In this document: positions 1 through 64,000 of the stretch, in pieces
Layout: each line of letters begins with the position of its first letter
Numbering within the stretch: position 1 is the stretch's first letter
DNA from: Erigeron canadensis
Lineage: Eukaryota > Streptophyta > Magnoliopsida > Asterales > Asteraceae
NCBI RefSeq assembly: GCF_010389155.1
Contig: NC_057768.1
Location: 11,282,501-11,346,500 of the forward strand
Length of the DNA: 64,000 bases
Reading direction: 5' to 3'
Notes under the pieces: model-generated
The model's input: the letters and a program-made list of their open reading frames with translations, nothing else
The model's database searches: none
What the model was told of the DNA's origin: nothing
Program-made: the position numbers and the translations under genes

Positions 1-396
1 GTTACTGTTCAGCTTACGTAGCATGACACTTTCAATTTAAATGATGGTTTTTGTTACCTTGGGAAGACAAAAAGTGTTAGTGGGTAATTTTTGTGGGCTG
101 TCAACCGTCATACATTTATGTGTGATGAGAAACATTAAATGCGGATGTCAAAACCGATCAAAATTGTTTTGAACTTTTTCAAACTTACCGTTTTGAATTC
201 CATTTTCTCTTTTCTCTATAAATACCCACATTTACCTTCATTTTCAGATTCATCTCGATAAATCATTTACTCCCATATCTTCAAATTCCTTTCATTTATT
301 TCCTTCTTCATCTACTCTCCAATCATCATCATCTCTCTTATTAAATTTCTGCTTTCACTCTTAAATTCCTTCACTTTCATTTTCATAATATCTAAA
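1..396 (+). promoter_or_regulatory. Possible internal promoter and leader of the copia A aORF
   Basis: No coding frame is visible. A clean TATA box (CTATAAATACC) lies at about 217-227, some 170 bases before the aORF ATG at 397. Between them is a long C/T-rich tract (about 240-385), as in many plant 5' untranslated regions. Core promoter plus pyrimidine-rich leader suggests the aORF has its own transcript. That is inference, because a splice product from the LTR promoter could serve equally well. Confidence 0.45.
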
Positions 397-3045
397 ATGG
401 CTCCTAAACCATCTCCTAAAAATCTTCTCGCAGCAAACTATAATCCTGCCGATAATGTCAAGAAGGCATCTCATATATCTCTTTCTGCTGATGCCATCCA
501 CATAAACATGAATAACTGGATGGCAAAACTCTCAACAAATCACACTGCCACTTCAATCATTGGAAGGTTGAATACCTTCTTCTTGAGTAGTCCACTCTAT
601 GGTGCCCTAACTCTTAATCCGGGCAAAATGTATCATGAATATCTTTGTGAATTCTAGTATACTGCTGTGTACGTGGAAAGTGATGAATCCATCCACTACA
701 CCTTAAAGCAAGGCACCAAACACTTCACCATTACTGTTAATTCCCTCAGAGATGCCCTGGGGATGAATTATTTTGATAAGAATGAAATGGCCATTGCTTA
801 CTGCCTATGGAATGGGTACAGGGTGGACTTTGCCCAGATCTTCTTTCATGATCTGGTGGACGGACTGAGGGTCAAGAGCAGGAAGGCCTTCATTCCTTAC
901 ATTCGATTTCTGTCCATCATATTCAGAAGGTCCCTGAAGAATGAGTACAATGTAAATAAAACTCATTTTTCAATGTGTGATTATCTGAGGGACCTCATTC
1001 AGTTGACCTCATCTCCTACTGAGGTCGACATTCCATCGGTGATGCTCTATCAATTCAGAATTCAAGAAGATGCAATTGCATCATCACCTGATGAGGAGGT
1101 TGCTGGTGAGCCTCATAATGATGGGGAAATTGTTGATGATGGTACTGCTGAAAGGGTGCAACCTATTTCTCAGATCGCCCCAGATCTTTAGCAGCCTGGT
1201 GTGAATATTGTTGAAATTCCACCTAACCCCACCAGGCCAAGGAATAGAACTCGTCGCTGAGAAGAGACGAGGTTCTGGTATCAGCCCTTCCAGAATCTAC
1301 TCATCAAGATTCTAGAGAAATGGGTCAGGAAACTGCCCCAGTAACCACTTCCCAGTACAAGTAGAAGGAAGTGGTGAAGAAGAAAGAGGATCTGGATCAC
1401 CTCTTGTCATTCCAGTGGCAACTGCTGAAAGTGGGGACATCATGGTTACTGATGGGTCCCTGATTGTTGAAGAAGTTGAGGGGGAACAAGTTAGGCAGGT
1501 TGAAAGAGAGAATCTGGAGCAGGTGGCTAAGATTGATTTGAATGTTGGGGTGGAGAATGTACAAGTAGGGACCAGGCAGGTGGAACCGGCCCGGATTGGG
1601 ATATGGTTGACTCTCCATTGTCTGAGGATAATGATTTTGATGTGAATATGAGTTTTCTAGGAGAAGAAGAAATTGATCGCACCATCCACTCTGTCTCCCA
1701 GTCAATTCTATCTGATATGCCTCCTCTACCCCCAGAAAATACACCAACAACCCTTCCAGAACAAACAACAATTTTTGAATCACCCTCTGCACCAGAAAAT
1801 CAACATTCTGAACCATTGGCAGTCACCCAACCAACTGAAAATATCACAAGGGTGTTGCCAGTATCATCAATCACCAGAATCACCAATCCTTCCAGTGGTC
1901 TCTCCTCTTCTTCTTCAACCGAGGTCCAAGGCCTTTTTGATAAAGTGGCGGACCTGGAGAGATCACTTCAGGCTTCTTCTCAGGTTATTTCTGACTTCAA
2001 ATCTATAATTTCCAATAATCTTAAGTCAGAAATGAACATTTTTGCTGGGAATGAGAAGATAGTCTTTGAGAAGCTGGATGAACTTGTCATGGCAACAAAC
2101 TGAAATTCCGAATTAGTACAAGTTGCAGTCTAGGGAATCAAGGAGGATGTGGTAAGAAGTGTTCAGACTGCCATTCAAACTGAAGTTGCTCAACCTCTGG
2201 CAAGTCTGACTGGTGATGTTCAGAATTTGACCACCAGAATAAGCTCTTTGGAGAGCAGGCCAACCCTGGAGAAAAACTCAGTGGTCAGCACCCTCAGTGA
2301 TGAAGTTGTTAGGAAGTTCAGAGGAAATATGTTGAAAGAAATCACTGAGGAGGTGTCTGAAACTCTCCTTAGAAATCTCCGAGATGGGTTGTTGCCTGAA
2401 GTTATGAAGATGATTGACGCCCAGTTGCCTCGCCACTTTCCTCAGGATCTTGAGATAATCAAAAAGGAAGTGATGCAGTTGAGGAAAACTGTAAACAACA
2501 TTGCTCCAGTGTCTGGTCGAACATCTGACTCTGCTGACAGACATAAACTGGATCAGGTGTGGAATCATTTTCAGTCTGGAGATGTTTCCAAGGGGGAAGG
2601 TTCTGGTTCTGGAACAGAGAAGGTTGATCTTAGGAAGAAGATCGAAGTTTGGAAGAAGGTTCTTGGTGAAGATGTCACTAGTACTGAAGCCAGTGGACAA
2701 GTTGAGGAAGAGGCTGCTGGTACTGATGCCAGTGAGCTAGTTTTTGAAGAGTTCCCAGATATCACTACAACAATGAAAAGTCTCAAAAGAAGAAAGTGGT
2801 ATCTAGTGAACCAACAAATGAAGCAGAAGAGTATGTGTCTGCTGATGAGGCCAAGGCAAAGAGACTGGAGAGGGTGTGCATCTTAATTGAAATCTTCAAG
2901 AAAAACTTAAAAGATGACTTGATTGCTCACCAATTGGATATGGCCAGGCATGGGACTCTGGATTCTTACAACGCTGGTAGGTTGGGCGTACAAATTGAAG
3001 TTTACAAGAAAATGAAGGATGATCCCAGGCTAAAGAAGTGTCTGG
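397..3045 (+). pseudogene. aORF of copia A, N-terminal and central part (broken)
   Basis: This is the additional open reading frame that some SIRE-lineage copia elements carry between pol and the 3' LTR. Its function is unknown; it is called env-like in some elements. The frame opens at ATG 397. TAG at 655-657 stands where related aORFs have Trp (CEF-stop-YTAV against EFW in H and DFW in C), so it looks like TGG to TAG. The stop at 1189-1191 and TGA at 1258-1260 lie in the same frame. Frameshifts follow near 1260-1600 and 2780. Readable parts are the N-terminal aORF domain (397-1190, with FIPYIRFLSII), an acidic and Ser/Pro-rich middle (1415-2100), and a coiled-coil-like charged region (2149-3045). 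Copia B interrupts the frame at 3045 and it resumes at 13805. Confidence 0.75.
3041..3045. repeat. Target-site duplication of copia B (left copy, TCTGG)
   Basis: TCTGG precedes the TGTTGG start of copia B and recurs at 13800-13804 after its AACA end. Removing B plus one copy restores the copia A aORF frame (Lys-Cys-Leu-Asp-Ala-Leu), which confirms a simple insertion. Confidence 0.95.
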
Positions 3046-3963
3046 TGTTGGGTCTTTTGGGTTTTATCAAAGTAATATTATCCTTATAATCATGAAAAAC
3101 GCAGCGGAAGAAATGAACCTTTCATTATCTTATATGTAGTTAAAATCAAATTTTAACATATAAAAGAAAACCCCAAACAATAAGGATCCATGTATATGAA
3201 TGTCATACAATCAAAATAACAACCATAGGGTGTTTAGAAGACTACCTTCTTCCAAGCTTATGAGAAGGTTGATATGAAGAAGATGATGTTCCTAAAAGGG
3301 CCAAGTCTTCAAGATAGAAGTACCTCAAGCTTGCATACCCCAAGTCTCCAACAAACACCCAAATATGCTAGGATTTAGACTTGAAAAACCCTTCTCCTTT
3401 TGCCTTGTTTGTGCCGAAATCAAGAGAGAAAAAGAGAGAGTTTTTGCACTTGAGAGTTGAGAGAACACTATAGCAAAATGCATGTAACAATTGTGTGTTT
3501 CCAATGTAGCTAGTGGGTTATCTAAAACAAGCAAATGCATGTGCATTTTAGGTGGGGGTGGCTGGCCACAAGGTGAGACCACATGGGTCTCACCAACTCA
3601 AAATCCACTTGCATTTTCCTTTTATACAATATATATATAAATGTATTATAACATGTTATATACCTTATGTAACATATTATGTATTATACATAACACACAT
3701 AAGTGTTTATTTTGCCAAATAAACACATTCACATATTTCTCAAAATAAATTATCCATATAATTTACTTATATTTCTCAAGTGCATTTATTTAGAAAACCC
3801 ATTTCCTAAATGCTTCAAGTATTGATATTTATTTAAAGATCATATCATATAAATACATATCATAAGTGTTTGTCTAACTTGTTATTGGGTATGACCTGAC
3901 TTGGATCATCACATACTAGCCACGTCAATTTAATATGTGTCTTGGGCATCCGAAGTTCCAACA
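3046..3963 (-). repeat. 3' LTR of copia B
   Basis: It starts TGTTGGGTC and ends TTCCAACA on the plus strand, 918 bp. It pairs with 12885-13799. The adjacent interior on the minus strand reads CAAGTGCGAGAT, in the position of a polypurine tract. An 85-codon frame inside (3325-3582) is present in both LTRs but has no protein-like features. Confidence 0.93.
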
Positions 3964-4774
3964 ATCTCGCACTTGCACAAGATTCATAGAATATTGACGC
4001 AAATAGCAAATACCGCCTAACAACGGTTTGCTACCCCTAATACGTGTGACGTAGTGCCATTCAATAACATCATCCCCTTCAAGTCTCTACTTGAAATGAT
4101 TTAGGTGAATCAATCATTTTTCCTTTTGTCACAGATGTCATGTTAAATCCTAGAGACATAGAGTGATCATTCTCTATTGATTTAACTTTGTAACAGGCCT
4201 TAGAAATCTAACTCTCAACGAATAAGAGGGACAAATCCCATTTCGACTACATACGTCTTTCACAATCACCTTATATCATACCTGAGCTTAGCCTTATGTA
4301 CTGCCATGTTTCAGAACAGCGAAGAACCAAGTCAAAGTGTAATATTCAGTGAATATCAAGATGCAATATGTATCTCAGGTCTGAGGACACAATGATATTC
4401 GCCTTTTAAATCAAGATTACTTATGATCAATCACAAAGATTCCATGTAGTAATTCTTGAGTGCAGGTCAGTCTAATATTTGTATCCCACAAATATCTATG
4501 AACCTTGGCAGCAACACATTGCTCTATATTCAAAACCTTTTGAACATCTACCAATCCAAGTTCATAACAGTCTTACATTCATATTTGTTCCCACAAATAT
4601 GATTGACTACGGACATTTAGAATAACTAATTTATTCATGGATTTAAACATGCAAAAAAAATGGAACATAACACAATTTAAATGCATAATACCAATATTCA
4701 TATAAAAGTGTTAACAAATACAAACGTTCCGATATCCAAATACAAAAAATAGATCAAATCCAATCACTAGAATA
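3964..4774 (-). other. 3' untranslated interior of copia B
   Basis: About 0.8 kb between the RNase H end and the 3' LTR. I see no reading frame of note; it appears to be ordinary non-coding element sequence. Confidence 0.6.
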
Positions 4775-7700
4775 TCAAAGTCCCATGGCACAAGTATGAC
4801 TTTCATGCTTAGGCATTTCAAGGAGCTTCATGAGTGGGTTCGCAATATTTTGATCGGTGTGAACTTTGCGAATACATATCTTTCCCTTTTCAACTTCATC
4901 CCTTATGTAGTTGAATCTCCGCTCAATGTGTCTAGTCTTTTGATGCGCACGAGGTTCTTTGATTTGAGCAATTGCACCCTCGTTATCACCAAGGATTTCT
5001 AGGGGTTCTTGAATGGAAGGAACAACCCCTAGATCGGCAATGAATTTCTTCAACCATGCAGCCTCTTGTGCTGCCAAAGAGGCGGCGATGTATTCTGACT
5101 CTGTAGTGGACAATGCAACCACATCTTGCTTCGAGCTTTTCCAAGAAACAGCTCCTCCATTTAGAATGAAGATGTACCCCGATTTTGATCGAGAATCATC
5201 TCGATCAGTTTGGAAACTCGCATCCGTGTAACCCTTTACAACATATCTTTAGTATTTCTAAGATATTTCAATATATTCTTGACAGCCATCCAATGACTAT
5301 CTCCTGGATTTTGTTGGTATCTACTTGTCATGCTCAAAGCGCATGACATGGCCGGTCTCGTGCATATCATAGCATACATGATGGATCCTATAGCAGATGC
5401 ATATGGGATTCCATTCATTTTCTCTTGCTCAACTTTTGAGCTAGGAGATTGAGAAGTGCTCAATATAGTTCCTCTTTGAATAGGTACTAAACCTATCTTA
5501 GAGTTTTCCATCTTGAACCTTTTCAAGATTTTATCTATGTATGCACTTTGTTTCAAACCTATTAAGCGCCTTGATCTATCCCTATAGATCCTTATTCCCA
5601 AAATATAGGCGGCTTCACCAAGATCCTTAATGGAAAAGCAACTTCCAAGCCAGGCTTTTACACCTTCCAAGGTTGGAATATCATTTCCAAATAGAAGAAT
5701 GTCATCGACATATAATACTAGAAAGGTAATGATGCTCCCACTGGCCTTCTTATACACACAAGCTTCATCAGCGTTTTTGATGAAGCCAAATTTCTTTACT
5801 TCTTCATCAAAACGACGATTCCAGCTTCTTCATGCTTGTTTCAATCCATAGATTGATTTCTTTAACTTGCATACTTTATTAGGATGTTTAGGATCGACAA
5901 AACCTTCAGGCTGATCCATATAGACATCTTCCTCAAGATATCCATTTAGAAAAGCGGTTTTGACATCCATTTGCCATATCTCATAGTCATAATGAGCGGC
6001 TATGGCAAATAATATCCTAATAGACTTTAGCATTGCCACGGGCGAAAAAGTTTCATCATAGTCGACCCCTCGAGTTTGAGTGAAACCTTTTGCTACAAGT
6101 CTATCTTTATAAGTAAGCAAGTTTCCATGCATATCGTGTTTCAATTAGAACACCCATTTACTTCCAACTACTTTGGAATTTGGTGTTTCATTAACTAATT
6201 CCCAAACTTGGTTATCATACATGGATTGCATATCAGCGTTCATGGCTTCTAACCATTTGTCCAAATCCGATTTGGACATTGCATCATGGTAGGTGGTAGG
6301 TTCATCAGAAACCATCATATAGCATTCATCCATAAGAAATCCATATCTTTCAGGTGGATAAGAAGCTCTACCAGATCTGCGAACGTTTTGTGTGTCTTGA
6401 TCAACTCCTTGATCATCTTCAACATACTTTTGTTGAAAGCTAGTGTCACCCAAGTGTGTATCTGTTAGTGGTTCTTGATCTTCTTCAAGTTCCACTGTTC
6501 TAGAACTAGTTCCTTCCATAAGGAATTTAGTCTCCAAGAACTCAGCCTTTCGAGCAACAAATACATTTTGCTCATTAGGATCGTAGAAATAATATCCCAA
6601 ATCATCTTTAGGATATCCTACAAAGATACATTTAGTGGATCGGGGTTCTAATTTGCTTGAGGTATCATGTCTTACATAAGCCTCACAACCCCATACTTTT
6701 AAATATGACAAAGATGGAACTCTTCCATGCCATATTTCAAAAGGTGTTCTCTCCACTTTCTTGGTTGGAGCCATATTTAAAATTCGGGCAGCAGAGATTA
6801 TGGCATAACCCCAAAATGACAGAGGTAGTGAGCTTTTGCTCATCATAGAACGAACCATATCTAATAGGGTTCGATTCCTCCTTTCAGACACACCATTATG
6901 TTGTGGTGTTCCAGGGGGAGTTAGTTGTGAGATTATCCCACAACTTCTAAGATGATCTTGAAAAACATCACTTAGGTATTCACCTCCTCTATCAGAACGA
7001 AAAATTTTTATTGTCTTGCTGAGTTGGTTTTCTACTTCATTCTTGAAAATTTTGAACACTTCAAAAGCTTCACTCTTGTGTTTTAATAAGTACACATAAC
7101 CGTAACGACTATAGTCATCGGTGAATGTAATGAAGTATCTTTCACCATTCATAGTCATTGGCTTAAAAGGACCACATACATCCGAATGTATGATACCTAA
7201 TAAATCTTTTGCCCTTTCATTAGTGCCATTGAAAGGTGCCTTAGTCATCTTGCCTTGTAAACAAGATTCACATACATCAAATGAATCATTTGATTTTGTT
7301 TTCAAAAGACCATTCTTTTGAAGTGTTAGTACGCGATTCTTATTTATATGGCCAAGATGACAATGCCAAATATAGGTTTCACTTAAATATAATTTAAGTT
7401 TCTTGGTGGTAGCTTGGTACATTGAGTTGTCATATGTTGTGCTTTCATGAACCAATTCATAAATACCATTTATAGGCATGGCTTTAAAATAAAATACATC
7501 ATTCATAGAAATATGGATATCATTGTTAACAAATTTAAAATCATATCCAACATGTCTTAAACGGGAAACTGAAATAATGCTCCTAGTTAAACTAGGTGCA
7601 TACAAAACATTGTTCAATACAATTTCCAAACCATTTGGAAGTTTCAAAAGATAGTCTCCTTGGGCTTCAACTTGTACTTTCGTACCATTGCCCATAAAGA

Positions 7701-7793
7701 GACTAATGTCCCCCTTCTTGATGTTCCTTTTTCTTATGAACCCCTGTAACATATTACAAATATGAGTTCCACATCCGGTATCCAATACCCATA
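4775..7793 (-). pseudogene. Copia B pol: protease, integrase, RT, RNase H (broken)
   Basis: The frame enters from the solo LTR with the protease motif WVLDTGCGTHIC (about 7793-7755). Next come the GAG-pre-integrase HHCC finger (HCHLGH ... CESC), the integrase core with Asp (HSDVCGPF), Asp (RSDRGGEY) and Glu (GVSERRNRTLLD), and the RT with YVDDILLFGND near 5700. RNase H follows, with STTESEYIA and DNEGAI (5122-4775). Breaks are TAA after KWVF at about 6147 (likely Lys AAA), TGA after GLKQA at about 5830 (likely CGA), and a small deletion or frameshift between 5236 and 5122 at the RT to RNase H join. The catalytic residues I can read are otherwise intact, so the copy was probably active before these lesions. 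It cannot make full-length Pol now. Confidence 0.9.
7789..7793. repeat. Target-site duplication of the solo LTR (left copy, CCATA)
   Basis: CCATA precedes TGTGACAACC and recurs at 10694-10698. Deleting the insert plus one copy rejoins the gag-protease frame of copia B across Leu-His-Met-Trp-Val-Leu-Asp. Confidence 0.95.
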
Positions 7794-10693
7794 TGTGACA
7801 ACCGTCATCTGAGCGAATCTTCCCGAAGTACTTTCCGGTCGTTTTTAGTTCGTTTCGTTTATGTACGTCATTATTCTTTAAGACTTTATCATGGAATAAA
7901 TAGATTTATATTTTTATTCGGGCTTTATGAGCATTTAGACCTTAGTAAAATTGTACGTGGACTCGAAAACAGGAGGAATACTAGTTGTCTTGTGGAAATA
8001 CCAAATTAAGTAAAATACTTAAAATTTCATCAATCAAAGATTTAATAAACAAATATAGACATATTTATTATCGATGGAAAGCTGTTGAAAAATTACATTC
8101 AAATATGTCAACAAAATAAATTTACGGGTCATCAGTCTTCCTAAATTGTCGAGTCAAACTAATTTAAAGGAAAGTCAAAGTAAATGTAGCTAGGGTTTTG
8201 GGGGTATATAAACAAAAATAAACCCTAATCCCCCATTTCTTCCTCCCACTTTCACACACACTCCTCTCCCTTCTCCCTCTCCTCTCTATGGCCGCCCCTC
8301 TTCTCCTCCCTCTCTCTTTTCTCGGCCGCCACAAACCACCCCACAACCGCTGCTCAACCACCACTGTCCACCACCAACAATCATCAATCTTCATCCTTTT
8401 CTTCATCTTTTTCAAAGATCTTGGTAAGTAGTGTTTAGATCAAGTGTTTAATAGGTTATTTATCATCAAAAATCTCGAGTTTTCTTACATATATATATAT
8501 ATAAATCGGATGTATGTATATATGTATTTATTGAATCCGAAATCTTTACAAAGATATATTTTTAAACCCGTTTTTCATGATTATTTATATATATAGATGT
8601 AAATATATATATATTTTTGGTTGTAAGTGTTCTATGGATATCAATAGATCCGGAACTTATTACAAATATATACATATATATTCGGTTTGAAAGGTGGACA
8701 TGTGAATACATATCCGGATTTCTCTTAGATCCGAAAAGACATAGCCCGAAAATCAATGGATCCGAAAACCTTGACCCGAAAACCCTTGAAATGCGAAATC
8801 TTATACCGAAACCATTCAAATCCGAGATCTTTTGATCCGAAAACTTTATTCTTGGTAAGATTTGTTGTGGTAATGTGATTCTTGGTGTTTGTTCATGTAC
8901 ATATAAACCGATATATTGAAATAAATGGGAATAAAAGTGATTTTTGGATGTTTTCGGTTAAATCTAACCTAGATCCGAGTTGTAAAAGTGATTTGGATTA
9001 CGTATTGTGTTTGAATCTAGACTTGTTCTTGAGTTTTGGTTCGGTCAACGCTGGTCAACACCGGTCAAACTTGGTCAAACCGGCCGGAAAATATTTTTGT
9101 GCTATAAAAGTCGATTTAGGTATGAAATTGTGTTTAGATCTAATGTTGGGAGTCATTTTCTTGTCGGTAAAAGTCGGTCAAATGGCAGATTTGTATTGTT
9201 GTCTATTTTGGGACTTTTAGGTGGTCAAAATTGGTTAAGGGTTTTGGAAAGTCAAAAATTAAGATTTGGGTATTATAATTGTTAAATTATAATTGTTAAA
9301 TTTGGTAAAAATTAAAAATAAGATTGGCAAAGTCAAACAAAGTCAAAGTTAAGGCATTCTTGGTCAAAGTCATATTTGGGTTTATAATTGAATTCAAATT
9401 GTCGTAATATTGAAGTTAATACAGACATATATATATATATATCTAAGGACTAATTTAATATGGACATTTGGAGATATATATATGTATATACAGATCAATT
9501 TGAAATGGACAAATGACTAAACTAATAATGATATACGTACATACATATAAGTTTAAGGACTAATGGATAAAGACTATATAAATTATACATTGGTATAATA
9601 ATAATCAATGACTTATTGGACTTAATATAATTTATGATGACATTTCATAGACAAGATATAAACATTAAAAATGTGATATTATTAAAATAAAGACAAAAAG
9701 ACGATAATATATATATTATGACAGATGACAAGACATAATGGCATTCCTAAGACACTAGTATAGGACATGGACTTGTGCAATTAATTAAGTTCTTATGGAG
9801 TGACTTGTGAACGATGTAGGACTGTTGGGCAGATAGTGAGCTTGTTTCGAGTGTATCTGACTGTTCGTATTCTTGTTCGTTGATCTAGGATATTTGTGCT
9901 TGTGCTGCTTTCAGGTGAGTTTCGTAGCCCCTCTTTTTATAAGTTTTTGGGGTGAAAAGTATACTTGTTCTTTTAAACAGTTTGTAGATTTCTGTTTATG
10001 TTCAATATTCAGCCTGTTCGTATAGAGTTACTTATGCCATTTAACGTGCTTCTGTCTTGTTGTTTGTGTGTGATTATGTGTTTGTTGTTGTGCTTTGACG
10101 TGCTTATTTGACGTGCTTCATATGGAGACTTGAGACTTTGAGACTATGGACTAAGGCAGGTACCGTAAGGCCAGACTTTGAGACATTGAGACTTTGAGTA
10201 CTTCGGGTACATTGAGTACCTTGGACTTTGAGATTTGGACATGAGACTTGTGTACTTTGACTTATATGGCGTAACTCTGCTCATTATATATTGAACAAAT
10301 ACTTATTTTTGTACTTAAAAGAATCGACAAAAGACTTATTTCTTGACTAGACTTTTTGACTAAAACCTACGAACTCACCAACCTTTGTGTTGACACGTTT
10401 TAGTTTACTTTTCAGGTACTTAGGCTAATCAGGGATAAAGACTGCTATGCTAGGCTTGGACTTCGGAGATTAGTGCTCCTCTATTTATTTTCAGACTTTA
10501 AGGCTACATGCCTTGGAATATTTCTTTATGGACTTGGTTGTAATAAGCTATTTTAGCACTGTTATGACTTTGAACTCATGTATTTGGGAATATATTTATT
10601 ATATTCTATTTCATTTAGCAGTATCTATGTAATTCCATGTCGTGCTGTACTTTTCATGACACCTCATGTTTCCGCCAACGGTGGGGTGTTACA
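7794..10693 (+). mobile_element. Solo LTR of a gypsy (Tekay-like) retrotransposon
   Basis: A 2,900-bp segment begins TGTGACAACCG, ends GGGGTGTTACA and is flanked by the duplication CCATA. It has no internal domain, PBS or polypurine tract. Its right end matches the reverse complement of the left ends of gypsy F and G (..CCGCC..GGGGTGTTACA), so it reads on the plus strand. A block near 9915-9960 (GAGTTTCGTAGCCCC ... GGGGTGAAAAG) is conserved with the LTR of gypsy G. The usual origin is LTR-LTR recombination of a full element. Overlapping short frames inside (for example 8617-8835 and 8882-9285) are not convincing genes. Confidence 0.9.
8205..8213 (+). promoter_or_regulatory. TATA box of the solo gypsy LTR
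   Basis: TATATAAAC preceded by a G-rich run and followed by a C/T-rich leader (8225-8400), the layout of a plant core promoter. It is the likely LTR transcription start, placed about 410 bases into the LTR. Confidence 0.55.
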
Positions 10694-11642
10694 CCATATG
10701 TAAGAAAAAAACAGTATTAAGCTCAATATATATCATAAATATTGTACCTGAGGTTTGCCCTGCATCCCTCTTAGCTTTCAACTCTTTGAGATAGGTTGGA
10801 CAATTACGCTTCCAATGTCCTACCTCCCCACACTCAAAGCATGGGTCATTGACAGCAACCTTTTGCTTATTCGTTTTTGGAGTATCCATTTTTGCCTTTC
10901 CTATTCCTCTGTTGTTCCTTTTGTTGTTTCCCTTTCCTTTAGCAACATTTGCCTTTGGTCCGGGGTTGGCCCTTTTCTTTCCGCCTTCATTGATCATGTG
11001 AACGGGTTGAACCTTTCCTCCCATGCTAGCCTCGGCCGTTTTGAGCATCCCATGGAGCTCGGAAACGGTTTTGTCCCATCCGTTCATGTTATAATTTAAC
11101 ACGAAGGTCTCAAATCTCTTAGATAAGGAGTTGAGGATCAAATCCGTAGCCAACTCGGTTGAAACGGGACAATTTAGCCTTTCGAGGCGATCAATGTAGC
11201 TTTTCATTTTAAGAACATAAGTTGAGACGGGTTGAGAATCATCCATATGACATGCATGAAGCGCTCGAACCGTTTCGAAGCGTTCAACCCTTGCCTTTTG
11301 TTGGAACATTTCCTTGAGTTGGGTAATCATGTCGTATGCCCCATGGTGCTCGAACTCCTTTTGGAGTTCGGGAGTCATACTCGCCAACATTATGCAACTA
11401 ACTTGCACGGAGTCATCGACATATTTAACCCAATCATTGTAGGCATCAACATTTGTTTCTTCGGGCTCATCGGGAATAGGATCGTCTAGTATATAGGATT
11501 TCTTTTCATGCTTGAGAACAATTCTCAAGTTACGAAACCAATCCACAAAGTTGTTTTGGTTAAGACGCTCCTTTTCAAGGATGGATCTTAGTGAAAAATT
11601 ATGGACGTTTGGGTTGGGGTTGATTGGATTGTTAGCGGCCAT
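10694..11642 (-). pseudogene. Copia B gag (interrupted by the solo LTR)
   Basis: Gag forms the virus-like particle and binds element RNA. The frame starts at ATG 11642 and runs about 316 codons without a stop to the solo-LTR junction, then continues into protease at 7793. The N-terminal part has the capsid-like UBN2/retrotran_gag pattern (NNFVDWFRNLRIVL; SKRFETFVLNYN). A basic linker rich in Lys, Gly and Asn follows, then one CCHC zinc knuckle, CFECGEVGHWKRNC, near residues 275-288. Gag and Pol were evidently one frame, as is common in copia. The insertion puts a stop shortly after 10694. Confidence 0.9.
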
Positions 11643-12871
11643 CTACAAGATTAACAAAGTCTTTATTAGTATTTTCGATATCAAATATAAATTTTAATTG
11701 TTAATACCCTTTTATGTCTCATGGACAATTAATAATTAAAATCTAGAATCCAATGTTATATTTAAATGATGGTTAGTTGACCTTTATCCCATTATTTAAA
11801 TTAACAAGGTAGTCAACGTTTGACAATTGTAACATTTTACAATTTCTAGTGGTATGGGATCGGTTTTAACATCTTATGTTAAGTCAGCATGTTTAATCCC
11901 ATCAACGCCTTTGGTTACCATGCTTCGGTGACCCTAATCACATGGCTTCCAAGTCAAGTTATCTCACTTATACACACATGTAAATTTATCTATACAAATG
12001 GTTAGGTGACCTTTATCCCACAAGTATAATGAATTTACCTTAACTTATAAGTTCCCTCAAGGTAGTTAGGTGACCTTTATCCTACAAAGAGTTCCCAAAT
12101 AATTAAGTGTTGCATAAAAGATGGCGTTTTAACTTGTTTTTAAATGGTCGTTTGAGTTTTTATATTCTAGTTAAAACTTTGTATCATGATGATAATTTTG
12201 AAATCCATATTTCAAAGTTCTTTTATTAAATCCATTTTTATAATTGTAGCCATTAACTTTTAATAAAACTCATTTTATTTTACCAAGTTAATGTCAATTT
12301 TAAAACCAATTTTTAAACTTTTATGTATGTCATTTAGTTTGTAGTTTTGAACATCCACATGACAATATTATCAAACCCACACAAACATGACAAACATAAT
12401 AATAAGTGCACAACATTAGCCAACTAATTTGACCACACTTGTTAGCCGAAACAAGTGTGTCAAAAGGTCTCAACCTAAGGGACAAAGTGACACAAAATTT
12501 GTGTCAATGAACTCCCACTTGATCTTGCATCCAAATGCTTCAAGTAATCTTTTATGATGTGATTTGAATGTCTTTCTTCACTCTTCCTTTTGGCCTCCAA
12601 AACAGCCCCTAAACTCTTTAAAGCCTTCTTGGAGATTACATTTACAAGAAAAAATGCAACTAGTCTACTTATTACATTCCAAATGAAATAAATAAAATTA
12701 CATAACCAAATGAATGAAGAAAATCCTATTTAACTATTACAACCATTGAATAATTAAATAAAATACAAACACATCCACACATCACAAACAATCACAAGGT
12801 CTTTTGGCTAAGTTGTGACACTATAATACACAAACAAAAATCAACTTTTGATGCATACATCCATATAACCG
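11643..12871 (-). other. Leader of copia B between PBS and gag
   Basis: About 1.2 kb without a credible gene. It contains three copies of a short repeat, core GACCTTTATCC, at about 11771-11790, 11999-12019 and 12064-12085. Packaging or dimerisation signals would be expected in this region, but the sequence alone does not show them. Confidence 0.55.
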
Positions 12872-12883
12872 GCTCTGATACCA
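12872..12883 (-). other. Primer-binding site of copia B (initiator tRNA-Met)
   Basis: The plus strand reads GCTCTGATACCA, so the element strand has TGGTATCAGAGC, complementary to the 3' end of plant initiator tRNA-Met. It lies one base inside the 5' LTR. Confidence 0.92.
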
Positions 12884-12884
12884 T

Positions 12885-13799
12885 TGTTGGGTCTTTTGGG
12901 TTTTATCAAAGTCATATTATCCTTATAATCAAGAAAAACGCAGCGGAAGAAATGAACCTTTCATTATATTATATGTAGTTAAAATCAAATTTTAACATAT
13001 AAAAGAAAACCCCAAACAATAAGGATCCATGTATATGAATGTCATACAATCAAAATAATAACTATAGGGTGTTTAGAAGACTACCTTCTTCCAAGCTTAT
13101 GAGAAGGTTGATATGAAGAAGATGATGTTCCTAAAAGGGCCAAGTCTTCAAGATAGAAGTACCTCAAGCTTGCATACCCCAAGTCTCCAACAAACACCCA
13201 AATATGCTAGGATTTAGACTTGAAAAACCCTTCTCCTTTTGCCTTGTTTGTGCCGAAATCAAGAGAGAAAAAGAGAGAGTTTTTGCACTTGAGAGTTGAG
13301 AGAACACTATAGCAAAATGCATGTAACAATTGTGTGTTTCCAATGTAGTTAGTGGGTTATGTAAAACAAGATAATGCATGTGCATTTTGGGTGGGGGTGG
13401 TCGGCCACAAGGTGAGACCACATGGGTCTCACCAACTCAAAATCCACTTGCATTTTCCTTTTATACAATATATATAAATGTATTATAACATGTTATATAC
13501 CTTATGTAACATATTATGTATTATACATAACACACATAAGTGTTTATTTTGCCAAATAAACACATTCACATATTTCTCAAAATAAATTATCCATATAACT
13601 TACTTATATTTCTCAAGTGCATTTATTTAGAAACCCATTTCCTAAATGCTTCAAGTATTGATATTTATTTAAAGATCATATCATATAAATACATATGATA
13701 AGTGTTTGTCTAACTTGTTATTGGGTATGACCTGACTTGGATCATCACATACTAGCCACGTCAATTTAATATGTGTCTTGGGCATCCGAAATTCCAACA
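12885..13799 (-). repeat. 5' LTR of copia B
   Basis: 915 bp, TGTTGGGTC to ATTCCAACA, paired with 3046-3963. Small indels account for the 3-bp length difference. Confidence 0.93.
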
Positions 13800-13804
13800 T
13801 CTGG

Positions 13805-14556
13805 ATGCTTTGGATGACGTCTATATTCGATCCATGTATGCTCAGGATGAACAAGTATATGATTCTGAAATTTATGGGGTGAGCATACTGGATCTTATTG
13901 CCCAGAGAAGAGAAGAATTGAAAAATCTCTAGCAACAAGTAAGGAGTAATGCAACGGCTCTGGAGCATGAATATAGGAAGAAAGTCAAGGGTTTACCCAA
14001 GGCACCAGTCAGAAAAACCAAAGCTGCCAGAGATGCAGATCTCAGCACCTTCATTCCCTTGAACATAATTGAAAGGATTAATAAAGAAATATTTCAACAA
14101 GTTGCTGAACAGAGAAAGGTGTCCAGGGAAGTGGATGAAATGGTGAAAAGGGCTCAGACAAAGGAAAAGTATGAACATTTGTCACAATTTAGAGCTGATG
14201 TCCGACCAATAATGGGTGCTGAGATCCATCTGGCAGAAAATCATGATAACTTCTCTAAGTTCTATGTCAAACTCTTCAGAGAAGGGAACTTTACTAATGA
14301 AAGAAAAGACACCTCAATCAGGGCATTTGGGTGGTCAGAGTTAAGAGAGATTGGGCTTTCATTCAGGGGTAAAGATGTCTCCCAAGATGTGAAATACCTT
14401 ATGAAGAGGATTGGCAAGGAATGGATGAGGAAGGAGTTGATGTAGATGGAGCTGGGCTTAAGGACTTCTCTTACTTCGTCCTCATCTCCAGGTGTAAAGA
14501 GGAAGGCCACTGAAGAGCCAGCTGGGCTTGCTGATATTGTACTTGTATTATTTTAA
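13805..14556 (+). pseudogene. aORF of copia A, C-terminal part
   Basis: This continues the frame broken at 3045. It is a charged, probably coiled-coil stretch (YRKKVKGLPKAPVRKTKAAR; QVAEQRKVSREVDEMVKRAQ), then a more globular part (FYVKLFREGNF; AFGWSELREIGLSF). In-frame TAG codons at about 13930 (likely CAG) and 14443-14445 interrupt it; the frame closes with TAA at 14554-14556. A polypurine tract follows about 250 bases later, so this is the last coding feature of copia A. Function is unknown. Confidence 0.7.
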
Positions 14557-14803
14557 TGTTGATAAAATTGTAACTTTCCTCCAGTTGATGTCTGTAAATA
14601 TAAGTTGCAATTCCTATTTTTTTACAAGTACTTATCCAGATTAAGTCTAGAAATTAAAATGTACAAACTGGGAACACTGATGATCTATAAAGTGTCTCTC
14701 CAGAAATTCAAATTAGACTTAGTCAAAAAATTTTTAAAGGATTTTTCAAGCACAAACTTGTACAGATAAAAGCTTGAAAATCCTTGCATAATTTCTAAAC
14801 AAA

Positions 14804-14812
14804 TAGGGGGAA
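14804..14812 (+). other. Polypurine tract of copia A
   Basis: TAGGGGGAA lies directly upstream of the LTR start TGTTAGG. This is the expected plus-strand primer site and confirms that 14815-15797 is a 3' LTR. Confidence 0.85.
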
Positions 14813-14814
14813 TT

Positions 14815-15797
14815 TGTTAGGTCTAGATTTACTAGACTTGCTCCAGACGTAACTACTGGAACCCTCTGAAGATTTGTCCAGAAATTATGTGAAGACCAGT
14901 GAACAACTTACTTGTATAGAAATCTGGATTCCACCAGATTTGTTCACTGGACTTCACTCCAGTCAAGATCTTTCCACTAAAGAACATTCTCACTGAAGTC
15001 GAAGACTGAAGTCTGAAGAAAGAAGTCTGACAAATAGCAGAGCTAACTGGAAGACTTACCAGGTCTCCTGACTGGAGTCCTTGTCAGTGTTCTAGACCTT
15101 ACAAGTCTGAACACTGATTACGAGGAATTGACTTTATGCCTTTACATGCCTTTAACCGGACAATCCATTTGTCTTTTGTTAAAATCCTTACATGCATGTA
15201 AAGGTGGTTGGTTAATTAGAAGACAAGTCACTATCATGTGACTTTATTCTTGTACTTTAATCAATGCTTTTAAGGAATTAATGTAATTTCCATAAATGCA
15301 TGTAACCATATTTGTTCGGCAAAAAGAATATTATACTTATTCTTTTTGCCCATAAATACCAAGTCACTTCCTCGTCCAAATTACATACTTTTGCAATTTG
15401 GTGCATTTGCTCAAATACTCTCGATCTAAACAGTCATACTTCACAACTTTAAGAATTTCGATCAAAGAGTTTATTTAGCAAAGATTAGATCACTTGTAAT
15501 TCATAGGTTGTTTAGATACTTACTTTGTAATATCTTGTTCCGCAACAACCTTGTATTTTATTTAACATCAATAAATAAAATACATTTGAAAATTACATTG
15601 TGTCTCACCATTTACTTATTTGGTTATCTTTATATTGCTTAAGTACGTATTACGTTATATATATTCTTGCATTTATATTTATCGTAATACTAGTCCAATC
15701 TAGTGCTTACTTGACGTTTAATACTAGTCCCCTCTAGTGATTACTTGACTTGTTATTCTACACTTGTGGGTTAAACCATCGAGTGAGGGACTTTACA
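14815..15797 (+). repeat. 3' LTR of copia A
   Basis: 983 bp from TGTTAGGTC to CTTTACA, with a TATA box (ATAAATACC) at 15352-15360. It matches 36904-37886 base for base in length. No PBS follows, as expected for a 3' LTR. Confidence 0.92.
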
Positions 15798-15968
15798 ATA
15801 TTAACAAGAATTACATAGATAATTTATGTTAATTGTATTTATAAGTATAAATTACAGGGATAATTTATATTTTTGACTAGGTTATAGAGATAATTCTGGT
15901 TGTGTAGAATATGCATGTGAATTTTTATGTCGATTTGAGTAATTAATTGTTTGTTATTGATTACAGAA
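15798..15968 (+). promoter_or_regulatory. Intron-like leader with a 3' splice site at the copia C aORF
   Basis: T-rich sequence ending TTGTTATTGATTACAG, then AA and the ATG at 15969. It looks like the tail of an intron whose acceptor lies 2 nt before the start codon, matching the arrangement in copia H (acceptor at 55351, ATG at 55354). The donor side was displaced by copia A. Confidence 0.5.
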
Positions 15969-17522
15969 ATGGCAAGAATTTTCATAGGTGTGCATAACTA
16001 CGTGATGAACCTTGACGATAATCAGGAAGGGACCGAATATTATCACGAGATATTCGCTTTCTTCAGAAGATCTCGAGTTCATTATGTGCTTACTCATTCG
16101 CCCGTCGTATATCTCGATTGTTTAAGAGATTTCTGGGCAAATGCTAATGTTGTTCGTGCTGGAGACGAACATATCTTTCATACCATTGTTGCCGGGCAGC
16201 AGATACAGTTCACCGCTGCTGATCTCATTGGTATACTTCGTTTAGGCATAGATGAGCAGGAAGGTGGTGCAACAGGTCTCACCAGATTTCGTCATGAGTT
16301 GATACTGGGTGCTTTTCGAAGGATGGGGTTTGCAGGTAGTTTGGCCAGTAGAACTCTGTTTAAGAAGGGTTTCTATGGCAGATGGAGGTATCTCACCCAT
16401 GTGCTTAATGTTGCATTGAGAAACAACAAGTCTGGTTTTGATACGTTGAACCAGGAAGCACAGTCACAGATGGTGGGCTTGGTGTTTAACAAGCCGTATA
16501 GCTTCTCGAAGTTCTTCTTCCACGAGATGAGAAAACAGATCACAGCTGCGGGCAAGAGGAGGTTTTTGTTGTTTCCTCGACTTGTGATGATGATTATCAA
16601 TGCTCGACTTCCGAATCTACCTGCTGGAAGGGAAGTGAAGCAAGTGAGTACGATCATTCGTCGTGGTTATGATGAGTTTTTGTCTCGCTATCCGAATGAT
16701 CCAAATGCACAGGATGTTGCATTATTTGGTGTTGTTATCAATGCAAACTACATTGCACCGGCTGATGAGGTCATATCAGCTTATGAAGGGCCTCAGCCAT
16801 AGGGTGTTGAGGTTGCAGGGAATGTTGAGCTTCCAGAGCAACTTCATGATGTTGTAGTACAGGCAGATGCATCAGAAGAGCCTGAAGTGGTCATATAGGC
16901 TGCAAATGATGTGATAGACCAGGTTGAAGCCAATCCAGAGATTGTTGATGATATTCTGGAGCAGATGGCTGATCCAGAGGGTGATATTGCACAAGTGCAG
17001 AGGTATAATCCCAATGATGATGATCTAGTGAACGTAGACCTAGACCGGGACATAGATGACTATGTAGCTGAAGCTGCAGATGGTTCTGAAGCAGCTAGAG
17101 TTAGTAAGTTAGGTGCTACTGAAGCTACGGGTCAGGCATTGATTAGGCTAGTGGATCGGGTATTGATGCTGGAGATAGAGGGAAGGCTACAGCTATTGAA
17201 CAAGATAGAGAGCCTTCGGTTCATTCAGATGATGAGTCCAGCAGTGATGGAGATGATGATCCTTACAGATTAGATGTGTTCGTCAGAGTTGGATCTAAGC
17301 TGATTCCTAAATCTCCAGTAGTCAATTTAGGAAGAAGAAGAAGAGGAGAAACTGATGAGGACTGGGAACCAGAACAACCACTGCTTAAGAAAAGTAAACT
17401 TGTCAGGGCACAAGAGACTTCTGCTGCTACTGGTGGTCCAGTTATCATTAGTTCGGAGACTACTCAGCCACAACCACAGCCACGGACTGAAGAGGCTAGT
17501 CTAAGCCTTGCTGATTGGCAGA
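15969..17522 (+). pseudogene. aORF of copia C, N-terminal half (broken)
   Basis: Start ATG 15969, preceded by a splice-acceptor-like ACAG. The N-terminal domain of about 280 residues reads through LRDFWANANVV, a motif shared with aORFs A, D and H, and GLVFNKPYSFSKFFFHEM, shared with H. An acidic region (16911-17270) and a basic patch (GRRRRGETDEDWEPEQPLLK, about 17325-17390) follow. TAG at 16800-16802 and about 16896 and a frameshift near 17150-17270 break it. D is inserted after 17522 and the frame resumes at 24849. Function is unknown; it is coded separately from pol. Confidence 0.75.
17518..17522. repeat. Target-site duplication of element D (left copy, GCAGA)
   Basis: GCAGA precedes TGTAAAAC and recurs at 24849-24853 after TCTAACA. 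Confidence 0.94.
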
Positions 17523-17812
17523 TGTAAAACTGTAATTGATTCGTGTTTTGCTGCGGAAGTTAGATATTCAACAATGGTGATTAGTGTATGTAAGTGTGTG
17601 TTCTTGAGAGAGAAAGATGTGTATTTGGAATGATCTGATTACTTTCAATATGTAAAATGTGTGGGAAATGAGTTATCAGGTTACAAAGAAAGAAGGTTTG
17701 AGGGGTATTTATACTCTAAGAAAACTTACAAAAGCTCCCCCTCAACCTTACAATAAGTACATAAACATACATTTTTTTTAACTACAACTAAGCACTATTT
17801 ATAGTTCTAACA
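17523..17812 (-). repeat. 3' LTR of element D
   Basis: 290 bp, TGTAAAACTG to TTCTAACA. It has about 30 bases (around 17668-17700) that the 5' copy lacks; otherwise the two differ at roughly ten positions by eye. Confidence 0.9.
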
Positions 17813-17824
17813 TTCTCCCCCTTA
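17813..17824 (-). other. Polypurine tract of element D
   Basis: The plus strand TTCTCCCCCTTA reads TAAGGGGGAGAA on the element strand, directly abutting the 3' LTR. This fixes the orientation as minus. Confidence 0.85.
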
Positions 17825-17851
17825 GTGCTTGGTTGTGAACTTGGTTGTCCA

Positions 17852-20800
17852 TCATCTCTTCCTTTGATGTCTTCTCCTCATGCTTGCTCTCCTTTGCTTG
17901 TTCTTTCTCTTCTTATAACTTTGAGTAGCAGTTGATGTTGTAGGCTTGTCAATCTTTGAATTCCAGAAGGCTCTTTTCTTATAACTATTCCAAGTGTCTT
18001 TCCAATACTTCTTTGGAATGAAATGCCAGTTATCACCTTCAGGACGTTCATCTGGCAATCGAATGTTGTCTTGGAAATTCACTGGTGGAATGTTATGAGG
18101 ACCATGTTTGTGACTAGGATTCCAAACAACCCATGAGCCTGTCTCAATATGTCTTACTCCTTATTGAGCCTTGGGAGTCCTTTCAACAATAAAATCTCTT
18201 ATTCTTTGACGCATCTCAAGAACAGCTTTGATATGTCTTATATGATTTCCTCTCTGAGACTTGATATGATCATCTTCTTCATCATCAGAATCTTCATTTA
18301 ATGCACTTAGAATTGACAAGCAATAGTTCAAAGTACCATCAGAATACTTGGAAAAATCTGAAGCACGAATGAAGATCTTTCTCCTTAAACGATTAATGTA
18401 GACAAACCTATCCAAGTCTTGAATCACATCTCCAATTTGAAATGAATCTAGCTCATAACCTCCTGCTCTTTGATTTGGTTTTGTGAGGTTAATCTTGCTA
18501 GTTCTTCTTCCTAAGCCGATCTGAAAGTCATTGAATTCATAAAATCTGATTAAGGCTTGAAGGTGGTTTTTCAATGCTTCATAGGCTTGAAGTTGATCAG
18601 GAGTCTTGATAATCAAATATGCATATTGATTGTAGAGGAACAGGATGTCTGAGATCTTCAAGTGTTGGAAAGATTCTTCTTGAACAACATACATATAACC
18701 ATATGCTCTGCGAACTTTAAAACGAACAAGTCTCATGTAGTGAGTTACCAGGGGAACAAACAACTCTAGCTTCAAACTGCCTATACCACCATTCTTCTCT
18801 CACAGAACTAACAACATTCATCAATTCCATGTACGCATCTCTTCGATCTTTATGTCTGAACAAAAAGAATGCTCTCAAATGATTCAATGTCATGTTTAAT
18901 CTTTCATCTGGCATGCAATAAATCTGAAAAGCTCTTTTTTCATGATATCTTGCTTTGCACACAATCTCTTCAGGCTTGGTACTTAAATCCAAGATCTGCT
19001 CATAGTTCTCAGTGAAATAACCCTCATTAATCTGCCAAATTCTGCTTCTTGAAATTCTTGGATGTCTGACTCCTTATGCAAGCTCACTAGGAGTCTCAAG
19101 ATTTTCTCGGTTTTTCAAATGATAGACAATCTCTTCAAAGATGTCTTTTCCATATGTTTCTTGCTGAGATTGTTCACTTGTTTGAGCATTATCAGGATCA
19201 TCAGAATAAGATGAATCAGACTCATCATCTTCAGGTTGAAATGGATCACGATCACTTGACTCGTCAGAACTTGAAGTTGTGGAATAATAGTGTGAAATAT
19301 GTCTGACAAGTGGTGGTAGATCATCTGAATCCGATTCATGAACATGAGTTGAAGAAGCTTGAGCTTGTATTTGATCTTGATTTTGATTTGTTTGATCTTG
19401 ATTTGTTTGACCTTGAATCACATCTTGAACAGTTTGTTCTTGACCACTTTGTTCTTGAGTTTCATGACCTTCTCCGATATCTCTTATATTCTCCCCCTCG
19501 GGTTGATCATCAGGACCTTGATCATCCCGACTTCTAGAGATATCGGCCAGTCGACATTGTTGGTCAAGTTCACGAACTCTTTTCTGAAGAGCTTCAACTT
19601 CAGCTCTATTCTCTTGTTGTGTAGCTTGAAATGACATGTAAGCAAGAAGTGATTGAAAAATTGATCGTTTATGGTAAGATGTCGATGCATGAGAGAAACA
19701 ATAAGAGTGTCGGTTGATAGACCACTGGTGGCAAGACGTTTTGGTGAGCAATCACTTAGATATTCGGCAGAATCAGAAGATACAGAAGAAGAACTGGAAG
19801 AGTGATGTGGTGAACTGGGATCAGGGAATGATTGAGTATTTAGTGTTGGTGTTGTTGTTGGTGGAATAGTTGGAGTTATAGGTGTTGTTTGAATTGGTGA
19901 TGATGGAATTGTTGTTATTGTTTGTATTGTAGTTATTGGTGATGTTCTTTGAATTGATGGGGGTGTTGTTGTTGCACGAATTGGTATTGAAGATGCAACT
20001 AGAGTACCAATACGTAAAGCACCTCCAGTAAGCAATCTTGGTGATGGTGAACTTGATTCAGTGGCAGGAAGTTTTCCGGTTAAGATATTTCTAGAAACAA
20101 GCAATGCACTTCTTTGACCTTCTTCAATCCTTTCAACAAACTGGGATACCAACCTTTGAGCTTCAATGGGAATAGGAATAACAGAATCTGGCACTTCAGT
20201 AGTCTCAAGTGAGTCTACCGAGTGTCCTGAAGACATCATTACTGTCTCAGGATTTCTTGTTGGTTCAAGAGTATGAACATCAGTTGATGATTCACCTTCA
20301 CAACCAGAATCTTTTGGGAAATGAAGGTGAATAACTCCGGAGTCACTTAGACTTGCCGTTATGCCTAAGGCAAGAAGAGCTGACACAACAGATTGAGCTC
20401 GAAGGAACTCAGACTGTCTCACAACCGATCTAGCCACTAAGGCGCCTTCGTTTAAAGCTGGCGTGACGTTAGCAATCGAAGGACTTCCAAATAATCCTCA
20501 AGAGGGCACAATAGTCGATCTCTCTATGTTTGTTCCGGCAACATCACCTAGATGTCCATATGGGATCACAATAGGTGCAAAAGGTGTCCTAAGTCGGGTA
20601 CTAGACAAACGTGCAGAAATGAAGTCCAAGAGAGGAGCAGATGTCTCTTGTGTTTCAACATTTACAAACTCAGAAGGAGAATGGAATGGAATACGTGGAT
20701 TTTGCTCATGCAGAAATGAGACGTCAATCTGTAGAGAGACTTTCGAATGGCTTACGGAGGTTTGACCTTGCGAGAGTTGGGAGCTCTCGACTTCTATCCT

Positions 20801-22609
20801 AGGGCGAACCCGGCGTTGATAGATGTTTTGAACTAAATGGAGGCCAACATTTTCTTTTTGCCTTTCTCCTAGCCCGGACCTCTCCTCCTCTCTGGTATTT
20901 TCAACCCCTCCCTCATTTCCACCTTGTTCCTCCGGGATGTCCATGACATCATCTGCAAACATATTTGCATCATCAGAATCAGACTCAGCATCACTGGAGT
21001 CATGAGCATCTTCTTGTGTTGTTGATTGAAATCGATCATATTCAAATCGAGATTTCTTGAATGTTTTGCGGATATTAACAGGAACTGATTTCATTCGGCC
21101 TTGAAAATATGTAGGTGGAGGAGATGGAGGAAATGATGATGATGAATGAATTTGTGAAGCAATGATTTAAGGTTGGTTTTGTTCCATTGTTGGTGGTATT
21201 GGTGAGATGATTTCAGGAAGTGGTGATGATTGATGAATAGGTGTTTGTGGTGTTTGAGGTGATTTAGGTGAAGATGGAGCAGATGATGAAGTTGATGATC
21301 TTTGAGGTGACGGTGTTTTGGGTGAAGATGATCTCAAAGTAGTTGTTTTTGGTGGTGGAGATCTAATTGGCTTTGGAGACCCAGCAATAGAAACTGTCTC
21401 CTCAGAAGATGCGGGTGAAGAAGGTTCAGCCGGAGTTTTTCTCTTCAATTTCTTTGACGAACTCCCCTTCTTCCTTTTCTGAAAAACTTTCTTACTTAAT
21501 TTCAACTCAAACTTTTGACCTTTCTCAATCTTTCTTCTCTTAGGTTCACTGGAACTGGATACACCTTCACGCTCTTTTCTTTTTCTCTTTAACCCCTCAC
21601 TTGGTGTCCTATGCACAACTTGGGCAGGAACCGGGAGGCTTTCCGGTCCCAGAGTTGTTCTAATCCAGTCCAGGTAACCTTTCAAATCATCATTAGACTC
21701 AGAAACCAAATCCAGCAAATGTGATGAAATTAAGTATGTATAACTTGTAATTCCAGAGTCTCTAACATACTTGTATTGTTGGAGTGTAACTTTTGTATCA
21801 TCATGAAGTCTCAGAATGCTTTTCTCATGTCTGACTGCAGCATGGACAATTACTGTCAGAAATCTGATAAATGGAATATACTTCTTGGGAGCTGAGATTT
21901 TTCCATTAACCAACACTATCAATTGGTCCCACAGAAGTTGAGGAATGTCGTAATGTCTATCAAAGACAAGACCATAAAAGATATGCAGCATAGGCTGAGT
22001 CAGATTATCCATCCCTCTTGTATACGAAGTCAAGCAGTTGTTGAGGATAGAGTATACATAATACCAGATCTTGGGTAGATTCTTTAGCTTGAAGTCTCTA
22101 GTCTTGGTCAAAGGACCTTCATACCCAAGTGAGATTAATGCAGGAAACATTATTTCATTGGACTCAAACTCATCAAAATTAGCATGTCCATTAGAATTAG
22201 CTTCAGGAAGCATCAGAGTTCTTCTGAAGTCATCAAGATTGAACTCAAAGTCATATATTCTATCTCCAGAGCTCAATTGATATTGAAAGAACCCTTGACG
22301 ACGAAGTTCAGGAGATTTATGTTTAGGTTTTGATCTTGAAGAAGCTGAATCTTGAGGCTGAACAAAATTTATGGTTCTCCACATCTCAAATAGATAAACT
22401 TCAGGCAAGTCTTTTTCGACAGTAAGAACATATAAGAGTGGATGATTGTGTAGAATTCTCGGGACAATTGGGAATCCCGGAGCAACAAATGGATCAGATA
22501 GAGCTCGATTGTTTCTCATGTTCTTTGAGTTGCCAGCAACAAGAATTTCTTCAATTGATTCATTCAGGGCAATCTCTTCATCATGTTTAACTTGATCTTG
22601 ATGTTCCAT
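17852..22609 (-). pseudogene. aORF protein of element D (about 1,585 codons, broken)
   Basis: ATG at 22609. The first 480 codons (22609-21167) are intact, with the motifs YLFEMWRTINFV and KYIPFIRFLTVIV shared with aORF A. A Lys/Arg-rich, then Ser/Pro-rich tail follows. After TAA 21169-21167 the same frame continues: an acidic segment, TGA at about 20500-20498, then the Ser/Thr/Pro-rich part from 20437. A frameshift near 19680 leads into a coiled-coil-like stretch (EVEALQKRVRELDQQCRLAD) and a Gln/Asp-rich part. After TAA near 19074 comes a globular C-terminal domain (18992-18161) with a frameshift near 18780, TAA at 18163-18161, and a very basic end (QSYKKRKNKQRRASMRRRHQ). No enzymatic motif is seen. 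Function is unknown; the basic tail suggests nucleic-acid binding or nuclear import. Confidence 0.75.
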
Positions 22610-24574
22610 TTTTTAATTTTTTGATTTTAAGATATAAAACAGTTTAACGCACACATAAAGTAATGTTTGAATATCAAATAACAAGTTTCATATAATTATT
22701 TATATAAAATTCAAAGAGGCTCCCATAGGCGATCAACTCAGTGTGCTTTATACAAATAATTTGATATGAGAGAATAAACACAGAATAGTTAGATACATAT
22801 TTCCATATATAAACATAGTAAGGAAGTACACAAAGGCGTTCAATTCCTTATATTTTCATATATAGAAATATATATAACTTTGAAAATAGAATATAATCAT
22901 ATAAGTACAAGATACATGAGAATAGCAAGGAAGTACACAAAGGCGTTCAATTCCTCGTATCTCAAATATATTGCAATTATATGACTATACAAAGCACTTA
23001 GTCACACCACACAAAAATTAGGTTTTAAAAAAAAATTGTTAAAACTGAAAAATTTTCTAAGTATGCAAACTAGGACGATCTTGATAAGATCGTTCTGAGG
23101 TTCAACTTAGGTTTTGAAAAAAAACAAGACGACATTGGAAAGATCATCCGACCATTGTGGAAAACTTTAAGTAATGAAAGCAGAAAAATGGGACGATCTA
23201 GATGAAGATTGTCTTAAAAAAATGTTAAGTCTTTGAAAAGCGGTGGGACGATCTTGTTAAGATTGCGTCAAGGTTTATGAGAAGAAAATGGTTTAAGTAT
23301 ATAAAGAAGAATTGAAACGATCTTGGTGAAGATCGTCTTAAGTTTTGTTCCTTGAAAAATGGTCAAGTATGGGAAAAAGGAAATGGGACGATCTTGGTGA
23401 AGATCGTCTTAAAAACCTTTATTGAAAATCCTTTTGAAGTGAAGGAAAATTGAGACGATCTTGGTGAGATCGTCTTGGAAATCAAGTGACAAAACACTTC
23501 ACTTCAATTTTGAGAAATTCTAATACTTAGAAATATAAGTTGAAATTATGTCAATTTCTGGGAAAAATTGAGCATAGTTTATCCTTACATTTGAAAGAAT
23601 TAGTTTTGAGAATCAGTTACCCATTAATTGTGTTTGAAAAGTTTCCAACAACCACACAGCGTACAGACCCTAGGACGATCCTGACAAGATCATCTTGGTC
23701 TTGGTTTCAGGGGTTTTGCAAAGAAAAACAAGTATTTGGAATTAAGACGGTCTTGGTGAAGATCGTCCTAGAACCAATCCAAACAAGAAAATGTGAAGAT
23801 TTTGCCTAGATCGTATTAAATCCAAGCAGCTAATTGTGCAACAAAAATACCACACAATGGTTCTAATTAGCTTCAACACTTAATACAGACACTTTACACA
23901 CCCACAAACCTCAAAAATTAACTAAACCAACCTAGATTAATTCAAGACCGTTCTAGGTCGTCTTCTTCATTGGAACAGGGGTTTGCCATTTTTGAATTTC
24001 TTAAATTACAACTTTGAGCATTTAAACATGTAAAAACTATCAACACATAACCTAACACCAGATACCAGAAAAAAAAACTAGGACGATCTTGGGAGATCGT
24101 CTTAGAACCACTTAAGTAAAACGGTCTATTTGAAGATCGTTTGGAAGGACTTTCCTCAAGAACAACAGATAAGACAAAATAGTCGTGCAGAATCACTAAA
24201 TCTCTATTTTCTCACTCAGTTTTGAGAGTTAGAACTTGATTCAAAAACAGAAATGTTCAAAATTCGATCGAGCACAACCCTTGCAACAAAATTATAGCTC
24301 AAATCAACTCAAATTCAAACCTAAAATTTTGGCGGTTTTCCCAGAATTTCGGATTTTGATGAATACAGTGAATTGGATTCTAAAATTTAACATGATGTTT
24401 TCTGAGATGATTTAGAATGGATTGGTGAACAAAAACAGGAAAATTGAGTGAAAATTGATGTAGAAATGATGAAGAGCAGAGACGGTTTGTTTGAACACGA
24501 ATTTTGAATTTTTGAACAAAATCAACACAAATCTGTATAGAATATGTTCTGGATCTTCAACAGATTGTTATTTT
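22610..24574 (-). other. Leader of element D with a hairpin array
   Basis: About 2 kb between PBS and aORF without a credible reading frame. A run of 12 imperfect inverted repeats occupies 23072-24143 (separate entry). The part next to the aORF (22620-23000) is A/T-rich and repeats a phrase, GGAAGTACACAAAGGCGTTC, at about 22832 and 22930. Confidence 0.65.
23072..24143. repeat. Array of 12 imperfect palindromes, GACGATCTT-GGTG-AAGATCGTC
   Basis: Approximate copies at 23072-23096, 23126-23149, 23191-23216, 23244-23270, 23315-23340, 23385-23410, 23452-23476, 23672-23696, 23744-23770, 23943-23965, 24079-24104 and 24120-24143. The best copies (23385 and 23315) pair nine bases around a 4-base GGTG loop. 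Mismatches in one arm often leave most of the stem. Spacing is irregular, about 40-195 bases, and spacer sequences are unrelated. Confidence 0.85.
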
Positions 24575-24586
24575 GCTCTGATACCA
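24575..24586 (-). other. Primer-binding site of element D (initiator tRNA-Met)
   Basis: GCTCTGATACCA on the plus strand, two bases inside the 5' LTR. Confidence 0.9.
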
Positions 24587-24588
24587 AA

Positions 24589-24848
24589 TGTAGAACTATA
24601 ATTGATTCGTGTTTTGCTGCGGAAGTTAGATTTTTAACAATGGTGATTAGTGTGTGTAAGTGTGTGTTCTTGAGAGAGAAAGATGTGTATTTGGAATGAT
24701 CTGATTACTTTCAATATGTAAAATGTGTGGGAAATGAGGGGTATTTATATTCTAAGAAAACTTACAAAAGCTCCCCTCAACCTTACAATAAGTACATAAA
24801 CATACATTGTTTTTTAACTACAACTAAGCACTATTTATATTTCTAACA
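24589..24848 (-). repeat. 5' LTR of element D
   Basis: 260 bp, TGTAGAACTA to TTCTAACA, lacking about 30 bases present in the 3' copy. Confidence 0.9.
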
Positions 24849-24853
24849 GCAGA

Positions 24854-25269
24854 GACTGATGTCTGAGTAGAAAGAACAACATAATAAGGCTATGAATGAG
24901 ATGAGAAGCTTAATCAGTGATATGGCTGATGATTTGAAGGTTGTGAGTACCAGAAATAGAATTCTTGAAGACAAAATGGGCAAGATCGAAGAAGTAGTGT
25001 CCAAGATGTCTGATAAGTCTCTGGAGGTTGAAGGCAAGGTTGTCAAGATAGAAGATGGTCTCAAGCAGGGAGTTAAGAATCTTGAGGAGAATATGCATGA
25101 GCTATATGACAAGTATGTCAAATGGATAGCTGAGAGGGATAACTCAGGTTGTAAGGGTGATGAGCTAGCTAAGGCAGGAAATAAGGATGATCAGAATGAA
25201 GATCCTGATGCTGCTCGAGTTACTCAAGAGCTAGGAGGAAGTTCTGTGATCAAAACAGAGACTCAGTAA
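24854..25269 (+). pseudogene. aORF of copia C, C-terminal half
   Basis: After the D insertion the frame resumes: RLMSE, an in-frame TAG (about 24869), then a long heptad-like coiled coil (about 24890-25130, RNRILEDKMGKIEEVVSKMS). A hydrophilic end rich in Asp, Gln and Glu closes at TAA near 25269. The coiled coil, a DNSGCKGDELA phrase and the acidic tail match the corresponding part of aORF H (KSGCKDDVLA, about 57177-57205), which supports homology. Function is unknown. Confidence 0.7.
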
Positions 25270-25481
25270 GAGTCTAGCCAGACTAGTTATGTTGGCAAGG
25301 CTACCTCATAAGCTCTACAAGCTTAAAGAATTGTTGTTTACATATATAAACATAATAATTGAGCTTGAGGCGCCTTAAGCTAAATCAACCTGAAGTTATT
25401 ATTCTCAAATGAAGCAGAAAAAGTAGATTGATGACAAAGACGAGACGAAGACATTTATTTAAACATCTAGAAGCTATTGCC

Positions 25482-25490
25482 AAGGGGGAG
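25482..25490 (+). other. Polypurine tract of copia C
   Basis: AAGGGGGAG, then TC and the LTR start TGTAAGTG; the same nine bases precede the 3' LTR of copia H (59326-59334). Confidence 0.88.
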
Positions 25491-25492
25491 TC

Positions 25493-25800
25493 TGTAAGTG
25501 CACGTCTATGTCAATAGCAGTCTAGATTGTTTGAGGTTAAATGTAATATGTCTTTGTAATTGTCATTAATGAACTTTGTATTATGCATAGAATACTAGAT
25601 TAAGTTTATGTATTGAATGTATAATTAATCTGCTTGAGAGGGATTACGACCTCGTAATTGAAGGGACAATTACGACCCCGTATTTGCAAGGTCAAATACG
25701 AGGCCAATCACAGAATACTACCTCATATTAGTGTCGGGTTGGGCTTGGATTTGCGAGGCCAACTCGCTGGAAATCCATTCGGGTGTTTCCTATATATACC
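25493..25800 (+). repeat. 3' LTR of copia C, first part
   Basis: It begins TGTAAGTGCACG. A TATA box, TATATATACC, at 25791-25800 marks the promoter; gypsy F inserted exactly at its downstream edge. The LTR continues at 36746. Confidence 0.8.
25796..25800. repeat. Target-site duplication of gypsy F (left copy, ATACC)
   Basis: ATACC before TGTAACACCCC and again at 36746-36750 after GTTGTTACA. Confidence 0.93.
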
Positions 25801-26305
25801 TGTAACACCCCGACTAAGGCGGAAACACGAGATGCCACAGAACGACATGGTACAAAAGATTTGAGTATAAAACATCAACACAAGTTTTCAAATGACATTC
25901 AAAATCCAAAAGATTACAAATTTAAGATGACGTTCAAATCCATTACATAACCAAATTCATAATTAAAATGATCAAATGTTTGCAATACTTGTCCAACCAT
26001 ACAAGCATTATAGGGTCCAAAAGGGCGGTCCAAGCTACGCACCTAAATCTTTAACCTGAAAAGCATGAAGAAGAAGAAGTGTCAACTACGAGAGTTGAGT
26101 GAGTTCATAGGTTTTTAACTAAAAACGTAAAGTATATATATATACATCATAATCAAAAATTTGAGAGTCATCAAAATTTCCATGTATACCTCCAATATAA
26201 CATTTGAAAAGCGTATGTTCCGCTTACTATAATCAACCGAAATGTTATTCACCAAGATTATATTTACTTGATTTGGTTTTATTCTTGATTTGTTGGATAT
26301 TACGT
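25801..26305 (-). repeat. 3' LTR of gypsy F (two internal losses)
   Basis: Bases 25801-26243 match 32813-33252. The next 60 bases (TTATTCACCAAG ...) match the far part of the right LTR near 36450-36510, so about 3.2 kb is missing between them. After about 26305 the sequence is already the pol tail, so the last ~230 bases, the 3' untranslated region and the polypurine tract are also lost. Confidence 0.82.
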
Positions 26306-29300
26306 ATAAAGTCCTCACGTTCCCATGTAAATTCGGGTCCGCATCTAACCTTAACGATAGGGATTTTGTTTCTCTTAAGGCGCTTCTCATCGCGGTCAAG
26401 AACTTCTATTGGCTCCTCGCGAAATTGGAGCTTATCTTACACTCGTAGTTCCTCGAGGGGAACTACCTTCGAATCATCCGCCACACATTTCTTCAAATTG
26501 GACACATGAAAAGTGTCGTGGACCTCTCCCAATTCTTGAGGTAACTTCAATTTATAGGCCACGGGGCCTATCCTAGCTACAATTTCAAATGGCCCAATGT
26601 ATCGAGGACTCAACTTTCCTCTCTTACCGAATCTCACGGTTCCTTTCCATGGCGACACCTTTAGGAGCACTTTGTCGCCAACTTCAAATTCTAGGGGCTT
26701 CCTTCTTTGATCCGCATAACTCTTTTGCCGATCTCTGGCGGCTTTAAGCTTTTCTTTAATGATGGCTACCCTGTCCGTTGTTTCTTGGACAAAATCAACG
26801 GTAGCTAGACTTCTTTCGCCCGTTTCTATCCAACACATCGGAGACCTACACTTGCGTCCATATAAAGCTTCAAACGGTGCACATTGTATGCTTGAGTGAT
26901 AGCTATTATTGTACGTAAATTCAGCATAAGGCAAGTGCTCATCCCAACTTCCACTAAATTCTAATGCACAGGCTCTTAACATATCCTCCAACGTTTGTAT
27001 TGTTCGCTCACTTTGTCCATCCGTTTGAGGGTGGTAAGCCGTGCTTAATGCTAGTGTTGTGCCCATTGCCTCTTGCACGTGACCCCAAAAACGTGAGGTA
27101 AATCTACCATCCCGATCGGATATTATGGACAAAGGCACGCCATGTAGTGTTACAATCTTCTCGACGTACAAGCGAGCTAGACGTTCGGTGTTCCAATCTT
27201 CTTTGATGGGAATGAAATGGGCTGATTTCGTAAGACGATCAACAATCACCCATATAGCATCATGACCTTCCTTTGTTCGAGGCAATTTCGTTACTAGGTC
27301 CATTGCTATTTGCTCCAATTTCCACTCAGGAATCTCTGGCTGTTTTAAAAGACCAGATGGATTTTGCTGCTCAGCCTTGACCATCGCACAAGTCATGCAT
27401 CGGTTCACATATCGGGCTACGTCTCCCTTCATTCCAGGCCACCAAAAATCCCTTCTTAGGCCTTGATACATCTTATCCACGCCCGGATGAATTGAATACA
27501 TCGTATTGTGAGCCTCATTCATAAGTACATCCCTTAAACCATTCACTTTCGGTACCCAAGCTCTCCCCTTGAAGTATAAGATACCTTCATCATCCTTATC
27601 AAACCTCATTTCCATACCACACAATGCTTCATCCTTAACGTTCTTTCCTTCAAAGGCCTTTGCTTGGTCTTATAAGAAACGATCTCTTAGAGACATTCTT
27701 ACTTGTAAGTGGCTAATTCTTGCCCTTGGCACCTTAGTATTCACCTTCCTACTAAGTGCATCGGCAACGACGTTTGCCTTCCCCGGATGATACTTTATTT
27801 CACACTCATAGTCATTTAGCAACTCCATCCATCTCCTTTGCCTCATGTTCACCATCTTTTGATCAAAGATGTGTTGCAAGCTTTTATAGTCGGTGAATAT
27901 GGTGCATTTAGTGCCGTAGAGATAATGTCGCCATATCTTCAAGGCGAATACCACGGCTCCCAACTCCAAATCGTGTGTCGAATAGTTTTTCTCATGTGGC
28001 TTCAATTGCCTAGACGCGTAGGCAATGACCTTGTCTCTTTGCATAAGCACACATCCAAGTCCTTTATTCGATGCATCACAATATACTACAAATTCTTCCA
28101 TTCCATCCGGCAAGGCTAGTATTGGGGCTTCACATAACATGTTCTTAAGCGTCCGAAACGCTTGCTCTTGTTCCTCACCCCATTCGAACTCTCTCGACTT
28201 TTGGGTCAATTGGGTCAAAGGCACTGCAATCTTAGAGAATCCTTGGATGAACCTCCTATAGTAGCCCGCTAGACCTAGGAAGCTACGCACTTCCGTTGGC
28301 GTTTTGGGTGCCTCCCATTTCTTGATCGCTTCTATCTTGGCCGGATCTACATGGATTCCTTCTTCGTTCACAATGTGTCCAAGAAATTGGACTTGTCGGA
28401 GCCAAAATTCACACTTAGAAAACTTAGCGTATAGTTTTTCATCTCTAAGTAACTGCAAGATTATTCTTAGATGTTTCTCATGATCATCCTTACTTCTAGA
28501 GTATATTAGAATGTCATCAATGAATACTATCACGAATTTGTCCAAGTATGGCCTACAAATCCGGTTCATTAGATCCATGAAAACGGCAGGCGCATTTGTG
28601 AGACCAAATGGCATCACTAGAAACTCGTAATGCCCATAGCGCGTTCTAAAAGTCGTTTTAGGTACATCTTCTTCTCGTACCCTCAACTGATGATAGCCGA
28701 ATCTAAGATCGATTTTTGAGAAATGCGACGCTCCTTGAAGTTGATCGAACAAATCGTCTATTCGCGGCGGTGGATACCTATTCTTGATCGTCAGCTTATT
28801 CAACTCCCTATAGTCTATGCACATCCTCAAAGATCCATCCTTCTTTTTGACAAAAAGAATTGGAGCACCCCATGGCGAAGAACTAGGTTGGATTAAACCT
28901 TTATCAAGCAATTCTTGCAATTGCTCAGAAAGTTCTTGCATTTCGGAGGGCGCTAACCTGTACGGTGCTTTAGCTACGGGGGCTGCCCCGGGAACTAAAT
29001 CAATCGTAAACTCCACCTGCCTCGTGGGTGGAAGTCCAGGTAGTTCGTCAGGGAACATATCTAGAAAGTCCCTAACCACCATGACCTTATGGGGATCCTT
29101 ACTTTTTACTTGCTTATCCACTACTTGTGCCAAGTATGTGTGATATTCTTTACGTAAATATTTCCTTACTTTCATAGATGACACTATCTTGGGTTGGACT
29201 CCCGTCCTATGGCCTTGTATTATAAGCACCTCATCATTATCTAAGGGAATTTTAATGACCCTTTCATGGCAAAGTATTTCAGCACGCATCTTAGACAACC

Positions 29301-30864
29301 AATCCATTCCTATTATCACATCAAAACTTCCTATCTCAATGGGAATCAAGTCTATACTATAATCTTTCTCGTCTAAAGTTAACATACAATCAAAAATAAT
29401 TTCCTTAGTCCTATACTTGTTTCCATTAGCATATTCGATATAGTAAGTTTCATCAAGCTCACTAGGTTTCTTACCAATCATTTCCTTAAATTCAAACGAA
29501 ATAAAACTTCTTTCGGCTCCAGAATCAAATAGAATAGAGGCATAAACATTATTTAATGGAAACGTACCTACGATGACATTTGGGTCATCACGTGCCTCAT
29601 TCGCACCCATTGCATACACGCGTCCTCTAGCTTGCCCTCCTTGATTCCCACGGTTCTGGTTGGCATTGATTCCTTGATTCCCATTGTTTGCTTGATTTCC
29701 TCCATTACCTCGGTTCACTTGATTCCCATTATTGCCTCGGTTTGCTTGGTTCCCACGATTTCCAACATTTCTAAGATTGCCACGGTTGTCGTTTGCATTT
29801 CCTCGTCCTCCTTGAGCTCTCCCCAACCTAGGACATGTGTTTCTCCAATGCTCCGTGCTTCCACATTCATGACAAGTTCCCCGGTTTCCTCCAACTCTTG
29901 TTCCTCTACGGCAAGTGGCAGCAAGGTGTCCAAATGAGCGGCAAATCGAGCATTGCCTACATTCCCTCTGATGGGTGTTGCCACATCGGTTACATGTTTG
30001 TGCCGCACCATCGGTGATTCCATAATTCCTTACAATCTTTTACCTTTTATCAGGCCCATTCCCCTTACGATCACCAAATCGGCTTCCTCCTCCTTGCCTT
30101 GAACTTGACTCACCTCGCGAGTATTTCCCTGTCCTAACCAAGTCATTAACCAATCTTGTTGACAAACTTATTACTTCTTCCAGTGTGGTGGGGTTTGCTG
30201 CCGTGACCATCAATCTTACTTCCGGTACCAATCCGTAAATATACCTCTGAACTTTCTTGGCCTCAGTAGTCACCATATCAGGTACCAGCACACACAACTC
30301 GTGAAAACGAATCGCATATGTCTCTAACTCCATTCCTTTCATGGCATGGTTCCAAAACTCAATTTCCAACTTTTGGACGGCAGGTCTAGGGCAATACTCC
30401 CTTTTCAATTCCTCCTTGAGCTGCTCCCAGGTCAAAGCATTCATCGTGGCGGCACCCCTCGTGGTGACTTGGAGGTTCCACCATGTGAGTGCCCTCCCTT
30501 GGAGCTTACTTGCCGCAAACTTGACGCGGTCGGCTGGCGCACAATCAGTGATGTTTAGGACTGCCTCCATGCTTTGAAACCAAGTAAGTAACCCATCGGG
30601 ACCCTCCGTCCCATAGAACTCTTTGGGGTTGCAAGACGTAAAAGTCTTGTAAGCATTTCAGTCAGTGGCGTTTCCTCCACCTTATTGCCTTCTTGCCAAG
30701 TTGATGGTAGCAGTCACGTTCTCAGCGATTTGAGTGGCAATGTTTGGCATGGCAGCATTGATTTGTTGAGATATGAGAGTCGCCAACTCAGCCCTTCGTT
30801 GAGCTTCTTCCTCTTGGCGTCTAGCCTCAGCGCTTGTTTCTTCAACGGTCCTTCGTGGTGCCAT
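26306..30864 (-). pseudogene. Gypsy F gag-pol polyprotein (broken)
   Basis: One frame runs from ATG 30864 with stops at about 30684 (TAA), about 30660 (TGA, likely Trp), 30042 (TAA), 27672 (TAA) and about 26439 (TAA). Gag has LTWWNLQVTTRG and EFWNHAMKGMELETYAIRF, then zinc knuckles [14 protein letters not shown] and [14 protein letters not shown] (about 29990-29840) and a Gly/Asn repeat linker (residues 5-63 from 29826). Protease has intact DSGA (about 29526). RT has VFIDDILIY near 28520 and DLRFGYHQ where DLRSGYHQ is usual. RNase H shows [15 protein letters not shown] and DALSRK. Integrase has the zinc finger (CMTCAMVK), AMDLVTKL, SDRDGRFTS and HPQTDGQSERT. The chromodomain-like end contains [10 protein letters not shown]. 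It cannot be translated whole now. Confidence 0.9.
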
Positions 30865-31463
30865 GTCTCTACAAGGGAGAACATAGTTTAGTCATTTGTA
30901 TAAAGGATCATGTGACATGGACCCGACTCACAACTTTCGATCTCACACGTGTTCGTTTAAGTTACTTAGTGTAATAAGGCCACGTTTGTATGCATAGGTA
31001 TACCTATATATTTCTAAATTCAATTTCCTTCCTTTAATCACAACCTACTTATCACTATGAATTACAAGTGGTTGGGTAAGCATAAAGCATGTCAATCTTG
31101 TTTTTGGGCCTTTTGACAGATTTTTCCAGAATCTGTATACGAACTTGGAGCTCGAAAATGTGACCCAATATGGACGAACTGGGCAAAACTCATAAAATAT
31201 AAAATGTAGCCCCATGAGTTAGGTTTCATCTCCAATTGGAATCAGGTCAAAAGACCAACCATAACACATATAGATTAACACATCATATAAAAGCTAAAAT
31301 TCATCAAGCTTCCACTCCAATGATCCAATATCAGTTTACAAAATTGCCATAAGCCCACAAACAAGTGATCATAGTCACACAATCATAAACAAGTTCAAGG
31401 AAATCACAACAAAGTACAAATAATTGTCTACCGAATAAGTTCATGAACAAAACATCCTTAGGG
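30865..31463 (-). other. Gypsy F spacer between leader ORF and gag
   Basis: About 0.6 kb with no credible gene on either strand. Confidence 0.5.
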
Positions 31464-32150
31464 TCATTTCCTAAGCACAAGAACTACCACAATGGAACAC
31501 ACCGCTGCAAGAATACATCCCATTATGAATATCACTTCATAAATCCGGCGCACTCCATCTATTACCATGCCGGTATCTTCTCCCATTCGCCTCATTGCTC
31601 CCAAGGTTCTTTCCATCATGACTTCTTGATGTCGAACCCTCACTCGGGCATCCCTTAGTCCACCGGCTATGTCCCACACTCATTCCCTTTCCTCCCGAGT
31701 CATACCCATGGGAGGTGGAGGGGGTATTCCATAGACGGGACGATGGGGTTTTTCTCCTAGTCTTGGCCCAAGGTGATAAGGATGATCGCGGGGGAGGCGT
31801 GGATGGAAGTATGGGTCGTGAGCTGGGAAGCGTCCATCGCTTACATTCATGGCCGCATTTTGTCTCGGCGGTGTGGGAGCTCTAGGGGCTGATGGTGGCC
31901 GTGGTGGAGTAGGCAAACGACGTACCGGTTGGCTAGAAGCAACGCTTCTAGCACCACCACCATTTGATGGGTCTTCCGTGGGCTCGGACTGCTCCTCCTC
32001 CTCTCGTTGTGGGGGCTGTTGGGAGTCCATCGTGGGCTCCGTCTCCTCGCTTTCTTCTTGTTCTTTTCACCTCTCCCTGACCATGTCCATGAATGCATAA
32101 ATGTCCCTTACTTGATTGGAGTTTCTTGAGGCTTCACTCCTTTGCGACAT
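31464..32150 (-). pseudogene. Leader ORF of gypsy F: proline-rich protein with C-terminal membrane stretch
   Basis: Upstream of gag one frame starts at ATG 32150 (MSQRSEASRNSNQVRD) and runs 228 codons, broken only by TGA at 32069-32067 and TGA at 31682-31680. The second is most simply CGA to TGA. The N-terminal third is acidic (QREEEEQSEPTEDPS), the middle is proline-rich (RRLPTPPRPPSAPRAPTPPR; GIPPPPPMG). The last ~60 residues are a charged helix-like part followed by an uninterrupted hydrophobic stretch (VIFIMGCILAAVCSIVVVLV) and a short LRK end. That is the profile of a tail-anchored membrane protein. I do not recognise the family. The frame staying open around two point-mutation stops is the argument that it was coding. 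Confidence 0.6.
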
Positions 32151-32812
32151 GATATTCCTACACAAGTCACATAAAGCATAAGATGACGACTCCACTTGAC
32201 GCTTAGACGACCATTTACAACCGACTTGACCATTGACGACCCATGTGACCATTTGCGGACAGCAAGACGACTTGACGGACCACGAGACGACCTTAATCAT
32301 TTGACGACAACCAACCAATTCGACCTACGACTCACAAGCTTGACAACCGAACAACATTATGAACATCCACCACCGACGTACCCAACAATAATTAGTAAGA
32401 CTATCAACGACCAACTCGACACTCATGACTCACACGACCATTTAGAATCAACGAAATGACTAGAATTTAACTTGTGCATTATGTCTAAATAGGCAAAGTA
32501 ATGCTAGCCCAGTGGGGGTATTAACTAAGGGTTCTAATAAGTAATGCAAACATTGGATTTGGTTATGTATCTTTTGCACCAAGAATCGTTTTAAAGCTTT
32601 ATTTTCAAAAGACTCATTTTGAATATTCCTTAAACGACCATTTCGATCATTCCATATTAAATTTTTAATTAGGCATAGTTGATCAGGCTATGCATAAGTA
32701 AAACAAGAATACTTTATGATCAACTCAATTGTTTAAGAAATATTCGACTCGTTTTGAAAATACGTAGGTTATATCAAAAATTCTCTATAACCTGGCTTTG
32801 ATACCATTTTTC
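32151..32812 (-). other. Gypsy F leader proximal to the PBS
   Basis: Non-coding. At about 32180-32450 the plus strand repeats short TGACGAC/CGACCA words at irregular spacing, giving a low-complexity region. I see no other structure. Confidence 0.5.
32795..32806 (-). other. Primer-binding site of gypsy F (one mismatch)
   Basis: The plus strand GCTTTGATACCA gives TGGTATCAAAGC on the element strand, one change from TGGTATCAGAGC. Confidence 0.8.
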
Positions 32813-35800
32813 TATAACACCCCGACTAAGGCGGAAACACAAGATGCCACAGAACGACATGGTACAAAAGATTTGAGTATAAAACATCAACACAAGTTTT
32901 CAAATGACATTCAAAATCCAAAAGATTACAAATTTAAGATGACGTTCAAATCCATTACATAACCAAATTCATAATTAAAATGATCAAATGTTTGCAATAC
33001 TTGTCTAACCATACAAGCATTATAGGGTCCAAAAGGGCGGTCCAAGCTACGCATCTAAATCTTTAACCTGAAAAGCATGAAGAAGAAGAAGTGTCAACTA
33101 CGAGAGTTGAGTGAGTTCATAGGTTTTTAACTAACAACGTAAAGTATATATATACATCATAATCAAAATTTTGAGAGTCATCAAAATTTCCATGTATACC
33201 TCCAATATAACATTTGAAAAGCGTATGTTCCGCTTACTATAATCAACCGAAATAAAATCATTATCATATAACCACAAGGATATAATTCAGTTAACTTAGA
33301 TGAGTAAATGCTTGAGCCACTACTACTACCATTTTTTTCAAAGTCCGATAATAAATAAATGAATCTTGCACAAGCTGTCAATCAAGTGCCGTAATAATAA
33401 TAATATAAAAGGGGTCGTGCCATGGAGACGACCTAAGTAAGGTAGCTAGAACACCCGTGGTCGGACTGGAAGAGGAAGTCGTCACAAAGGCAACCAACCT
33501 TCCACCGTTACACAAATAGGTGGGTGGACGAAACCTAGTTGCGCAACTAACTAACTACAGGGCTCCTTAATCGGAGTAAATAGTAGTGAACCGAAGAAAG
33601 CGGTTTGATAGAACTCAAGCTCATCATATAAATCATTTATCATAATGAACATACGAAACAATTTCATTTCATAATCATAATATCAAGAATCATTTCATAT
33701 ATATATGTCATAATAAAAGCAATTTAGCTTATATATCATGTTTTTCACCCCGATAGTTAAAACACATAAAATAATTTGAAAGGGGGCTATGACTCACTTG
33801 AATTGAGAGTGAAAGAGGGCTGATCAAAAGTGAGATCTCCGGCTAGTGGTGTCTTTCCTCAAGCAAGCCTAAACCATGGTATTCGAAATATGCACAACGT
33901 AAGTGTGTGTCGCATGACTAGTAAACTAGATCATGAGATGTATGCTAGTAGACTTGCCCAACTTTGGTTGTTGTTTAATTATGGAATTCAAGTAAATTAT
34001 GTTGTTCACCTCATTTGGTTGGAAGACATTTGGTAGTAAAGGTCATTCATACGATTTTGTTCAGTTATTGGAATTTCGGTAGTTTAACTTTGTATTATAT
34101 ATATTTTCCATTGCATGCTTTGCTTAATAACCATATTTGACATTTGTGTTCTCATAATATTAATGTTGATATATCTTACTGATTTATAATTATTTATTTA
34201 ATTTAATATTATTTAATTAATTTATTTACTTATTTTATTGGTTTATTAATTAAATAATTCCTTATAATTATTTTTTAGTCCTTAAATTATCTCTAAAATT
34301 CATAGATAATTATAGATGGATTATCTACTAATTTTCAAGCCTTTTTATTTGTAACACTGTGATTCTTATATTTATTTGTGCCGTATTTCTATTTATTTAA
34401 TAATAATGATTAATTAGCGACTTTTACTTAATAATTTACTTTTAAATTGTATAGTTCTTGTTCCCTTCCTTGTAGTTATTTTTCCCCAGTAGGTTTTGGT
34501 CACTTTTATCATTGGTTAAGTGGCTTTGATCAGATTCATGGTTTATATAATTTATTAATTAATATATATATCTTTTAATTACTATTTTAATTCATTAAAT
34601 CATAGAAATTCTTACAAATCACCACAAGGGTTTTAGTCCAAAAATTCCAGGACTTTTTGGCAACTTATATCAACACAAATTCATATCAATTCAACCTCTC
34701 TTGTGTCTTGCTTAAATTGAGGATTTTATAATTGAAAATCGTTTACCGAAATACTGATTTTAGCCTCATTTCTTAGGCTATTAAGGTACTTCAAAATGGA
34801 TTTTCATCCTAAATTCAACATTCACAGTAAGTTCATCATATTTTGGTGGTTCAAGTCGTAATGGTGGTGGTGTGATATGTGCAATTTAGTGCTTTCGGTT
34901 AGTGATTAGTTGACCCGAAAAGACGATTTTTGAGCTTATTCTTGCCATGCATCAAATGACTTGAGTTTTATACTTTTAATATGTCATATTTCCAGGATGT
35001 CATCACATTTTCATGGTCATAAAGTTATGGTGCATGTGTGTGCTCAAAATGCATTTTAACAAGCTTTCGGTTTACGATTTCAAGCATATTTTAACTTGTT
35101 TTGACCCAAGCTTTATATAATTGATATTTTGTGAATTTTTCCAGAATATTTGCATGACTTTTAACATATTTTTCAGTTGACACAAGTCTCTAACCTTCTC
35201 ATAATCCAAACAACAATCCAACCTTCTTAAATCTAACATGTATGCACTTAAATCAATACTTTTTAACATAAAGCTTTATCCAGCTCAAATCTATCAATAT
35301 GAAAATATGTTTTTATGAAATATTCCAGAAAATATGAACATAAGATTGTAATAAACATGTCCTTCTCTTCATGCACAAAGATTTCCTTACAACTATCAAC
35401 ACAACCAACACCTTTTTCATGCTAACTTTTATAGATCTAACAACACAACATAAAATCCATATTTTTATGTAATTTTTCCAGAAAATATAACTTCATAATA
35501 CGTATTAATATGACCATCTTTCACAAGAAAAACCATATCAAAAGCTATATAATATATAACTACACTTTTAGGTCTTTAACTAGTTGAATCCTTGGATCTT
35601 TCTTCATGGATTCAACATGCATGAGCATGGAAAGAAAGATCCTATCAACTTTGCTCTCATCAAGTGTATATTCAAAAGAAAACATGAAGAAAACATGGAC
35701 TTTTAATAAAACCATTTTAATATGAACAAGAATAAGATTAATTTAATAAAGAGATGAAGATATATACCCTTGAAGAACACTTTTTGAAGAGGAAATAGTG

Positions 35801-36745
35801 CAGATTTTCGTGACTAATATGGCCTCCAACAATCCCTATTCAAGCCCTAATACAACCCTCAAACTATGCTTGAATCAACCCTTTATTAACCTAGCCTAAA
35901 CCCTTTATTAACCTAGCCTAAACCCTTTATTGTTCTTGCTCCCTTGATGGCTGCCGAAAATGATGAAGAAAAGAGAGAGGGAGAAGAGTTTTTGGAGAGT
36001 GAATAATGACTAGTGTGTGTAAAATGTGAGGAGTGTGTTTTGTGTGAGTTTCAAGAGAGATTTTTGGAAGAAATAAAATTTAAAAGTGAAGTGTGAAGGG
36101 GGGAAAGGGGGGCCGGCCATGGGGGGTATTTGGAGGGGTTAGGAGTATTTTTTTTTTGTTAAATTATAGTGTAAGTATATTAGTGTATGTATAAGTTTAG
36201 TGGGTATTTGTTTTTGTAAGTGTTTTGTTAGTTAAATGTAAGTAATTGGTTGTTTTAGTTAGGAATATATATATGTGTGCATATGTCATGTGTATATATG
36301 TGTATGGATATATTTTTGTATTTTTAGTTGGTTACATAGGTCATTGGTTGTAAATTTGTATCTATTTTTAAGCATATATACTTACTTATTAAGGTTTCAA
36401 CGCTTTTACGCACATATAACTTCCAATTATATTTTTAGTTGGAAATTTTATTCACCAAGATTATATTTATTTGATTTGGTTTTATTCTTGATTTGTTGGA
36501 TATTTCGTAGGAATTTTGATTGGTATCTCAACTTGTGAGACTCGCTTTATTAATTATAACTTGATTTGATCATTAAGGTTTTTGTTCAATCATATTTTAT
36601 TAAATTGAAATTAGAATTAATCAATAGCTTTAGATCACTAATTTAAGGGCATTATCTACTAACTTCAAATATAACTATGGCTGGCGGGAACATAGACAAC
36701 CTAACTAGCACGTATATATAATATATAAAAAGTAGGGTTGTTACA
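32813..36745 (-). repeat. 5' LTR of gypsy F
   Basis: About 3.93 kb from TATAACACCCC (the usual TG start has become TA) to GTTGTTACA. It contains A/T-rich stretches and several low-complexity blocks but no credible gene. It is the only near-complete LTR of this element. Confidence 0.85.
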
Positions 36746-36903
36746 ATACCAGAACCCTAACAGGGCTTGGATTTGCGAGGCCAACTCACAGAATACTACC
36801 TCATATTAGTGTCGGGTTGGGCTTGAATAACTTACTCAACGACTATATTTGTTTGCTACAGTTCAGTTTTAAAACTATAATGAGTATTAAACTCTGATTA
36901 GAC
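36746..36903 (+). repeat. Copia C 3' LTR, continuation
   Basis: After the second ATACC the copia C LTR continues. It repeats the words GGGCTTGGATTTGCGAGGCC (36763) and ACAGAATACTACCTCATATT (36788) found left of F at 25741 and 25711. It is cut off by copia E at 36904; TAGAC (36899-36903) is the predicted left target duplication of E. Confidence 0.7.
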
Positions 36904-37886
36904 TGTTAGGTCCAGATTTATTGGACTCGCTCCAGACGTGATTACTGGAGCCCTCTAAAGATTTGTCCAAAAATTATGTGAAGACCAGTGAACAACTTAC
37001 TTGTACAGAAATCTGGATTCCACCAGATTCGTTCACTGGACTTCACTCCAGTCAAGATCTTTCCACTGAAGAACATTCTCACTGAAGTCGAAGACTGAAG
37101 TCTAAAGAAAGAAGTCTGATAAATAGTAGAGCTCACTGGAAGATTTACCAGATCTCCTGACTAGAGTCCTTGTCAGTGTTCTAGACCTTACAAGTCTGAA
37201 CACTGATTACGAGGAATTGACTTTATGCCTTTACATGCCTTTAACCAGACAATCCATTTGTCTTTTGTTAAAAGCCTTACACAAATGTAAAGGTGGTTGG
37301 TTAATTAGAAGACAAGTCACTATCATGTGACTTTATTCTTGTACTTTAATCAATGCTTTTAAGGAATTAATGTAATTTCCTTAAATGCATGTAACCATAT
37401 TTGTACGGCAAAAAGAATATTATATTTATTCTTTTTGCCTATAAATATCAAGTCACTTCCTCGTCCAAATTACATACTTTTGCAATTTGGTGCCTTTGCT
37501 CAAATACTCTCGATCTAAACAGTCATACTTCAAAACTTTAAGTATTTCGATCACAGAGTTTATTTAGCAAAGATTCTATCACTTGTAATTCATAGGTTGT
37601 TTAGATACTTACTTTGTAATATCTTGTTCCGCAATAACCTTGTATTTTATTTAACATCAATAAATAAAATACACTTGAAAATTACATTGTGTCTCACCAT
37701 TTACTTACTTGCTTATCTTTATATTGCTTAAGTACGTATTACGTTATATATATTCTTACATTTATATTTATCGTAATACTAGTCCAATCTAGTGCTTACT
37801 TGACTTTTCATACTAGTCCTATCTAGTGATTACTTGACTTGTTATTCTACACTTGTGTGTTAAACCATCGAGTGAGGGACTTCACA
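36904..37886 (+). repeat. 5' LTR of copia E
   Basis: 983 bp from TGTTAGGTCC to ACTTCACA, with TATA box CTATAAATATC near 37440. It matches 14815-15797. Confidence 0.93.
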
Positions 37887-37888
37887 AC

Positions 37889-37900
37889 TGGTATCAGAGC
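37889..37900 (+). other. Primer-binding site of copia E
   Basis: TGGTATCAGAGC, two bases after the LTR end; perfect initiator tRNA-Met match. Confidence 0.95.
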
Positions 37901-37938
37901 AGAAGGCTAACATACTTGCCTAAATCAGCATTTTCTCG

Positions 37939-38086
37939 ATGGTCAACCCAGAGAATACACAAGGAAACCCTTTAAACAATGGACCTCCACCCATAAATGA
38001 ATTTGAACAAACAAATGACCATGCTAACAATAATCCACCACCACCACCTCCTATTCCTGCTTCTCCACACGTGCATGTGCACTACT
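37939..38086 (+). pseudogene. Copia E gag, first 49 codons
   Basis: ATG 37939 opens a frame starting MVNPENTQGNPLNNGPPP, an Asn/Pro-rich start that runs to the gypsy G insertion site. Joined to 61700 it keeps frame through His-Tyr-Ser-Asn-Thr-Phe, so the insertion hit an open gag. Confidence 0.85.
38082..38086. repeat. Target-site duplication of gypsy G (left copy, CTACT)
   Basis: CTACT before TGTAACACCCC and again at 61695-61699 after GTTGTTACA. Confidence 0.95.
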
Positions 38087-40625
38087 TGTAACACCCCGAC
38101 TACGGCGGAAAAGTCGGAATGTAAGATAAAGCACACACGCACATGGATGTTACATAGGGACAACTAAATGAGTGCATAGGATAAGCATAAATAGTCGATT
38201 ACATAGTCAATTAAGCAGAAATCAGTCACAAAATAAAGGTTCAGAAAACATTCACATCACAAATAAGATAAGTTCCCACTCTGGGGAAACAGTGAGGCAT
38301 ATGGCCAACAAACATAATCAAAAACATGCAAACCCCATGTCCTAAGCCTGAAGTCTGCTAAGAGTCCCATGCTACCAATCCTAGCCACGATTTGCTTGAT
38401 TACCTGAAAGGAATACTTAAACGTGTCAACACAAAGGTTGGTGAGTTCGTAGGTTTGTAAACTTTAATGAGTTGTATAAGTAGGATTTATGCCGTCAATA
38501 GAATTCGAGAATAATATAGTATAATGTGGCTAGAGACCAACTTTGCACATAAGTATGAGTATGTGTATAATCGTGCACTTACGGTACCTGGATAGAATAA
38601 ATCAATCGTGCACTCACTGTCATAAACATGACATGGATAGTATGTGTATCAATCGTGCACTGACGGTCAAAAACATGACCTGGCTAGTATGCCACAAAGT
38701 AGTCTAACAGCAACAGAATAACAATGAAAGCAATCCTTGTTAGTTATTCACGAATTTCAGAGCTAAGGTTAATTGTTCCTTTGTGTGTTCTCCTACACGA
38801 ACCACAAGCCTTGTGCATCTCCTTGGGTTGATTAATTACTTATTAATTAACAAAAGGCAATAGCAATCTAGTTATCTCAAGAGGATTCCGCAGTCTTGAC
38901 ATAACGAATCGCGTCTTATTACGATCCACGCAATAATAGGGCACCTTACAAGTACTTATCGTGTTAATGAGTTGAACGTGTCTTTAAATAATGAACTTTA
39001 GCTTTAAGAACTCGATTTAGTTGTTCATAGAACTCGTACTTTAATAGTCAAGATAGGACATGTCTTCGTATACTCAATTAGGGTTTGCACAATATTCGTT
39101 GTTCTAGATCGTTTTAGGAACTAGCTTCAATGTTAAAACATAGCCTTGAATGTGATTAATCATGTGATAATGAAGTTAAGAAGTGATTTTGGTGATTAGG
39201 TACATGATTAGATTGTTTTAAGTGTGATAAGTTGTAAGTGCTAGGTTGTTTTAGAGTTTCGAAGTCGTCCTAGGGTTTGTAGTGACCAAGACCGTTCTAG
39301 GGTTTAAGGAAAGACAAGATCGTCTTAGGTGTTTGGCTCAAGATCGTCCTAGATGGTTGGCTCAAGATCGTTTCAGATGTTTGGCTCAAGATCGTTTTAA
39401 CTTACAAATGGTTCAAGAACGTTTTAGCTTACAAGTGTTTCAAGATCGTTTCATATGTTCTATAAATCCAAGGTCATCTTAAGTTTCTAAGACACAAGAT
39501 CGTCCTAGTGTTCACTTAGCCAAGATCGTTCCATTGATCATCACAAGAGCAAAAGTATAAGATCAAGTTCTAGTTTAAGAACAAGTTGTTTGAGCAAAAC
39601 CGATCCAAAGGATCAGTTACCCAGTAAACGTACCACAAATAACACAACACCACACAAGATCAAACGAACAAACTCAAGGTGCCAAAGTGGGCTGCCTAGG
39701 ACGATCTTGAGACCAAGATCGTCCCATTCAGGATCGTCCTAGCTTCCAAACGGGCTGAACAAGAACAAATTCACAATACGAAGATCTAGATCGATTTCAG
39801 GACTTGTTTAGAACATGGAACTAGTACATATAGACACAAAAACATTAACCATTAACACTTTTAACGATTTCAAGACCATCTATAACATGAACAAGGTGTG
39901 GCACATCAAGAACAAGTTTTCCTTCATTTTCAAAAATGGGTTTTGTAAATTAAAGCATGTTATGACTCAAATTTGTTCATAAAAATGTTACTAAACACAT
40001 TTAGACACAAACCCATTAACTATTAACACGATTTTCATTTAAAAATTGGACCAAATCATCAAGAACATAAACTTGAAAAAGTACATTTTTAATTTGATCA
40101 AAAACCCATAAATTGTTGTTGTTACCTGAGATTTGATTCCAAAAATGTGTTTTGATTATCACAAGGATGCTAAAAGTACAAACGATTTTGGCTTAAGAAC
40201 CCAAAATCAAAAGATGATTTTAGTGTGTGTTTATGGTGGCTGCACTATGTGTTTTAGAGAGAGAGAGAAGAAAGATGGAGAAGAGAATGAATAGTGGTTT
40301 TTCTCTCAAGGGTTTCCATTCCTTTTCTTTTTATACCTTTCTCATAATTAATGAACTCAATAAATGCAAGGACCATTTGCGAACATTTTGAACTAGAACT
40401 TTTATGAACACAAACGTTTATGAAGCGAACTTTAATATTTCGTTGAACTTAATCATGAACTCGTCCAATAAATCAAAACTTAAGATCAGCTTGACTTTCA
40501 TATAAGCACATATTTTAAGTCTAAAGCACGTCAAGAACTTAGATAAATTGAACTCTCTAATCGTTCTAATGGCGACAGTACGATTCTAGAAACTTATTTA
40601 AAACATTTCTAAGACGGTTGTTACA
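38087..40625 (-). repeat. 3' LTR of gypsy G
   Basis: 2,539 bp from TGTAACACCCCG to GTTGTTACA. Bases 38087-38734 match 46498-47145; 38735-40625 match 59805-61694. A TATA box, TATAAAAA on the minus strand, lies near 40330. The part from 38735 begins with sequence that in the other LTR is continuous with the 3' LTR of copia H. AAGATCGT repeats occupy 39285-39540. Confidence 0.88.
39285..39735. repeat. AAGATCGTYYTAG repeats in the gypsy G 3' LTR
   Basis: At least ten near-copies of CAAGATCGTCCTAG, 20-30 bases apart in the best part (39300-39540). A full palindrome follows at 39699-39724, in which GGACGATCTTG and CAAGATCGTCC pair over 11 bases around AGAC. The matching block in the other LTR is at 60355-60800. 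The core is the same as in the leader of element D. Confidence 0.85.
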
Positions 40626-40866
40626 TTCTCCCATACTTAAAGGAATTTCGTCCCGAAATTCGGATTTCATGTCACGCTTCAAGTTTCTATTGCACACCAA
40701 GTTTACAAGCATCAAGCATCAAGTTGCATGTTAAATTTCAAGTATGGAATCACACGTTAAGTAGCAAGTAGCATGTTTCACATTGAGTTTCAAGCATCAC
40801 ATCGCATAGCAAGTGTCAAGTTAGGCACTAAGTCTTTAGGTTTACTTGCTAGTTTGAGGTATCGAG
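40626..40866 (-). other. Gypsy G 3' untranslated region and polypurine tract
   Basis: About 240 bases. The element strand reads AGTATGGGAGAA against the LTR, a plausible polypurine tract. Short words such as CAAGTTTC and CATCAAG recur at 40680-40830. Confidence 0.6.
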
Positions 40867-43800
40867 TTAAGTAAATAAGTGTGGATACTTAAGCTTCATT
40901 TTATCTTCTCGCTCCCAAGTAAACTCTGGGCCTCTACGGGAGTTCCAACGAACTTTCACAATGGTATACTTATGTCTCTTGAGCTTTTTGACTTCTCGTT
41001 CCAAAATTTCAACGGGTTCTTCTTTGAAGCTTAGATTACTATCTACTCGTATCTCATTCAAAGGAACATATGTTGTTTCGTCAGTTAGACACTTCTTGAG
41101 GTTCGATACGTGAAAAACATCATGTACGTTACTCAACTCTTGGGAAAGTTTCAAGCGGTAAGCTAATGCGCCAACATGTTCTACAATCTCAAACAGTCTA
41201 ACATATCTTGGAGCTAGTTTCCCTCTCTTTATGAATCTGACTACACCCTTCCAAGGAGAAACTTTAAGCATCACTCGATCACCAACCTGAAACTCTAAAG
41301 GTTTCCTTCGGTTGTCTGCATATTTCTTTTGTCTGTCTCTCGCTTTCAGGAGGTTCTCCTTGATTTGAGCAACCTTTTCTGTAGTTTCAAGAATGATTTC
41401 TGGACCTATTAATTGCACGTCTCTGACTTCGTTCCATGGAAGCGGGGATCGACATTTTCTTCCATACAAAACCTCAAAAGGCGGACACCCAATACTTGCA
41501 TGATAACTGTTGTTATATGAGAATTCGACTAGTGGGAGGCGAGTATCCCAACTTCCTCCAAAATCTATGACGCATCCTCTTAGCATGTCTTCTAGAGTCT
41601 GAATCGTCCTCTCACTCTATCCATCCGACTGTGGATGGTAGGCTGTGCTCACATCGATACGTGTTTCCAAGGCTCGTTGCAACGATTTCCAAAATCCTGA
41701 GGTAAATCGACTATCCCTGTCACTAATGATTGATACTGGAATGTCGTGTTTAGCTACAATCTCCTTACGATATAGACATGCATACTGCTCCATTGAGTAA
41801 TCTTCACGTATGGGTATGAAATGCGCTGACTTAGTCAGTTGATCTACCACCACCCATATTGCATCCTTACCACTACTCGTTCTTGGTAACTTTGTGACAA
41901 AATCCATAGTAATCTTTTCCCACTTCCAACTGGGAAGCTCTGGTTGTGTTAACAGCCCTCCTGGCTTCTTATGTTCTGCCTTAACCTTCAAGCACGTTAG
42001 GCACTTGCTCACATAGACCGCCACATCGTTCTTCATTCTTGGCCACCAAAATAGATCTCGCTAGTCTTGATACATCTTATCTATCCCTGGGTGGATAGAA
42101 TACCTTGCTTTGTGCGCTTCGTCCATTATCAGCTTCCTTAGTCCTCCATACGTTGGTATCCATAATCGATCGCAAAAATACAGCCCTCCATCATCTCTTT
42201 GAGCGAACTGTTCTATCATACCTCTGAATCCTTCTCTATCAATATTCTCTTTTATGTTTGCTTCTACTTGTGCCCCAATCACTCTATCTTTCAAACTGTT
42301 GTGCACGGTAATGCTCATGGCTCTAATTTGTCTTGGCCTAACTCTCTCTTTCCTACTCAAGGCGTCTGCTACTACATATGCCTTTCCGGGATGATATCGA
42401 ATCTCACAATCGTAGTCGCTAAACAACTCTAGCCATCGTTTCTGGCGCATATTGAGATCTTTCTGAGTGAAGATATGTTGAAGGCTCTTATGATTCGTGT
42501 ATATCACGCTCTTTGTCCCGTATAAATAGTGCCTCCAACATTTGAGTGCAAAAACGATAGCTCCTAACTCCAAATCGTGAGTCGTGTAATTCTTCTCATG
42601 AATCTTCAGTTGACGAGAGGCATATGCAATAGCCTTGCCTCGCTACATTAGCACACATCCTAAGCCTTGACCCGACGCGTCGCAATAAAAGATAAAATCA
42701 TCGGTTCCTTCTGGAAGACTTAAGACCGGTGCATTACATAACTTCTCCTTCAAGATTCTGAAAGCTTCTTCTTGTTTCTCTCCCTAATCGAAACTTCTAT
42801 CCTTGTGGGTCAACAGTGTAAGAGCTTGTGCAATCTTTAAGAAGTTCTCGATAAATCGTCGGTAGTAGCCTGTTAATCCGAGAAACTTTCTGATCTCCGT
42901 CGGTGTCTCTAGTCTTCTCCAATTCTCTACTGCTTCTATCTTGCTGGGATCAACCTTTATTCCATCCTTGTCGACTACATGACCCAAAAACTTCACCTCT
43001 TCTAACCAAAATTCACATTTCGAGAATTTTCCATACAACTTTTCAGTCCTCAGAAGTTCTAAAGCTTCTCTCATATGGACTTCATGTTCTTTCTTAGTCT
43101 TCGAGTAGATGAGAATATCGTCAATGAAAACAATGATGGACTGATCTAAATAGGGTTTGCATACGCGATTCATCAAGTCCATGAAAATGGCAGGCGCATT
43201 TGTTAATCCAAATGGCATCACCAAGAACTCAAAGTGCCCATATCTCGTGCTAAACGCTGTTTTTGGTACGTCTTTTTCACGGACTCTTAACTGGTGGTAG
43301 CCTGATCGAAGATCGATCTTAGGGAAGTATTTTGCGCCTTGCAACTGATCAAATAAATCATCAATGCGTGGTAAAGGATATCGATTCTTAATGGTTAACT
43401 TGTTTAACTCACGATAATCGATGCACATGCGAAAAGACCCATCTTTCTTCTTGACGAATAATACCGGAACACCACATGGTGAAGTACTCGGTCGAATGAA
43501 ACCCTTGTCTTGTAACTCTTGCAGCTGTGTCGCGAGTTCTTGCATTTCAGAAGTAGCTAAACGGTACGGTGCCTTTGCTACAGGAGTTGCATTAGGTAAG
43601 AGATCGATTCGGAATTCAACTTGTCGAGACGGAGGCAATCCCTGAATATCATCAGGAAATACATCGGGAAATTCACGGACTATCGGAATATCTGTCAGTT
43701 TGATTACTTCGGTTGCCGTACTCATCAGATTTCGTTTGCTTGACTCAGATCGTTCACCTTGGATTTCTAGTAAGCCTCCCCCACTTAAAGGGATCCTAAG

Positions 43801-44154
43801 GATTTTTTCGCGACATACAATGATTGCATCTACCAGAGATAACCAATCCATCCCCTTTATTACATCAAAGCTACCCATTTCAAATGGGACTAAGTCTATA
43901 TAGTATGAATGAGTATCAAGTGTTAGCACGCATTTAGGCACAATTTGGTCAAGTTTAGAGATTCCACCACTAGCTACTTCTATTTCATAACATGCATGTG
44001 TACGAATGAGTTTCACGTTAATAGTGCACACAAAGTTAGTGGAGATAAAGCTATAGTCGGCACTCGAATCGAATAATACAGTAGCTAAATGGTTGTTTAA
44101 GAGAAATGTACCCGTGACAACGTTTGGATCGTTAGCGGCTTCCACTATATTCAA
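40867..44154 (-). pseudogene. Gypsy G pol: PR, RT, RNase H, INT and chromodomain-like tail (broken)
   Basis: One frame with point-mutation stops at 42786-42784, about 42642 (likely CAG), 42063-42061 and 41619-41617 (likely CAG). The protease active site reads [10 protein letters not shown]: the Gly of DSGA is Ser, so the enzyme should be dead. RT has VFIDDILIY (about 43120) and DLRSGYHQ. RNase H has YCDASGQGLGCVLM and DALSRKE. Integrase has [25 protein letters not shown] and YHPQSDG-stop-SERT. The end carries VSNLKKC, then [19 protein letters not shown] and [10 protein letters not shown], the chromodomain-like tail of Tekay-type elements. The natural stop follows YPHLFT at 40867. Confidence 0.9.
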
Positions 44155-45583
44155 AGCAAAGACTCGACCCCTGGCCTGTTGGGCTTGGTTAACTCTTGGT
44201 GGATTAGGAGCTGCGATCTAAAGAGGATTCTGATTGACTGCGGCTGGTGCGGGTCGTCTAACAACCCTGGGACAAACATTGCGATAGTGTTCAGTACCGC
44301 CATACTCATAACATGCTCCTGGATTAGCTGGAGGATTTCTGATGTTTTTGGGTACGACATTCAATGGTGCTGCTGGGATTCTGACTGCTCTGCAATCTTT
44401 AGCTATGTGCCCAAACTTTCGACAATTATGACAAAATCGACATGGCACTGCTGCTGGATGATAATAAGTACAAGTAGCACACAGAGGAGATTGACCAACA
44501 TACGCCCTCTGTCCTGGATCAACTGCAGTGAACACCTTGCCAACTCTGGTTCTCTTATCAGCTCTGTAATCCCTCCTCTTACTGGTTTCACCAAAGTCCC
44601 TCTTCTTCTCTCCAGACTTAGCCAGTGCTCCAGCCCTAACCAAGTCATCAGTCATAGCACTGGTCCTTCGAATAGCTTCTTTAATGGAGTAAGGAGGAAT
44701 GCCAGTCATGGTGTTACAAATCTGAGGAATGAGGCCATGGATGTATCTCTCAATCAGCTTCGACTCAGAAGTCACCAAGTGTGGTACCAATCTAGCCACC
44801 ATGGTATACTCTGCATGTCCAGATCCCACCATGGTGTGGTGCCAAAACTCTTGCTCAATCTTCTACATCTCATTCAGTGGACAAAAGCGGTTCTTCATCA
44901 TCTCCTTAAACTGATCCCAAGGTGTTTCCAAAGTAGCAATTCTCCCACGGGCTCCTAGCAAAGTATTCCACCATGACAGTGCATCATCGGTGAATGAACC
45001 TCCAGTGAATCTTACTCTCTGATGGGATGGACATTTGCTTATGTCCATGACTGCTTCCATTTTCTCCAACCACTTCATGAATACACCTGCCCCTCCCATT
45101 GTAATCTGGTGGACCACACTTCTTGAATTCGGTGTAACTGCAACCTCTTCTTTCCACTACATACTCATCATTTCTGGGAACCCTCCTGGGTCCAGGGCCC
45201 ACATACACACCATCCCCAACAAACTCCACTTCGGGATCAAAATTCTCTAGTTCTTGATTCACTTGTTGCGGTTCAACTCTTACTGGTTCAGCTTCAACTT
45301 CAGATGCTCTTCGATTCTGGTTCGGGAAACTACCCATTGCAGCCGCCACTTGTTCGATAATAGTCGGCATTGAAGCCGCCAACTGTTCAGCAATGATAGT
45401 GGCCAAATCAGGGTTTTCAACATGACCCATGCCATCACCACGGCCACCATGGCCCCTACCACGACCTCTTCCTTGCTGACCTCCACGACAACCTCTTGGA
45501 TTGCCACGACCACCTCCAGGGTTACTACGACCATCTCCCTCAACTTGAACCTCGACATTTGGGTTTGATCTTGTTCGCACCAT
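44155..45583 (-). pseudogene. Gypsy G gag (broken)
   Basis: ATG 45583; the N-terminal part is Gly/Arg-rich (RGGQQGRGRGRGHGGRGDGM). A frameshift near 45120 leads into the capsid-like core (MEAVMDISKCPSHQRVRFTG; ALSWWNTLLGARG). TAG at about 44865 (likely CAG) precedes HLVTSESKLIERYIHGL. The first zinc knuckle CHNCRKFGHIAKDC is intact; the second reads CYEYGGTEHYRNVC, its second Cys replaced by Tyr. A stop at 44220-44218 separates gag from protease in the same frame. Arg-rich N-terminus, WW core and two knuckles match the gag of gypsy F in outline. Confidence 0.88.
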
Positions 45584-46482
45584 TTTCCTATATTAGGAAA
45601 AGACGGGATCGACGTTAGAATGAGGGAATAGTCGTTCGTGACATCATTTACGCACTCTCAAACACACTCGTGTTAGTTTTCTAGAATCCTATACATTTAT
45701 ACTTTCATTATCGCATGTAACTCAAGAAATCAAGTATTACATCTGAAGGTAAGCATTATCATCAATGTCAATCATGCAGTACAAAATAATATCACAATAG
45801 AATATTCAATTCATGAAAAAAATAGTTTGCAAGATGATTAACATAACCATTTCAACTTAAATTAAATTTTAAATCCAATTAACTTTTGACAGCCAAAGTG
45901 CGGTCCGAATCTAACACCTACATCCGTTGCACTAGCGGTGTATGTGTATAGGGTGTACCAGCGGCTAACCCTCCACACCCCTAGTACATCTAATGCAAGG
46001 TCGGATCACGGTACTTGGTATGCTCTCTAGGTATTGGCAAAGGTATGTATACAGGGTGTACCAGCGGCTAACCCTCCACCCGACCAACACCCATTGAACA
46101 TTCCAGGATTGCTACCACACTCCAACCATCTAAGGCACGATCATGTTGCTATCAAGTCCATAGAAAATATACCACACGCGAAAAGTTGATCAGGCTTTTC
46201 TGTGATGATATATCGCCGTACTTCCTTGCTAAAAACATGTCATTTCGCTAACTTATTATCATTATTTTAAGTTTAACACATCTCATAGTTCGAATACCAA
46301 TAGCATGAATACACGTGGCAAGGTAGCAAGGTTCTAAGGTCTGCGCATGAATGAATACAATAGCGAGGATATCGCAGATATAAGATTCATAGAGTGAATG
46401 CACACATAATTCCTATCATGCATGCTACGTGCGGTTCCTAAGTTATAGTCTAGGCAATTCCACCTAATTCACTATAACCACC
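45584..46482 (-). other. Leader of gypsy G
   Basis: 0.9 kb between PBS and gag; no reading frame like the one in gypsy F. A 27-base repeat with core GTGTACCAGCGGCTAACCC occurs at 45950-45976 and 46053-46079. Confidence 0.6.
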
Positions 46483-46494
46483 GCTCTGATACCA
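46483..46494 (-). other. Primer-binding site of gypsy G
   Basis: GCTCTGATACCA on the plus strand, three bases inside the 5' LTR; perfect initiator tRNA-Met match on the element strand. Confidence 0.93.
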
Positions 46495-46497
46495 ATC

Positions 46498-47145
46498 TGT
46501 AACACCCCGATTACGGCGGAAAACTCGGGATGTAAGATAAAGCACACTCGCACATGGATATTACAGAGGAACAACTAAATGAGTGCATAGGATAAGCATA
46601 AATAGTCGATTACATAGTCAATTAAGCAGAAATCAGTCACAAAATAAAGGTTCAGAAAACATTAACATCACAAATAAGATGAGTTCCCACTCTGGGGAAA
46701 CAGTGAGGCATATGGCCAACAAACATAATCAAAAGCATGCAAACCCCATGTCCTAAGCCTGAAGTCTGCTAAGAGTCCCATGCTACCAATCCTAGCCACG
46801 ATTTGCTTGATTACCTGAAAGGAATACTTAAACGTGTCAACACAAAGGTTGGTGAGTTCGTAGGTTTGTAAACTTTAATGAGTTGTATAAGTATGATTTA
46901 TGTCATCAATAGAATTCGAGAATAATATAGTACAATGTGGCTAGAGACCAACTTTGCACATAAGTATGAGTATGTGTATAATCGTGCACTTACGGTACCT
47001 GGCTAGAATAAATCAATTGTGCACTCACAGTCATAAATATGACATGGCTAGTATGTGTATCAATCGTGCACTCACGGTCAAAAACATGACCTGGCTAGTA
47101 TGCCACAAAGTAGTCTAACAGCCACAGAATAACAATGAAAGCAAT
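46498..47145 (-). repeat. 5' LTR of gypsy G, 3'-end part
   Basis: 648 bases matching 38087-38734. The match stops after GCAAT, where the 12.7-kb segment containing copia H begins. Confidence 0.88.
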
Positions 47146-47511
47146 TACGGCAGGTATAAAAGCATATGTAGTATTCCTTTCACCCCAAAGCATAAGTAAA
47201 GAAAAGGGGCTACGAAGACTCACAGTGATCTGGTACAAGCGTAGTTTATAAGCACAGAGAACAAGCACAGATATAAATAGGTTATATCTATTTGAATCCA
47301 AGTACGCCTTGATGTAAACCTAATCACAAGTCATTGATCATAAATAAACACACGTATTAGTTCTTGTGATTAATTATTCACTGAGATGTCCTTGATGAAC
47401 TGATGATTTGGTCCTTTAAAGATCTTTGAACGTTTTGACTCAAAAGAGTTTGAATGAACTTTAAGTACATGAACTGGACTCGAATTGAACATCAATGAAC
47501 TCACACATACG

Positions 47512-47523
47512 TGGTATCAGAGC
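47512..47523 (+). other. Primer-binding site of copia H
   Basis: TGGTATCAGAGC, perfect. The 5' LTR must end within a few bases upstream (CACACATACG). Confidence 0.92.
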
Positions 47524-47966
47524 CCTAAGGTTGATTACCAGAAGGTTTAAGATGATTTGATTTGCTATTGATTGTAAATTCGTTAAATAATTCGTGTTTT
47601 TCCTTTAGTTCGTGTGTAACTTCGCGCGACCTCGTGCTTACGTCAGCACGAGGTGATCCTTGCTTAGTGCTTACGTTAGCACTAACCTGACTTCGTGTCA
47701 ACTTCGCGCCACGTCTGCACGAACTGATCTTCGTGCTCAGGAGTGTGACCTCGTGTGTCTTCGTGTCACGTGCTTCTCGCATGACTTTGTGTTCTTCGTG
47801 TCACGTGCTTCTCGCGTGACTTCGTGTTCTTCGTGTCACGTACTCCTCGTGTAAATTCGTGCCACACAATCTACGTTGTTATTCCGTTTAATTTGTCACC
47901 AAAAGATTTGAAAAGACTACCATACGAGTTGCCGCAAACTCACCCAATGCCCTACTTATCAGCCAG
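47524..47966 (+). other. Leader of copia H with tandem and palindromic repeats
   Basis: Three tandem 35-base units at 47759-47793, 47794-47828 and 47829-47863 (core CTTCGTGTCACGTGCTTCTC; the first two contain the G-box CACGTG). Upstream are near-palindromes around CTTACGTCAG (about 47630-47653) and TAGTGCTTACGTTAGCACTA (about 47666-47685). Confidence 0.75.
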
Positions 47967-50838
47967 ATGATCATGCACGATCATGAGGTTGGTCGGGGTA
48001 ATACACCTCCAAAGCTTTTCCGTATGGAAAATTATTGGATGTGGAAGAGACGTTTTGAAGACTACATTCGTCTCACTGACATGGAAATGTGGCTAGTGAT
48101 AACTCCAGGTTTTGATTGGCCTTCATATGAGAAGAACGGAGTGATCGGTAGGTATACTTATGCTGATATGCCTATTGAAGAACGTAAAAGATACGCTGTT
48201 GAGGGAAAGGCATTATCCAATCTTACTATGGGCTTGCCTCAAGATAGTGTACATTTGTTTAAAAAGTACACTACTTCAAAGGATTTATGGGATGCTCTTG
48301 AAAGATATTGTGAGGGCAATGTAACTTTGAAGAAGAATCGTATCAAGCTTCTGAAGTGCCAGTATGAAGCCTTTAATGGACTGAAAGGGGAATCTCTTGA
48401 CGAGATTATTATTCGATTCACTCATTTGACCACTGAGTTGTCGTACTTTGAAATTGTTTATCCTCAAACTGAGCTAGTTGATAAGTTTTTGGATTCACTG
48501 CCTAAGACATGGACTGATTATGTTCATCAACTTCAAGATGATCAAGAATACAGTACATGGGATTTTGAAAAGGTAGTCTCCAAGCTGAAGAACAGAGACA
48601 TGAAGGGAAGGATTAAAGATACTCACTCGGATTTTACACAAGATCCAACCTTATATCATGCTAAGTCTGTTCATTTAGCAAGTTCCAGCTCATGAAACAA
48701 TGCATTTCTAAGTGGTGCAGAAGCTACACCAATAGTAGATGCTGAAGGTATTGCTGGATACGTTGCTTATGACAATACACATTCAAATGTCAAGAGCAAT
48801 GTACAATCTTTTCATTCTATGCCAATGAGTATGAGTTCTGCAGAAGGAAGAATGAGTGTTTACTCAGCCTTTTGTAATGCTCATGAAGCATTTATTGGAG
48901 GAAAGATTACTGATCCTGCAGTAATTGATGAAGATTACAATCAAATAGATCCTGATGATTTAGAAGAAATGGATCTACAATGACAGCTTGCTATGCTTAC
49001 TATTAAGGTCAGAAGATTCACTCAGAGAACTGGGAGACCTATAGGTAATGGCACTAAAGGCTTTGACAAATCCAAAGTGAAATGTTATAACTGCGATGGA
49101 TTTGGTCATTTTACAAGAGTGTCAACGACCTAAGAGGATTGATAATACCATTGCTGGTCGTCAAAATTACAATCAAGGCCGTATTACTCCGAGTAATCAT
49201 AAGACGCAAGCAATGATTACATATCCTGCTACTCCACAACAGCCAGTTTCGTCACCATTTTCGGAGTCAAAGGCTGTTGTTGTTCAGAATCCAGATGGTA
49301 CTTATCAATGGGATACACAATTTGATGATACCTCGAATCATGCCTACATGGTAGAATTATATGATGAGGTAGCTGCAACGATTGATTATGTTGTGTACTC
49401 AAGTGAAGAAAGTGCATCTGAGATAGTACAGAAGAATATGTGTAATGTTGCTGAGACCGCAAGATCTGAGAGTGAACAAATGACAGCAGTAAAAGTATCT
49501 GAAGAAAAGGAAGAGTCATCAAATCCTGTTGATGAAATTTCCATGAAGAGCATTGAAGAACAAATGAAGAACTTCGTCATACCTGAAGGTATGACAACTG
49601 AAGACTTTGTTGCATACATGGCAGATTTCAAGGCTGCAGACCAGAAGGTATCTTGTTCTTTATCTTCTATAACTGACGTGTGTAAAATGGTGTCAGATTT
49701 AAAACAAGAAATATTGAAACTAAAAGGAAATTCAACTAGTTTAATTGCTGAAAATGTTATCCTTAAAAAAGAAAGTAACGTGTCTAAAGATTTAGATTTA
49801 CTTCTACAAGGTCACCAACAAACTGAATTAGATTTTGATCCAGATGAAGTAGTATACTACACATTGAAAGACTGTGATACAGTTTTCTATGATAAAGAAG
49901 TATCTATAAATAGGATTGAACCTAAATCAAGAATTTATAAAGTTTGGTGTGTGGAAAGTAAAGAAGAATGGTTAGCTGAACAAATTCCATATAAGGATAG
50001 ACATTATGCTCCTTTTAAACCAATAACAAATATGGAAGAAGCAATACAAACGCTTGATACCATAAATGAAATGAAGGAGTATGGTATACCAATCCCTGAA
50101 ATAGAGAATGGTCAATCTAGAAAACAACAAGTAAAGAAGTGCTATACTTGTCGTGAGAAAGGCCATGTAGCTATTGAATGTCCTAATAGGAAGGTCAAGA
50201 ATCCTAAGAATGATAGTCAAGTCAAGTCAAGGGATGTTAGTGATATTCCTAATCCTAAAGGGAAGGGTAAACTAGTTTAACAAGTAGCTTCACCAAAATT
50301 TATAAGTACATATAAAAGGGATTATTATGAGGAGTATGCAAAAAGACATCCTGATAATAAAAATGCACAGAATTATGTTAAGTTACTTAGAAATGTGTCA
50401 TATGGAGAGTCTATTGTTACAGATCAAAGGATTAGTGTCAATAGATCTAAGACTCCAAAACGACAGGGACCTTCACAGGATACTACCTCTAGTAGTGTAA
50501 GTCTGAGTCGTTTTCATACACCTCAAAGGAGTAATTCACCCAGGAAGATGGCTCAACAAAATCGATCCCCTCCTGTTAGAATTAATAGTTCGTCTAAATT
50601 CTATGATTAATTAGAGAGTCAACCTAGATTTGGTACTCACTCACCAAGGAATTCACCTCCTAAGACTCGTTTCACTTCACCTAAGAAACAGTCTGTGACA
50701 CCATCTTCATCCAAGGCTCCATTACAGAGCGATGGATATTGGACCGAATTGATCATTAGAGATGAATTCGGCAAACCTAAACCTCAAAAGGTTTGGGTTC
50801 CCTTCAGAAACTAACCATCTTATCGTCTAATGTGCAGG
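47967..50838 (+). pseudogene. Copia H gag (broken)
   Basis: ATG 47967. The capsid-like part has WMWKRRFEDYIR, LTMGLPQDSVHLFKKY and WDALERYCEGNVTLKKNRIK, typical of the copia gag domain. TGA at 48693-48695 and about 48979 break it. The first knuckle [10 protein letters not shown] is disrupted by a frameshift near 49120. The frame from 49120 to 50280 holds a long acidic region and a second knuckle, CYTCREKGHVAIEC (about 50139-50181). After TAA at 50278-50280 the same frame continues as a Ser/Pro/Arg-rich stretch (50395-50610) to about 50810. Two knuckles separated by some 350 residues is longer than most copia gags. Confidence 0.85.
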
Positions 50839-50854
50839 GAGAACCAAGCCTATC

Positions 50855-52987
50855 AGTCTTTGGTATGTTGACAGTGGATGCTCTCGGCACATGACATGGG
50901 ACAAGAATGTTTTGTCCAATTATGAAGATGTAAATGGTTCGTATGTTAGTTTCGCTGGCCCCAAGGGCGGCAACATCTCAGGCCAAGGTGATGTTGTCAA
51001 TGGGAAGATTACGCTGGAAAAGGTCAATTATGTGGAACAGTTATCACATAATTTATTAAGTGTTTCTCAGATTTGTGACAAGGGTAACACTAGGGTAACA
51101 CTGTCCATTTTAATGAGAAAGAAGCACTTATATTGAAACCAGGATATGTTATTCCTAAAGACTGGATCCTACTAAAAGCTCCTAGGAAGAGAGACATCTA
51201 TGGCCTTGTGTTAGGTGTTGATAATCCAGAGGAGTCTATTTGCTTGTTATCAAAAGAAAATGAATCTGAATAGTTACTATGGCATAGAAGAATGGGACAT
51301 ATTAATTTCCGAAAGATGAATCACATTGTCAAACATGGTTTGGTTGAAGGCGTTCCCATGAAACGGTTTGGAATGGAAGACAAATGTGTACCTTGTCTGA
51401 AAGGTAAACAGCAAAAGTCTACACATAAACCGAAACAAGAAATTTCTATTGCCAATCCTTTTGAGTTACTTCACATGGATTTATTTGGTCCAGTAAATGT
51501 AAGAAGTATCGGTGGGATGTATTACTGTTTGGTGGTTACTGATGATTACTCAAGATTCTCATGGGTATTCTTTCTTAAATCGAAAGATGAAACTCCGCAT
51601 ATTTTGATAAATTTCTTTGTCGAAACTGAAAACATTTATGGAGTTCGTGTTTAGAGAATCAGGAGCAACAATGGAACTGAATTCAAGAATAATGTGATGG
51701 ATGTCTTTTGTTTGTCAAAAGGAATCCAACATCAATACAGTTCTCCGTATGAACCACAACAGAATGGAGTTGCTGAAAGGAAGAATAGGACTCTAATCGA
51801 GACAGCCAGAACTATGCTTGCAGATTCAGGGCTTCCTACTATGTTTTGGGCGGAAGTGGTGAATACAGCTTGTCATATTTTAAATAGGGTTACTGTAGTT
51901 AAGCGTCATAATAAGACATGTTATAAGCTTCTACATAAAAAGAAACCGAATTTACAGAATGTTGAACCATTTGGTGTACCGTGTACTTTCTTGAAGTATC
52001 TACCTCAGTCAAAGTTTGATTCAAAGGTTGAAGAGGGATTTCTCATGGGGTATAAACCGGGAACATCAATTCGACGGGTTTACAACAAACAGACCGGCAA
52101 AGTTGATTTGGGAACGAATGTCAAAATTGTCAGTCATAAGCCCGCTATTCATTCTGGAAGTGGCAAAAACTTCGATTACGATAGTGTGTTTAGTTCACTA
52201 CATGGTCCTGATTCTTATTCAGATCCTGAGACAGTTGATGATTTGATTATTGTAAGAGATCACATGGATAATACTCCTACATCTCCGCCTACTCGGAATG
52301 TCGATACTACTCCAACCAAAGTTTAGTCTACTACTGATGTTGATGAAAGTGGTAAGGACAAGGATAAGACACTAAATTCAGACAATAATGAACCCGCAAA
52401 CACTACACAACCTACTCCATGGAAGGTTACACTGCCTGATGATGATCCTATTTCTGAAGAATCAGAAGATGATTTCAGCTCTCCTGAGTTTCAGATTAGA
52501 ACAAATTTAGGAGAAAGTCTGAATGTTGATTCGGTTCCTCAATATTGAATTAATAAGGATCACCTAGTTGAAAATATTCTTGGTAATGCTACAGAACCTG
52601 TTCGAACTAGAAATCAGTTGAATAAGGATCTGACTAGTTTGTTTTGTGAAGTGAAAGACCCTGGATTGATAACTGAGTGTTTATATTCTGGTTTCATTTC
52701 ACAAGTAGAACCTAAGAATGTTAAGGCAGCACTTCAAGATCCATGTTGGGTTGAAGCTATGCAAGAAGAATTAGCTCAATTTGAAAAAGTTGGAGTTTGG
52801 GAGTTACTAGATGTGCCTAGAGGTAAAGAACCGATTGGAACTCGTTGGGTATATAAATGCAAACGAGATGACAAAGGGATCGTTACTAGAAATAAAGCAT
52901 GTTTGGTTGTTCAGGGGTTTGCACAACGAGAAGGATATGACTATAACGAAACTTTTGCACCAGTTGCTAGGATTGAAGTAATGAATT
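50855..52987 (+). pseudogene. Copia H pol: protease, integrase and start of RT (broken, truncated)
   Basis: Protease WYVDSGCSRHMT at about 50861. An 11-base tandem copy of AGGGTAACACT (51083-51105) shifts the frame. TAG at 51271-51273 (likely TGG) precedes LLWHRRMGHINF. Integrase: finger CVPCLKGKQQ, first Asp in MDLFGPV, TAG 51652-51654. The second site reads RSNNGTEF where RSDNGTEF is usual (Asp to Asn), then Glu in GVAERKNRTLIE. Stops at 52324 (TAG) and about 52546 (TGA, likely CGA) follow. RT begins with CWVEAMQEELAQFEKVGVWE and GTRWVYKCKRD but ends at ETFAPVARIE; the YVDD motif and all RNase H are missing. The copy is dead several times over. Confidence 0.88.
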
Positions 52988-54480
52988 GATCTAGTCCTTA
53001 AATTTTGTGAAAGATCTAGCATTACTATAAGATTTGTTCAATGTAAAGGCAAAAACCTCTACCAATCATGAGCATGAAAGTTAAATGTGATATTGTTTAT
53101 GCAAATGAAATGAATGAGAATTAAGGGGCTAATGTGGTCTTTGAGATTCGGACAAGTATGTCCTCGGGGTGTCTTTGTATACCTAGCCTACCTAAAGCTT
53201 CCAACTTGGGATAGGTTGTCAAAAAGTTCGCTACATGGGTCTCATAGAAAATCACGGGTTCCTTATAAATAATGAAATGCAAAAGCAAATAAGTTAAATC
53301 ACAAAGTAATTAAATTTGGTTATCTAAAAAGTGTCTCATGATTTGTTTAAGGATGTTTTTGAATATATACTGAATATTTGTTATCTTAATGCTTGTATCG
53401 ATTACGGAAGTATATCTGAATGTGGGTCACATAAGTTCGCAAACTATTCAATGGCATATTAGGCTACTCGGGTTACATGGTGACTGTCCTTGGCCAGGGT
53501 ATGTCGAAAGTGTCATAACTCAAAGGAAACTGGAAGTACCGAGTGTTTAAGAGGACAAATATACCGGTAATCGTGGTTGGGTCACTGTTCATAACTAATA
53601 ATAAGAGAATTATTTCTCACTTGCAGACTTATGTAAATGCTAATCTGATCTAATCTACAGAAACTTAGACTTTCTTGTAAATAAATAAAGTAATTTAGTT
53701 TTTATTTTATTTTGTAGTATTTTCATTTTTCTTTTTATTCTAAGTGTCAGTTTGTGTGTCAAACTAGTTCTTATTGCACGAGAGATTTGATAAAGCATGA
53801 AAAGTTATAATTCTTAGTGAATTATATAAGTCTTATTGCTTACGTTATAAATGTTTAAAAGATGGATTTTCTAATATAGACATAAGTTGCTCAAGTTTAG
53901 AAATGAAATGATTTTGAAAATTTGAAAGGTCAAAATGTTTTTGAATATGTTTTAACTAAATTTTTGAAATTTCAGTTGTTTTTTATTGATAAATATGCTT
54001 GACAAAAATTGGACTTGCCTTAGATTATTAGGTTAAGTTTTTGGTTGTTTTGCATATTTATGTTATTTTATTAATTTTGATGCATTGATGAAGTTTGTTA
54101 AGTGTGCAGGTTTTAACTATCAAATTTCATTAGGACCGATTCCACTATGAAAGTGCGGAATGTATCAAATCATGAAGATTATAGCCTAAGACTTAGAGTG
54201 ATAAGTTATTTTTGTTTTATCAAGATCACAACCTAAGATGTAATGTGATAGGTTGTTGATATGATATTTTGTAATGCATTATACATTAAAATGCTTTGCA
54301 TTGTTGAGTTAAAAATCAATGAAGAAATGATCGATTTTGTGTCAAGATAATAATGTAAGATTTATTTGATACATTATTGTGATGACAAGTTAGTATGGAT
54401 GATTTTTGATTGCATATTCGAGTAGATACAGGTTTTTAGTAACGAGTATCTACAGGTTTATGTTTCTGGAATTTCTGGTT
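52988..54480 (+). other. Non-coding region after the truncated RT of copia H
   Basis: About 1.5 kb with no credible gene on either strand. The RT and RNase H that should follow are absent, so a deletion lies near 52985. Confidence 0.6.
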
Positions 54481-54532
54481 TTTAAATGTGTTTCTGGAAT
54501 TCGCGAAATAAAAATTTGAAATCAGCTCGTGC

Positions 54533-54764
54533 TGACGTCAGCTTGCCTCTCGCTGACGTCATCATGAAGCCCACGAACTGCGTGTTCGGCCCAGCCCATG
54601 TGGATTCGAATATATATATGGGTTATTACTATTCATTAATTACCATTAATCAAAAATTAACCCTAAATAACCACACGAACTTCGTCTTCCTCATGCACAC
54701 TATTCATCCGTTCCCTTTTCGATCGATTTCATCTACTTTTCGTGTTTCTTATCCAGATTTGTTG
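54533..54764 (+). promoter_or_regulatory. Putative internal promoter of the copia H aORF
   Basis: Two TGACGTCA boxes (54533-54540, 54554-54561), GCCCA words (54589-54600) and a TATA stretch (54611-54619), then a leader to a possible splice donor GTAACT at 54765. The LTR of the same element has the same order: TGACGTCA at 59634 and 59667, AGCCCAC near 59730, TATAAATAC at 59757. The TGACGTCA box is a known bZIP-factor target in plants. Activity is inferred, not shown. Confidence 0.55.
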
Positions 54765-55351
54765 GTAACTTCATGGTCTAGGATAGCTTATTGATGTTTT
54801 GACTATGAAATTTGATGATTACAAGTCGTTATAATGCTCAATGATTGACTTGTTCTTCGCGTGAATAGTACCAAGAACGAACTAAGGATTGAATCTTTGA
54901 TTTTTGATGATTTGGACTAAAATTGGACATAAAATTAGATTAATTGATGTTTATACACTTTAAATCTATTAAAAGTTCACATTAACATGTTTAAAATCAA
55001 GATTAATAGAAGAATCTATGGCTCGTTTACTATTCACACGAAGCAGATGAAGAACACGAAGAACATCCACTTCGTGTTCATCTAACTTGAATTTGTTTCG
55101 ATTTTTAGTTTTTCTGGGCATACACGAACCATAAACAAGTCCACGATGATGTTTTAGATTAATTTTAACATCATATGGAGATGTATTGTCTTTCGTGTTC
55201 TGGGTTCTTGCTTGGTTCGTGCTGACGTCACGACGAAGGAGATCCTCCTCGTGATGACATCATCACGAAGCAGAATGTCAAAACCCTAACTTTTGTTTTT
55301 CGTTTATTTCTAACTTTCATTTTCTTGTCGTTTTTGTTTGATTTTATGCAG
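54765..55351 (+). other. Predicted leader intron before the copia H aORF
   Basis: A possible donor G|GTAACT at 54765 and a strong acceptor (T-rich tract, TTTTATGCAG) ending at 55351; the ATG is at 55354. It is about 587 nt. It contains a TGACGTCA box (55223-55230) and a near-palindrome CGTGATGACATCATCACG (about 55249-55266). The same acceptor-ATG spacing is seen in copia C. Confidence 0.45.
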
Positions 55352-55353
55352 GT

Positions 55354-57879
55354 ATGGCAGGACAAGGTGCTCGCGTGTTCATCAAGGAACATAATGCTGC
55401 AATTGACCTCAGCATTACGCAGTCGGGATGCACACCAGAGTTTCATGGTGTCCTTCAGTACTTAGCACGCTCTCGTATTCGTTTTGCTTTGACCGAGAAT
55501 CCTCCGCTGGTCATAAGTCTTATTACCGAATTCTGGAACTCAGCCAGATTGGTGCAAGTTGGTGATCACACTATGATTCGTACTACTGTTGCTGGACGTA
55601 ACATTCAGTTTACTGCTGGAGACTTACGGACTATTTTGGACTTAGGAACTGATGATATGGAGCAAGGTCCTGTTGAGTTTGAAGAAAGATTTTGTGACGG
55701 TGCTCTCAGGCGTGTGGGATATGTTGGTGATATTACTCATCCTTATCGCAAGAATCGTCTTCTAGGCAAATGGAGATTGCTTGCCTACTACTTATTGAGG
55801 TCTCTTAGTCATCAGAGTGCAGGTCATGATCAGTTGAACATTTTTACTGCTTCTCAGGTGGTTGCTCTTGTGCTGAACAAGCCCTACAGCTTTTCCCAGT
55901 ACATATATGACAATTTTGTAAAGCAGTTGAAGCATTTGGAAACGATAAGAAATTCTTCTTATTTCCAAGATTTGTAATGATAATCATTCGGCGCAGAATA
56001 GCAGATTTACCGTTTGATGGTCCTACTTTCTATTTGGGTCGTCTGACTCATAAGGTGTTTGTTGAGAGTATGAAGCGCTTTGCAGGTCATGGTGTTCCTG
56101 ATAATGTTGCCAATCCACCATTGTTCGGACATCTCATAAATCCTGACTATGTTGCTCCTCGACAAGGTTGGGAAGATGAAGCGCATGTTGCTGCTGCTGA
56201 TGATGATGATCAGGTTCAAGAAGATCCTCAAGAAGAGTGAGCTGATCAGTTTGAGGGACTAAATGATGTTCCTCTGTATGCTGGAGATCTGGAGAATGAT
56301 CCAGATATGGACGCTCTTATGCAGGATGTTGATGATCCCGCAAATCTTGTACCACCATCTACTGGAGTCTCTACTTCTACCTCTGCTCCAGTTGATGTTG
56401 ATGTTGGTCCTTCTGAAGTCCCGGTTAATGTTGTTGAGGATTCAGAAGATGAAGAAGAAGAATAGAGACTACCGAAGCGAGGAAGAAGACATGCAAGATC
56501 TCAAGCTGAAGTTGATAGAGATTTCGCGGCTTATACTGAAGCCATGGAGAGGTCTTATGCACCTTCTGTAGGTGATACTCCATTGGTTGCTTTAAGAGCT
56601 TCTGTCTCTGAGATTCCTATTTCTGTGTCTGCTCCTTCTGCTGCTGGTGTTGTTATTAGGGAGAGAAGGTCAAGACCAAAGTTTATAATTAGAGGAATTG
56701 GTTGTCGCGCACAAGTTTTCACTGAGGCTACAACTGTTACGATTCCTACTGCTCCGGAGTCTACAGTTCGTCAAGAGCCAAAGCCGACACTTGTTGCTCC
56801 TAGGCCTTCGTCTGCTCCTATTCAGGCTACAGTTCCTGTTTCTACAGTTATGGGACATTTGTTGGCTCCTCTGCAAAGACCACAGATGCCTCCCACAGGG
56901 ACTTTCAGTGCTCGTATGCCTTCGTTTGAAGTTACGATACCACCTCAGCCCTCTACATCTGATGTTGCTTCTACGTCACGTCCAGTTGCTCCGGTTCAAG
57001 TGCAGCTGAGTGGTTTGTTTTCAGAGAAGAAGATATTGGAGATGAGGGTCACAACTTTGGAGAGTCAGCTAAAGCTCCAAGCTGCTAAGCATCAGGAAGA
57101 GATGGACATGATGACAGCTCTTGTTCATTCTCTTGGTTCTAGACTTGACCAAGTCTTGGCTCAAGGGGGAGATAAGAGTGGTTGTAAGGATGATGTGCTA
57201 GCAAGTAAGTCAAGAGATGATGATCATGAAGATCAAGATCCAGCTCAAGGTCTTAACCAAGCACAACCAGATGTTGGTGAGCCAGAGAATAGAAGTCAAG
57301 GTCAAGATGTTGCTGATGATACTATGGATACAAAGACTGCAAACATTCAGGGGGAGTCATCAACACAAAAAGAGTCAGAGATTGCTGGTACAGCTGGTGC
57401 TAGTACTTCTAGGATTCAAGATAAAGGCAAAGCTGTGATGACCGCTCCAGATGCAGATCCTGATGATCCAGATAACAATGATGATGGGGAAGATTCCAAT
57501 TCAGATAACTCCGATTGGTAACTCCGATTCTAATTCTAATAGAATAGAAAGGGAGATAGTAAATGATCCTCATAATCATATAGAAAAAGAAAATCTTAGC
57601 AAAGGAAAATCTACTCAGGATAGTGAGTCAACTAAGACTGATTCAACTACCAATGCCTCTACAGAGTCAGATTTGCACCCTTTAATTGTGCATAGACTAG
57701 AAAAGAGATTGGGATATGATCCACAATCTCATAAGAGAGCTAGAGCAGAGATTATGGATTATGATGATTATTATGATCCAGGATCACTTAGGGATCAAAT
57801 GAAAGAACAGTCAGGGTTAACTCATACATCGTCAGAGTCAGAGTCAGATTCGGATTCAGATTCGGATTATGAACCTTAG
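55354..57879 (+). pseudogene. aORF of copia H, main part (broken)
   Basis: ATG 55354 starts MAGQGARVFIKEHNA. The first domain (about 290 residues) includes LITEFWNSARLV, RNIQFTAGDLRTILDLG and VVALVLNKPYSFSQYIYD, collinear with aORF C. A frameshift near 55945 leads to the frame of 55977 onward (RRRIADLPFDGPTFY). Stops at 56240 (TGA) and about 56465 (TAG) interrupt an acidic region. From 56544 a 300-codon open stretch holds a Ser/Pro/Thr-rich part, a coiled coil (VTTLESQLKLQAAKHQEEMD, about 57050-57110) and an Asp/Asn-rich tail. A frameshift near 57510 gives the end ESESDSDSDSDYEP. Function is unknown. Confidence 0.75.
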
Positions 57880-58150
57880 TGCTAATGGTTTTTATTTTTG
57901 TTTTTGTTTTTTGTAATAATTATAAGATAAATATGAATGCATGTGTTACATTATATTTATGATATAATATTATTGTTGTAAGTTAAAATAGATAAAGATT
58001 ATAAGATAAATATTAATGTAATTGTTGCATTATATTTATGATATAGTATTATTTATTTTAATTTATTTTATGTATTTATACTATTTTATTATGTCTTGAC
58101 TTATAATTTATGTTCTTTATCTTTGTATATGTAAATCGTTTGAATTGCAG
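57880..58150 (+). other. Possible intron within the copia H aORF
   Basis: Very A/T-rich, ending in TTTGAATTGCAG (58150), after which an open frame continues. The donor is not clear. Confidence 0.35.
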
Positions 58151-58977
58151 ATAAGCTTCAAAAGATAGGTGCATTTGACGATCTTGATGCTGAAGAAGAT
58201 CTAGAAAGTATCGATGATGAAGATTTGGAAGAAGGAGAGTTCATTACTTCGGAAGCTGATAGAAAAAGGTTGCTTGAGACACCTTATGACTTTGATCGTG
58301 TCTTTAATGAAGATGAAGTCATTCAAGTTGAACCAATAGCTGAAGTAGAACATCTCAATCTCAATCCAATCAGAGATAGTCCAGATGAACCTAAGAATGC
58401 TGCAAGTTTGAGATTTGTTGTATATGCAAACATAGTTGATGAAGGACATGACAATATTTTTGATCTATACTAGAATATAGATGCTACACGAGAGGTTGAT
58501 CTTGGAAGATTTAATATACCTCTGGTGCAGCAAGATCATGAGTTTATTATTAATAGACTAATTGCAGGTTATAGAGGACATACTGGTTTGATGATACGTG
58601 ATACGTATAAACCATCAATATTTTGGGAATATATCTCAGACAAGGATGCACCCAAATACTTCTCAGTGATACAAAGTTGGTTCTATGATCACATAATCAA
58701 ATTGTTTATTATCAAGAGAAAGGAGGGATGCCAGTACATGTCAATAAGTCAAAGACACTTCCACTCTCTCAGTGATTCAGACATGATAGATTTGGGAAGA
58801 CGCTGGTTCGTTAATCTTCAGAGCAATGGACTTGCAGATTTCTACTGGAATAGATTCAGAGATGAACGAATTAAGTATTTCAATGCTAGAGGTCTGAAGC
58901 CAGAAGAAAGGTTGATAAAGCCAACACCCTTGAAGAAGATTAAGAATCCAGACGGCACATTTCGTTTTAAACAATGA
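58151..58977 (+). pseudogene. aORF of copia H, C-terminal domain
   Basis: An acidic start (FDDLDAEEDLESIDDEDLEE), then a globular-looking part with one TAG at 58471-58473. Readable motifs are FWEYISDKDAPKYFSVIQSW, LGRRWFVNLQSNGLADFYWN and RIKYFNARGLKPEERLIKP, closing at TGA 58977. It occupies the same relative place as the C-terminal domain of element D (18992-18161). A further degraded frame at about 59057-59275 (RGDQRRLLETPCSAVDFWRV) may be its continuation after a frameshift. No known motif. Confidence 0.65.
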
Positions 58978-59325
58978 AGGATTAAATGTGTTAAAAAGGT
59001 TCCTGCTATCAGATGGGATCAAGATATGCTGACAGAGATGACATTTTGGCAGATAGATGTTTGTTCATGATTCACAAAAACAAATGCTGCTACGCATGTA
59101 TGATCTGATGCAGGTTGTCAACTTGTCAAGAGGTGATCAAAGAAGACTTTTGGAGACACCTTGTTCAGCTGTGGATTTTTGGAGAGTAGAGGAAAGACGC
59201 TATCACGACATTCTCGCTCATTGTTTACAAGAGAGAGTTCATGCGAATAGAACCAAACTTTTGTTTAATGGATAGCTTTGAAGTTCAAGTTTTGAAGACT
59301 TTAAAGAGATCTAGTTGCAATCGTC

Positions 59326-59334
59326 AAGGGGGAG
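59326..59334 (+). other. Polypurine tract of copia H
   Basis: AAGGGGGAG, then TC and the LTR start TGTAGATG at 59337; identical to copia C. Confidence 0.88.
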
Positions 59335-59336
59335 TC

Positions 59337-59804
59337 TGTAGATGCAGATTCGTTGTGACAATCGCAACATAGATTTGATTATCGTTTATGTTTTTAGGAA
59401 CTTGTGTGTAATCATTTAAATAAGAACTTGTGTTGATATTTAATGATTACGTTTGAACTTCAATATTATATCTGTTTGTATTTTGTATTGTGTTTGTGTG
59501 TTATATATTGTTTTGCAGGTACAAGAACATAGAATCAAGGTTTATAAGTGTCGTAGAACACTTAAACGATGATTGGATGTTATGTACAAGCCAAACGAAG
59601 TCAAACAAAGAGTCAAAGGCACGTCCCTCATGCTGACGTCATCAGCATGAAGGATTATCCTCGTGCTGACGTCAGCACGAGGTGAATTGACTTATTGTTA
59701 ATTCGGGCTTAATTACGCGATTAAGGCCGAAGCCCACACAACCCAATATCAACTAGTATAAATACAAGACCTTATCTACGAAATTAGGTTAATGATTTTC
59801 GAAT
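59337..59804 (+). repeat. 3' LTR of copia H, first part (U3)
   Basis: TGTAGATGCAG onward, with a perfect 24-base palindrome centred on TGACGTCA (59659-59682), a second inverted repeat (about 59627-59651) and TATAAATAC (59757-59765). The sequence after 59804 is shared with both gypsy G LTRs, so the LTR end is not defined here. Confidence 0.7.
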
Positions 59805-61694
59805 CCTTGTTAGTTATTCACGAATTTCAGAGCTAAGGTTAATTGTTCCTTCGTGTGTTCTCCTACACGAACCACAAGCCTTGTGCATCTCCTTGGGTTG
59901 ATTAATTACTTATTAATTAACAAAAGGCAATAGCAATCTAGTTATCTCAAGAGGATTCCGCACTCTTGACATAACGAATCGCGTCTTATTACGATCCATG
60001 CAACAATAGGGCACCTTACAAGTACTTATCGTGTTAATGAGTTGAACGTGTCTTTAAATAATGAACTTAGCTTTAAGAACTCGATTTAGTTGTTCATAGA
60101 ATTCGTACTTTAATAGTCAAGATAGAACATGTCTTCGTATACTCAATTAGGGTTTGCACAATATTCGTTGTTCTAGATCATTTTAGGAACTAGCTTCAAT
60201 GTTAAAACATAGCCTTGAATGTGATTAATCATATGATAATGAAGTTAAGAAGTGATTTTGGTGATTAGGTACATGATTAGATTGTTTTAAGTGTGATAAG
60301 TTGTAAGTGCTAGGTTGTTTTAGAGTTTCGAAGTCGTCCTAGGGTTTGTAGTGACCAAGACCGTTCTAGGGTTTAAGGAAAGACAAGATCGTCTTAGGTG
60401 TTTGGCTCAAGATCGTCCTGGATGGTTGGCTCAAGATCGTTTCAGATGTTTGGCTCAAGATCGTTTTAACTTACAAATGGTTCAAGATCGTTTTAGCTTA
60501 CAAGTGTTTCAAGATCGTTTCATATGTTCTATAAGTCCAAGGTCGTCTTAAGTTTCTAAGACACGAGATCGTCCTAGTGTTCACTTAGCCAAGATCGTTC
60601 CATTGATCATCACAAGAGCAAAAGTACAAGATCAAGTTCTAGTTTAAGAACAAGTTATTTGAGCAAAACCGATCGAAAGGATCAGTTACCCAGTAAACTT
60701 ATCAGCAATAACACAACACCACACAAGATCAAACGAACAAACTCAAGGTGCCAAAGTGGGCTGCCTAAGACGATCTTGAGACCAAGATCATCCCATTTAG
60801 GATCGTCCTAGCTTCCAAACGGGCTGAACAAGAACAAATTCACAATACGAAGATCTAGATCGATTTCAGGACTTGTTTAGAACACGGAACTAGTACATAT
60901 ATGCACAAAAACAATAACCATTAACACTTTTAACGATTTCAAGACCATCTATAACATGAACAAGGCGTGGCACATCAAGAACAAGTTTTCCTTCATTTTC
61001 AAAAATGGGTTTTGTAAATTAAAGCATATTATGACTCAAATTTGTTCATAAAAATGTTACTAAACACATTTATACACAAACCCATTAACTATTAACACGA
61101 TTTTTATTTAAAAATTGGACCAAATCATCAAGAACATAAACTTTAAAAAGTACATTTTTAATTTGATCAAAAACCCATAAATTGTTGTTGTTACCTGAGA
61201 TTTGACTCCAAAAATGTATTTTGGTTATCACAAGGATGCTAAAAGTACAAACGATTTTGGCTTAAGAACCCAAAATCAAAAGATGATTTTAGTGTGTATT
61301 TATGGTGGCTGCACTATGTGTTTTAGAGAGAGAGAGAAGAAAGATGGAGAAGAGAATGAATAGTGGTTTCTCTCTCAAGGGTTTCCATTCCTTTTCTTTT
61401 TATACCTTTCTCATAATTAATGAACTCTATAAATGCAAGGACCATTTGCGAACATTTTGAACTAGAACTTTTATGAACACAAACGTTTATGAAGCAGACT
61501 TTAATATTTCATTGAACTTAATCATGAACTCGTCCAATAAATCAAGACTTAAGATCAACTTGACTTTCATATAAGCACATATTTTAAGTCTAAAGCACGT
61601 CAAGAACTTAGATAAATTCAACTTTTTAATCGTTCTAATGGCGACAGTACGATTCTAGAAAATTATTTAAAACATTTCTAAGACGGTTGTTACA
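59805..61694 (-). repeat. 5' LTR of gypsy G, 5' part
   Basis: Matches 38735-40625 (1,890 against 1,891 bases). On the minus strand: TGTAACAACCG start, TATAAAAA near 61400, AAGATCGT repeats at 60355-60800. Confidence 0.88.
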
Positions 61695-61699
61695 CTACT

Positions 61700-62709
61700 C
61701 AAACACTTTTGTTCCCAAATTCAGTAGGAATGGTGATGAATTTGGCACGTGGAAAGCTAGGATGTTATTACATGTTACTGGTATTGAGAGGAATATGCTT
61801 AAAATTTTAAATGAAGGACCCTATATTCCTAAAAGTCCTCTCAATCCACTTCTTGATCCAACTGGAGCAAGATCTGGGAGGGAAAAGAGAGCGGAACACT
61901 GGTCTGAAGAGGAAAAGGGACTGGTCAATATTGACACTACCTTAAAAGTCATGATCCTCGGGGCCGTTCCTGAAGCTCTTATTCCCACACTAGTGCTTTA
62001 TCCCAGTGCCAAAAGCATGTGGGATGAACTAGTGAACCAGTATGAAGGTGGTGATGATACTATTGTTACCAGGAAAGTGGCTTTGAATAAGAAGTACGGG
62101 TCATTTTTTGCCCTACCCAACGAATCATTAACTGGTACCTACACCAGATTTATGTCTATCATTAACCAATTGAGAGGGCTTGGGGTAGAAAAAGACAAAA
62201 ACATACTTCTTGAAAAATTTTGTGATATTCTTCCTTCAAAATGGTCTCATATGATCGTGGTCTTGAGACAAGGTAAAACCTTGCATTCCCATACTCTGTC
62301 ATCTTTGTATGGAGCCTTCAGATTCACTGAAGAGAATCAAGCCCAGAGAATTGAGGCAGAAAAAGATGCTATTAATCATGCTTCCAGTAGTCCCCCTGTG
62401 GTTAGTCATACTAAACCACCATGTGCAGCATTAATGTCTTCCGAGAATGTATTTTCGATGAAAAATATGATGTCTGAATTAATGGACTCTGGAGTCATGA
62501 ATAATATCTCTCCAGATTATGATGAAACTGATAGTGATAATCTGATGGCTATGATAGCTAAAACGTTTAACCGTTTCAAAGCCAGAGCTAGCAGACCCAC
62601 TGGACACACTGCACCCAGTTCTTCCACTGAAAAGACCAATTTGACATGCTTTAAGTGTGGCAGAAAAGGTCATTTCATGAAAGAGTGCAAGTCCAATCAG
62701 TTTGTCTGA
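61700..62709 (+). pseudogene. Copia E gag, main part
   Basis: Continues codon 50 onward after gypsy G. Copia-type gag: SNTFVPKFSRNGDEFGTWKA, EALIPTLVLYPSAKSMWDEL, ALNKKYGSFFALPNESLTGT. One CCHC knuckle, CFKCGRKGHFMKEC, lies at about 62649-62690. With the first 49 codons this is 385 codons to TGA at 62707-62709. The frame stays open after the TGA (QSGPSTSYNKPDDSYRLKYK) to 62828, so the TGA is probably a lesion. Confidence 0.9.
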
Positions 62710-62828
62710 CAATCTGGTCCATCAACTTCTTATAACAAGCCTGATGATAGCTACAGATTAAAATACAAAAAGCTTAAGGCTCAAATTGCTCTCATGTCTG
62801 CAGAGAAAGATAATAATAAATGCATGGT

Positions 62829-63257
62829 TGTAAAACTTCAAAAGATTCGTGTTTTGATGTGGAAGTTAGATGTTCAACAATGGTGGTTAGTGTGTGTAAG
62901 TGTGTGTTCTTGAGAGAGAAAGATATGTGTGTGAAATGATCTGATTACATTCAATCTGTACAATGTGTGGGAAATGAGTTATCAGGTTACAAGGAAGAAA
63001 GGTTTGAGGGGTATTTATACTCTAAGGAAACTTACAAAAGCTCCCCCTCAACCTTACAATAAGTACATATACATACATTGTTTTCAACTACAACTAAGCG
63101 CTATTTATATTTCTAACATTCTCCCCTTAGTGCTTGGTTGTGAGCTTGGTTGTCTATCATCTCTTCCTTTGATGCCTTCTCCTCATACTTGCTCTCCTTT
63201 GCTTGTTCTTTCTTTTCTTATAACTTTGAGCAGTAGTTGATGTTGTAGGCTTGTCAA
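62829..63257 (-). mobile_element. Fragment of a D-type element in copia E
   Basis: 429 bases matching D from its left end: LTR (62829 to about 63119), polypurine tract (TTCTCCCCTTA) and about 130 bases of the aORF 3' end, equivalent to D 17523-17952. It carries the LTR block that D's 5' LTR lacks. No second LTR and no target duplication are visible. Confidence 0.8.
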
Positions 63258-63516
63258 GTTCAAAGTTGTAATGCAAGAATTAACAATTTTGAGGGTACTT
63301 CATCTGGCCCTAAACAAAATACTAAACCTTTTTCCTAGAAAGAAAAATCAAGCACACCTGTTGACAAGAAAAAGAAAAAGGTTTCAAAACTGTCAGTTCC
63401 AGTGGTGTTTATTGAGAAACCCACTATTTTTGAAAGTGAAATCAACCAGATACCAGCTGGGATCCATCCTTGTGGATCCAGAGAACCCATCAGTCGATGG
63501 GTTCGCAAACCTTTAA
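63258..63516 (+). pseudogene. Copia E gag C-terminal region
   Basis: A frame with one TAG near 63340: FEGTSSGPKQNTKPF, KKKKKVSKLSVPVVFIEKP, then ISRWVRKPLN and stops. A basic linker between the zinc knuckle and protease is usual in this group. The end of this frame and the start of pol overlap in different frames. Confidence 0.6.
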
Positions 63517-63519
63517 ACT

Positions 63520-64000
63520 AATAATCTGGTGGATGTGCAGGGCGATCGAAAGAAATATATTTGGTATCTTGACAGCGCTGCTGGCAGGACAATGACCGGA
63601 TGTAAGACCCTGCTGGAGGAGTTTGAAGTTTCAGACGGACCCTCCATTACTTTTGGAAATGATGGTTCTGGAAAGACTGAGGGATACGGTGTTCTGAATA
63701 ATGGTCAAATCAAATTTAGACGAGTGGCTTATGTAAATGGGTTGAAATATAACCTCATAAGTGTGAGCCAGTTGTGTGATGATGGCTACCATGTGCTATT
63801 TAACATCTCTCAAGGCATCGTATTTAATAAGGATTGGAAGGTAGTACTCATTTCTCCCAGAAAAAGGAATGTGTACGTGATGGATATGGAAAGCTCTCCT
63901 TCAGAGCAGTGTTTCTATACCAAGGCTGATGAAGACACAAACTGGCTATGGCATGAAAGGTTATCCCATTTAAATTTCAAAATATCAACAAGTTGTCCAG
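63520..64000 (+). pseudogene. Copia E pol start: protease and pre-integrase region, cut by window edge
   Basis: From about 63520 a new frame gives DRKKYIWYLDSAAGRTMTG. The expected site is DSGCSRHMTG, so the active-site DSG reads DSA and the flanking residues differ. GPSITFGNDGSGKTEGYGVL and NLISVSQLCDDGYHVLF follow, then LWHERLSHLNF, the start of the integrase finger. After that a one-base shift or deletion is visible before the window ends. Confidence 0.8.

What the first reader, a model, noticed from the sequence alone, without database searches (positions are those of the whole stretch)
17523..24848. Element D: a complete LTR retrotransposon whose only coding region is an aORF
Seen: TG...CA ends, GCAGA duplication, LTRs of 290 and 260 bp, initiator tRNA-Met PBS, polypurine tract, and a reading frame of about 1,585 codons related to the aORFs of copia A, C and H. 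No gag, protease, integrase, RT or RNase H motif is present in any frame. Known: non-autonomous LTR elements usually keep non-coding DNA (LARD, TRIM) or gag alone. Inferred: an element carrying only the extra ORF, mobilised in trans, would be an uncommon and possibly undescribed class. It would also suggest that the aORF product helps its own RNA.
Basis: partly seen in the sequence, partly recalled or inferred. Interest (0 to 1): 0.82.

Follow-up and report, generated by a model that had tools for sequence, protein, structure and literature searches.

The report
Deletion copy of pol-less plant retrotransposon
The finding is one damaged, shortened copy of a plant jumping-gene family that appears to have long lacked the enzyme genes needed to move, yet keeps two proteins of its own under natural selection while presumably borrowing enzymes from a relative.

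Summary
D is a real LTR element with the stated ends, TSD, LTRs, PBS and PPT, but its ~1,585-codon frame is broken by four stops and two frameshifts. D is not a class of its own: its deletion junction occurs once in the 426-Mb genome, and 15 of 15 other copies with a readable 5' junction have extra sequence there, ~4 kb in those read through. That segment is not gag-pol: it encodes ORF1, a copia-Gag-derived, coiled-coil-like protein without zinc knuckle, and no pol. The 10-11 kb parent family is thus itself pol-less: LTR, ORF1, spacer, giant aORF, LTR. A divergent subfamily (aORF 66-70% identical, dS ~1.1) has the same pol-less layout, and the aORF is under strong purifying selection (dN/dS 0.18-0.19 between subfamilies). 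Pol-bearing copia relatives with a like PBS, LTRs 71-74% identical (unrelated controls 59-64%) and decayed aORF remnants exist; they are candidate, unproven enzyme donors. So aORF selection and helper dependence are supported; an aORF-only class is not. Closest precedents are grass semi-autonomous elements (RLG_Quinta, RLC_Giselle, RLG_Beth). A new copia variant of a known kind.

The parts
17518..17522 (.). target-site duplication GCAGA (left)
24849..24853 (.). target-site duplication GCAGA (right)
24589..24848 (-). 5' LTR, 260 bp (30-bp internal gap against the 3' LTR)
24575..24586 (-). primer binding site TGGTATCAGAGC (initiator tRNA-Met type; the type is recalled)
24053..24574 (-). leader (element positions 275-796), shared with sister copies
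24037..24066 (-). deletion junction: sister copies have ~4 kb more here, with the Gag-derived ORF1; TTA shared by the two sides; junction occurs once in the genome
22610..24052 (-). spacer with GACGATCTT/AAGATCGTC palindromes and two copies of a 22-nt motif (22825-22846, 22932-22953)
17855..22609 (-). aORF, ~1,585 codons as a frame; in D broken by four stops and two frameshifts
21170..22609 (-). open N-terminal part of the aORF (480 aa); conserved among subfamilies, dN/dS 0.18-0.19
20437..20956 (-). part of the aORF that survives as a non-coding remnant in two pol-bearing relatives
17813..17823 (-). polypurine tract AAGGGGGAGAA
17523..17812 (-). 3' LTR, 290 bp
62829..63257 (-). fragment of another family copy: 3' LTR plus 139 bp of the 3' internal end, inside a copia gag-pol region

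Best explanation
D is a single deletion derivative (about 4 kb lost at a 3-bp microhomology) of a pol-less Ty1/copia family. The parent is 10-11 kb: LTR, PBS, leader, ORF1 (a Gag-derived protein with coiled-coil-like sequence, ending in the same words as the relatives' Gag), spacer, a ~1,585-codon aORF in sense, PPT, LTR. Shown here: this anatomy, absence of pol in the copies read, selection on both ORFs, uniqueness of D's junction, a pol-less layout shared by two divergent subfamilies, and likeness of LTR, PBS and (one relative) PPT to pol-bearing copia elements. Inferred: family RNA is packaged and copied by Gag-Pol of such relatives; ORF1 joins or modifies those particles; the aORF product acts on or with the RNA that encodes it, since otherwise non-coding copies should have displaced coding ones; its basic clusters suggest nucleic-acid binding or nuclear entry. 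The ancestor probably had gag-pol-aORF: the pol-less line kept the aORF, while the two pol-bearing relatives read here let it decay.
For: Sister copies are colinear with D except ~3.9-4.0 kb more after element position 796; 15 of 15 readable 5' junctions have it; D's junction pattern occurs once in the genome, at D. The segment encodes ORF1: Retrotran_gag_2 over residues 69-113 only (E 1.7e-5), weak coiled-coil matches, no CCHC. Of 5 sister copies read LTR to LTR, 5 have no PR/INT/RT/RH match inside the element with 20 queries (four copies, one); two short RT hits (L013, L014) lie outside the LTRs. Three of 3 divergent copies (66-70% aORF identity) have ORF1 and no pol in the 4.5 kb upstream; one is a complete element with 283-bp LTRs; the sequence after ORF1 is shared with subfamily 1 (69.7% over 1,022 bp). 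Pooled pN/pS: ORF1 0.44, aORF parts 0.35/0.50/0.44, against 0.66-1.08 in shifted frames; aORF N-part between subfamilies dN/dS 0.18-0.19, dS ~1.1, differences 100/68/194 at codon positions 1/2/3. Relatives: full Retrotran_gag_2, CCHC, rve, RVT_2 in the C2 element; LTR alignment scores 202.5 and 195.5 against 103-118.5 for four control LTRs and a maximum of 144 in 200 letter shuffles; aORF remnant, nhmmer E 3.5e-10 to 2.7e-14.
Against: No transcript, particle or transposition data. The relatives' LTRs are only 71-74% identical to D's (unrelated LTRs reach 59-64% in the same aligner) and blastn with D did not list them at E<=1e-5; both were met because they sit inside family copies, and the C2 element's 3' LTR was not located, so the true donor may be another family. 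The search for closer pol-bearing relatives did not complete. Only 40 of 543 LTR candidates and 89 of 2,611 aORF candidates were scored, so rare copies with pol cannot be excluded. In the complete subfamily-2 element 3.2 kb was not read; one search's open frame covers about 2.2 kb of it. aORF dS (~1.1) and ORF1 dS (0.40-0.48) differ, so recombination has mixed the parts and the date of pol loss is uncertain. Close pairs give aORF dN/dS 1.25 and 0.61.
Confidence: 0.82

Rival explanations
1. D is the founder or a member of an aORF-only, trans-mobilised family.
For: Intact LTRs, PBS, PPT and TSD and no Gag/Pol match: a copy of this shape could be mobilised.
Against: Its junction occurs once in 426 Mb; 15 of 15 readable sister junctions lack the deletion; its aORF is broken.
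Confidence: 0.04
2. The family is an ordinary autonomous gag-pol-aORF copia, and the pol-less copies read here are deletion derivatives of it.
For: Gag-derived ORF1 and pol-bearing relatives exist; only part of the candidates was scored (40 of 543, 89 of 2,611).
Against: 5 of 5 LTR-to-LTR copies and 3 of 3 divergent copies lack pol; both subfamilies share the sequence after ORF1; ORF1 and aORF are constrained.
Confidence: 0.1
3. ORF1 and aORF are maintained only as by-products: recent bursts from few coding masters and gene conversion make them look conserved, and the proteins have no role.
For: Many copies carry stops; some close pairs have dN/dS 0.61 and 1.25; subfamilies have recombined.
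Against: dN/dS 0.18-0.19 at dS ~1.1 between subfamilies and codon-position bias in differences shared by two or more copies need selection over long time.
Confidence: 0.06
4. ORF1 or the aORF product acts against the pol-bearing relatives (interference by a truncated Gag) more than for its own RNA.
For: ORF1 keeps parts of Gag but lacks the CCHC part; two pol-bearing relatives lie inside family copies. That truncated Gag can inhibit is recalled from yeast Ty1, not tested.
Against: A helper-dependent element gains little by blocking its donor; the aORF is not Gag-like in Pfam.
Confidence: 0.12

Closest known systems
RLG_Beth (Avena centromeric Gypsy; PMC13270711, passages read)
   Same: LTR element encoding one large protein of unknown function and not the proteins required for transposition; LTR, PBS, PPT and TATA shared with a proposed autonomous partner
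   Different: Gypsy, grass, centromeric; the passages mention no Gag-derived second ORF
RLG_Quinta with RLG_Cereba (PMC11302176, passages read)
   Same: no RT or INT; GAG plus a domain of unknown function; partner proposed from PBS and LTR termini
   Different: Gypsy, recognisable GAG; here Gag is reduced (no CCHC; in subfamily 2 no Retrotran_gag_2 match) and the second protein is a separate ~1,585-codon ORF
RLG_Sabrina and RLG_WHAM of wheat (PMC9744471, passages read)
   Same: semi-autonomous families with GAG-Pro, and variants in which GAG-Pro is replaced by other coding segments
   Different: Gypsy; short replacement proteins
RLC_Giselle of barley (PMC5738225, passages read)
   Same: copia family with gag but without RT and INT; proposed partner RLC_Inga
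   Different: no extra ORF mentioned in the passages; grass
aORF-bearing plant LTR elements (review PMC7264820, two of three parts read; PMC11728184 and PMC11963269, passages)
   Same: conserved additional ORFs of unknown function; some recently active Retand elements are non-autonomous
   Different: the examples given are Gypsy (Retand, Grande, RIRE2, Tekay, Athila), many antisense; here copia, sense, pol absent
TR-GAG and other TR elements of sunflower (PMC9784723, passages)
   Same: two LTRs with a single RTE protein, non-autonomous, Asteraceae
   Different: canonical RTE protein only; no aORF described in the passages

Membership tests
Ty1/copia LTR retrotransposon | two LTRs with TG...CA ends, TSD, PBS, PPT | tested here: met
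Ty1/copia LTR retrotransposon | copia-type Gag | tested here: inconclusive
   sister ORF1: Retrotran_gag_2 E 1.7e-5, partial, 24.8 bits under the cut-off of 27; 37.5-42% id to the N-part of a relative's Gag. Absent from D; no match in a subfamily-2 ORF1
Ty1/copia LTR retrotransposon | PR-INT-RT-RH in copia order | tested here: not met
   none in D or in 5 of 5 LTR-to-LTR sister copies; the copia label rests on Gag and the relatives
semi-autonomous LTR element (Quinta / Giselle / Beth type) | no RT/INT but own ORFs kept open in many copies | tested here: met
   for the family; not met by D itself, whose aORF is broken
semi-autonomous LTR element (Quinta / Giselle / Beth type) | PBS, PPT and LTR termini shared with an autonomous partner | tested here: met
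   C4 relative: all three; C2 relative: LTR start and PBS only, its 3' LTR not located
semi-autonomous LTR element (Quinta / Giselle / Beth type) | partner matched in expression, age and distribution | not tested
   no RNA data; partner scan not answered
LARD / TRIM | no coding capacity between LTRs | tested here: not met
   ORF1 and aORF constrained
TR-GAG | a GAG ORF as the only ORF between LTRs | tested here: not met
   sisters carry ORF1 plus aORF; D carries no gag
Transposase_32 (PF20167) | match above Pfam's cut-off | tested here: not met
   D pieces: no match; element C aORF E 0.062 and P0009 E 0.026, both far below the cut-off

The most novel reading that the evidence does not exclude
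A split retrotransposon system: from a gag-pol-aORF copia ancestor, one line kept the enzymes and let the aORF decay, while the other lost pol for good and has lived for tens of millions of years on borrowed enzymes, its Gag shrinking to a coiled-coil adaptor and its giant aORF protein giving its own RNA an advantage in packaging, nuclear import or escape from silencing.
Probability: 0.25. Interest if true: 0.72.

Novelty: new variant of a known kind. Interest (0 to 1): 0.5.

Why it matters
Helper-dependent elements are expected to lose their genes. A pol-less copia lineage that keeps two large proteins under constraint across divergent subfamilies argues that those proteins act mainly for the RNA that encodes them. 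That makes the unknown function of plant aORFs testable in a simple setting: compare mobilisation of family RNA with and without each ORF by one Gag-Pol donor. It also shows how such ORFs enter gene catalogues under host-protein names.

Tried and rejected
Rejected: D as an aORF-only family; sisters as plain gag-pol elements; aORF as neutral spacer. Led nowhere: protein search with a 406-aa C-terminal piece of the aORF, no match at E<=0.001 among 1,413 candidates; Pfam on aORF pieces, nothing above its cut-off; AlphaFold2 of the N-terminal 480 aa (mean pLDDT 31.9) and of 310 aa with 15 sequences (46.1), both too poor for a fold search, which was not run. Not done: copia lineage by an RT tree; a scan of all LTR pairs; the search for closer pol-bearing relatives, never answered.

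Results against the reading: close copy pairs with aORF dN/dS 1.25 and 0.61; ORF1 dS lower than aORF dS, pointing to recombination; the relatives' LTRs not listed by blastn with D at E<=1e-5; the palindrome motif is not private to the family (9 hits in the C2 relative's leader, 0 in the C4 one's, 9 elsewhere in the window). Rows dropped: copies covering under 60% of a reference part. Of the 15 junctions, L046 matched only the first 111 bp and L047 the first 722 bp of the segment in the stretch read. Fetched stretches L033, L036, L039 and L043 matched neither D nor the segment; L037 matched only a relative-like gag part at 69%; none of these is counted.
Full report
Where it lies. The window is G000:C8:11282501-11346500 of a 426-Mb, 356-contig assembly. 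Close proteins of the aORF are named Erigeron canadensis, so the host is probably that species or a near relative.

The observation. D lies on the minus strand at 17523-24848 with 290- and 260-bp LTRs, GCAGA duplications, PBS and PPT as stated. LTR-LTR K80 is 0.028, about 1 My at the commonly used rate of 1.3e-8 (rate recalled). Twenty Gag/Pol query pieces find nothing in D at E<=1e-3. The ~1,585-codon frame exists only as a broken frame: four stops, two frameshifts, longest open piece 480 aa.

D is a deletion derivative. The 3' LTR finds 543 candidates, 40 scored, 91-100% identical. Four copies read LTR to LTR (C9 at 20.05, 19.85 and 21.10 Mb, C5 at 21.97 Mb) are colinear with D but carry ~3.9-4.0 kb more after element position 796; a fifth (C8 at 11.03 Mb) likewise. 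At D's breakpoint the two sides of the sister copies share TTA. Fifteen copies other than D showed the 5' junction in what I fetched, and 15 of 15 continue into the extra segment, two of them only for its first 111 and 722 bp in the stretch read. A 30-nt pattern over D's junction, with up to 3 mismatches, occurs once in the genome, at D. D therefore did not spread after the loss, and the loss may have followed insertion.

What was lost. The segment holds ORF1 (688 aa in L015). Pfam sees Retrotran_gag_2 over residues 69-113 only, weak coiled-coil families, and no zinc knuckle. Against a pol-bearing relative, ORF1 matches the first ~120 residues of Gag (37.5-42%) and a later coiled-coil-like part (48-53%); the stretch between, with the knuckle, is missing. 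Where ORF1's end is open it reads ...KGPIQKWVPK, like the ends of the relatives' Gag frames. Of the five LTR-to-LTR copies, 5 have no PR, INT, RT or RNase H match inside the element; two short RT hits in L013 and L014 lie just outside the LTRs, in the sequence the element landed in. The parent family is thus pol-less, not gag-pol.

An old pol-less line. The aORF N-part (480 aa) was scored in 89 places of 2,611 candidates, 66-100% identical, with open frames of up to 1,404 codons where the match holds no stop. I read 4.5 kb upstream of three copies of 66-70% identity: 3 of 3 have ORF1 and no pol match. In the one scanned (L051), ORF1 has no Retrotran_gag_2 match at E<=0.1. That copy is a complete element, C7:14380381-14390798, with 283-bp LTRs 97.2% alike, PBS and PPT, and LTRs 69-70% identical to D's; 3.2 kb of it was not read, of which one search's 1,195-codon open frame covers about 2.2 kb. 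Both subfamilies share sequence after the ORF1 stop (69.7% over 1,022 bp for L049) and no pol remnant was found there (nhmmer E<=0.01, tblastx E<=1e-3), so pol was most simply lost before they split. aORF dS between them is ~1.1, tens of millions of years at the LTR rate, but ORF1 dS is only 0.40-0.48, so recombination blurs the date.

Selection. Pooled pN/pS among copies: ORF1 0.44 (8 copies); aORF N, middle and C parts 0.35, 0.50, 0.44 (12, 13, 13 copies); shifted frames 0.66-1.08. Copies covering under 60% of a part were left out. Between subfamilies the aORF N-part gives dN/dS 0.18-0.19 over 461-463 codons, with, for one pair, 100, 68 and 194 differences at codon positions 1, 2 and 3. ORF1 between subfamilies gives 0.35-0.57. 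Two close pairs give 1.25 and 0.61 for the aORF, as expected soon after insertion.

Relatives with pol. Two copia elements nested in family copies were read in part. The C2 one (18.40 Mb) has full Retrotran_gag_2, CCHC, rve and RVT_2 by Pfam; the C4 one (12.48 Mb) shows a CCHC box and integrase-like and RNase H-like frames by reading. Their LTRs align to D's at 74% and 71% identity (scores 202.5 and 195.5; four control LTRs of the window, both orientations, 59-64% and 103-118.5; 200 letter shuffles up to 144). Both have TGTGGTATCAGAGC after the 5' LTR; the C4 one has ACTAAGAGGGAGAA before TGTTAGAA; the C2 element's 3' LTR was not located. After pol they have no frame over 114 codons, but nhmmer with D finds a remnant of aORF positions 3893-4412 (E 5.5e-11 and 3.5e-10; 5.6e-12 and 2.7e-14 with copy L016) and a 22-nt motif that in D precedes the aORF. 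The simplest history is a gag-pol-aORF ancestor; an aORF that arose later over a non-coding 3' region is not excluded. These are candidate donors, not proven ones.

How it may work. Shown: anatomy, lack of pol, constraint on both ORFs, shared cis signals. Inferred: RNA from the LTR promoter (a TATAAATA box aligns between D's and the C4 relative's LTRs) is packaged and copied by a relative's Gag-Pol; ORF1 co-assembles through its coiled coil; the aORF protein, with basic clusters near residues 341-390 and, in copy L026, a basic C-terminal tail, works in the particle or the nucleus.

Known kinds. Searches and the passages read show pol-less LTR families with own proteins in grasses: Quinta (PMC11302176), Sabrina and WHAM (PMC9744471), Giselle (PMC5738225), Beth (PMC13270711). 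In those searches, which cover open-licence papers only, I saw no copia family with a reduced Gag plus a giant sense aORF. Filed as a new variant of a known kind.

Noticed in passing
window 14815-17522, 24849-25799, 33254-37887: Element C (984-bp LTRs) has an aORF just inside its left LTR but no Gag/Pol match in its own interior once the nested D and gypsy are left out (20 queries, E<=1e-3): perhaps another pol-less aORF element rather than a plain copia.
   Followed up: partly
window 47146-59801: Copia with gag, INT and RT followed by a sense aORF (55342-57518) whose N-part is 38% identical to element C's: the gag-pol-aORF order proposed for the ancestor.
   Followed up: partly
window 22825-22846 and 22932-22953; L029 4588 and 4698; L030 7463 and 7588 (minus): A 22-nt motif (GAATTGAACGCCTTTGTGTACT, 0-2 mismatches) repeated about 110-125 bp apart before the aORF and after pol in two pol-bearing relatives; perhaps a cis-acting signal. 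A genome-wide count did not complete.
   Followed up: partly
window 23082-24101; L009, L011, L013, L015: Repeated palindromes GACGATCTT...AAGATCGTC in leader and spacer of the family, also 9 hits in the C2 relative's leader and about 39316-39715, 58177 and 60385-60769 of the window (window positions recomputed).
   Followed up: partly
P0004, P0005, P0006: UniRef names aORF pieces of Erigeron canadensis 'AP-1-like transcription factor yap1', 'threonine-rich GPI-anchored glycoprotein' and 'flocculation protein FLO11-like'; P0006 begins with a Gag-like piece: retrotransposon ORFs under host-gene names.
   Followed up: no
L015 against L049 and L051: dS between subfamilies is ~1.1 for the aORF N-part but 0.40-0.48 for ORF1, which suggests recombination between subfamilies.
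   Followed up: no
window 38732-40625 and 59802-61694: A 1.9-kb repeat (97.5%) lies inside a gypsy element and just before a copia gag frame that starts in its last bases; its boundaries were not worked out.
   Followed up: no
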